Positions 1-38,024 of a stretch of DNA of 38,024 nucleotides are shown one piece after another. The position numbers were made by a program, and so were the translations under genes. The notes under the pieces were generated by a model. It saw nothing but the letters and a program-made list of their open reading frames with translations, ran no database searches and was not told the origin of the DNA. The DNA is taken from positions 1 through 38,024 of the forward strand of contig NZ_WJSQ01000006.1 of assembly GCF_009720245.1 (NCBI RefSeq), in the 5' to 3' direction. The stretch is from Sphingomonas segetis (GTDB lineage Bacteria; Pseudomonadota; Alphaproteobacteria; Sphingomonadales; Sphingomonadaceae). The number at the start of each line of letters is the position of its first letter. Within the stretch, counting starts at the first letter, position 1.

Positions 1-389
1 CCCGTCGGCGAGCTGGACGCCGAGCTGCCGCCGCTCGTGGATGCCGTAGCGCTCCACTTCCCGGTCATCACGCGCTGGGCCGCTTCGGCAACGGCCTCGG
101 CGATGATCGAGCCGAGCTTCGTCGCGCTCGCCGCCATGCTGCTTGCTGCACTGGATGCGGTGTCGGCGGCGTCGAGCCCGGCGTCGCGGATCTTCTTCCG
201 CGCGGCGGGACTTGCGGCAATCGCAGCGGCAGCCGCCGTCAATCCGGCGGCGAGCATTTCCTTGCTCATCGCCGCCTTGGCCAGCTTGTCGACCGTGCTG
301 CCGCTCGAGCCCGATCGCGACGAGGATGAGCCCGAACGCGATTTGTTGGAACTGGAACGGGATGAACTCTTACGTGCGGATTTCGCCAT
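1..389 (-). CDS. Ser/Ala/Lys-rich protein, C-terminus outside window
   Basis: This reading frame runs off the left edge, so only its first 129 codons are visible. It starts MAKSARKSSSRSSS; about 30 residues are Ser/Arg/Lys/Gly-rich and look disordered. An Ala-rich helical stretch (about residues 33-112) with scattered Lys and Arg follows, and the frame re-enters Ser/Thr/Gly-rich sequence at the edge. A purine-rich ribosome-binding site (GGGAGA) lies just upstream of the ATG. I do not recognise a family with confidence. A basic tail plus an Ala-rich helix recalls histone H1-like or phasin-like proteins, and phaR lies nearby, but that is only context. The opposite-strand frame here is a composition shadow. 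Confidence 0.6.
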   Translation of the reverse strand, partial: MAKSARKSSSRSSSNKSRSGSSSSRSGSSGSTVDKLAKAAMSKEMLAAGLTAAAAAIAASPAARKKIRDAGLDAADTASSAASSMAASATKLGSIIAEAVAEAAQRVMTGKWSATASTSGGSSASSSPT

Positions 390-483
390 CTCTTCTCTCC
401 CTGCGTCGCGGAAAAGACACTTCAAGGCCGTTCCGGTTCCCTAATGAAGTCGGAAGTCGACGTCGAGGGGCACAGATAATGTA

Positions 484-518
484 AAGGGCACCGCCGCGTA
501 TCGCAGCGATGCCCTTCG
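484..518 (-). terminator. Hairpin, possible terminator
   Basis: An inverted repeat with AAGGGCA and TGCCCTT arms encloses a GC-rich inner stem. It lies downstream of the 16-codon ORF on the minus strand. The bases after the stem on that strand (TTTACATTATCT) are only moderately T-rich, so an intrinsic terminator is plausible but not certain. Confidence 0.35.
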
Positions 519-557
519 ACATGGTCAGCGGCCGGAGATGTGGCCGTTCGTCAGCGA

Positions 558-608
558 TCAGAGCGTGCGAACACCCCTTTCCGACCTCCCTGCTGAACCA
601 TGAGACAT
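558..608 (-). CDS. 16-codon ORF with very strong ribosome-binding site
   Basis: The peptide is MSHGSAGRSERGVRTL, ended by TGA. It is called only because its ATG follows AAAGGAGGTGATCC, a 14-nt run complementary to the classical 3' end of bacterial 16S rRNA, three bases upstream of the start. No family is recognised. It is the only coding candidate in the roughly 335-bp gap between 390 and 724, and a hairpin at 484-518 follows it. It could be a leader peptide, a small protein or part of a small RNA. The opposite reading, that the + strand carries an anti-Shine-Dalgarno-like segment, cannot be excluded. Confidence 0.35.
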   Translation of the reverse strand: MSHGSAGRSERGVRTL

Positions 609-724
609 CGGATCACCTCCTTTCGCTGCGTTGAAGCCACGAACAAGATGTGTTTTTGCGGCGGCGAACACAAGACTTGTATTCGCGTGAATAATCGTCA
701 GACTTCTTCGCTTCGTGCCGCGAT

Positions 725-1186
725 TCAGACGCGGCAATCCTCGATCACCCGACCGACGTCCGCCCACGGCGGAACCACCAGCGCCGCAAGGCCGGAGGTG
801 CTGAACCCGATCCTTCCGCGGCTGAAAGCCATCGCGTCGAGCAGCGGATCGAACGGCGCCAGCTCGGCGACGACGCGTGCCGCCGTCGCATCGTAGCTCG
901 CCGGCAGGCTCTTCTTGAGCGAGCTCGTCCAGACCCAGATCGACGGCGCAGCCGCGCCCGGTTTGAGCAGCGCGACGCGGCGGTTCGAGCGCGTGCAGCG
1001 GATCGTCAGCTGCGGCTGCCCACTGGCGTTGGTGAAGGTCGCCTCGCTTCCATCGTTCGTCGCCGCATAAGTCCAGTTGCCGACGACCGGCGACGCATAT
1101 TCGAGATTCGACGCGAGCGGGGAGCCGGCAACGTTGGGAGTCGAATCAGTGGTCAGCGCAAGCGCCGCAGCAATCGGAAAAAACAT
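725..1186 (-). CDS. Hypothetical exported protein downstream of phaR
   Basis: A 153-residue protein with a short hydrophobic N-terminus (MFFPIAAALALT) that could be a signal peptide. The rest reads as a small beta-rich periplasmic domain (NWTYAATNDGSEATF, then QPQLTIRC, then RRVALLKPG) and a C-terminal part with FSRGRIGFSTSGLAALVVP. No catalytic motif is visible. It starts five bases after the phaR stop and is probably co-transcribed with phaR. I recognise the general look of a sphingomonad hypothetical protein, but no function can be assigned. Confidence 0.7.
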   Translation of the reverse strand: MFFPIAAALALTTDSTPNVAGSPLASNLEYASPVVGNWTYAATNDGSEATFTNASGQPQLTIRCTRSNRRVALLKPGAAAPSIWVWTSSLKKSLPASYDATAARVVAELAPFDPLLDAMAFSRGRIGFSTSGLAALVVPPWADVGRVIEDCRV

Positions 1187-1191
1187 GGCGA

Positions 1192-1710
1192 TCAGCGGCT
1201 CAGCTTGTCGACTTTGGCCTGCAGCGCGGCAAGCTCGGCCTTCAATTGCTCGACTTCGCTGCCGCTCGGCTTCGGCTCCGGTTTGGCCTTGGCGGCGAAG
1301 GCCTGAGCCGCGTCGCCGAACAGCGCCATGTTCCTCTTGGCCATGTCGGCGAACATGTTGGTGCCGAACGCGTCCTTGACCGCGCTCTGGTTGCGCTGGA
1401 ACGCGTCCATCGCGGCTTCGAGATATGACGGAACGAAATTTTGCATCGAATTCCCATAGAGGCCGATCAGCTGCTTGAGGAAGTTAATCGGCAGCATGGT
1501 TGCGCCGCGTGCTTCCTCATCCACGATGATCTGAGTGAGAACCTGCCGGGTGATGTCGTCGCCGGTCTTGGCGTCGAGCACTTCGAACTCGCGGCCTTCG
1601 CGTACCATATGGGCCAGGCGGTCGAGCGTGATGTAGGTCGAGCTCTCAGTGTCGTAGAGCCGCCGGTTGGCGTATTTCTTGATCGTCACCTTGCCGGTGG
1701 ACTTCGCCAT
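1192..1710 (-). CDS. phaR: Polyhydroxyalkanoate synthesis repressor PhaR
   Basis: A 172-residue regulator. The N-terminus (VTIKKYANRRLYDTESSTYI, residues about 6-25) is the hallmark of the PHB/PHA accumulation regulator DNA-binding domain. The PHB-accumulation regulatory region follows at about 30-120, and the protein ends in a Lys/Pro-rich linker and a heptad-like helix (VEQLKAELAALQAKVDKL) likely to oligomerise. PhaR family members repress phasin and synthase genes and are released by binding PHA granules. I chose the ATG at 1710 rather than a GTG one codon earlier; both follow GGGAG. It diverges from a PhaC-like gene with only about 24 bp between starts, so their promoters must overlap or lie inside the coding regions. 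Confidence 0.93.
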   Translation of the reverse strand: MAKSTGKVTIKKYANRRLYDTESSTYITLDRLAHMVREGREFEVLDAKTGDDITRQVLTQIIVDEEARGATMLPINFLKQLIGLYGNSMQNFVPSYLEAAMDAFQRNQSAVKDAFGTNMFADMAKRNMALFGDAAQAFAAKAKPEPKPSGSEVEQLKAELAALQAKVDKLSR

Positions 1711-1733
1711 CACTCACTCCCACACTCCTGGGG

Positions 1734-2771
1734 ATGCCCCTACTACCGGAGCATAGTGCGCCGCAACACGAACGCGTCACCCAAAGAGCGCCACGCCCGC
1801 TGCCTCTGTTCCTCGAGCTGGTGCGCGAGGTGTCGGAACGCGATCCCGAGCTGGCGCGCGCGGCTCTAGCGGGGCTGCGCGCATACGAGCAGGCGCCGAG
1901 GCGCGAGCGGCCCCGTCCCAAGACCGAGATTGCGCGGATCGGCGGCGCCGCGTTGCGCGACCATGGCGGCAGCGGGCCGCCGGCGCTCATCGTCCCGTCG
2001 CTGATCAACCCGCCGCGAATCCTCGACCTCGACGAGCAGGTGTCGCTGACCGCCGCGATCGCACGCATGGGCCGCCGAGCGCTGCTGCTGGATTGGGGCA
2101 GGGCCAGCGAGCGCGCCAACCTTTCGGTTGCGCGACACATCGAGGAGCTGTTGCTGCCTTTGCTGCGCAGCATCGGCGAGCCGGTCGCCCTGATCGGCTA
2201 TTGCCTCGGCGGCACGATGGCGATCGCCGCCGCCAACCGTGTCGACGTCGACCGGGTCGCGACAATCGCCGCGCCTTGGCGCTTCGCCAACTATCCCGAC
2301 AGCTCACGCCGCGCGCTCGCCGACATGTGGCGCCATTCCGAAGCCGCAGCGAGGCAGCTCGGCGCGCTTCCCATGGAAGTGCTGCAGGCGGCTTTCTGGT
2401 CCCTCGATCCGAATCGCACCGTCCGCAAGTTCGCCGAGTTCGGCCGCCTCGACCCCGCGAGCGCGGACGCTCGCCGCTTCGTCGAGCTCGAGGAATGGGC
2501 CAACGAGGGCGAGCCCCTGCCCTACCCCGCCGCGAGGGAGCTGATCGAGGATCTGTTCGGGAGGGACCTGCCGGGTTCGGGCGAATGGATCGCGAGCGAC
2601 AAGCTCGCCGTCCGCGCGCTTCATCTCACCGCCGACCACGACCGCATTGCCCCGGCCGCCACAGTCGCAGCAGGCGACCGAATCGCCATCCCCTCCGGTC
2701 ACGTCGGAATGATCGTCGGGTCCGCCCGCGAGCGGTTGCACGCTGCGCTCGCCGCATTTCTTTCCGGCTGA
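1734..2771 (+). CDS. Small PhaC-like alpha/beta hydrolase
   Basis: A 345-residue alpha/beta-hydrolase. The nucleophile elbow GYCLGG (Cys157) is the PHA-synthase type lipase box with cysteine in place of serine. Asp301 or Asp303 (in TADHDR) and His323 (in SGHVG) complete a plausible Cys-Asp-His triad. The length fits class III PhaC subunits (about 355 residues) rather than class I (about 590). No PhaE partner is visible, so this may be a synthase-like protein or a related PHA-metabolism hydrolase. Divergence from phaR supports a role in PHA storage. The start is uncertain: no good ribosome-binding site precedes 1734 and the gap to phaR is very short. The original tRNA-Arg junction, now the left element boundary, begins seven bases after its stop. 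Confidence 0.75.
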   Translation: MPLLPEHSAPQHERVTQRAPRPLPLFLELVREVSERDPELARAALAGLRAYEQAPRRERPRPKTEIARIGGAALRDHGGSGPPALIVPSLINPPRILDLDEQVSLTAAIARMGRRALLLDWGRASERANLSVARHIEELLLPLLRSIGEPVALIGYCLGGTMAIAAANRVDVDRVATIAAPWRFANYPDSSRRALADMWRHSEAAARQLGALPMEVLQAAFWSLDPNRTVRKFAEFGRLDPASADARRFVELEEWANEGEPLPYPAARELIEDLFGRDLPGSGEWIASDKLAVRALHLTADHDRIAPAATVAAGDRIAIPSGHVGMIVGSARERLHAALAAFLSG

Positions 2772-2777
2772 TGCTGC

Positions 2778-2793
2778 TGGCGCACCCGACAGG
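2778..2793. other. Left attachment site (tRNA-Arg 3' fragment)
   Basis: TGGCGCACCCGACAGG here is identical to 13748-13763, the 3' terminal part of tRNA-Arg read as its complement, including CCA. This fits integration into the tRNA 3' end: the element brought a replacement 3' end on the right and the original fragment was left here. Similarity stops sharply on both sides. Confidence 0.9.
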
Positions 2794-2876
2794 GGAAGCA
2801 CAGTCTAACTCATTCAACGACTTAGGTTGGCAAACCGACCCGAAGCACAAGCAAAAGCGCTCTCGGGACCGAAGCC

Positions 2877-2892
2877 GAATGGCTAACCATTC
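2877..2892. other. Palindrome with possible integrase arm site, left end
   Basis: GAATGGCTAACCATTC is an inverted repeat about 85 bp inside the left att core. Its 9-mer TGGCTAACC (2880-2888) occurs again at 13676-13684 and inverted at 13694-13702 near the other end, which suggests a recombinase or excisionase arm site. Confidence 0.4.
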
Positions 2893-2904
2893 CAGGCTGC
2901 TGCA

Positions 2905-3153
2905 GTGACCCGTTGGCCGATCGCCGCGCAGCTGATCACGCCCTGGCTATCGGCCAGCTGTGTAACCGGCGCGAACCTGTGGGAGCATGCCGGCGCCCTG
3001 TATGACAGCTGGCGACGATACGCCCGTGCGCGAGGCGCCGAACCTGGTTCGCCAGCTGAGTTCGCAGATCAAATGGAGCAGCGCGGCTTTGCGGTCGACC
3101 GCGTGCCGCCGGTTTCGCGCGGCCGCATTCGCTGGGGCCTGAGGCTCCGATGA
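2905..3153 (+). CDS. Small protein resembling P4-type primase C-terminal domain
   Basis: An 82-residue protein starting at GTG; a TAA in the same frame at 2884 rules out a longer version. The core (LYDSWRRYARARGAEPGS, then F, then QRGF, ending GRIRWGLRL) has the pattern of the winged-helix DNA-binding module that ends phage P4-type primase/helicases. In P4 alpha protein that C-terminal part binds origin iterons. No primase or helicase domain is present, so it is either a free-standing DNA-binding protein or a relic. It shares the Y-x2-W, P-x-S, F and terminal G-x4-L pattern with the next gene, and the iteron array begins just downstream. The family assignment is by eye. Confidence 0.5.
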   Translation: MTRWPIAAQLITPWLSASCVTGANLWEHAGALYDSWRRYARARGAEPGSPAEFADQMEQRGFAVDRVPPVSRGRIRWGLRLR

Positions 3154-3226
3154 TCAGCGGCTGTCGCCCCCGCACCCCCGCCTGCAGACAGAAACGAAGG
3201 CCAATGAGGGTCAATCCTTCCGCTTT

Positions 3227-3508
3227 GGAAGGGTGCCGGAAGGGTCTGCGGAAGGGTGCCGGGGGCGGAAAACTGCGGTTTCGGAAGGGTCGGAAGGGTT
3301 GCCGAGAAAGTCCGCGCATATGTGCGCAGGTGCATGGGTGCGCATGCGCATAAGCAATTTACCCTTCCAACCCTTCCACCCTTCCAAATTGAAGATTGAG
3401 AGAACTTAGAAATGATTGAAGGTCAAAGGTTTAGCGCGAAGAAAGGTCGGGCAGCAGACGGCTGCTCCACCCTTCCGCCATCCTTCCGGGGCGAAGTGCA
3501 ACCCTTCC
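3227..3508. repeat. Iteron-like array of ten GGAAGGGT motifs, possible origin
   Basis: GGAAGGGT occurs five times on the + strand (from 3227, 3238, 3250, 3283, 3292). Its complement ACCCTTCC then occurs five times (from 3361, 3370, 3378, 3469, 3501). Between the two blocks lie two palindromes, GCGCATATGTGCGC (3314-3327) and TGCGCATGCGCA (3339-3350), and an AT-richer stretch (3351-3360). This arrangement resembles a replication origin or a partition/packaging site. The region 3154-3411 holds no gene. Confidence 0.6.
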
Positions 3509-3903
3509 ACGCGGCGCATCGCCGACTGCGTGGCCCAGTGCCTTCGCACTTCGAAGCGTTCTATCGTTCGCACCTTCGCTTCCTGCTTGGCGCGCGGCTC
3601 AGATCATCAGACGTCAGCAGGTTTTACGCGGCGTGGGCTGCAGCTGCCGGCGCCCCATCGCTTAGCTTTCGCGAAGTGAAGCGCGCGATGGGAAACATCG
3701 GCCATCGTTCGAAGAGTTCGAACGGCGTCCAGTATTGCGACGTCGCTTTGGCGGCCGACTGCGACGACCTGGCCGACAACTTCCCGGCCATCCCGCTTCC
3801 TTCCGAAGCGCACGCGGCTGCGATCGCAGATCGCCTGGACGCGATGATCACTGAACTGAGCAACATTCGCGCTGAAGTCGTCAGCACGCCTCACTCACAT
3901 TGA
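3412..3903 (+). CDS. Small protein with primase-C-terminus-like fold
   Basis: 163 residues from ATG at 3412; a GTG at 3538 would give 121 residues. The first 42 codons cover the last two iteron copies and are low in recognisable structure, so the later start is plausible. The core (HFEAFYRSHLRF, then RFYAAWAAAAG, SLSFREVKRAMG, NGVQYCDVAL) matches the same winged-helix pattern as the gene at 2905. The C-terminal 40 residues look helical. It is probably DNA-binding and may bind the adjacent iterons. No helicase motif is visible. The gene at 3923 follows after 19 bases, so the two may be co-transcribed. Confidence 0.55.
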   Translation: MIEGQRFSAKKGRAADGCSTLPPSFRGEVQPFHAAHRRLRGPVPSHFEAFYRSHLRFLLGARLRSSDVSRFYAAWAAAAGAPSLSFREVKRAMGNIGHRSKSSNGVQYCDVALAADCDDLADNFPAIPLPSEAHAAAIADRLDAMITELSNIRAEVVSTPHSH

Positions 3904-3922
3904 CCACCGGGAGGGCTAAACC

Positions 3923-4156
3923 ATGATCACTGAGCAAGACTTCCAAGTTCCTGCAGGCGTTGCCGAGCGCCTGAAGATGACTGCCATCTGCCACACTCAC
4001 CATACGGGCTTGGCGGCGATCGCGCTCATTCGCGCTGCGGCCGACATTCTGTGCAACGACCTGGGCGCCGAACAGACCTGCGAAATCATCCGGCAGGTGA
4101 CGACTGAAGCACTCGCGCTGCACGGGCCGGTCAATGCGCCAGTGGGGCATGCATGA
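3923..4156 (+). CDS. Small hypothetical protein of the element
   Basis: A 77-residue, probably helical protein (MITEQDFQVPAGVAERLK at the N-terminus, ending GPVNAPVGHA), preceded by a good ribosome-binding site (GGGAGGG, 8 bases before the ATG). It contains a Cys-His-Thr-His-His cluster near residue 23-27 and a second Cys at about 44, but no clear metal-binding spacing. I do not recognise the family. Its place between the origin-like region and the AlpA-like gene suggests an early replication or regulation module. Confidence 0.6.
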   Translation: MITEQDFQVPAGVAERLKMTAICHTHHTGLAAIALIRAAADILCNDLGAEQTCEIIRQVTTEALALHGPVNAPVGHA

Positions 4157-4240
4157 CGGGTCGCGGGTCCTTTTCGGGCGCCACCCCTATTGCGGTGCGG
4201 CGAGGCGCGGAATCGCAGCGTTCAGACCTGTTCCATCATT

Positions 4241-4268
4241 TTGAACTTATTGAACTAATTGGGTTCAA
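4241..4268. promoter_or_regulatory. TTGAAC repeat cluster, possible operator
   Basis: TTGAAC occurs at 4241-4246 and 4250-4255, and its complement GTTCAA at 4263-4268, just before the AlpA-like gene. The last two form an inverted repeat with a 7-bp spacer. A regulator-binding site is plausible. The surrounding gap 4157-4280 shows nothing else. Confidence 0.35.
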
Positions 4269-4280
4269 GCGGGGGTTGGT

Positions 4281-4469
4281 GTGCAACAGTCAGTGAACGA
4301 CGCCGATCGAATGCGCTCGGAAAAGGAAGCGGCTCGCCTTTGGGGCGTTTCCCCGCGCACCTTGCGCGCCTGGCGCAAGGCTGGTCTGATCGAATGGACG
4401 CGCACGCCTACCGGGCGCGTGCGCTACACACTCGATCAAATAGTCGCTGGTCCCTTGAAGCCGCGTTAG
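4281..4469 (+). CDS. AlpA/MerR-like small DNA-binding regulator
   Basis: 62 residues from GTG; an ATG at 4311 would give 52. The core (EKEAARLWGVSPRTLRAWRK, then GLIEWTRTPTGRVRYTLDQI) is a MerR/AlpA-type helix-turn-helix followed by a wing. Proteins like this act as excisionases or transcription activators of integrase and replication genes in P4-like and PICI-type satellites. A cluster of TTGAAC half-sites lies directly upstream. It is the best candidate for the element's excisionase, although it lies far from the integrase. Confidence 0.7.
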   Translation: MQQSVNDADRMRSEKEAARLWGVSPRTLRAWRKAGLIEWTRTPTGRVRYTLDQIVAGPLKPR

Positions 4470-4517
4470 GCTCCGTCCCAAATCAGAATTTGCGATCGCC
4501 GGAGGCGCACGGTCCCA

Positions 4518-5873
4518 ATGACAAAATCCGAGCTGCTGGGCCAAATCTGTGCAGAGTTCGAACGGGCTCAAACGAGCGATCCTGTGCCGTGGACACCGAC
4601 GCCCGGAAGAATCAGTTTTCCTCCCCAGTTGCCCGTCGGGAACGGGATGCACCTCGACGCGACTAACGAACTGCTAGCTGCCGTGAAGTCGTATGGGGAT
4701 TTGGTTCATCAAGACTCTGTGCTTCTTCGGTCGTCGTTTTCGACGAAGGAATTCTCGAGCATGGTCCGCCTAGCCTTCGGGCGCACCCTGGAGTCGCTCG
4801 GCACCCAAACGCCCGATCCCGATCAATTGGGCCGGGCCGTCGATCAGGCCTTGGAGACAGAGATAGGGGCTAGGACGAAGGACGTTGTTCTTCTCCTTGG
4901 CTGTTGGCTCTTTGAAGATGATGACGATGCCTACCCCGTGAACGTCGGGCCGGTCACCTTTCATACGCGCATCGGTTGGCTCGACGAACAAGCCACTGCG
5001 GGAGAACTGTCCTCAATCACGGCGCGACGGCTTCGCAGACAGTGGTCGGGAGAGAAGGTCGCGAGGCGAAAACGCGGTTTCGACCAGGATAAAGAATCCG
5101 GCATTGCAGATGCCGTCGATCGCTGTCCTGTCGTCTGCGCGGTGCGTACCCACGGCCTTTCGATCGATCTAACCGAGCAAAAGGGCCTGTTGGCCGCCCG
5201 ACTGGCAATGACAGCCCTGGCACTGCCCTGGGCTGATCCACAAGTGGCCCTCGAACACATGAATTTGATTTACGATGGGGGACCGCGAAATCGACACTAC
5301 GCGATCGCGTATGAAGGCGGCTTCGGAAGCGGGTCGTCCTGGGTGAATTTGCCCAGGGGTCAATCTTCTATTCAGTCGTTGGCGGAAGTACTCACGGTTT
5401 ACCGACCAACTTTCGAAGTGGTCGGTGAAGCCCTCGAAGCTTATGTGAATCCACACGCCCCCGTGCGGCGACCAAAGGTTTCAAACGCATTGTTCTTGAG
5501 CTTGTGGTGGTTCCACCAGGGCTGTCGCGAGGCTTCGGACCAAATGGCGGTCACAGCCTTCGCAGCGAGCTTAGACGCACTAGCAGCGGGCGGCCACGCG
5601 GGCGGCATCAAGAGACTGATCAAGGCTCGTTTGGGCCTAGAAGGGAGTGACGCTCTCATGACAGACGGCCGTACTACCAGCGCCGTCATCAACGGCGTCT
5701 ATGACAGCGGACGCAGCCGGTTCATCCACGGAAGCAGCAATGATTATGCAGAGGACTGGGGCGGTCGGCGCGGAACTGCGCGGGCAGTTGCGCGACTGCT
5801 GCTGCTTCAGGTGACCCACTGGCTGCAGACTCATCCCGAAGTCGTGGACATGAAAGAGCTACAAGTGGCGTGA
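4518..5873 (+). CDS. Large protein with C-terminal HEPN motif, putative defence
   Basis: 451 residues. The first 290 or so show no motif I can name. The C-terminal part (about 310-440) is helical and contains YDSGRSRFIHGSSND, with Arg399-x4-His404 in the position and context typical of HEPN ribonuclease domains (compare the R-S-x-x-x-H-G pattern of abortive-infection HEPN proteins), followed by the long helix VARLLLLQVTHWLQ. It sits between the regulator and capsid genes, a place where satellites often carry anti-phage cargo. A GGAGG lies about 13 bases before the ATG. The HEPN call is motif-based; a non-nucleolytic role is possible. Confidence 0.6.
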   Translation: MTKSELLGQICAEFERAQTSDPVPWTPTPGRISFPPQLPVGNGMHLDATNELLAAVKSYGDLVHQDSVLLRSSFSTKEFSSMVRLAFGRTLESLGTQTPDPDQLGRAVDQALETEIGARTKDVVLLLGCWLFEDDDDAYPVNVGPVTFHTRIGWLDEQATAGELSSITARRLRRQWSGEKVARRKRGFDQDKESGIADAVDRCPVVCAVRTHGLSIDLTEQKGLLAARLAMTALALPWADPQVALEHMNLIYDGGPRNRHYAIAYEGGFGSGSSWVNLPRGQSSIQSLAEVLTVYRPTFEVVGEALEAYVNPHAPVRRPKVSNALFLSLWWFHQGCREASDQMAVTAFAASLDALAAGGHAGGIKRLIKARLGLEGSDALMTDGRTTSAVINGVYDSGRSRFIHGSSNDYAEDWGGRRGTARAVARLLLLQVTHWLQTHPEVVDMKELQVA

Positions 5874-5951
5874 GATGGAAGCGTGCTTAGGAGAATGACG
5901 CCTTCTGCCGCTTTCTGACGCTTAACGGTAGTCGACCGCTTCCACAGCTTC

Positions 5952-7934
5952 ATGTCCACTGCAGGCATGAATTTCATCCGCTCAGCAGCTGCAGCAGCTT
6001 CGTCCGAGCTAGAACGGCGCCAGCCAATGGCCGGCGCAAGCGGCAAGCGCTTCGCTGGCTTCTCACCGAACAGCTACGACGCCGACAACCGTAGTGTCGA
6101 AGCTATCCTGTCAGTCGGCGCCGCCGTTCAGCGTCTCTTCTATGTCGAAGAACTGGCGATCACTGGCGAGGCGATCGACCTAACGCGCGCTGCTGCTGGC
6201 CTGGTGCCGCTCCTGGACGCACACAACCGGTTCGAAACGGACGCCGTACTGGGCACAGTGTCAAACGTCCGCGTTGCTGACGGCCGGCTGCTCGCCACCC
6301 TCACGTTTGGCGAAACCGACCGGGCGCAGCAGGTCGAGGGCATGGTCGCCCGTGGCGAGATTCGCGGAATTTCGATCGGCTATAACATCACCGCCTGGGA
6401 AAAGCGGTCAGGCGCTAGTCCCGACGACTTGGAAACCTGGCTCGCGACAAAATGGGAACTGCTCGAAGTGAGCCTGGTCCCGGTCCCCGCGGACGTCCTC
6501 ACCGGCATTCGGTCTGCCGACTGCCAATTCCCCGAATTTTCAGAAGAGGAACAAGACATGTTCATTCGCAACGCGCCTAGCGGCGCAGCGGCCGCCGCGC
6601 CGGCACAGCCGCAGGCGGCCGCTTCCCGCTTCAATTCGACCCAGGCGATCGACTTTATCCGCATGGCTCGTGACTTCGGCGTCGAAACGGCTGCGGAGGA
6701 ACTGGTTCGGCGCAATGAAAGCGGTGAAATCGGCACCGAAGCGGCGCGCGAGGCTCTGTTGCGCGCCGCGGCCGAGCGCCAGCGTGCTGACGTTTCCGGC
6801 CTCCACGGCTCGGGCATAGTCACCGAGCGGGGCGCACAGACATTCGACAATCCTGCCTTCCACGCTCGCGCCGTCGAAGATGCGCTTTATTCCCGCCTGA
6901 GCGGCAAGGCGCCGAACGATGCCGCGCGCGAATTCCGCGGTCTTTCGATGGTCGCTCTGGCATCGGAAATGCTTGTGCGATCGGGGACACGCGACGTTCA
7001 CCGCATGACTCCAGACCAGGTGCTGACCGCGGCAGCCTGGAATTCCGGTACGCGATCGCTCGGGGGCCTTCATACGACGTCGGATTTCCCCGAACTTCTG
7101 ACCGCCGCCGGCAACCGCTACCTGCTGGACCAGTTCGGCGCAGCCTCAACGGTCATCAAGACCGTCAGTCGGGAGCGCAGCGCAAACGATTTCCGGGATA
7201 TCAGCGGCCTGCAGCTTTCGGCCTTCGGCACGTTGCCCGAAGTCGTCGAAGCCGGCGAAATCAAACACGGCACGTTTCAGTCGCGAGCAGAAACCTACAA
7301 GGTGAAGACCTTCGCGAAGATCTTCGGGCTATCGCGCCAGGCGATCATCAACGACGACCTGGACGCGTTCGGCCGATCGGCAACGATCATGGCCCGCGCG
7401 GCTGCCGAAACCGAAGCCCAGCTGTTCGCCGAACTGATCAACGACAACCCGGTCATGGCCGATTCGGTGGCACTCTTCCACGCTACGCACGGAAACCTAG
7501 CGGGTGCGGGCGCGGGGCCGGACGTCACGACGCTCGACGCGGGGCGGCTCGCGATGCGCAGCCAGAAAGACCTGGACGGCACGACCCCGCTCGCGGCGGC
7601 CCCCCGCTACATCCTCGCCAGCCCGAAGCGCGAAACGGCCATCGAACAGCTGCTAGTCGCAACGGTGGCACCCACCACCGCGGACGACACGAACCCGTTC
7701 AACGGCAAGCTGGCCCCGTTGATCGACCCGCGGCTTGATGCGGACCCCTGGTACTTGTTCGCCGACCCGGCCATGGTTCCGGTCCTCGAGCACGCATATC
7801 TGCGAGGCAAGAGCGGACCGACCGTCGAAATGAAGGACGGTTGGAACGTTCTGGGCCAAGAATTCCGAGTCTACATGGACTTTGGCGCAGGCGTCGTCGA
7901 CCATCGCGGCGCCTTCAAGAATCCGGGCGCGTAA
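5952..7934 (+). CDS. Prohead protease/major capsid protein fusion
   Basis: 660 residues. Residues about 35-195 are an HK97-type prohead protease (U35 family): His91 in LLDAHNRFE and Ser141 in RGISIGYN are the expected catalytic residues, and the domain ends LLEVSLVPVPA. A linker with an Ala/Pro/Gln-rich stretch leads into a capsid domain (about 290-660) with FGLSRQAIINDDL, ASPKRETAIEQLL and the C-terminal YMDFGAGVVDHRG, as in HK97/Mu gpT-like capsid proteins. An in-frame ATG at 6558 (Met203) is preceded by AGAGGA, so a capsid-only product may be made internally. It is the only virion gene seen in the element. The ribosome-binding site before 5952 is poor. Confidence 0.88.
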   Translation: MSTAGMNFIRSAAAAASSELERRQPMAGASGKRFAGFSPNSYDADNRSVEAILSVGAAVQRLFYVEELAITGEAIDLTRAAAGLVPLLDAHNRFETDAVLGTVSNVRVADGRLLATLTFGETDRAQQVEGMVARGEIRGISIGYNITAWEKRSGASPDDLETWLATKWELLEVSLVPVPADVLTGIRSADCQFPEFSEEEQDMFIRNAPSGAAAAAPAQPQAAASRFNSTQAIDFIRMARDFGVETAAEELVRRNESGEIGTEAAREALLRAAAERQRADVSGLHGSGIVTERGAQTFDNPAFHARAVEDALYSRLSGKAPNDAAREFRGLSMVALASEMLVRSGTRDVHRMTPDQVLTAAAWNSGTRSLGGLHTTSDFPELLTAAGNRYLLDQFGAASTVIKTVSRERSANDFRDISGLQLSAFGTLPEVVEAGEIKHGTFQSRAETYKVKTFAKIFGLSRQAIINDDLDAFGRSATIMARAAAETEAQLFAELINDNPVMADSVALFHATHGNLAGAGAGPDVTTLDAGRLAMRSQKDLDGTTPLAAAPRYILASPKRETAIEQLLVATVAPTTADDTNPFNGKLAPLIDPRLDADPWYLFADPAMVPVLEHAYLRGKSGPTVEMKDGWNVLGQEFRVYMDFGAGVVDHRGAFKNPGA

Positions 7935-7957
7935 CCCCTTCAAGGGGCGGGTTGATC

Positions 7958-8019
7958 GGCGGGGAGGGCCGCCCCTGGCGCTGCGTCCGGCAGCACAGCG
8001 CCCTCTTCCCCTCCCCGCC
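7958..8019 (+). other. Nested stem-loop downstream of capsid gene
   Basis: GGCGGGGA (7958-7965) pairs with TCCCCGCC (8012-8019). Inside it, GGCGCTG (7977-7983) pairs with CAGCGCC (7996-8002). A separate perfect hairpin, CCCCTT-C-AAGGGG, starts right after the capsid stop (7935-7947). Together they fill the 140-bp gap 7935-8074. It may be a terminator, an RNA element or a DNA site; no T-run follows. Confidence 0.45.
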
Positions 8020-8074
8020 ACTTTGCCCAGTGGGGTATCTCGCACATGGACGCAGTCACACTCACCTAGGTTCG

Positions 8075-8935
8075 ATGAACCTACTTCCACCAGAATCTGT
8101 CCTTAGATGCATGCCGAGCGCGCTTCCGTTGAAGGTTCGGCGCCTCTTTGGCGCAACCGCTTACGCCATCGACGGCGCAGAATTTTCGTTCGATCGACTA
8201 ACCAGAACTGCGGCGGCATATGCAGCGCCGGCCGGAGGCGAGAAGCCATCTGTTGCAGCGTGGTCGCCCGAAATGCGGCTGAGCGTCGTTACTGACGCCT
8301 GGGCATTCATCGATCACGTGAATCGACTGCGTAAGCTGTTGCAGCGTTTCGATTACGATGGCGCGACGCCCGCGCGCGTCCAGCAGTTTCTGGACGCGAC
8401 GGAGCCGGCGCGTCAAATTCGCAATCGACTGCAGCACCTGGACGAAGACATCTACACCGGCGCATTCAGCGAAGAAGGTCACCCCGTCCTGGGCACGGTC
8501 ACTTGGATTGATGCTCGCGATCACCCGCTGCAGAGGCGATATGCTGTCGCGTCCGGGCCGAGCATAGACGCCGGCAAGATGATCGAATTCGAAGTGAATG
8601 AGCTTCCAGCCGGCGCCATTGGCCACTTCCAGCTGATGGCATCAGATAAACGCGTCGATCTTGATGGCCTGCTGGACGAATTGAGAGATTTCGTGCCCGC
8701 TTTTGAGCAGATGACCGAGCGGTCGATTGGGGAGAGCATTAGGACCGCAGCCACCGAACGTTCGATCGAGCCAGAAGCTCTGTGTGGCAGCGGCATTACT
8801 GATATGACGATGCTTGCGACCTTTGTGCCGACTGGACCGGGCGCCTTCACGCTCCAGGATGACGGCATGCATGGCGTGGTTGAGGTCCCGCCTCACGCGT
8901 ACCGACTTCCTGAGAAAGAGAGCGTCCCGACTTAG
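8075..8935 (+). CDS. Second HEPN-motif protein of the element
   Basis: 286 residues from the ATG at 8075; the frame stays open upstream, but that part is Arg/Pro-rich and overlaps the capsid gene. WAFIDHVNRLRKLLQRF (about 81-97) followed by TEPARQIRNRLQHLDED places Arg116-Asn117-x3-His121, the classical HEPN RN-x3-H motif, at the end of a helix. The C-terminal half (VNELPAGAIGHFQL, then LDGLLDELRDFVPAFEQM) has no recognised domain. It ends four bases into the convergent DUF2188 gene. A nuclease, toxin or phage-exclusion role is possible. Confidence 0.55.
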   Translation: MNLLPPESVLRCMPSALPLKVRRLFGATAYAIDGAEFSFDRLTRTAAAYAAPAGGEKPSVAAWSPEMRLSVVTDAWAFIDHVNRLRKLLQRFDYDGATPARVQQFLDATEPARQIRNRLQHLDEDIYTGAFSEEGHPVLGTVTWIDARDHPLQRRYAVASGPSIDAGKMIEFEVNELPAGAIGHFQLMASDKRVDLDGLLDELRDFVPAFEQMTERSIGESIRTAATERSIEPEALCGSGITDMTMLATFVPTGPGAFTLQDDGMHGVVEVPPHAYRLPEKESVPT

Positions 8936-9183
8936 CCGGGGGATGACTTCGGGTCCTTCGAACCAGGAAACGTCCGCTCCTCCTGGATTTTGCCGTCTTC
9001 CTTATGGATGCGGACGGACCCGCCGCCTGGTCCCACAGCCTTTCCAAGTACGCCGCCCGCAGTAGCTTCGGACTTCGTGTCGAAGCGGGCTTTCGCACGA
9101 TCGGCACCATGCTCCTTTAGCACCCACTGGTCGCGCTTCTCGTCTTTCGTCAGGTCAAACCGCGGCAGCTTGCCTTTGGCCAT
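8932..9183 (-). CDS. DUF2188 protein
   Basis: 83 residues, MAKGKLPRFDLTKDEKRDQW at the start, then an ARFDTKSEATAGG segment and GGGSVRIHKEDGKIQEERTF at the C-terminal side. This is the compact DUF2188 layout (W-x-L-K, then GG-x-VRIH-x-x-x-G-x-I-Q-EERT). AAGGAGAG precedes the ATG by eight bases. DUF2188 proteins are small, soluble, of unknown function and common in mobile and accessory DNA. Its 3' end overlaps the HEPN-motif gene tail to tail, and it diverges from the zinc-ribbon gene at 9268. Confidence 0.8.
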   Translation of the reverse strand: MAKGKLPRFDLTKDEKRDQWVLKEHGADRAKARFDTKSEATAGGVLGKAVGPGGGSVRIHKEDGKIQEERTFPGSKDPKSSPG

Positions 9184-9267
9184 TTCGACACTCTCCTTAA
9201 TGCTGAAATGCGATACGCAGCAGCTTGCCGTATGTTCCCTGATTGTTCTACGTAAGCGCTCGCGCCA

Positions 9268-9483
9268 ATGTCGACTAAGCATGTTCGAACAACAGGTGAT
9301 TTGATACGCTTCGGATGCGCCCTGAAGATCGAATGCACGCACTGCCAGTCCGCGCGAACGCTCAGTGCCAATGCCGCGGTGAAGGGCTTGGGGTTAATAG
9401 ACCTTCGAGGCGCCGGCCGCCGATTCCGGTGCATTCGCTGCGGAATGAAGGCGGCGAAGCTGGTCGTCCTCCCGCCAGTCTAG
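9268..9483 (+). CDS. Small zinc-ribbon protein
   Basis: 71 residues with two CxxC pairs (CTHC at about 23-26 and CIRC at about 55-58), the spacing of a one-zinc ribbon. The middle (ARTLSANAAVKGLGLIDLRG) and the tail AAKLVVLPPV are otherwise unremarkable. Nucleic-acid or protein binding is likely for such a fold, but no partner can be named. It diverges from DUF2188 across an 84-bp gap that shows no clear promoter motif. Confidence 0.55.
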   Translation: MSTKHVRTTGDLIRFGCALKIECTHCQSARTLSANAAVKGLGLIDLRGAGRRFRCIRCGMKAAKLVVLPPV

Positions 9484-9595
9484 ATGCGGCCGTTGAAATG
9501 TAGGATTTTGCCGTCCAATCAGACGTCGCGTGTCGAATCGCGAAGGGAGACGGGTGCCGCTCGGTGCACCCGTCGACCGGCACGAAGGCGCTGAA

Positions 9596-9712
9596 GTGAG
9601 GCTAGCTTCGTTGTTTCTTGTTGGACTGCTGGCGGTCCTATGCGCCGCGCCTGGCGTGGCCGCGATCATCCTGTGGGCCGAACTACAGCTGCTCGGCGGT
9701 CATCGGGTCTGA
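9596..9712 (+). CDS. Single-pass membrane peptide
   Basis: A 38-residue peptide from GTG at 9596 (a GTG at 9530 would give 60). RLASLFLVGLLAVLCAAP and GVAAIILWAELQLL form one long or two short hydrophobic segments. GAAGG lies about seven bases upstream of the GTG. Its stop lies five bases before the HExxH gene, so the two are probably co-translated. A membrane-anchor or toxin-like role is possible, but the peptide is too short for a family call. Confidence 0.4.
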   Translation: MRLASLFLVGLLAVLCAAPGVAAIILWAELQLLGGHRV

Positions 9713-9716
9713 CCGA

Positions 9717-10739
9717 ATGTCTGACGACCAAGAGCGACCTGAGCCAACGCTGCCGCCGAACTCAATAGTTCAGTTGCGCGACTGGCATAACGAAAGCGAA
9801 GACGAAGCGCGCGAATTTGGCCAGTTCCTCATGGCGACCACCCACGAATGGTCGCGTTACCTCGATCTGTCACGACTGTCGAAAGTGATACTCGCTTACG
9901 ATTATCACGCCGCGCTCGCTTTAGCGCGAGGTGACGACCAGGTCGCTGACGTCGCCACCGTAAATGAATTCGGCCAAAGCGCCGCAATGTCGATAGTCGT
10001 CAGGGAGGGCGACGAGTTGAAGAGCGTAGTCGTCGTCTCGACGCCTCTCATAAAGGCGATGTTTGATGAAGAGGACTCGACCCTTCGCCGCTCGTCATTG
10101 CAAAGTTATGTGCACGAACTGGTCCACGTCGACGACCACGCCTTCCTAGATCGCACGTTCCCAGGCGGCGCGGCCGCAGCGACGCCGGCAGATGATCTAC
10201 ATGGGGCACTGTTGGCCATAGTCATGCCCGCGCGATCTGAATACGAAGCCACTCGCCGGACGGCGCTCATTGAGCCGTCGACGGGCCTGCAATTCCTCGA
10301 CATGCTCAGTGCCGTGCTTGCAGACCTTTGGACCGAGGTCCGCCGGGAACGACGGAAATACAACGAACGGGAGATTTCGCTAGAGGAGTTCTGGCCCTGG
10401 CTGCAGGAGCGCTGCCGCTTCGTATTCCAGTCGCTCGGTTACGCCCTCGGGCACGCTGATGGCGTGCTTAACGAAGAAGAGGCGTCGGGCGACCTGAAAG
10501 CAGTCTATCTTAGGCGTCTCGAGGATATAGCTTCCACGGATTTCGGATGGCTCATTGATGCCACCCGCGCCGCCGTTATGCCGATTTATCGACAAGAGGC
10601 ATGGACGGGGCTGGCCATATTCGACGACCTGGTCGAAGTCGGTCGAAGGTTGCTCGGCGAGTTCGGTGTTCAGCTTCTGCCGCAGGCGAACGGGTTTTGG
10701 GTTGATGTACCTTGGACCTGGGACCCAGCCTTGAACTAG
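9717..10739 (+). CDS. HExxH metallopeptidase-like protein
   Basis: 340 residues from the ATG at 9717; the earlier frame overlaps the membrane peptide and is unlikely. VHELVHVDDH places His133-Glu134-x2-His137, a zincin HExxH motif, on a helix. Glu175 or Glu177 in RSEYEATRR is a plausible third zinc ligand. The N-terminus is acidic and Pro-rich. The C-terminal part (FVFQSLGYALGHADGVL, then IFDDLVEVGRRLL) is helical. No signal peptide is seen, so the protein is likely cytosolic. It might cleave a phage or host regulator in the manner of ImmA-type proteases, but no known defence family is recognised. Confidence 0.55.
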   Translation: MSDDQERPEPTLPPNSIVQLRDWHNESEDEAREFGQFLMATTHEWSRYLDLSRLSKVILAYDYHAALALARGDDQVADVATVNEFGQSAAMSIVVREGDELKSVVVVSTPLIKAMFDEEDSTLRRSSLQSYVHELVHVDDHAFLDRTFPGGAAAATPADDLHGALLAIVMPARSEYEATRRTALIEPSTGLQFLDMLSAVLADLWTEVRRERRKYNEREISLEEFWPWLQERCRFVFQSLGYALGHADGVLNEEEASGDLKAVYLRRLEDIASTDFGWLIDATRAAVMPIYRQEAWTGLAIFDDLVEVGRRLLGEFGVQLLPQANGFWVDVPWTWDPALN

Positions 10740-10754
10740 GCGGCGCCCGGCCGC

Positions 10755-11360
10755 TCACGCGGTCGGTGCAATCCACTTCTTCATCTGCTCGCGCTGCCAC
10801 GCCTTTAGTGCTTCGGCTGAGGGGATTTCCCCACTCCGTATGGCAAGAAACGGCTTGCGGAGCGGATGGTGGTCTACCCAGTCTCTGGACTTCGTCTGAC
10901 CAGCATTGAAAAACCGCTGAAAATCTGCCGGGCAGAACTTTCGAATGAAAAATTCGACGTCGGAAAAGTGCTCCATCGCAAGGTTGCACTCATAAGTCAG
11001 GAGTTCGATGCCCTCTTCGGAGCGAAGCCCATCACTGCGATCTTCCAAAAAGTGGTGAGCAAAATGATTGCGCAGATCGGTCGCTACTTTGAGAGCGGCC
11101 ACAAACTGGGGGTCGGCGCCGAAGCCTGTGAAAACGGCTTTGAATTTGCTCGCTGTCCCGCCGAACGTAAGCTTTGAGATTCGGGCGGCTACCCTCTCTC
11201 TCATCGGTTCATCGTCCGCATATCGGACCCGCGTCGCATCCCAAAGTGCAGTGCGCATGGCAAGTTCAAGACCCGCCGCGGCGCCCATCGCGTGGCCGTA
11301 CGCATCCCAAAGCGACTTTTGATTCGGAATATCGCTTTCGTCCTCAGCGCCGCCTTCCAT
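10755..11360 (-). CDS. Third HEPN-motif protein of the element
   Basis: 201 residues from the ATG at 11360, with AGGAG about ten bases upstream; longer frames upstream are Arg/Ser-rich and unlikely. A helical N-terminal region (AYGHAMGAAAGLELAMRT) is followed by KVATDLRNHFAHHFLED, giving Arg97-Asn98-x3-His102, a clean HEPN RN-x3-H motif. The C-terminal half (CNLAMEHFSDVEFFIRKFCP) is helical. It diverges from an XRE regulator across 97 bp. This could be a toxin/antitoxin-like or nuclease/regulator pair, or simply neighbouring cargo. Confidence 0.6.
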   Translation of the reverse strand: MEGGAEDESDIPNQKSLWDAYGHAMGAAAGLELAMRTALWDATRVRYADDEPMRERVAARISKLTFGGTASKFKAVFTGFGADPQFVAALKVATDLRNHFAHHFLEDRSDGLRSEEGIELLTYECNLAMEHFSDVEFFIRKFCPADFQRFFNAGQTKSRDWVDHHPLRKPFLAIRSGEIPSAEALKAWQREQMKKWIAPTA

Positions 11361-11457
11361 TTGACGCGGACTCCTGCTTTGTGCCCTACTCGCAGCGGGA
11401 CGACCCAGCGCGCGAACGCTGAGCCGCCCCTGACCACAGCACCCGTTGGAGGATGCA

Positions 11458-11742
11458 ATGGCTTCAACGACTGTAGCGACAGCTGCAAAATCCGCACCAG
11501 GTTTGAACGTCATCGCGCTGAGACCGGACAATCGCATTCGCGAAATGCGGCAACTGGCCGGTTTGACGCTCGAACAGCTGTCCGATCTTACTGGCATTCG
11601 GCCGCAGCTGCTCCATCGCCTCGAAAATGAGCGCGACTGCCCGAAGCTGAAATTCGATCGCGTGCGCTTAATCGCAAGGGCGTTGGGGTGCAGGTTCGTC
11701 GACCTAGTTGCCCACGAGGACCTTTGCCCTGTCGCTAGATAA
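11458..11742 (+). CDS. XRE-family helix-turn-helix regulator
   Basis: 94 residues from the ATG at 11458, with GGAGG five bases before it. Residues about 25-82 are a Cro/CI-type helix-turn-helix (IREMRQLAGLTLEQLSDLTG, then QLLHRLENERDCPKLKFDRV). The N-terminal 20 residues are Ala/Thr-rich and probably flexible. It could be the element's repressor or the antitoxin-type partner of the divergent HEPN-motif gene. It lacks the C-terminal cleavage domain of a CI repressor. Confidence 0.8.
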   Translation: MASTTVATAAKSAPGLNVIALRPDNRIREMRQLAGLTLEQLSDLTGIRPQLLHRLENERDCPKLKFDRVRLIARALGCRFVDLVAHEDLCPVAR

Positions 11743-11784
11743 AAGGCGTATCGGGCCTTCATGGGCGGAGGAAACTAAACCCTC

Positions 11785-11828
11785 TTGCATCATGTGAAGC
11801 GTAATGTCATACGCTTCACATGATGCAA
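11785..11828. promoter_or_regulatory. Perfect 19-bp-arm palindrome over a start codon
   Basis: TTGCATCATGTGAAGCGTA (11785-11803) is perfectly complementary to 11810-11828, with a 6-bp centre (ATGTCA). The right arm contains both candidate ATGs of the following gene (11820 and 11823). No Shine-Dalgarno sequence is visible upstream of them. It may be an operator, an autoregulatory site or a hairpin hiding the start codon. Confidence 0.75.
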
Positions 11829-12449
11829 ACGACTCTAACCTTTGTGAGCAAGCCGGAATTTGCTCTTGGCGAACTGCCACACCTGATCGGAGCTGATCCG
11901 AGAAGAATTACCGTCTGGATGCAACGGCAGGGCGAAGACCTGCACGTTCCGATCGGTCTGCGAATAAGCGAGCGCAAGCGTCGCTTCACGGGTTTGGAGG
12001 TGCTGCACTTCGGGGCCCTCTTGAGGTTGCTCCCTCCAACCATGGATGGAGTGAAGCAGTCGGGAACTGGCCTTAGCATCGCGGCGCTGCTGGCCGAACG
12101 TGCTGTCGATCAGCTTGCGCACAGTGAAGAGTTGGGGGCGCCCATTTCCGTTGAGCGTCTTCACAGGATTCACGAAGTGGGACTCTTCGTGCGCTCAGCC
12201 ATCGGGCGCGAACTTCAGCCCGGTCAGCTGCGCACCGTCGATGTAATTCCAGAACTGGAGTCGATTCCCCGCACCTACGCGGCTGGCTTGAAACTACTCG
12301 AACGCGGCCAAGCGCCGGCGCCCTACCGATTTGTTCCCATAGGAGCGCTCCTCATTTCGATCATCCAAGCTTTGACTGAACGGCAGCGCGATTCGAGAGA
12401 GGCGGAAGTGTTCCGTCACTTCATTCAAAGCCTACGCGACGGTCACTGA
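11820..12449 (+). CDS. Predicted regulator with MerR-like N-terminus
   Basis: 209 residues. The N-terminus (FALGELPHLIGADPRRITVW, then MQRQGEDL, then RRFTGLEVLHFGALLRLL) has the helix-turn-helix plus wing plus helix order of MerR-type domains, but the match is weak. The rest is helical (GLSIAALLAERAVDQL, then FVPIGALLISIIQALTERQ). The start codon lies inside the palindrome at 11785-11828, and no ribosome-binding site precedes it, so translation may be leaderless. Binding to that palindrome would make it autoregulatory. The 55-residue gene begins one base after its stop, so it probably shares an mRNA with that gene and the integrase. Confidence 0.55.
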   Translation: MMQTTLTFVSKPEFALGELPHLIGADPRRITVWMQRQGEDLHVPIGLRISERKRRFTGLEVLHFGALLRLLPPTMDGVKQSGTGLSIAALLAERAVDQLAHSEELGAPISVERLHRIHEVGLFVRSAIGRELQPGQLRTVDVIPELESIPRTYAAGLKLLERGQAPAPYRFVPIGALLISIIQALTERQRDSREAEVFRHFIQSLRDGH

Positions 12450-12450
12450 A

Positions 12451-12618
12451 ATGCCGCGGCGCCCCTCGCTCTTTCGACAGGTCGACATCGAACGGGCCAT
12501 TAAGGCCGCGAAGGCTACCGGCGCGACCGAGGTCCGCATTGAACTGGAACCGTGCGGCAAACTGGTGCTGGTAACCGGTCCGGCGGCCCGCGCGCCATCG
12601 GGCAACAGCTTCGACTAA
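12451..12618 (+). CDS. 55-residue protein upstream of integrase
   Basis: The peptide begins MPRRPSLFRQVDIERAIKAA and continues with VRIELEPCGKLVLVTGPAA before a flexible tail. It follows the predicted regulator by a single base and precedes the integrase by a few bases. Small proteins of this shape (basic start, one helix, a beta-hairpin with an E-x-x-G-K-x-V motif) are common directly upstream of tyrosine integrases in alphaproteobacterial islands. They may assist recombination, but that role is inferred from position. Confidence 0.6.
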   Translation: MPRRPSLFRQVDIERAIKAAKATGATEVRIELEPCGKLVLVTGPAARAPSGNSFD

Positions 12619-12630
12619 GGAGGAATGATC

Positions 12631-13737
12631 ATGCCGCGGAAGCGCTGGTTGCCTCAGTGGGTGTCTGAATTTCGCGATCGGCACGGCAAGCCCCGTTATC
12701 GATTCCGGCGCCAGGGATTCGCCCAATATCTCTTCAAGAACGCGCCTGGCACAGAGGGTTTTCGCCAGGAGTATGAAGGATGCAAGCAAGGGCTTGTAGC
12801 CGAACCCATCATGGCCGGCGCCGAGCGAACGAAACCGGGCAGCTTCGACGACTTGGTAAGTCGCTATTATCGATCGCCTGATTTCCTGGACCCTGGCGAT
12901 CGCACGCGCGAAGTCTATCGCGGCGTCATTGATCGCTGGCGCGAAACCGTCGGGAAGAATGGTCGAAGGTTCGGCGATTCGATGGTGAGCGACCTGGAGT
13001 CGCGCCACGTTGAAGCCATGATGGCGGCAATGCTGCCGCACCGGACGGCCGCCAATATGCTTCGCAAGCGCCTAAGCGCACTGATGAACTTCGCGATTAG
13101 GCAGGGAATAGCGTCGTCAAATCCCGTGCTCGCCACGCGGCCCTATAAGGTGGAAACAGACGGGTTCCATACCTGGACAGAAGACGAAATCGCACAATAT
13201 CAGAAGCGTCACGGCGTCGGCACAAAGGCGCGGCTCGCCTTCGACCTAATGCTGTGGACCGGTCAGCGGGGCGGCGATGCACGCGTCATGGGGCCGCAGC
13301 ACATTCGCGGGAAGCGCCTGACGGTCACCCAGGAGAAAACTGGGGCCGTCGTGTCGCTGCCGATTCTGGCGCCGCTCGCCGAATCCATCATGGCGACGCG
13401 CTCCGGTGCGATGGTCTTCCTGCTTAGCGATCAAGGCCGCCCGTTCAGTCGCAAAGGTTTCGGCAACAAGTTTCGTCAGTGGTGCGATGAAGCCGGGCTG
13501 CGGCATTGCTCTGCGCACGGCCTTCGCAAAGCTGCCGCCCGTCGCTTTGCTGAAGCCGGCTGCAGTAACCAGCAGATCAAATCGTGGACCGGCCATGTGA
13601 CGGACAGCGAAGTCGCGAGATACACGGCCGCGGCCGACCAGGCGATGCTGTCGGACGCCGCGGCGGACCTTCTGATGGCTAACCTTCGCAACAGGTTAGC
13701 CAATCAAAACGACAACCAGCTGGAAAGTAACGGCTAA
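12631..13737 (+). CDS. Tyrosine recombinase (integrase)
   Basis: 368 residues. The ATG at 12631 is preferred to the one at 12625 because GGAGG is seven bases upstream of the former and only one from the latter. An N-terminal arm-type region (KPRYRFRRQGFAQYLF) and a core-binding domain (about 70-165) are followed by a catalytic domain with Arg213 (GQRGGD), Lys236 (EKTGAVV), His296 and Arg299 (AHGLRKA), His322 (TGHVTD) and Tyr331 (ARYTAA). All residues of the Arg-Lys-His-Arg-His-Tyr set are present, so it should be active. It ends ten bases before the tRNA-Arg 3' end, as expected for integration into that tRNA. Confidence 0.97.
   Translation: MPRKRWLPQWVSEFRDRHGKPRYRFRRQGFAQYLFKNAPGTEGFRQEYEGCKQGLVAEPIMAGAERTKPGSFDDLVSRYYRSPDFLDPGDRTREVYRGVIDRWRETVGKNGRRFGDSMVSDLESRHVEAMMAAMLPHRTAANMLRKRLSALMNFAIRQGIASSNPVLATRPYKVETDGFHTWTEDEIAQYQKRHGVGTKARLAFDLMLWTGQRGGDARVMGPQHIRGKRLTVTQEKTGAVVSLPILAPLAESIMATRSGAMVFLLSDQGRPFSRKGFGNKFRQWCDEAGLRHCSAHGLRKAAARRFAEAGCSNQQIKSWTGHVTDSEVARYTAAADQAMLSDAAADLLMANLRNRLANQNDNQLESNG
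13676..13702. other. Inverted TGGCTAACC sites, possible integrase arm sites
   Basis: TGGCTAACC (13676-13684) and its complement GGTTAGCCA (13694-13702) lie at the end of the integrase gene, about 46-72 bp from the att core. The same 9-mer is found at 2880-2888 near the other end. Paired arm sites flanking the core are typical of tyrosine integrases. Confidence 0.45.
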
Positions 13738-13747
13738 ATGGCAAAGG

Positions 13748-13824
<77 letters not shown>

Positions 13825-13984
13825 TTAGGCGAGCGGACTTAGCGACGCCGCCGCCGCGCGACAAGCGGGAGCTTGGCATTGACCTAAGTGATTCATGGCG
13901 CTCGCTAAATGCGCCAAATTGTGGATAACTTGCGGTTAGCGACTCGTGCGGGGCGAGCGCGCTTCAGGTGTCGGGGCGGGGGCC

Positions 13985-14167
13985 GTGACAACCGATTTGA
14001 GCTATTATCGGCGGCGCGCGTCGGAAGAGCGCACAGCCGCGCTCAATTCGCGCGACCCGCGTGTGCGCCGGGTGCACGCCCAAATGGCCGAGCGCTACGA
14101 AGAGCGCGTCCGCGGCATGACCGCGCATCACGAGCAACTCTTCGTGCCGATGACCGAGAACGCCTGA
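13985..14167 (+). CDS. Small basic hypothetical protein
   Basis: 60 residues from GTG at 13985 (TTDLSYYRRRASEERTAALN, then SRDPRVRRVHAQMAERYEER). It is highly charged and helical. Proteins of this type (YY-x-R-R-x-x-x-E followed by a D-P-R-V-R-x-x-H segment) recur as small hypotheticals in sphingomonads; no function is known to me. The 160-bp gap before it (13825-13984) holds the tRNA promoter region and a single perfect DnaA-box-like sequence, nothing more. Confidence 0.6.
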   Translation: MTTDLSYYRRRASEERTAALNSRDPRVRRVHAQMAERYEERVRGMTAHHEQLFVPMTENA

Positions 14168-14229
14168 AGGACGTCCGGGCAGAGCTTGCCCAACGGAACC
14201 CCCCTCCCCGCCTCCCGTTGAGGCGGCGC

Positions 14230-15015
14230 ATGGACCAGCAGGTGACAGACCGGCCGACGGGATCCCTCATCCAGCCGCCGCCCGCGGCCGAAGCCTTTTA
14301 TTCGGAAGTGCTGCGGCTGATGGCCAAATCCGACATCCCGTTCCTCGTTTCGGGGACTTATGCGCTGGCGAGCTACACCGGGATCGACCGCCCGACGAAA
14401 GACGTCGACGTGTTCGCCAAGGCCGGCGACGCGCTGAAGATGCTGGCCTTCTTCAAGGAGCACGAGTTCGACGTCGAGATGGTCGACGACCGCTGGCTCG
14501 CGCGGGTCACGCGCGGGAAGCTGTTCGTCGACATCATTTACAACATGCCGACGGTGACCACGCACGTCACCGACGAGTGGTTCGAAGGCGCGCCCGAGAC
14601 CGAGCTGTTCGGCGCGAACGTGCGCCTGGTTCCGCCGACCCAGTTCATCTGGTCGAAGATCTTCGTCCAGGACCATCACCGCTATGACGGCGCCGACGTC
14701 GCGCACATGATTCTGAAGCGCCACAAGGAGATCAACTGGGAGCAGCTCCTCTCGCACATGGAGCTCTACTGGGAAGTTCTCCTGATCGCGCTTCTCAACT
14801 TCCGTTTCATCTACCCGAGCGAGCGCGAAGTCGTGCCCAAGTGGCTGATGGACGAGCTGCTCGAGCGGCTCAAGGACCAGGCCGACGTGAAAGGACCCGG
14901 CAAGCGAGTCTGCCGCGGACGCATCTTTTCCCCGCGTGATTATTCGATTGACGTCGATCAATGGGGATTCTCCGAAGCCGTCGGCAATCTTGAAGAGCAA
15001 TATGGCAGCGACTGA
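14230..15015 (+). CDS. Nucleotidyltransferase-fold protein
   Basis: 261 residues from the ATG at 14230, which follows GAGGCGG. PFLVSGTYALASYTG (about 37-51) with RPTKDVDVF (Asp58 and Asp60) is the G-S/T plus D-x-D pattern of nucleotidyltransferases of the minimal MNT/AbiEii-like group. The later KLFVDIIYN could supply a third acid. The C-terminal half (IFVQDHHRYDGADVAHMILK) is helical. The substrate is unknown. The last 14 bases overlap the phosphoesterase gene, so the two are translationally coupled. Confidence 0.7.
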   Translation: MDQQVTDRPTGSLIQPPPAAEAFYSEVLRLMAKSDIPFLVSGTYALASYTGIDRPTKDVDVFAKAGDALKMLAFFKEHEFDVEMVDDRWLARVTRGKLFVDIIYNMPTVTTHVTDEWFEGAPETELFGANVRLVPPTQFIWSKIFVQDHHRYDGADVAHMILKRHKEINWEQLLSHMELYWEVLLIALLNFRFIYPSEREVVPKWLMDELLERLKDQADVKGPGKRVCRGRIFSPRDYSIDVDQWGFSEAVGNLEEQYGSD

Positions 15016-15739
15016 CGGACCCAGCGGCAAGCTCCGGGTAGCGGCGATCGGCGATCTCCACGTGATGGAGGATAGCGTCACACCCTACCGCGAGATGTTC
15101 GCCGAGATCGCCAACGCGGCCGACGTGCTGGTACTGTGCGGCGATCTTACGAATTTCGGCAAGACCTCCGAGGCGGAGATCCTCGCAGAGGATATCCGCG
15201 CCTGCTCCATCCCTGTGCTCGGCGTGCTCGGCAACCACGATTACGAATGCGGACAGCCGGAGCAGGTCTGCTCGATCCTGCAAGAGGCGGGGATGACCGT
15301 CCTCGACGAGCAGGCTGTCGAGATCGAAGGCGTGGGGTTCGCCGGCGTGAAGGGCTTCCTCGGCGGGTTCGGACGCGGCGAGCTTGCGCCGTTCGGCGAG
15401 CCGATCGTCAAGGCCTTCGTCGACGAGGTGCTGAGCGAGGCGCGCAAGCTCGAGAACCAGCTGCGCACCTTGCGCACCGAACGCAGCGTCGCCGTGCTCC
15501 ATTATTCGCCGATCATCGGCACGATCGAAGGCGAGCCGCCCGAGATTTTCCAGTACCTTGGTTCGCAACGCCTGTGCGAGCCGATCGACCGCTTCGATCA
15601 TGTGCAAGCCGTCGTCCACGGCCACGCCCATCACGGCACGTACGAAGGCCGTACGCCGATGGGCAAGCCGGTCTACAATGTCGCGCAGTTCGTCCTGAGG
15701 CCTTTGTTCGGCAAGGCGTACACGGTCCTCGAAATCTAG
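15002..15739 (+). CDS. Calcineurin-like metallophosphoesterase
   Basis: 245 residues from the ATG at 15002. The motif series is complete: GDLH (17-20), GDLTN (47-51), GNHD (77-80), then LHYSP and HGHAHHG near the C-terminus. These supply the two-metal site of the Icc/class III phosphodiesterase group. No signal peptide is present, so it is likely cytosolic. It overlaps the upstream nucleotidyltransferase gene, which suggests that the pair makes or removes a nucleotide modification or signal together. Confidence 0.85.
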   Translation: MAATDGPSGKLRVAAIGDLHVMEDSVTPYREMFAEIANAADVLVLCGDLTNFGKTSEAEILAEDIRACSIPVLGVLGNHDYECGQPEQVCSILQEAGMTVLDEQAVEIEGVGFAGVKGFLGGFGRGELAPFGEPIVKAFVDEVLSEARKLENQLRTLRTERSVAVLHYSPIIGTIEGEPPEIFQYLGSQRLCEPIDRFDHVQAVVHGHAHHGTYEGRTPMGKPVYNVAQFVLRPLFGKAYTVLEI

Positions 15740-15796
15740 CGTTGGCGTACGCTGATCCGACATTTGCCAGCGCCGAATGGATTTACGATCATATTG

Positions 15797-15813
15797 TCTA
15801 GTAAGTGACTAGA
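15797..15813. promoter_or_regulatory. TCTAGT palindrome upstream of permease gene
   Basis: TCTAGT-AAGTG-ACTAGA is a perfect 6-bp inverted repeat 38 bp upstream of the TauE/SafE start, in an otherwise empty 112-bp gap (15740-15851). It could be an operator or a weak hairpin; no T-run follows. Confidence 0.3.
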
Positions 15814-15851
15814 GATTAGGGCTGCGCGAAATCGATCACGGGGGAATCGAC

Positions 15852-16607
15852 GTGGGCGCATTCCATTTTCTCGATCTGCTGCCGTTCATTGCCGCGGGGA
15901 TGGCCGCACAAATCGTCGATGGCGCGCTCGGCATGGCGTTCGGCGTGATCTCCAACACGCTGCTGATCAGCCTCGGGGTCGCGCCGGCCGCCGCGTCGGC
16001 GGGCGTCCACACGGTCGAGACCTTCACCACCTGCGTGTCCGGGCTCAGCCATATCGCCCACCGCAACGTCGACTGGAAGCTGCTCGCCCGCCTCGCTGTT
16101 CCCGGCATCGTGGGCGCCGCCATCGGCGCCTACGTGCTGACCCAGATCGACGGAGCAACGGCCAAGCCGTTCGTCCTCGCTTACCTCGCTGCGATCGGCC
16201 TGTTTCTCACCTGGCGCGGTGTGCGTTACCCGCCGCACCACAAGCCGGCGCGGATCGTCGAGCCGCTCGGCCTAGTCGGCGGGTTCCTCGATGCTGCCGG
16301 CGGCGGCGGATGGGGTCCCGTCGTCACCGGCAACCTGCTCGCCCAGGGCGCCGAGCCGCGCCGCACGATCGGCACCGTCAATAGCGCCGAGTTCCTGGTG
16401 ACGCTCACCTCGACGATCACCTTCGTGGTCGCGCTCGGCTGGGCGGCGTTCACCGCCGCGACGCTCGGTCTCCTCATCGGCGGAATTATCGCCGCGCCGC
16501 TCGGTGCATGGCTGGTGAAGCGCATCTCGCCCAGGCCGCTGCTGGTGATGGTCGGTATCCTGCTCACGCTGACCAGCGCCTACGGGATCTACCGGGCAGT
16601 CGCCTGA
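15852..16607 (+). CDS. TauE/SafE-family membrane permease
   Basis: 251 residues from GTG at 15852, with GGGGGA upstream. About seven to eight hydrophobic segments are visible, in two halves carrying related loops: IVDGALGMAFGVISN near the N-terminus and LDAAGGGGWGPVVTGNLL at about 143-160. Both are signature segments of the sulfite-exporter/TauE family (DUF81). Family members move sulfite, sulfoacetate or similar organosulfur anions. No sulfur gene is adjacent, so the substrate is not determined. Confidence 0.88.
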   Translation: MGAFHFLDLLPFIAAGMAAQIVDGALGMAFGVISNTLLISLGVAPAAASAGVHTVETFTTCVSGLSHIAHRNVDWKLLARLAVPGIVGAAIGAYVLTQIDGATAKPFVLAYLAAIGLFLTWRGVRYPPHHKPARIVEPLGLVGGFLDAAGGGGWGPVVTGNLLAQGAEPRRTIGTVNSAEFLVTLTSTITFVVALGWAAFTAATLGLLIGGIIAAPLGAWLVKRISPRPLLVMVGILLTLTSAYGIYRAVA

Positions 16608-16631
16608 CACCCGGCTGAACCGGAGAAAGCC

Positions 16632-17252
16632 ATGCTCTTCCTGCTCTTCCTCGACCCGGGCGTCGAGATGGTCGTCTCCAGTCGCGGGATGTCGAAGGGC
16701 ATTGAGCAAACGAAAGGGCCGCAGGTCATCCCCAAGGCCTATGTGCAGATTGGCGACGTTCAGCTCGGCGGCCAGTGGAAGAACGTAACCTCGACCAGTG
16801 CAGAAGGCGAGTCGGCAGCCTTCGTCAACGCCAGCCGCAAGTTTGGCCCCAACTCCCTGGCGATCGGTGCGGCGTACAAGTTTCAGACAAACGCGAGGCA
16901 CGGCACGGATTCGGACTCATTCGAATTTTCCGCCGCGCTCAGTCGCAAGGTCGGCAGGCTCTCGCTCAAGCTCGGTGCGGTCTACAGCCCCGACGACCTC
17001 GGCGGCACGAAGCAGTCGCTCTACGTCGAGGGCGGCCCATCGTTCGACCTCACGAAAACTCTCAGGCTGTCCGCGAATCTCGGCCGCCGCACGCGCGAGA
17101 ACAACGTCGACTATACGGCGATGAACTTCGGTGCGGCCAAAACCATTGCCGACGGTTTCGCGATCGATCTGCGCTACTACCGGACAAACCGCGGCAACCT
17201 CGACGGAATCTATCGCAGCCGCGCGGTTGTCGCGGGCCGCTGGACATTCTGA
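16632..17252 (+). CDS. TIGR02001-like beta-barrel protein
   Basis: 206 residues from ATG at 16632, with GGAGA six bases upstream. The middle and end show alternating polar/hydrophobic strands (RKFGPNSLAIGAAYKF, then LSLKLGAVYSPDDLGG, RLSANLGRR), and the protein ends GRWTF, a C-terminal aromatic typical of outer-membrane barrels. The pattern AMNFGAAKTIADGFAIDLRY fits the TIGR02001 conserved alphaproteobacterial family. A clean signal peptide is not obvious (MLFLLFLDPGVEM), so the true start or export route is uncertain. It follows the permease by 24 bases. Confidence 0.6.
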   Translation: MLFLLFLDPGVEMVVSSRGMSKGIEQTKGPQVIPKAYVQIGDVQLGGQWKNVTSTSAEGESAAFVNASRKFGPNSLAIGAAYKFQTNARHGTDSDSFEFSAALSRKVGRLSLKLGAVYSPDDLGGTKQSLYVEGGPSFDLTKTLRLSANLGRRTRENNVDYTAMNFGAAKTIADGFAIDLRYYRTNRGNLDGIYRSRAVVAGRWTF

Positions 17253-17256
17253 GAGT

Positions 17257-18306
17257 CTATTTGTCCTCGCCGGGGATCGGCGTCGGCGTGTCGAGCGTCT
17301 CGATGACGTAGAGCCGCTTCACCAGCACGTAGGTGACGACGGTCAGCGGCGCGGCGAAGAGGATGCCGATGAGTCCGAACAGCACCGCGAAGGCGAGCAG
17401 CGAGAAAAGCAGGACGACGGCGGGCACATCCACCGCATATTGCTGGATGATCGGCTGGATCAGATAAGCTTCGGAATGCTGGACGAAAACGTACATCAGC
17501 GTCGTCCACAGCGCGAGCTCGGGGCTCTGCACCAGCGCGATCAAGATGCCGGGCACCGCCGCAAGGATCGGTCCGGCAAACGGGATGAACTCGAAAAATC
17601 CTGCGAGTATTCCGAGCACCAGCCACGACTGAACGCCGAGCAGCCACAGGCCCGTGGCGGTCATCGCGCCGATCACGATCATGGCGATGAGCTGGCCCTT
17701 GAGCCACAGGCGCAGCGCGCGCTCGGATTCGTCCATCGCCTCGGCGATGAGGGCGCGCTTGGCCGGCGGCACCAGCTTGATCGCGCCGGTGCGGTAAAAG
17801 CCCGGCTCGGCGGCGAGGAAGATGCCGCCGAAGAGGACGATCAGGAAATTGGCGAGGCCGTTGCTTGCGGTCGAGAGCCAGGTGCCGAAGCGCGATACGA
17901 GCGTGCCGCCGCTGTTGTGGAGCTGCGAGAACCACGCCTGGAACGGGTGCGCGAGCCCGAAGCTGCCGAGCCACTGGTCGACCCGCGCGAGCGCTCTCGG
18001 CAGCGTCTGCGTCAACGCGTCGGTCTGCGCCGCAATTTGCCGCCCGAGCAGCCAACCGACTCCGACGAAAACGGCGACGATGAGGAGTACGGAAGTCAAC
18101 ATCGCCACCTGACCCGGAAGCCGCAGATGTTTTGAAAGGGGGTCGGCGATCGCGCGGAAGATGGTCCCCATGACTACGGCACCGAACAGCAGGACGATTA
18201 CGGTGCGCAGCTGCCACATGAGCAGCGCGAGCGCGGCCAGGCCAATGACGATCAGCGCTCGGCGGACGAATTTCGCCTCGGCGTCCGGTTGCTTGCTGCT
18301 TGCCAC
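17257..18306 (-). CDS. AI-2E-family (PerM-like) membrane permease
   Basis: 349 residues from GTG at 18306; longer upstream frames are Arg-rich and overlap the next gene. Hydrophobic segments near the start (ALIVIGLAALALLMWQL) and later ones, together with a central linker (RALARVDQWLGSFG) and the C-terminal FVQHSEAYLIQPIIQQYAVD stretch, are typical of the AI-2E transporter/PerM family. Family members export diverse small molecules or act as Na+/H+ antiporters; an autoinducer role should not be assumed. It converges on the TIGR02001-like gene with four bases between. Confidence 0.85.
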   Translation of the reverse strand: MASSKQPDAEAKFVRRALIVIGLAALALLMWQLRTVIVLLFGAVVMGTIFRAIADPLSKHLRLPGQVAMLTSVLLIVAVFVGVGWLLGRQIAAQTDALTQTLPRALARVDQWLGSFGLAHPFQAWFSQLHNSGGTLVSRFGTWLSTASNGLANFLIVLFGGIFLAAEPGFYRTGAIKLVPPAKRALIAEAMDESERALRLWLKGQLIAMIVIGAMTATGLWLLGVQSWLVLGILAGFFEFIPFAGPILAAVPGILIALVQSPELALWTTLMYVFVQHSEAYLIQPIIQQYAVDVPAVVLLFSLLAFAVLFGLIGILFAAPLTVVTYVLVKRLYVIETLDTPTPIPGEDK

Positions 18307-18350
18307 GGCGCAACTAGCGCTTGCGCGGCCGAAGCGTTCCGGAACGGCTG

Positions 18351-18587
18351 CTAGGCCGGTTCGCGCTCCTGCATGGCGCGCTCTGTCTTCGACGCGGCCA
18401 TTTCGGTCTTCAGGACGATCTTCTCGCGCCGGAAGACGTGCTCCGGCGCGTCGCTGATATTGATGCCGTCGTCGTGAGCGTCGGCCGATCGCCGAGTCAG
18501 CAGGAATGCAGCCGCTCCGGCCGCCGCGATTCCGGCGCCGATCGGGGCCCACTGGGTGCCTTTGCCAAGAGTGCCGTTATCCGCCAT
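18351..18587 (-). CDS. Small single-pass membrane protein
   Basis: 78 residues: a Gly-rich start ([19 protein letters not shown]), one hydrophobic segment ([14 protein letters not shown], about 18-31), and a charged C-terminal tail ([20 protein letters not shown]). It is probably anchored in the inner membrane with a cytosolic tail. No family is recognised. It diverges from the dioxygenase gene across 76 bp and precedes the AI-2E permease by 44 bp, so it may share its transcript. Confidence 0.6.
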
Positions 18588-18663
18588 GGCTCGCCTCCGT
18601 TGGGTGGTAGATGAACCGTCGAGACAAGGGCGCGTTCCTGCCCTTGCGAAGGAGAGCGGGCCG

Positions 18664-19512
18664 ATGAGTCGACTGCCGGCACTGTTCATCGGACACGGCA
18701 GCCCGATGAACACCCTTGAGGTCAACGGGTTCACGACCTCGTGGCGCTCGCTCGGGCAGAAACTGCCCAGGCCGCGAGCGCTGCTGGTGGTCTCAGCCCA
18801 CTGGTTCTTCGGAGCGACGGCGGTCACGGCGATGCCGCAGCCGCGCACGATCCACGATTTCTACGGCTTCCCGCCCGAACTGTTTGCGTTCGACTATCCG
18901 GCCCCCGGCGACCCTGAACTCGCTGCCGAAGTCGTCGACACGCTGGCGCCGGTCTGGTGCGGGCTCGACGGCGACCAGTGGGGCCTCGACCACGGCACGT
19001 GGAGCGTGCTCGCCCACGTCTATCCGCAAGCGGACATTCCGGTCGTCCAGCTGTCGATCAATGCGCTCAAGCCGCTCGATTACCATGTCGATCTGGGGCG
19101 GCGGCTCGCACCCTTGCGCGAGCGCGGAGTGATGATCCTCGGCAGCGGCAATGTCGTGCATAATCTTCGACGCGTGCAGTGGGACAATCCGGATGGCGCG
19201 TTCGACTGGGCCGAGCGGTTCGACGAAGCCGTGGCCGAGCAACTCGCGAGCGACCCCGGCGACATCCTCAAAGTGACGGCGCATCCCGACTACGAGCTCG
19301 CCGTGCCGACTCCCGATCACTTTATTCCATTGCTCTATATCGCCGGTCTGGCGGCGGAATCGGGCGAGCCGGTGGAGCCGCTCATCCGCGGCTACGCGAT
19401 GGGCTCGCTGTCGATGAGCTGCTTCGACGTCGGATCAGGCCTTGCCTGCCGCGAAGAGCAAGGCGCGGCGACGATCCCCGAGCATGTGCCGCCGGAGCAA
19501 ACGAATATCTAG
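18664..19512 (+). CDS. ygiD: 4,5-DOPA-dioxygenase-type extradiol dioxygenase
   Basis: 282 residues from ATG at 18664, preceded by AAGGAGAG. The family layout is clear: [10 protein letters not shown] at the N-terminus (metal-ligand His), [28 protein letters not shown], and the C-terminal FDVGSGL. This is the class III LigB-like DODA/YgiD group, which cleaves catechol-type rings using Fe(II) or Zn. The physiological substrate in bacteria is often unknown. It lies near but outside the paa operon and reads in the opposite direction. It converges on the host-attachment-family gene with 11 bases between. Confidence 0.88.
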
Positions 19513-19523
19513 TCCGGTGCTTC

Positions 19524-19964
19524 TCAGCTGGCGCGGATGATCCGCTCGATCTCGCTCACCGGCACATTGGTGACATTCTTTGGCACCTCTCCGGCCAGGC
19601 GTCGCTCCAGCTCGCCGTGATAATATTTGCGCAGCTCACCCAGGGTGCGAGGCGGCGCAACGATGATCAGCGATTCGAATTCGTTGCCGAGCGCGCGCCG
19701 ATTGAGCATCTCGGCCGTCGCCATGGCGAAGCGGTCCTCTCCGATCTGACGGGAATCGGCCTCGTCGTAGGCGCTCCGGCCGGGACCGACGCTCGAGAAC
19801 GACCGACCCGGCACATCGCGCCGCAGCTCGCTGTTGGCGAGGCTTTCCTGTTCGTCCTGCTCGACGAGAATCAGGTGCGGAAAGTCACTGTCGCCCTGGT
19901 TGCGGAACAGCAGCATTTTCTCACCGTCGGCGACCGCGACAAATGCATCGTGTGGAATTTCCAT
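19524..19964 (-). CDS. Host-attachment-family protein
   Basis: 146 residues. The N-terminal strand-rich start (AFVAVADGEKMLLFRN), the middle ANSELRRDVPGRSFSSVG, and the C-terminal half with LIIVAPPRTLGELRKYYH fit the host-attachment family (PF10116), named after an Agrobacterium protein. The fold resembles eRF1-like/actin-depolymerising small domains; the real function is unsettled. It is soluble with no signal peptide. The gene lies 56 bases after the E2 stop in the same direction, so it may be read from the same transcript. Confidence 0.8.
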   Translation of the reverse strand: MEIPHDAFVAVADGEKMLLFRNQGDSDFPHLILVEQDEQESLANSELRRDVPGRSFSSVGPGRSAYDEADSRQIGEDRFAMATAEMLNRRALGNEFESLIIVAPPRTLGELRKYYHGELERRLAGEVPKNVTNVPVSEIERIIRAS

Positions 19965-20020
19965 TGCCCACTCCTCGTCCGTTTGAATGAACGCCGGGCA
20001 GAAGACATGGTTGCTGCGAG

Positions 20021-21223
20021 TCAGTCTTGCGGCCAGCTCTCCAGAATCTCGACGAATCGGCTAAGCCATGCATTGGTTTGATGGCCGTCGATCACGCGGT
20101 GGTCGATGGTGAGCGTCACATAGGCCATCGGCCGCACGAGGATCGCGTCCTGGCCGCCGATCTCGCGCACCACGACCCGCTTCTGAAGCTTGCCGATGCC
20201 GAGGATCGCAGCCTGCCCCTGATGGAGGATGATCGGCGCCGCGAGGAGCGAGCCGGAAACCCCATGGTTGGAGATGGTGAAGCTTCCGCCCGACACTTCG
20301 GAGCGCTCGAGCTTTCCGTCGCGGGCGCTGCGGGTGAGATCGCCCAGTTTGGCTCCGATCTGCTCGAGGCTGAGCTTGCCTGCGTCCTTGACGACGGGGA
20401 CCACGAGCCCCTTCTCGCCGAGCGCGGTCCCGACGCCGATGTCGACTGTCGGCGAGATGGCGATGCGGTCCTTCTCCCACCGGCCGTTGATCGACGGCGC
20501 GGCAGACATCGCTTCGGCGGCTGCTTTGACGATGTAGGCGGTGTAGCTCAGCTTCACGCCGCGTTCGGCCATGGCTGCTTTGTGCGCGGCGATTGCGGAG
20601 AAGTCCGCTTCGAACACCGCGGTGACATGCGGCTGCTCGGCGACGGCGCGCGCCATGTTCTCGGCGATCGTCAGGCGCATGCGGTCGTGCGGGATATCCT
20701 GCGCGCTGAACTGGCGAGGTTGCACGGTGGCGGGCTCGCCGATGCCAACGACCGTGGCGGCGGCGATCGCGCGGTCGACGTCTTCGCGGGTTACGCGGCC
20801 GTTTCGGCCGGTTCCTGCGATGCGCGCGGGGTCAATGCCGTGCTGGAGGCAGGCCCGTCGGACGGAGGGGGAGAGGCGGGACTCGTTACCGTTCCCCGGC
20901 GAAGGCCGGGGCCCAGGAGCGGTACCGGCCGCTGCATCTTCCGAATTCAATGAAGGCTTCGCCTCCTGGGTTCCGGCGTTCGCCGGGGTGCCTTTTGTCT
21001 CGATCCGCGCCAGCAGCGCGCCGGGCACCGCTTCGGCATCGGTGTCGAGCACAATCTCCGCCAGCACCCCCGCAGCGGGTGCGGGCACTTCCTGCGTCAC
21101 CTTGTCGGTCTCGAGCTCGACCAGCGGATCGTTCTCGGCCACCGCGTCACCTACCGCTTTCAGCCAGGCACGCACCACCGCTTTCGTACCCTCCTGCTCG
21201 TCGGGAACTCGAACTTCGATCAC
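20021..21223 (-). CDS. 2-oxoacid dehydrogenase E2 (dihydrolipoyl acyltransferase)
   Basis: 400 residues from GTG at 21223. Domains: a lipoyl domain (1 to about 75; the lipoylated Lys is in ELETDKVTQEV), a linker, a peripheral-subunit-binding domain (about 115-150, SPSVRRACLQHGIDPARIAG), and an acyltransferase domain ending in the catalytic DHRVIDGHQTN. The linker (about residues 79-110) is encoded by a palindromic repeat (20894-20988) read in frame. E2 moves the acyl group from E1 to CoA. The start lies one base after the E1 stop. Branched-chain, pyruvate or arylpyruvate substrates are possible; the aminotransferase upstream of E1 and the paa genes favour an aromatic or branched 2-oxoacid. 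Confidence 0.92.
   Translation of the reverse strand: MIEVRVPDEQEGTKAVVRAWLKAVGDAVAENDPLVELETDKVTQEVPAPAAGVLAEIVLDTDAEAVPGALLARIETKGTPANAGTQEAKPSLNSEDAAAGTAPGPRPSPGNGNESRLSPSVRRACLQHGIDPARIAGTGRNGRVTREDVDRAIAAATVVGIGEPATVQPRQFSAQDIPHDRMRLTIAENMARAVAEQPHVTAVFEADFSAIAAHKAAMAERGVKLSYTAYIVKAAAEAMSAAPSINGRWEKDRIAISPTVDIGVGTALGEKGLVVPVVKDAGKLSLEQIGAKLGDLTRSARDGKLERSEVSGGSFTISNHGVSGSLLAAPIILHQGQAAILGIGKLQKRVVVREIGGQDAILVRPMAYVTLTIDHRVIDGHQTNAWLSRFVEILESWPQD
20894..20988. repeat. Palindromic repeat inside the E2 coding region
   Basis: 20894-20919 and the complement of 20963-20988 agree at 23 of 26 positions (CCCCGGCGAA..CCCAGGAG type). The outer arms enclose a 43-bp centre. The repeat resembles the one between paaA and paaB, yet here it is translated as the linker between the lipoyl and subunit-binding domains. 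Confidence 0.75.
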
Positions 21224-21224
21224 T

Positions 21225-23282
21225 TTAGAACCCGACCAGCCGGTCGATCTCGGCGCGAATGCTCGCCGGCGACGGCAGCACGGCCTCCATCAGCCTGGGA
21301 TGATGCGGACTGGGGATATCGGGCATCGTCACCCGCGCTACCGGCGCGTCGAGGTCGAGGAAGGCCTCGTCGGCAACAACGGCGGCGATCTCCGCGCCGA
21401 ACCCGCCGGTGCGCAGATCCTCGTGCACGATCAGGCAGCGCCGCGTGCGACGGACGCTTTGGAGCACCATGTCCTTATCCCAAGGCTGCAGCGTGCGGAG
21501 ATCGATGACGTCGACGCTGTAGCCCTCCGCCGCCGCTTCGCAGCGCGGGACCATCGCGCCCCAGGTCACGATCGTGATCGTGTCGCCTTCGCGCGTTTTC
21601 TTCGCGCGGCCGAACGGCAGCACATATTCGTCCCCCGGCCACGGCCGCCGCGCCCACGCATCGTCGAGCATTGCGCGATGCTCGAAGAACAACACCGGGT
21701 CATTGCCGCGAAGGCTGCCGCGCAGCAGCCCGACCGCGTCCTCGGCGTTGCTCGGCACGGCAACCTTCCAGCCCGGGTTGTGCACGAACTCGACCTCGTT
21801 GGTCATCGAGTGCCACGGGTCGCCGCACTTGAAGAAGCCGCCGGGCACGCGCAGCACCATCGGCGCGGCGAAGCGGTTGTGCGTTCGCCAGCGCATCGTC
21901 CCGGCATCGTGGATCTGCTCGGTCGCGGGTTCTGCATATTTGCGGAACTGGATTTCTGGCACGGGCATGAGGCCGGCCAGTGCCATGCCGACGGCGCGGC
22001 CGACGATGCCTTCCTCGTTGAGCGAAGTGTCGAACACGCGCTCGCGGCCGAATTTCTCCTGCAGGCCGAGCGTCACGGCGTGAACCCCGCCCTTTGGGCC
22101 GACGTCCTCGCCGAACGCCAGCACGCGCGAGTTCGCCTCCAGCTCCTGCTCGAGCACGCGGCGGATGGCCGTCACCATGTTGATGCGTTGGCCGGACGGC
22201 GCAGGGTCCTCGGTCGACGGCGGCGGCGTGTAGCCGCTGCCCCACAAGCCGCCAACCTGCTGCAATTCGCCTTCGAAGAAGACGTTGCTCGTGACCTCGT
22301 CGGCCGACGACACGCCGCGCGCTTCCGCCTCGGCGACCGCGGCCTGGACCTGCCAGGCGGTCTCGCGCTCCAGGTCGGCCCATTGCCCATCGCCGAGCTT
22401 GAGCCGTGCGACATGTTTCTTGAGCTTGGGCAGGGGATCGCGCGCCCATTCCGCCTCGATCTCGGCTTCCGTCTTGTAGGCCTGCGTGTCCTGCGCACTG
22501 TGGCCCTCAAGCCGCGGCACTGTGAGGCGCAGCAGGACGGGCGCCTGATGCTCTCGGACGTGGCCCACGGCGCGGTCGATCATTGTCGCCGCTTCGGCAG
22601 GATCGGTGCCGTCGCCGTTCAAGATGGTCAGCCCACCGAAGCTCGCGAGGTTCGCGGCGATATCCTTGCCCGGCGTCTGATATTCGGACGGGACCGAGAT
22701 TCCGTAGCCATTGTCCTCGACGTACATGACCAGCGGGAGCTGCTGTGTCGTGGCGATGGTCAGCGCCGACCAGAAGCCGCCGGTGGCGCAGCTCGCGTCT
22801 CCGCCGAGCACCACCGCGATCGCGTCGAGCGGCCCTTCCTTGAGCACGTGCTGCCTGTAGGCAATCGCCTGCGCCCATCCCGCCGCGGGCGTGTACTGCG
22901 CCCCGACCCCGCCGCACATCGGCAGCGCATGGGCGCCGCCGGGGTTCGGGTAATTGAAGACCACGCCGATATCGCGGCCATTTGAATAACCGCCGGCGAG
23001 GCCCATGCCGGAACCGAGCGCGTCGGCGAGCGGGACCCCCAGCGCGAGAAGCAGTGGCCGCGAACGATAATAGCCGAACACGCCGTCGCCGTCCTTGAGC
23101 CGCAACCCGAGCAGCACCTGCGCCAGGTCGTGGCCCCGCGCGCTGAACTGATAGAGGACCTTCCTGGCCGGAACGAGTTCCTCTTCCTCGATCCGGTCCA
23201 TTTCGCGGCTGGTGAGGACCAGCCGCGCGACCTCACGCCAGTCCACGTCGACGGATACCTTGCCCGGATCGCGCTCGGCCAC
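21225..23282 (-). CDS. Fused E1 alpha/beta 2-oxoacid dehydrogenase
   Basis: 685 residues from GTG at 23282. The alpha half carries the TPP-binding signature GGDASCATGGFWSALTIATT followed by YVEDNGYGISVP; a linker (about 310-350) joins the beta half (QRINMVTAIRRVLEQELEAN, then AFGEDVGPKGGV, the C-terminal VTMPDIPSPHHPRL). The fusion replaces the usual two subunits. The enzyme decarboxylates a 2-oxoacid and passes the acyl group to E2. No E3 gene is in the window, so E3 is probably shared. It starts two bases after the aminotransferase stop, so the two are transcribed together. Confidence 0.92.
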   Translation of the reverse strand: MAERDPGKVSVDVDWREVARLVLTSREMDRIEEEELVPARKVLYQFSARGHDLAQVLLGLRLKDGDGVFGYYRSRPLLLALGVPLADALGSGMGLAGGYSNGRDIGVVFNYPNPGGAHALPMCGGVGAQYTPAAGWAQAIAYRQHVLKEGPLDAIAVVLGGDASCATGGFWSALTIATTQQLPLVMYVEDNGYGISVPSEYQTPGKDIAANLASFGGLTILNGDGTDPAEAATMIDRAVGHVREHQAPVLLRLTVPRLEGHSAQDTQAYKTEAEIEAEWARDPLPKLKKHVARLKLGDGQWADLERETAWQVQAAVAEAEARGVSSADEVTSNVFFEGELQQVGGLWGSGYTPPPSTEDPAPSGQRINMVTAIRRVLEQELEANSRVLAFGEDVGPKGGVHAVTLGLQEKFGRERVFDTSLNEEGIVGRAVGMALAGLMPVPEIQFRKYAEPATEQIHDAGTMRWRTHNRFAAPMVLRVPGGFFKCGDPWHSMTNEVEFVHNPGWKVAVPSNAEDAVGLLRGSLRGNDPVLFFEHRAMLDDAWARRPWPGDEYVLPFGRAKKTREGDTITIVTWGAMVPRCEAAAEGYSVDVIDLRTLQPWDKDMVLQSVRRTRRCLIVHEDLRTGGFGAEIAAVVADEAFLDLDAPVARVTMPDIPSPHHPRLMEAVLPSPASIRAEIDRLVGF

Positions 23283-23284
23283 GG

Positions 23285-24484
23285 TCAGGCGTCCATCGCC
23301 TCGACCACGGCGGCGATAAATCGGTCGATCTGTCCGTCGCCCATGCCGACGATGTTGAACCGACCCGATTCCGCCATGTAGATCGCGTGGTCCTCGCGCA
23401 GCTTGAGCACCTGCTCCTTGCTCAGCGGGAGCATCGAGAACATGCCGTACTGCCGGCCGATGAAGGCGAGACGCGGGTCGGCGGCGGCGATCCGCTGACG
23501 CACCGCGTTGATCCGGTCGCGCATCGCGGCGAGCTCGCCCAGCCAGCGTTGCTTGAGCTCGGGATCGTCGAGGACGATGCGCACCGCGGCGGCGCCGTGA
23601 TCGGGCGGCATCGACCACATCTCGCGCGCGATCTGAAAAACGTGTGCCATCGCATTCGCGCTCGCCTCGCGCGACGCGCTCTTGATCCACAGCGAACCCA
23701 CGCGGTCGCGATAGACGCTGAAATTCTTGTCGCAGCTCTGCGCGATGACGACCTCGTCGCAGGTGTCGAGCATGAGCCGCACGCCGAACGCGTCCTCGTC
23801 GAGCCCGCGGCCGAAACCCTGGTAGGCAATGTCGATGAACGGGACGAGCCCGCGATCGACGACGACTTTTGCGACCTCACGCCACTGGTCCTCGTCGAGG
23901 TCCGCGCCCGTCGGATTGTGGCAACAGCCGTGGAGCAAGGCGATGTCGCCAGGCTCGCCCGACCGGAACGCCTCGATCATGTCCTCGAACCGGATCGCGC
24001 CCTGCCCGCGCTCGTAATAAGGGTAATCGACGATGCCGAGGCCGACCGCGCGGATGATCGGCGGGTGATTGGGCCAGGTCGGCCCGCCGATGAAGACTCG
24101 CGCCTGCGGGTTGGCCCGCGCCAGCAGATCGAACCCGAGCCTTAGCGCGCCGCAGCCGCCCGGGGTCTGCAAGCCAACGATGCGCTCGTCGTCGGCATAG
24201 TCGCCGAGCAGGATCGGGCGGAGGAGCTCAGTGTACCGCTTGTCGCCGGCACTTCCGAGGTAAGACTTGGTCACCTGAGTGTCGTGGAGCCGCTGCTCCG
24301 CTTCTTTGATGACCTTGAGGATCGGCGTGTTGCCCGCGCCGTCCCGGAAGACTCCGACGCCCACGTCGATTTTGTCGGGCCGCGGATCGGCGTGGACTAT
24401 CGCGATCAGCGCAATCAGCGTGTCGCTCTGGGCGGGCGGAAGGTCGGCGAGGCCGCGGGCCTTTTCTTCGGTGCGCGTCAGCAT
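23285..24484 (-). CDS. Aromatic/aspartate-type aminotransferase
   Basis: 399 residues, type I PLP aminotransferase. SYLGSAGDKRYTELL, QTPGGCGALRLGFD, GGPTWPNHP, HGCCHNPTGADLD and the PLP-lysine segment SCDKNFSVYRDRVG are all in the expected order; the final Arg lies in the AESGRFNIVGM segment. The layout matches aspartate/tyrosine aminotransferases (AspC/TyrB). Given the paa operon it probably acts on aromatic amino acids, making phenylpyruvate or similar. The E1 gene starts two bases downstream. Confidence 0.9.
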   Translation of the reverse strand: MLTRTEEKARGLADLPPAQSDTLIALIAIVHADPRPDKIDVGVGVFRDGAGNTPILKVIKEAEQRLHDTQVTKSYLGSAGDKRYTELLRPILLGDYADDERIVGLQTPGGCGALRLGFDLLARANPQARVFIGGPTWPNHPPIIRAVGLGIVDYPYYERGQGAIRFEDMIEAFRSGEPGDIALLHGCCHNPTGADLDEDQWREVAKVVVDRGLVPFIDIAYQGFGRGLDEDAFGVRLMLDTCDEVVIAQSCDKNFSVYRDRVGSLWIKSASREASANAMAHVFQIAREMWSMPPDHGAAAVRIVLDDPELKQRWLGELAAMRDRINAVRQRIAAADPRLAFIGRQYGMFSMLPLSKEQVLKLREDHAIYMAESGRFNIVGMGDGQIDRFIAAVVEAMDA

Positions 24485-24502
24485 GATTGGCGATTAGCGC
24501 GA

Positions 24503-25576
24503 CTAGGCGTCGTAATCCACAGCAACGCCGTCGCCGAGCGGCACCGACTGGCAAGTGAGCACGTAACCGGCGGCGACCTCTTCGTCGGTCAGACCGTAAC
24601 GCGCCGCCATCTCAACCTTGCCCTCGGTGACTTTCGCACGGCAGGTCGCGCAAACCCCCGCTTTGCAGGCAAAGGGAGCCGGAAGTCCGGCGGCGCGTGC
24701 GCTGTCCAGGATGTTGCCGGCGGTGAACGGCACGCGGCGCGTGCGGCCGTCGAGCGTGACGGCGACACTGAGCCCTTCCGCCTCCGTCTGCAGCTTCGCG
24801 ATTTCATTTGAGACGGCGCCCGGGGGGCTGTCGGCGGTGAAGCGCTCGATGCGGATACGCTCCTTTGGGACGTTGCGGTCGAGCAGCGCGCCCTCGGCCG
24901 CGTCCATCATCGGACCGGGGCCGCAGATGAACCAGCCGTCGACCTGCGCAGCGTCGGGCACGAGCGCCGGAATCGCCTCCTCGAGCCGCTGCCGTGTCAG
25001 CATGCCGTTGAACAGCTCGATATCCTGCTCCTCGGCATCGAGGAAATGATAGATTTCGAAGCGTGCCAGGTGCTTGTCCTTGAGGCCGGCAAGCGCTTCG
25101 AGGAAGATCACGGAGCTGCTGTCGCGGTTGCCGTAGAGCAAGGTGAAGCGGCTGCTTGGCTCGTATTTGAGCGTGCTCTTGATCAGCGACAGGACCGGCG
25201 TGATGCCCGACCCGCCGGCGATCCCGACAAGATGCCGCGACCTTGCCGGGTGAAACTCGGTGGTGAAGCTGCCGTGCGGCGGCATGACGTCGAGCGTGTC
25301 GCCGGGCTGGAGCCGGTCGCCGACCCAGTTCGAGAACAGCCCGCGCGCGATGCGCTTGACGGTCACCATCCAGTCCTGCTCGTCGGGCGCGGTGCACAGC
25401 GAATAGTTGCGGCGCACTTCCTCGCCGTCGATCGTGGCGCGGAGCGTCAGGTGCTGCCCGGCCTTGAACGCAAAACGCTCGCGAAGCTCGGGCGGAACGT
25501 CGAAACGGATGGAATTGGCTTCGCTGGTCTCGGCAACGATCTCGGCGACGCGGAGCGCGTGGAAATGCTCGGCCAT
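24503..25576 (-). CDS. paaE: Phenylacetyl-CoA epoxidase reductase PaaE
   Basis: 357 residues. An FAD/NAD(P)H ferredoxin-reductase module (RNYSLCTAP for FAD; GIAGGSGITPVLSLIKS for NAD(P)H) is followed by a plant-type [2Fe-2S] domain with CKAGVCATC and a later Cys in LTCQSV. This is the PaaE layout. It feeds electrons to the PaaAC diiron oxygenase. Fifteen bases separate it from paaC, and no paaD (DUF59) gene lies between. Confidence 0.93.
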   Translation of the reverse strand: MAEHFHALRVAEIVAETSEANSIRFDVPPELRERFAFKAGQHLTLRATIDGEEVRRNYSLCTAPDEQDWMVTVKRIARGLFSNWVGDRLQPGDTLDVMPPHGSFTTEFHPARSRHLVGIAGGSGITPVLSLIKSTLKYEPSSRFTLLYGNRDSSSVIFLEALAGLKDKHLARFEIYHFLDAEEQDIELFNGMLTRQRLEEAIPALVPDAAQVDGWFICGPGPMMDAAEGALLDRNVPKERIRIERFTADSPPGAVSNEIAKLQTEAEGLSVAVTLDGRTRRVPFTAGNILDSARAAGLPAPFACKAGVCATCRAKVTEGKVEMAARYGLTDEEVAAGYVLTCQSVPLGDGVAVDYDA

Positions 25577-25591
25577 GGGCGCCGCGTTAAC

Positions 25592-26335
25592 CTACCACTT
25601 CGCGTCGGGATAGGTGCGCGGAAGGAACTGCATCACCGCGAGAAGGTGCCCGAGATGCTCGCTGTGGTGCCCGCGCCGGCCGCCGAGGATCGGACGCTGG
25701 TCGGCGGGAGGCTCGAGCCGGGCTTCGGCAAGAACGGAAGCGATCGCAGCGCGATATTCCTCCTCAAATTCGCGCGGGTCAGGGGCGATTCCGCTGTCTA
25801 TTGCCGCCTGCATCGCGTCGTCGACTTCGAACAGCTCGGGAATGAGGCGCCAGTTCCACGCGAGGCCCTCGGCCATGCGCCGCGCGCTTTCCTCGGTGCC
25901 ATCGCCCAGGCGGATAGTCCATTCCGATGCCAGGTCGCGGTGATATGCGACCTCCTTCACCGCCTTGTGCGCGAACTCACTGAGAAATTTGTCGCTGGAC
26001 TGCTGGAGCCGCTGAAGGAGCATATGCTGCCAGGTCGTGTAGAGCAGGTGCCGCGCAATCGTCTGGGCGAAATCGCCGTTCGGCTGCTCGACCAGGAGGC
26101 AGTTGCGGAAATCGAGAACGTCGCGGTGAAAAGCGAGTTGGTCGCCGTCGCCTGCCTCATCCAGCAGAAGCGTGGCCTGCCCGATGAGATCGAGCGCGAG
26201 GTTTGCAAGGCTGATGTCGACCTCAAGCACCGGCCCGTGCCCGCACCATTCGCTGACCCGCTGCCCTAGCACGAGCGCGTCGTCGCCCAGGCGCAGGAGA
26301 TAATCCTCGCGCGGATCAACAGCGATGGTCGCCAT
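25592..26335 (-). CDS. paaC: Phenylacetyl-CoA epoxidase subunit PaaC
   Basis: 247 residues from the ATG at 26335, which overlaps the paaB stop (ATGA). The ferritin-like helical pattern is typical: LGDDALVLGQRVSEWCGHGP, DISLANLALDLIGQA, AVKEVAYHRDLASEW, ending FLPRTYPDAKW. PaaC is the structural, non-catalytic partner of PaaA. The coupling to paaB and the close spacing to paaE show one operon. Confidence 0.95.
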   Translation of the reverse strand: MATIAVDPREDYLLRLGDDALVLGQRVSEWCGHGPVLEVDISLANLALDLIGQATLLLDEAGDGDQLAFHRDVLDFRNCLLVEQPNGDFAQTIARHLLYTTWQHMLLQRLQQSSDKFLSEFAHKAVKEVAYHRDLASEWTIRLGDGTEESARRMAEGLAWNWRLIPELFEVDDAMQAAIDSGIAPDPREFEEEYRAAIASVLAEARLEPPADQRPILGGRRGHHSEHLGHLLAVMQFLPRTYPDAKW

Positions 26336-26619
26336 CAGATGTGCTTCACCTCGTCGGGGATGTCGTAGAAGGTCGGGTGGCGGTAGATCTTGCTTTCCGC
26401 CGGCTCGAACAGCTCTCCGGCCTGGTCGGGATCGCTGGCGACGATCTCGGCCGACGGCACGACCCACAGGCTCACTCCTTCAAGCCGCCGCGTGTAGGTG
26501 TCGCGTGCATGCGCAAGCGCGAGCTCCGCGTCAGGAGCATGAACGCTGCCAACGTGGCGATGCGCAAGGCCGCCTTTGCTGCGTACGAAGACTTCCCAGA
26601 GCGGCCAGTCACTGGACAT
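26335..26619 (-). CDS. paaB: Phenylacetyl-CoA epoxidase subunit PaaB
   Basis: 94 residues from ATG at 26619; a TTG one codon earlier is an alternative. PLWEVFVRSKGGLAHRHVGS and LWVVPSAEIVASDPDQ are characteristic PaaB segments, and the protein ends SKIYRHPTFYDIPDEVKHI. PaaB is a small bridging subunit of the multicomponent oxygenase. Its stop overlaps the paaC start by one base. A palindromic repeat separates it from paaA. Confidence 0.96.
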   Translation of the reverse strand: MSSDWPLWEVFVRSKGGLAHRHVGSVHAPDAELALAHARDTYTRRLEGVSLWVVPSAEIVASDPDQAGELFEPAESKIYRHPTFYDIPDEVKHI

Positions 26620-26625
26620 CAACCC

Positions 26626-26710
26626 GTCACCCCGGACTTGACCCGGGGCCCACCTGTTCTTTCCACCATCGCAAGAAGGAAGGTGGATCCCGGCTCAAGG
26701 CCGGTATGAC
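26626..26710. repeat. Intergenic palindromic repeat between paaA and paaB
   Basis: 26626-26654 and the complement of 26682-26710 match over most of 29 bp, with 27 bases between. The arms contain CCCCGG and CCGGGG type cores. This looks like a dispersed repetitive extragenic palindrome common in sphingomonads and related to the one in the E2 gene. It could fold into a stable mRNA hairpin that adjusts paaA relative to paaBC. Confidence 0.75.
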
Positions 26711-26722
26711 GAAAAGAGGCTA

Positions 26723-27703
26723 TCACGCCGCCTTCCTTTGCTTCCGCTTCGCCTCGTGCGCATCCGCCGCCTCGCGCACCCAGGCGCCGTCGTCCCAAGC
26801 CTCGCGCCGAGCCTTCATCCGCTCCTTCGCAACCGGGCCTTCGCCGCGCACCACCGCGTAGAATTCCTCCCAGTCGATCTCGCCGAAATCATAACCGCCC
26901 TTCTCCTCATTCCACGCGAGGTCCGGGTCGGGAACCGTGAGTCCGAGGAATTCCGCCTGCGGAACCGTGACGTCGACGAATTTCTGCCTGAGCTCGTCAT
27001 TGGTGTCGCGCTTGATCCGCCAGCGCATCGACTGCGCCGTGTTGGGCGAATTCTCGTCCGGCGGGCCGAACATCATCAGGCTCGGCCACCACCAGCGGTC
27101 GAGCGCGTCCTGCGCCATCCTTTTCTGCTCGGGCGTGCCGTTCGCCATGGCGATCATGATCTCGTAGCCCTGGCGCTGATGGAAGCTCTCTTCCTTGCAG
27201 ATTCGGACCATCGCCCGGGCGTAGGGCCCATATGATGTCCGCTGCAGCGGCACCTGGTTCATGATGGCCGCGCCGTCGACCAGCCAACCGATCGCGCCGA
27301 TGTCCGCCCAGGTCAGCGTCGGATAGTTGAAGATGGTGCTGTACTTGGCTTTCCCCGAGTGTAGCGCCTCGACCATCTGCTCGCGGCTCGTGCCGAGCGT
27401 CTCGGCGGCGCAATAGAGGTAGAGCCCGTGCCCGGCCTCATCCTGGACCTTGGCGAGCAGGATCGCCTTGCGGCGGAGCGACGGCGCGCGCGTGATCCAG
27501 TTGCCCTCCGGGAGCATGCCGACGATCTCGCTATGCGCATGCTGGCTGATCTGCCGGGTCAGCGTCCGCCGATACGCTTCGGGCATCCAGTCCTTGGGCT
27601 CGATGAACTCGTCGGCCGCCACCCGCGCCTCGAACGCGTCGAGCAGCTGCGGGTCCTCGAGATTCTCGATCTTGCCGGTCTTCTGAAGCTCGGTCGTGTA
27701 CAT
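26723..27703 (-). CDS. paaA: Phenylacetyl-CoA epoxidase catalytic subunit PaaA
   Basis: 326 residues. PaaA-type diiron ligands are visible in [20 protein letters not shown] (E-x2-H) and [13 protein letters not shown] (E-E-x-x-H region). The N-terminal [15 protein letters not shown] segment and the C-terminal [19 protein letters not shown] segment are also typical. PaaA inserts one oxygen atom into phenylacetyl-CoA to form the 1,2-epoxide. A palindromic repeat lies between its stop and paaB. Confidence 0.96.
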
Positions 27704-27734
27704 GGCCTCGATGTAGTCGGTGCCTGCCTAACGT

Positions 27735-28160
27735 TCAAATCTCGACGACCGCTCCGCCGAGCGTGCGCGAATAGCCGGTGAACTCGGCGACGGTCCTGCC
27801 GTCGTCCGCCCGAACGGTGACCCGCGTCACCCCTGCGCGGCCTTCGCGCGCGACTTCCTTCGCCTCGGCGACCAAGGTCTCGCCCTCGCGCACCTTGTCG
27901 AGGAAGACGATCGACGCCTGGGCGGCCATGCTGGCGTGGTTGGCGCCGTTGCAGACGTAAGCAAAGGCGCTGTCGGCGAGCGCGAAGATCATCCCGCCGT
28001 GCGCGAAGCCGTGGCCGTTGAGCATGTCGGCGCGCACTGGCATCGACACGCGGGCATAATCCTCGCGCACTTCCTCGATCGTCAGGCCCCACGAAGGCCC
28101 CGTCCCCTCGGCAGCCAGCATGCTCCGGGCGATCTTCTCGGCAAGCTCATCGGCATCCAT
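27735..28160 (-). CDS. paaI: Hotdog-fold thioesterase PaaI
   Basis: 141 residues with the PaaI pattern: VRADMLNGHGFAHGGMIFAL (the N-x-x-G-x-x-H-G-G thioesterase signature), ADSAFAYVCNG, and the C-terminal FTGYSRTLGG. PaaI hydrolyses stalled ring-epoxy or ring-opened CoA intermediates. It is the first gene of the minus-strand run and is separated from paaA by 31 bases. The 164-bp gap to the divergent GGDEF gene (28161-28324) probably holds both promoters; I see only a short CGCCGC hairpin in it. Confidence 0.93.
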   Translation of the reverse strand: MDADELAEKIARSMLAAEGTGPSWGLTIEEVREDYARVSMPVRADMLNGHGFAHGGMIFALADSAFAYVCNGANHASMAAQASIVFLDKVREGETLVAEAKEVAREGRAGVTRVTVRADDGRTVAEFTGYSRTLGGAVVEI

Positions 28161-28324
28161 GGCGGCGGGAGTAGCAAAATCAGGCGCTGCAGTCGCCGCC
28201 GGAAAGCGGCGATTAGAGCGCCGATTCGGAGCGGCGGTAACCGAGCCTTAAACCCTTCCGTTGAAGAGGGTGCTCCGGGGGAGAAGGGCGTGCTGGAACT
28301 CGAGCGAATGAGCAGGTCGCGTTC

Positions 28325-30802
28325 GTGACGCGCGCTTTTCATCTGCCCTCGCGATTGCTGCGCTGGACCTTTGCGGTCGAGACGATCGTCGCAGCGGCGC
28401 TAGCACTGACGGCTGCGGCGGTCTGGCTGCGCGAACCGCTGACCACGCGCGACCTCGATTTCGGGCCCAAATCGCAGGGAGCCGCCTTCTTCGCTTACGA
28501 TTACGGCGACCAGCCTAGTGGCGGCACGTCGACGGTCGAAACCGATCCCAAAAACCCGCTCGCCCTCCGCTGCACCCTCACTGCTGCGTACCAATGGCCT
28601 TATTGCGGACTCGGACTCCTGTTCGACCGGGAACACGAGGGCCGCGGGATCGATCTTTCTCGCTATGGCGAAATTAACGTGCGCTTGTGGTACCGGGGCT
28701 CGGCGGGGGTCGTCCGCCTGGTCCTGAAGGACCACGACCCGCGCTATGCGATGCTCGCCGGCGGATCGGACAAGGTCAACCAGGCGACCTATCCGGTGCG
28801 CGACGGCGAGCAGACGATCCCGTTGAACCTGGCCGATTTCGCCGTCGCCGAATGGTGGAAAGACGCAACAAGAGCGTCGGGCGAATTGGCCCGGCCGTCG
28901 TTCGGAAACGTCGTCGCGATGGAGCTGATCGCGGGCAATGACGGCAAGACGGGCGTGCAGGAATTCCGGGTCGAAAGGATCAGCTTTCGGCGGCAGATCG
29001 TCAGCGCCCAAGCCTGGTACGGCGGAATTATCGCATTCTGGCTGTTGCTGATCGCCAGCACCCTTCTGTTCCGCCGCCGCCAATTGCGCGGAATGCGTCG
29101 GTCCGCCGAACAAGCGCTGCGGGCCAGCGAGCAGCTCTACCGGGGAATCATGCAGGCATCGACCGATGCGATCGTGCTCCTCGACGACTGCGGCTATGTT
29201 AAGCTGGTCAACGACGCCGCGTTCGAGGCGATGGAGCTCGACAGCGCCGACGCCGTGGTCGGCAAGCACTGGACACGGCTGTGGCGCGACGAGTCGGGAG
29301 AGCTCGTCGGGGCGGAGCTCGAGAAAGCGGAGCGCAACGGCACCGCGCGGTTCCGCGGCTTCTGCGCGACGTCGAAGGGAACGCCGAAATGGTGGGATGT
29401 CGTCGTCGCGGCGATGCGCCACGACGACGGAAGCCTCAAGGGCATGCTGACAATCGCTCGCGACATTACCGGCGAGCGCGAGCGATCCGAGCAGCTCAAA
29501 TGGGCGAGCGAGCACGACCCGCTCACGCAACTGCCGAACCGCCGCGCATTCCAGTCGCGGCTCCAGGCGGCGGTCCTGCGGGCGATGGCGTCGGGGGGCC
29601 AGATCGGGCTTCTGCTGATCGATCTCGACCACTTCAAGCATGTCAACGATTCGCTCGGCCACAGCGCCGGCGACGATCTGCTCAAGAGCATCGGAGAGCG
29701 GCTGCGCCGCGGCGTCCGCGAGGGCGACTTCGTCGCGCGCATCGGCGGCGACGAGTTCGCGATCGTCCTCGAAGACCTGCATTCCGAAGACGCGATGCTG
29801 CGCGTCGGCGACGAGCTGCAGGTGCTGATCCAGTCGCCGATGCGGATAGCGGCCCGGGCAGTCCGCGCCGGCGCAAGCATCGGCGGCGCGTTATTCCCGA
29901 AGCATGCAGCCAGCGCTGACGACCTGTTCAAGAACGCCGACACTGCGCTCTACGCACTGAAGCAGGACGGCCGCGGCGGGACCCGGCTGTTCGACTACTA
30001 CATGCTCGACGAAGCCGAGCGCAGCGCCTCCCAGCTGCGGCTCGCCCGTAGCGCCGTCACCGATCGGACGGTCGTGCCCGTCTATCAACCGAAGTTCGAC
30101 ATCGTCGATGGCTCGATGTCGGGATTGGAGGCGCTGCTCCGCTGGCGCCATCCGCGCAAGGGCCTGCAGCTTCCCGCGACTCTCGAGGAAGCGTTCGCCG
30201 ACTATGAGCTCGCGGCAAAGATCGGCGAGCTGATGCAGCGCAAGGTCGCTGGCGACATGCGCTCATGGCTGGATTCAGATCTCGATTTCGGACGGGTCGC
30301 CATCAATGCCGCGCCGGCAGAATTCCTGCGCGACGATTATGCGGAGCACCTGCTGGCGATCATGTCGGACTTCGGCATCCCGGCCAACCGGCTCGAGATC
30401 GAGATCACCGAACATGCCTTCCTCGGCCGCGCGAACGAATATGTCGCCCGGGCGCTCGGTGTGCTGAAGGAGGCCGGAGTCACGATCGCGCTCGACGATT
30501 TCGGCACCGGCGCCTCCTCGCTCTCGCACCTTCGAGACTTCCCCGTCGACGTGGCGAAGATCGACATGTCGTTCGTCCAGCGTATGACCGAGGACGATGA
30601 GATCTGCGCGATCGTCACGGCCGTGGTGCGGCTGGCCAGCAGCCTGTCGATCGAAGTCGTCGCAGAAGGCGTAGAGAAGCCCGCCGAGCTCGAGCTTTTG
30701 CGCGCGATGGGTTGCCGGTTCGCGCAGGGTCATTTGTTCACGCCCGCAGTCGAAGCGAGCGCAATCGCGCGGATGGTGGCGACCAGGAAGGCGGTCGCCT
30801 GA
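28325..30802 (+). CDS. Membrane GGDEF-EAL protein with PAS domain
   Basis: 825 residues from GTG at 28325. Order: a membrane segment (about 12-35), a periplasmic domain (about 36-230, beta-rich, like a carbohydrate-binding/CIA30-type fold), a second membrane segment (about 233-252), a PAS domain (about 270-390), a GGDEF domain (GGDEF at 474-478) with an RxxD inhibitory site (REGD) five residues before it, and an EAL domain (Glu602 in GLEALLRW, then EITEHAFL, DDFGTG, VAEGVE). All main catalytic residues are present, so it may both make and break c-di-GMP. The signal sensed by the periplasmic domain is unknown. Confidence 0.9.
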   Translation: MTRAFHLPSRLLRWTFAVETIVAAALALTAAAVWLREPLTTRDLDFGPKSQGAAFFAYDYGDQPSGGTSTVETDPKNPLALRCTLTAAYQWPYCGLGLLFDREHEGRGIDLSRYGEINVRLWYRGSAGVVRLVLKDHDPRYAMLAGGSDKVNQATYPVRDGEQTIPLNLADFAVAEWWKDATRASGELARPSFGNVVAMELIAGNDGKTGVQEFRVERISFRRQIVSAQAWYGGIIAFWLLLIASTLLFRRRQLRGMRRSAEQALRASEQLYRGIMQASTDAIVLLDDCGYVKLVNDAAFEAMELDSADAVVGKHWTRLWRDESGELVGAELEKAERNGTARFRGFCATSKGTPKWWDVVVAAMRHDDGSLKGMLTIARDITGERERSEQLKWASEHDPLTQLPNRRAFQSRLQAAVLRAMASGGQIGLLLIDLDHFKHVNDSLGHSAGDDLLKSIGERLRRGVREGDFVARIGGDEFAIVLEDLHSEDAMLRVGDELQVLIQSPMRIAARAVRAGASIGGALFPKHAASADDLFKNADTALYALKQDGRGGTRLFDYYMLDEAERSASQLRLARSAVTDRTVVPVYQPKFDIVDGSMSGLEALLRWRHPRKGLQLPATLEEAFADYELAAKIGELMQRKVAGDMRSWLDSDLDFGRVAINAAPAEFLRDDYAEHLLAIMSDFGIPANRLEIEITEHAFLGRANEYVARALGVLKEAGVTIALDDFGTGASSLSHLRDFPVDVAKIDMSFVQRMTEDDEICAIVTAVVRLASSLSIEVVAEGVEKPAELELLRAMGCRFAQGHLFTPAVEASAIARMVATRKAVA

Positions 30803-30853
30803 TGCGATCCTGACCTTGTTTCGAGAGCGCTTTTGTTCGTAGGGCGGCGCCGA

Positions 30854-31630
30854 ATGGCCTACGAAACCATCCTCTTCGAACCGGGCGCGATCGCCCGGAT
30901 TACGCTGAACCGGCCCGACCGCCTCAACAGCTTCACCGCGCAGATGCACGAGGAGCTGCAGGATGCGCTCGGCAGCCTCGGCGAGGCGCGGGTCGTGGTG
31001 CTGACCGGCGCGGGCCGCGGCTTTTGCGCCGGCCAGGACCTCAACGACCGCGCCGTCGCGCCCGGGGAGCGAGTCGATCTCGGCGATACCGTGCAGGCCT
31101 GCTGGAACCCGCTGGTGCGCACTCTCACGTCCATGCCCCAGCCGGTGATCGCGCGGGTGAATGGGGTTGCCGCCGGCGCGGGCGCCAACATCGCGCTCGC
31201 TTGCGACATCGTCGTCGCCGCCAAATCCGCGAAGTTCATCCAGAGCTTCTCGGCGATTGGCCTGATCCCCGACAGCGGCGGGACGTGGATCCTGCCGCGA
31301 CTCGTCGGCCAGGCGCGCGCGCTCGGGCTCGCGCTCACCGGGCAGCCGCTGGCGGCGGATAAAGCGGAGGAATGGGGTCTGATCTGGAAGGCGGTCGAAG
31401 ATGACGCACTGGACAGCGAAGTCGACGCCATTGCGCAGAAACTTGCCGCGCTGCCGCCGCTCGGCCTGGCCGCGATCAAGGACATGATCCGCACCAGCTG
31501 GCAGTACAGCCTCGACGAAGAGCTGGAGAGGCAGGCGGGCGCGATGCGGCGCCTCGGCTTCACCGAGGATTATCGCGAGGGCGTCGCCGCCTTCCTCGAG
31601 AAGCGGAAAGCCACCTTCACCGGCCGATGA
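30854..31630 (+). CDS. paaG: Enoyl-CoA hydratase/isomerase PaaG
   Basis: 258 residues from ATG at 30854; a TTG at 30833 is less likely. Crotonase-fold signatures: ITLNRPDRLNSF, FCAGQDLNDR and FSAIGLIPDSGGTWILPRLV, which is the PaaG-type arrangement with Asp rather than Glu at the general-base position. PaaG isomerises the ring-1,2-epoxide to oxepin-CoA and shifts double bonds. It is split from the main operon by the GGDEF-EAL gene and reads the other way. It overlaps the sulfotransferase gene by four bases. Confidence 0.88.
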   Translation: MAYETILFEPGAIARITLNRPDRLNSFTAQMHEELQDALGSLGEARVVVLTGAGRGFCAGQDLNDRAVAPGERVDLGDTVQACWNPLVRTLTSMPQPVIARVNGVAAGAGANIALACDIVVAAKSAKFIQSFSAIGLIPDSGGTWILPRLVGQARALGLALTGQPLAADKAEEWGLIWKAVEDDALDSEVDAIAQKLAALPPLGLAAIKDMIRTSWQYSLDEELERQAGAMRRLGFTEDYREGVAAFLEKRKATFTGR

Positions 31631-32247
31631 TCATCTCCTCGCTTCACCGCTTCATTTTCGTCGCGATCCCGAAGACTGGCACGCATTCGGTGCGGCAGGC
31701 GCTGCGCCGGCACATGGGTCCGAGCGACCTCGAGCAGGTCGGCTTGTTCGTGCAAAGCAAGCTCCCCATTCCCGAACTCGCGCGGCTTCAGCACGGCCAC
31801 CTCAGCCTCGCCCAGGTGCGGCCGTTCATGAGCGCGGAAAATTTCGCGGGGCTGTTCAAGTTCGCCTTCGTCCGGAATCCATTCGACCGATTCATCTCCT
31901 ACTGCGCGTTCATGACGCGGGTTCAGGGACAATTTGAGCGCGATCCGAAGAAGGTGATGCGCCACTTCATCGACAATCCGCCATGGCAGCACATCCTGTT
32001 CGAGCCGCAGCACAGGTTCGTCACGGACGAGGACGGGACAATGCTGGCCGATAGGATCGGCCGGGTCGAGGCGATGCAGGAATCCTATGACCGGATTGCT
32101 GCCCGGATCGGCATTCCGAGCGCGCCGCTGGAGAGGGTCAACAGCTCGAAGCGGCGCGATTACCGGGATTATTACGACGATTTGCTCGTCGAAGGAGTGG
32201 CAAGGCTCTATGCTCGCGACCTCGAATTGTTCGGATACGAGTTTTGA
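31627..32247 (+). CDS. Sulfotransferase-family protein
   Basis: 206 residues. PKTGTHS (15-21) is the 5'-phosphosulfate loop of PAPS-dependent sulfotransferases, and FVRNPFDRF (81-89) is the 3'-phosphate-binding segment. The length and pattern fit the Sulfotransfer_2 group, which sulfates carbohydrates or small molecules. There is no signal peptide. It overlaps paaG and is followed by the hydroxylase in the same reading direction. The acceptor substrate is unknown. Confidence 0.85.
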   Translation: MIISSLHRFIFVAIPKTGTHSVRQALRRHMGPSDLEQVGLFVQSKLPIPELARLQHGHLSLAQVRPFMSAENFAGLFKFAFVRNPFDRFISYCAFMTRVQGQFERDPKKVMRHFIDNPPWQHILFEPQHRFVTDEDGTMLADRIGRVEAMQESYDRIAARIGIPSAPLERVNSSKRRDYRDYYDDLLVEGVARLYARDLELFGYEF

Positions 32248-32252
32248 ACCCA

Positions 32253-32855
32253 ATGCAGGCCAACCCGCGCAAGACGACGAGCATCCGCCGGCTCGGCAAT
32301 GTCGATATCCGCCGCCTTCGCGAGGCGGTGCTCGGCTTGCCCGAGCCAGTCTGGGACGCGCAGAACGCTGCAAAGCCCAATCGCTTCGGAGCGCTGGATG
32401 CCACGCGGCACATCGTCTTCCGCTTCGTCTCCGACTTCAGCGACTGGCGGCAGTCGCGCGACTATCCCCTGTGGCACGATTGGAAAGCGCTGCTCGAGCC
32501 CGTGCTTGCCGCCGCAACCTCGGACTATGGCTATGCCCGCGGCGCGTTCCCACGCGTGATGCTGGCGCGAATGGCGCCGGGCGGGATCATTCACCCGCAC
32601 CGGGACCAGAACCCGGCGGCGAAGTGGCCGCACAAGATTCACGTGCCGATTCAGACGAATGACGACGTCACCTTCTTCGTCGATGGCGCCGGCTACCGCT
32701 TCGCCGAGGGCGAAGCGGTCGAAGTCAACAACATGGGACTCCACGCGGTGCAGAACCGCGGCTCGACCGACCGCATCCACCTGATCTTCGAATATTTCGA
32801 CCTCGAGCAGCCCGAGCCGGAGTGGCTCGCCGCCCTCCAGCCGGGCGCGCGCTGA
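32253..32855 (+). CDS. Aspartyl/asparaginyl beta-hydroxylase-like dioxygenase
   Basis: 200 residues from ATG at 32253; a TTG at 32244 overlapping the sulfotransferase stop is an alternative. IIHPHRDQNP (His114/His116 and Asp118) and a later LHAVQNRGSTDRIHLIFEY segment give the H-x-D...H iron site and the Arg for 2-oxoglutarate found in the Asp/Asn beta-hydroxylase group, which includes the lipid hydroxylase LpxO. It could hydroxylate a protein, lipid or small molecule. Coupling to the sulfotransferase suggests shared substrate chemistry. Confidence 0.8.
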   Translation: MQANPRKTTSIRRLGNVDIRRLREAVLGLPEPVWDAQNAAKPNRFGALDATRHIVFRFVSDFSDWRQSRDYPLWHDWKALLEPVLAAATSDYGYARGAFPRVMLARMAPGGIIHPHRDQNPAAKWPHKIHVPIQTNDDVTFFVDGAGYRFAEGEAVEVNNMGLHAVQNRGSTDRIHLIFEYFDLEQPEPEWLAALQPGAR

Positions 32856-32864
32856 GCCGACCCA

Positions 32865-33482
32865 ATGGCCGAACGGCAAGGGGATTGGAGGCGGGAGCGG
32901 AAGAGTGGATCGGCCGCCATAGCAGGGTCGATGACTGTCAGCCTGCTCCTGTGGTTCGCCCTTTATCGTTTGCTCCCGCCGCTCGAGGGCATGGACGATT
33001 TTGGCGCACGCATGCTCGTGGCGCTCAAATGTCTCGCGTTCGCGACGCTTTTCACGCTCGTCGCGGGGGTGGAAGCCGTCGCCCACGAGCGGCTGCAGAG
33101 CGCCGCTTTCGACCCGCTCGCCGGTCACGAGACCAGGCGGCTGCGAGTCAACCTGCGCTTCCTCCAGAACACGCTCGAGCAGCTCGTCATTTTTGCCGTC
33201 GGGCTATTCGGCCTCGCCGCCTACATGACGAGCGGAGAGGCGATGCGTGCTGTGGTTGCGACCAGCGTTGTTTGGATCCTGAACCGATACGCCTTCTGGA
33301 TCGGTTATCACCGAAGCGCGGCGATGCGCGGCCTCGGCGCGCCGAGCATGGCGATCGGGCTCATCATGCTGCTGTACGTCGTCGCGCGCATCGGCGAGGA
33401 TGCCGCGGGTACAGCCGGGACGGCAGTCGCTGTAGGACTGTTTCTGGCGGTCGAAGCCGTGCTTTTCTGGAAAACGCGTTAG
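32865..33482 (+). CDS. MAPEG-family membrane protein
   Basis: 205 residues with four hydrophobic segments (TVSLLLWFALYRLL, then CLAFATLFTLVAGVEAV, LVIFAVGLFGLAAYM, AIGLIMLLYVVA). VNLRFLQNTLEQLVIFAV is the MAPEG-type helix found in glutathione and eicosanoid enzymes; bacterial members are mostly uncharacterised. It starts nine bases after the hydroxylase stop. Confidence 0.75.
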   Translation: MAERQGDWRRERKSGSAAIAGSMTVSLLLWFALYRLLPPLEGMDDFGARMLVALKCLAFATLFTLVAGVEAVAHERLQSAAFDPLAGHETRRLRVNLRFLQNTLEQLVIFAVGLFGLAAYMTSGEAMRAVVATSVVWILNRYAFWIGYHRSAAMRGLGAPSMAIGLIMLLYVVARIGEDAAGTAGTAVAVGLFLAVEAVLFWKTR

Positions 33483-33551
33483 ACGCAGCGACTGCAACTC
33501 ACCTGCGCCGCGTTCGTTACGCGTACCGAACAATAACGTCGGAGGCGAGCA

Positions 33552-33707
33552 ATGCTCGGCACCATTCTCATCATCCTGCTGATCCTATTGCTGATCGGGG
33601 CGCTGCCGCGCTGGGGCTACAGCAGCGGCTGGGGCTACGGCCCGTCGGGTCTTCTCGGCCTGATCCTGATCGTCATTGTCGTACTGCTGCTGCTCGGCCG
33701 AATTTAG
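33552..33707 (+). CDS. DUF3309 small membrane protein
   Basis: 51 residues (starts MLGTILIILLILLLIGALPR, then WGYSSGWGYGPSGLLG, ends in a hydrophobic helix and LLLLGRI). This is the DUF3309 pattern: two short membrane helices joined by a Trp/Gly/Tyr-rich turn. GGAGG lies eight bases upstream. The function is unknown; such proteins are often stress-induced in proteobacteria. Confidence 0.9.
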   Translation: MLGTILIILLILLLIGALPRWGYSSGWGYGPSGLLGLILIVIVVLLLLGRI

Positions 33708-33710
33708 ACG

Positions 33711-34730
33711 TTACGCGCCTGCCCGTTCGGCGAAGCGCCACGCCGCCTGCGCGAGCATCGGCACGCGCTTCGCCATTTCAGCCGCCCCGGCGTGCGAAGC
33801 GGTGCCGTCGATGACACGCTTCTTGATGCCTTGGACGATGCCCGCGAGCCGGAACAGGTTGTAGGCGAAATACCAGTCGAGCTGCCCGGCGACGGGCACT
33901 CCGGAGCGTTCGGAATAGCGCGCGACAATGTCGCCGAGCGTCGGGATGCCGAGCGCAGGGAGGTCGAGTCCGGCAAGACCCGCCCCGCCGTCGGCGGGCA
34001 TCGCCCACTGCATCGCCAGGTAGGAGAAATCCGCGAGCGGGTCGCCGAGGGTCGCAAGCTCCCAATCGATCACCGCCGTCAGCGTCCCGTCGCCGTCGAA
34101 CAGTACATTGTCGATTCGGTAATCGCCATGGACGACCGCAGTCCGCGACTGCTCGGGGACCGTTTCCGGCAGGAAAGCGATCAGCCGCTCCATCTCCGGC
34201 AGATAGTCGGTCTCGGAATCGCGATACTGCCGCGTCCAGCGCATCACCTGCCGCTCGAAATAATTACCGGGCTTGCCGAAATCGCCGAGGCCGGCCCGTT
34301 CCGCATCGATGGCGTGGAGGTCGGAGAGCGTGTCGATCAGCTGGTCGTACATGCGGCGGCGGGTCGCCGGATCGAAGTCCGGCAAGGCGCCGTCGGCATA
34401 ACAGCGGCCCTTCGCCAGTTCCATCACGTAGAAGATCGCGCCGATGACCTCCGCGTCACCGCACAGCGCAAGCGGCTCCGGTACTGGAAAGTCGAGGGGG
34501 TACAGCGCCGCAATCAGCCGAAATTCGCGATCGACCGCATGCGCGCTCGGCAGCAGCGGCCCGAACGGCTTGCGGCGGAGCACATATTCGCCCGATGCCG
34601 CAGTGACGCGGTACGTCGGGTTGGACTGGCCCGAGGGGAATTTGCGGAGCTCGAACGGACCGCCGAAACCTTCGACATTGGCCTCGAGCCAGTGCCCGAG
34701 CCGTTCCTGATCGATCGAGTCGCCGCTCAC
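33711..34730 (-). CDS. APH-like phosphotransferase
   Basis: 339 residues with the aminoglycoside-phosphotransferase fold: [12 protein letters not shown] (nucleotide loop), [13 protein letters not shown] (catalytic HGD-x3-DN), and [12 protein letters not shown] (the metal-binding D-x-E). It is a cytosolic small-molecule kinase, not a resistance gene by context. Its ATG overlaps the acyl-CoA dehydrogenase stop, so the two are coupled. The pair resembles the kinase and dehydrogenase halves of ACAD10/ACAD11 and LvaA/LvaC, which phosphorylate and dehydrate 4-hydroxyacyl-CoAs. Confidence 0.85.
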
Positions 34731-35962
34731 TTGTGCTTCTTCAGCTCCAACCGGGCGATGGCGCGGCGATGCACCTCATCCGGCCCGTCGGCGAGTCTCA
34801 GCGTACGGATCGAGGCATAAGCCCGCGCCAGCCCGAAATCGTCCGACACCCCGGCTCCACCGAACGCCTGGATCGCATCGTCGATCACCTTGAGCGCCAT
34901 GAGGGGCGCGGCTACCTTGATCATTGCGATCTCGCCCTTCGCCGCCTTGTTGCCGGCGCAATCCATCATATCCGCGGCCTTGAGGCACAGCAGGCGGGTC
35001 ATCTCGATGTTGATGCGGGCATCCGCAATCCGCTCTTCCCATACGCCCTGCTCGGCGAGCGTTTTACCGAAAGCGGTACGCGACATCAGCCGCTTGACCA
35101 TCGCGTCGAGCGCCTCCTCGGCGGCGCCGATGGTGCGCATGCAATGGTGGATGCGGCCGGGCCCGAGCCGCCCTTGCGCGATCTCGAAGCCCCTGCCTTC
35201 GCCGAGCAGCATGTACGAGGCGGGCACGCGCACGTTCTCGAGCAGGATTTCCATGTGGCCGTGCGGCGCGTCGTCGTACCCGAACACGGGGAGGTGGCGC
35301 TCCACGGCGATTCCGGCCGCATCCATCGGCACCAGGATCATCGACTGCTGCTTGTGGATTTCCGCGGCGGGATCGGTCTTCCCCATCAGGATCGCGATCT
35401 TGCAACGCGGATCGCCGGCGCCGCTAGACCACCACTTGCGCCCGTTGATGACATAGTCGTCGCTGTCGCGTTCGAGGGTGCAGCGGATGTTGGTGGCGTC
35501 GGACGAGGCGACGTCGGGCTCGGTCATCAGGAAGGCCGAGCGGATTTCGCCCTCCATCAGCGGCCCCAGCCACGCTTCCTTCTGCTCGCGCGTCCCGTAG
35601 CGGTGGAGCACCTCCATGTTGCCGGTGTCGGGCGCCGAGCAATTGAACACCTCCGACGCCCAACCGATGCGTCCCATCTCCTCGGCGCAGAAGGCATATT
35701 GGAGGTTGGTGAGCCCGGGGCCGTCGAACTCGAAGCTGTCGTCGACCTGCGCGCCGCCGTGCGAGGGCGGCATGAACAGGTTCCACAGCCCCTCGACGCG
35801 CGCCTCGGCCTTCAGCTCCTCGACGACGGGTAGCACCTTCCAGCGCTCCCCCTGGCGCTGCTGCGCGTCATAGTAGCGGACGCGCGGACGGACCTGCTCG
35901 TCAATGAAAGTGCGGACGCGGTCGCGCCATTCGGTCTCGTTCGGGCCAATGGTGAAGTCCAT
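34727..35962 (-). CDS. Acyl-CoA dehydrogenase (ACAD10/11-like)
   Basis: 411 residues from ATG at 35962; longer upstream frames run into the dehydratase gene. The family pattern is full: [16 protein letters not shown] (flavin and substrate binding), [48 protein letters not shown], ending [18 protein letters not shown]. It overlaps the phosphotransferase gene by four bases and follows the dehydratase by four. In such a pair it may carry out dehydrogenation or phosphate elimination on a 4-hydroxyacyl derivative; this is inferred from the neighbour. Confidence 0.9.
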
Positions 35963-35966
35963 CGGC

Positions 35967-36911
35967 CTAGCTAACGACCAACTCGGCGAATTTCGACAGG
36001 TCGATGTTGCCGCCCGAAACCACGCACACGATCGGCCCCTCGCCTGCCTCGCCGGTGAGCGCGGCGGCGAGCGCGAGCGCGCCCGCGCCTTCCGCGATCG
36101 TCCGCGACTTCTCGGCGATGAGCCGCATCGCATCGCGCACCTCGTCGAGCGTGACGGTGATCGTGCCGTCCGTCACCGGCCGCATTCGCTGCCACATGCG
36201 CTCGGTGACGCTCTTGCCGCCGGCGCCGTCGACGAACGACGCCTGCCAGTCGGGGAACCATCGCGGACTGCCCTGCTCCAGTGAATACGCATATGGTGCG
36301 GCGGTTTCCGGCTCGGCGCCGATCACCTTCACGTCGGGATTGCGGGCCTTGAGCGCGCTTCCGACGCCAGTGATCAGTCCGCCGCCGCCGATCGCCGCGA
36401 TGACTGTGCGCACTTCGGGCAAGTCTTCGAGGATTTCGAGCCCCATCGTGCCGTGGCCGGCGATGAAATCATGATTGTCGAACGGGTGGACGAACGTGCC
36501 CTCGAGCCCTTCGAAACTGTGCGACTCCGCGGCTTTCCAGGCATCCTGATAGGAGACCGGGACGATGGTGGCGCCCAGCGCGCGCATCCGGTCGAGCTTG
36601 GTCTGCGGCGCAGTTTCGATCGCGACGACGGTTGCCGGTATGCCGAACTGCCGCGCCGCGTAGGCGACGCCCTGCCCGGCATTGCCGGCGCTGATCGTCC
36701 ACACGCCCTTCGCCCGCTCCGCGTCGGACAGGCAGGCGACGGCATTGGTCGCGCCGCGAATCTTGTAGGCATTGGTCGGCTGCAGGTTTTCGAGCTTGAG
36801 CCAGATGCGCTCGTCGAACCGAACTAGCGGAGTCCGCAGCACCGTGGCGGCGATGCGCTGGCGCGCTTGTTCGACGTCCTCGATGGCAATCGGCCGCACC
36901 GGTTCGATCAT
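35967..36911 (-). CDS. Threonine/serine dehydratase-like PLP enzyme
   Basis: 314 residues from ATG at 36911. Fold type II PLP pattern: [19 protein letters not shown] (PLP-lysine in NAYKIRG), [17 protein letters not shown] (phosphate/substrate loop), [14 protein letters not shown] (the Gly-rich PLP phosphate cradle), and [13 protein letters not shown]. There is no ACT domain, so it is the short catabolic or racemase-like type. Substrate Thr, Ser or a hydroxy-amino acid cannot be decided. It diverges from paaZ across 45 bases and starts the three-gene minus-strand operon. Confidence 0.88.
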
Positions 36912-36956
36912 GCTCGCCCTCTCCTGCTTGGCCCGAACTTCCTCTAAGGGGCGCAC

Positions 36957-38024
36957 ATGAAGACTCTCAAGCTCCTTAATTACGAACGCGACCGCTGGAT
37001 CGCCGGTGACAATGCGGTCGAGATCGCCAGCGCGATCGACGGGACGCCGGTGGCGACCACCGGTTCGGGCGGAATCGACTTCGCCGCCATGCTGCGCCAC
37101 GCCCGAGAGACCGGCGGGCCGGCGCTGCGCAAGCTGACGTTCCACCAGCGCGCGCGGATGCTGAAAGCGCTCGGCCTCGCGGTCATGGCGCGCAAGGAAG
37201 AGCTGTACGAGCTCAACTACCAGACCGGCGCGACCCGCAAGGACGGTTGGATCGACATCGAGGGCGGCGCCGGCACCCTCTTCTCCTTCTCGTCCAAGGG
37301 CCGGCGCGAAATGCCTGACGCGCACGTGCTGCTCGACGGACAGCTCGAAGGACTGTCGAAGAACGGCACCTTCGTCGGCCAGCACATCTACACCCCGCTC
37401 CACGGCGCGGCGGTGCACATCAACGCCTTCAATTTCCCCGTTTGGGGAATGCTCGAGAAGCTGGCGCCTACGCTGCTCGCCGGCGTACCGGCGATCGTGA
37501 AGCCCGCGTCGGCAACCGCCTACCTAGCCGAAGCCGCGTTCCGGGTGATGATCGAGGCGGACATCCTGCCTCCCGGCGCCATCCAGCTCATCGTCGGCGG
37601 CGTCGGCGACCTGTTCGACCATTTCACCGGCCAGGACATGGTCGGCTTCACCGGCTCGGCCTCGACCGCGCTCAAGCTCAAGTCGCACCCGGCCGTGCTG
37701 CGCGAATCGGTCCGTTTCGTCGCCGAGCAGGACAGCCTCAACGCCTCGCTGCTCGGACCCGACGCGGTGCCCGGCACGCCCGAGTTCGACCTGTTCGTCA
37801 GGGAAGTCGTGACCGAGATGACCGTCAAGGCAGGGCAGAAATGTACCGCGATCCGCCGCGCGATGGCGCCTGCCGAACATCTTGATGCGGTGGAGCGAGC
37901 GCTGGCGGAGCGGCTCGCGAAAACGAAGGTCGGCGACCCGCGCGCCGAGGGCACGCGGATGGGCGCGCTCGTCAGCCTCAGCCAGCGCGAAGACGTGCGC
38001 GCGCGGATCCGCGAGCTCGAGGCG
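36957..38024 (+). CDS. paaZ: PaaZ, bifunctional oxepin-CoA hydrolase/dehydrogenase, partial
   Basis: The first 356 codons are present; the frame is open to the window edge. The aldehyde-dehydrogenase domain is visible: INAFNFPVWGMLEKLAPTLL, VGFTGSASTALKL, FVAEQDSLNASLLGPDA (catalytic Glu) and KAGQKCTAIRRA (catalytic Cys). The PaaZ-specific start MKTLKLLNYERDRWIAG and the QDSLNA motif separate it from ordinary aldehyde dehydrogenases. The C-terminal hydratase (hotdog) domain would lie beyond the window. AAGGGG precedes the ATG. PaaZ opens oxepin-CoA and oxidises the resulting semialdehyde. Confidence 0.93.
   Translation, partial: MKTLKLLNYERDRWIAGDNAVEIASAIDGTPVATTGSGGIDFAAMLRHARETGGPALRKLTFHQRARMLKALGLAVMARKEELYELNYQTGATRKDGWIDIEGGAGTLFSFSSKGRREMPDAHVLLDGQLEGLSKNGTFVGQHIYTPLHGAAVHINAFNFPVWGMLEKLAPTLLAGVPAIVKPASATAYLAEAAFRVMIEADILPPGAIQLIVGGVGDLFDHFTGQDMVGFTGSASTALKLKSHPAVLRESVRFVAEQDSLNASLLGPDAVPGTPEFDLFVREVVTEMTVKAGQKCTAIRRAMAPAEHLDAVERALAERLAKTKVGDPRAEGTRMGALVSLSQREDVRARIRELEA

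Follow-up and report, generated by a model that had tools for sequence, protein, structure and literature searches.

A candidate phage satellite whose iteron array resembles those beside phage primase genes and whose primase-type winged helices stand alone

What a phage satellite must bring with it in order to be copied is an open question. The window analyzed here, a stretch of 38,024 nucleotides from Sphingomonas segetis (contig NZ_WJSQ01000006.1), raises that question directly, as it contains an integrated island in which an array of short repeats (iterons) is flanked by two small genes, ORF1 and ORF2, whose products resemble the C-terminal end of a primase-helicase. The explanation that we favor, and consider somewhat better than evenly probable, is that the island is a capsid-encoding satellite with an origin that imitates that of its helper, in which orphan origin-binding domains replace the replication enzyme and the primase-helicase of the helper is loaded.

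The array consists of ten exact copies of GGAAGGGT within positions 3227–3508, five forward copies facing five inverted copies, as the original prediction had described, where 100 dinucleotide shuffles of the whole window returned a mean of 0.68 copies and a maximum of 3. The window contains 11 exact copies in total, the only one outside of the array occurring at position 28252, and two further copies with a single mismatch are present in the region 3150–3560 (at 3214 and 3480). Palindromes and an AT-richer patch had also been placed between the two halves of the array; the palindrome TGCGCATGCGCA does occur in the spacer, which has a GC content of 56%, but the patch is located inside the inverted half (Table 1). 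None of 500 mononucleotide shuffles reached the length of the alternating purine-pyrimidine tract in the spacer, and the last two inverted iterons fall within the first 33 codons of ORF2, if translation starts at 3412. We infer that the array is the replication origin of the satellite.

The same arrangement occurs beside viral primase genes. In a scan, 15 viral contigs were matched by a pattern of two forward GGAAGGGT copies, a gap of 51–81 bp (61 bp in the window), and one inverted copy, and 13 of these contain a D5-type primase gene that ends 12–124 bp from the nearest iteron, such that the array is positioned just 3′ of the gene. Among these contigs, L026 and L028 look like near-copies and several of the primase genes run off the end of the stretch; L155 and L163 carry the mirrored array but no primase was found in the stretch examined. 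The same pattern with a gap of 20–50 bp occurs in three viral contigs, one of which has a primase. The enzyme encoded in L157 combines Prim-Pol and D5_N domains, with a Pox_D5 match just below the cut-off at the C-terminal domain, and the enzyme of genome G657 exceeds the Pox_D5 cut-off. Spacers measured 61–87 bp in the 16 loci that were read, and many of the spacers in GC-rich loci contain long alternating purine-pyrimidine tracts (16 nt in the window, 19 nt in L157, and 18 nt in both L162 and L224), each of which was reached by none or one of 500 shuffles. Shorter tracts of 11 nt in L016, L161, and L225 were reached by 13–20 of 500 shuffles, and the spacers of four AT-rich contigs (GC 0.13–0.24) and of L012 have no such tract. 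Tandem copies of GGAAGGGT alone are a poor marker, because only 7 of the 27 viral contigs with three tandem copies have a primase within the stretch examined. Among genomes, three tandem copies occur in at least 106 stretches from many phyla, where the primase profile matched L050 and L144 among the matches listed.

Four named phages have related primases and one of these, Microcystis phage Mae-JY28 (PP438420), possesses a GGAAGGGT array. Mae-JY28 is similar to the island in that two exact iterons and several with one mismatch occur with a similar spacer 3′ of the primase; unlike the island, it is a complete phage with a complete primase, its inverted copies all have one mismatch, and a separate prohead protease gene is annotated. 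At the same position, Rhodobacter phage RcapNL has a different array, Pthi1 has other repeats, and RR1-A has none that are clear. The best named matches to the capsid fusion of the island (OM681334) and to the primase of L157 (PP438420 and PP395637) are all labeled as Microcystis phages; this host label may merit a check, as the other relatives found belong to the bacterial family of the window.

The two flanking open frames are present as first described, and the resemblance to the C-terminal winged helix of primases that had been proposed by eye was borne out by profiles, by predicted fold, and by viral contigs in which the same array adjoins a primase gene. ORF1 matches the primase C-terminus of phrog_1156 (positions 753–825 of 855; E = 3.2e-7) and has no Pfam match, while ORF2 has no match in Pfam, PHROGs, NCBIfam, or PADLOC. 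An HMM constructed from 18 primase-helicases or contig-end fragments from the array-search loci, with the window left out, matched ORF2 (E = 1.1e-12) and ORF1 (E = 2.3e-5), both at the C-terminal domain. When applied to the 332 ORFs of the window and L013 at an E-value of 10, the same HMM returned just ORF2, ORF1, and a relative of ORF2 in a sister genome (E = 4e-4), each through the C-terminal domain. AlphaFold, run with alignments derived from the loci, produced a model of ORF1 with a pLDDT of 90.2 and the element order of a winged helix, and a model of ORF2 with a pLDDT of 83.7, in which residues 41–110 are in blocks at 93–98 and the predicted layout is a low-confidence N-terminus, a winged helix (about 44–112), and two C-terminal helices. 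The best PDB matches for both models are the RFX5 and RFX1 DNA-binding domains (Z 9.1–9.8; for RFX5, 9.8 with ORF1 and 9.5 with ORF2), and the tail of the ASFV primase matches at Z 8.3 for ORF1 and 8.4 for ORF2. Comparison with the C-terminal domain of P4 alpha (1ka8), a check that the original prediction had named, likewise paired winged helices, at Z 7.4 for ORF1 and 7.8 for ORF2, a range that the tool calls common and that is weak if taken alone, though the sequence profile indicates the same domain. The tail of the ASFV primase C962R itself resembles the P4 and Rfx1 domains, according to the available portion of that report (PMC10516667).

Profiles and modeled folds support the assignment of ORF1 and ORF2 as putative free-standing C-terminal winged helices of the D5 primase-helicase type. 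The claim that both proteins match this domain holds for ORF2 and is less certain than was implied for ORF1, which is nearer to other primase subfamilies than to those adjoining GGAAGGGT arrays; ORF1 is a member of another domain subfamily, and the case for it is the weaker of the two. Used as single queries, neither protein recovered relatives in viral contigs, and phage and plasmid records contained no match to ORF2 at E 0.1. An alignment of four ORF2-type proteins had no relatives in viral contigs or in six other genomes of the genus of G526. Separately, proteins at three loci (L197 5161–5928, L220 6828–7580, and L222 6159–7043) have a Bro-N or Rha regulator domain at the N-terminus and end in a primase-type winged helix, and the RFX DNA-binding family matches the L197 protein below threshold; primases and antirepressor-like proteins seem to have the domain in common.

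The sequence of the domain and the sequence of the array change together. When the domain alignment was searched against 397 genomes of the family, 43 had matches. Among the neighborhoods retrieved, GGAAGG-type arrays follow most of the domains nearest to the GGAAGGGT set, and the more distant domains have other arrays (GCAAGGGTT in L230; GGGAGGA in L206, L209, L212, and L234) or none 3′ of the gene. L232 and L233 have primases with close domains, no GGAAGGGT, and no clear array, and in many loci of the family no array is clear within 500 nt downstream of the gene (e.g., L198, L201, L204, L232, and L233). For 27 non-redundant full-length primases, a set assembled on the likeness of their domains without regard to the array, the more identical two domains were, the more alike were the repeated 7-mers in the 500 nt 3′ of the two genes (r = 0.52; 0 of 5000 permutations). 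For the 500 nt 5′ of the gene, which served as a control, the correlation was r = 0.15 (233 of 5000 permutations). Relatedness among loci adds to this correlation and the upstream control indicates roughly how much. Array sequence therefore tracks the sequence of the winged-helix domain, which indirectly suggests that the domain would bind the iterons. It should be noted that a first version of the test (r = 0.57) was set aside, as loci chosen for their array had been mixed in. Before both tests, six duplicates or fragments, ORFs <400 aa, and domains ≥90% identical to one already kept were dropped; the six include L226 and L228, which duplicate viral loci and carry GGAAGGGT arrays. Two additional repeats were observed directly 3′ of primase genes, AAGCGCC in 10 copies in L215 (after 3929) and ACCCGCC in 10 copies in L214 (after 5487) and 6 copies in L223 (after 13645).

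The island that carries the array is a unit of 10,970 bp, measured between the starts of the two att repeats, with the array near the left end (Table 1). The statement that primase and helicase domains are missing agrees with the profile searches: no Pfam family for a primase, helicase, terminase, or portal was matched among the 13 island ORFs scanned, and no primase or helicase was matched in NCBIfam (10 ORFs) or PHROGs (8 ORFs), save for the primase C-terminus match of ORF1. Through its HTH, the AlpA-like ORF is matched weakly to moderately by a small-terminase family of the PHROG collection. Proteins of 451 aa (4518–5873), 286 aa (8075–8935), and 340 aa (9717–10739) have no convincing Pfam, NCBIfam, or PADLOC family, though the first matches phrog_38039, for which no function is assigned, and none of the eight island proteins scanned with the PADLOC defense-gene profiles had a match. 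The island is best read as a phage satellite of PICI-like type with a protease-capsid fusion of its own, and this forms part of the explanation favored here.

Table 1. Coordinates of the island features in the window
Feature	Position	Strand	Basis or detail
attL TGGCGCACCCGACAGG	2778..2793		exact 16-bp repeat shared with 13748-13763
ORF1, 82 aa, GTG start, putative free-standing primase-type winged helix	2905..3153	+	phrog_1156, HMM, AlphaFold
Five GGAAGGGT iterons	3227..3299	+	exact copies at 3227, 3238, 3250, 3283, 3292
Spacer between array halves, 61 bp	3300..3360		palindrome 3339-3350; 16-nt alternating purine-pyrimidine tract
Three inverted GGAAGGGT iterons	3361..3385	-	exact copies at 3361, 3370, 3378
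AT-richer patch	3386..3450		GC 0.38 vs 0.61 for the island
ORF2, 163 aa, putative free-standing primase-type winged helix	3412..3903	+	HMM, AlphaFold, relatives in G364, G358, G526
Two more inverted GGAAGGGT iterons	3469..3508	-	exact copies at 3469, 3501
ORF3, 77 aa, small protein, no assigned role	3923..4156	+	45% identity over 47 aa to protein in the same place of the G453 island
AlpA/MerR-like regulator or excisionase	4281..4469	+	PF00376, E 8.9e-10; 67% identity over 42 aa to G453 island
Prohead protease-major capsid fusion, 660 aa	5952..7934	+	Phage_capsid_4, Peptidase_S78; phrog_4523, E 1e-172
Cro/C1-type regulator	11446-11742		
Tyrosine integrase, tRNA end of island	12625..13737	+	PF00589, E 4.3e-17
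attR	13748..13763		within 3′ end of tRNA-Arg(CCG) 13748-13824 (-)

Sister islands occur both with and without a primase. The island of genome G453, at a tRNA-Glu and with 10,823 bp between 16-bp repeats, has a complete Prim-Pol/D5 primase (857 aa) in the place of ORF1 and no ORF2. Its array is composed of GCAAGGGTT with a spacer that appears by eye to be of the same kind, and the homology to the window extends to ORF3 and AlpA (Table 1), the capsid fusion (46–51% identity), and the integrase (43%). No primase was detected in the islands of G526 and G358. The former, also at a tRNA-Glu (10,948 bp), combines its GGGAGG array with genes for an ORF2-type protein, a capsid protein of the HK97 type, and a related integrase (44%). 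In the latter, the array is composed of GGAAAGGT, and the ORF2-type protein (40%) is accompanied by a capsid gene and a distantly related integrase (22%); a search of viral contigs with one pattern of the GGAAAGGT array returned none. G364, from the same genus as the window, retains a remnant adjoining tRNA-Arg(CCG) with three copies of GGAAGGGT and a 108-aa ORF2-type protein, in which the ORF1-like frame is apparently frameshifted near its end (by eye) and AlpA is broken. In G108, the domain is part of a 178-aa protein and occurs alongside an integrase, a frame that looks AlpA-like by eye, a region rich in GGAAGG, and protease and capsid genes. A search for att repeats at the islands of G358 and G108 found none.

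The ORF2-type proteins of G364, G358, and G526 are open frames with 32–40% identity to ORF2, and the C-terminal extensions align in the G358 and G526 relatives, while the G364 relative has no extension. The ORF2-type protein occurs where the primase is missing, in three islands and the G364 remnant versus one island with a primase, a small count on which the exchange of primase for ORF2 rests. The stripped-down replication module that had been suggested from the window gains support from these islands, and the array, the absence of which from syntenic elements was to have counted against the suggestion, is present in each of them, with the same iteron in G364 and changed iterons in G358, G526, and G453. 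The distribution of ORF2 is narrow. Within the genus (71 genomes) a convincing match occurs in G364 alone, with four others at E 0.003–0.01, and among 240 genomes of the class the only ORF2-type protein is in the genome of the window itself (G000). Copies of GGAAGGGT in G204, where no phage gene was seen nearby by eye, and in G009, where they are located at a contig end, were not counted as support. Further, 25 matches to the integrase (G513 and G640 outside) provided 20 new neighborhoods, none of which held the winged-helix domain, so the integrase family is wider than the module.

Several additional observations were made among the related islands. L261 (G637; 630–10887) and L272 (G607; 3720–13864) contain islands of 10.1–10.2 kb with related integrases and capsid genes, and their apparent replication genes differ, as L272 encodes an AAA_25 protein and L261 has, close to the far att site, a small protein without an assignment. 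It appears that members of a single island family swap their replication modules. A long tape-measure-like ORF seems to accompany the capsid gene in L216 (2401–4395), L218 (2–4066), and L272 (9043–11316), based on a sub-threshold PhageMin_Tail match in L216 and on inspection by eye in L272, with no Pfam match in L218; such an ORF is unusual for a satellite of this size. In L218 (about 7523–7545) the ORF2-type gene begins with TTG immediately after the last GGGAGG iteron, which could also serve this gene as a ribosome-binding site. The orientation of tRNA-Arg(CCG) relative to the neighboring hydrolase gene is opposite in G364 (L013 8376–8452) and the window (13748–13824), and the remaining parts of the island run the same way relative to the hydrolase gene in both.

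At loci in G556, G580, G632, and G657, the primase is followed by a GGAAGG-type array, and a protease-capsid fusion of the window family, 33–53% identical to that of the window in the matched parts, is encoded about 6–7 kb away; in G657 a large terminase gene lies between the primase and array and the capsid fusion. Because array, primase, and capsid fusion are combined at these loci, the origin and the capsid of the satellite both point to this class of phage. No further domain of this type was matched at E 1e-4 in the genome of the window, which suggests that a helper would come from outside or from the unassembled part of the genome (97% complete); the only closely spaced GGAAGGGT pairs in that genome are those of the array. 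We propose that the array copies the plan and the iteron of phages whose primase-helicase gene ends just before the array, and that the satellite lost, or never had, the primase-helicase and would keep its winged helix in the form of free-standing proteins, ORF2 above all. Upon entry of such a phage, the helper primase-helicase would read the iterons through its C-terminal domain and load on the satellite origin, where ORF2, perhaps with ORF1, would prepare or hold the iterons, and the satellite would supply its own capsid subunit and protease. The near-constant sizes of the islands in the window, G453, and G526 (10.8–11.0 kb), despite different contents, suggest a packaging limit.

The same components could be put to other uses. 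ORF1 and ORF2 may instead be regulators or weapons that occupy the iterons or pair with the winged helix of the helper primase, and thereby restrain replication of the integrated element, set its copy number, or interfere with the helper, while the helper enzyme alone fires the origin. A truncated Rep of plasmid pIGRK is a negative regulator, as described in the available part of that report (PMC6854812), the two iterons inside ORF2 would permit autoregulation, and Bro-N or Rha regulator proteins have this domain type as their C-terminus, and we regard this alternative, the strongest of those considered, as unlikely though deserving of attention. A brake on the element’s own initiator is disfavored because ORF2-type proteins occur where a primase is absent and not in the one island with its own primase, the opposite of what such a brake predicts and in favor of a positive role, although the small sample keeps this from being decisive.

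It is quite improbable that ORF2 is a complete initiator whose C-terminal helices would bring in a helicase of the host or the helper, with no use made of the helper primase-helicase. Two helices are predicted beyond the winged helix and the G358 and G526 relatives have aligned extensions, and by analogy the RepA of the Vibrio PLE is thought to recruit machinery, but the G364 relative is without the extension, and a self-standing initiator would not need an iteron and an origin plan that match those of phage primases. That the module is debris, in which a primase gene lost its body by deletion and left ORF1 and ORF2 as functionless remains, we consider very improbable. ORF1 occupies the place expected of a primase C-terminus and the G364 copy is decaying; yet ORF2-type frames have stayed open beside arrays of three different sequences (G364, G358, and G526), the att repeats of the island match exactly and its integrase and capsid frames are open, and a single deletion would not yield two proteins in different domain subfamilies.

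Should the favored explanation of a helper-imitating origin be correct, the module looks like a minimal answer to the question of what a satellite must bring. It is a possibility, to which we give a little less than an even chance, that the island represents a class of satellites without a replication enzyme, which load the primase-helicase of the helper in trans and for which a code of iteron and winged helix names the helper phages. Helper range would then be predictable from sequence by matching the iterons of satellites to those of phages. For phages with D5-type primases, the arrays would provide an origin map (mirrored iterons about a spacer of roughly 60–90 bp, directly 3′ of the primase gene), and the loci form a natural set of protein-iteron pairs from which rules of winged-helix recognition may be derived.

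The P4 gp-alpha domain (1ka8), which binds the origin, and the tail of the ASFV primase C962R (8iqi) are winged helices at the C-terminus of a primase-helicase, the fold predicted for ORF1 and ORF2. In the island the domain stands alone, twice, without a primase or helicase domain, and the fused primase-helicase alpha that characterizes P4-like satellites was not found among the scanned island ORFs or in the ORF lists. PICIs have an AlpA-type gene, and capsid-forming PICIs encode their own capsid protein, protease, terminase, and portal. PICIs, those of Gram-negative hosts included, are described in the available text as having an integrase and an origin with two iteron sets about a central region (PMC6092414), and PICMIs as carrying an integrase, AlpA, and a primase (PMC10803314). 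The island is like the PICIs in its integrase and AlpA-type gene, both between the att repeats, and in its two mirrored iteron sets about a center. It is unlike them in that no pri-rep gene precedes the putative origin, only the C-terminal domain being present, in its capsid-protease fusion, and in its AT-rich patch, which falls inside the inverted set, while the 56% GC spacer has an alternating purine-pyrimidine tract in place of AT-rich sequence. With the capsid-forming PICIs it shares a major capsid protein and protease of its own (5952–7934); unlike them, it has no terminase or portal family match within its 11 kb (Pfam, 13 island ORFs) and no primase-rep.

No satellite with an orphan primase domain appeared in the titles and opening abstract lines of the mostly open-access literature covered, on satellites, iterons, origin-binding domains, and capsid-forming PICIs, and within that literature the origin-binding domain alone of a phage-type primase, combined with phage-type iterons in a satellite, is not described. 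The nearest parallel is the PLE of Vibrio, a helper-dependent satellite with a RepA without predicted primase or helicase activity (PMC7145576), in which the RepA_N domain covaries with the origin (PMC8263062), as far as the available text of those reports extends. The island is comparable as a satellite with iterons, a putative initiator without helicase or primase, and covariation of domain and origin, and it would likewise depend on a helper. RepA, however, belongs to the RepA_N family, whereas ORF1 and ORF2 have no Pfam family at E 1, the domain of the island is of the phage primase’s own type, and its iterons are those found beside phage primases. According to the available portions of these reports, a primase and a helicase are supplied by the PICI and P4 satellites themselves, and an unrelated initiator by the PLE; this island appears to bring the recognition domain of the phage enzyme and the iterons that go with it.
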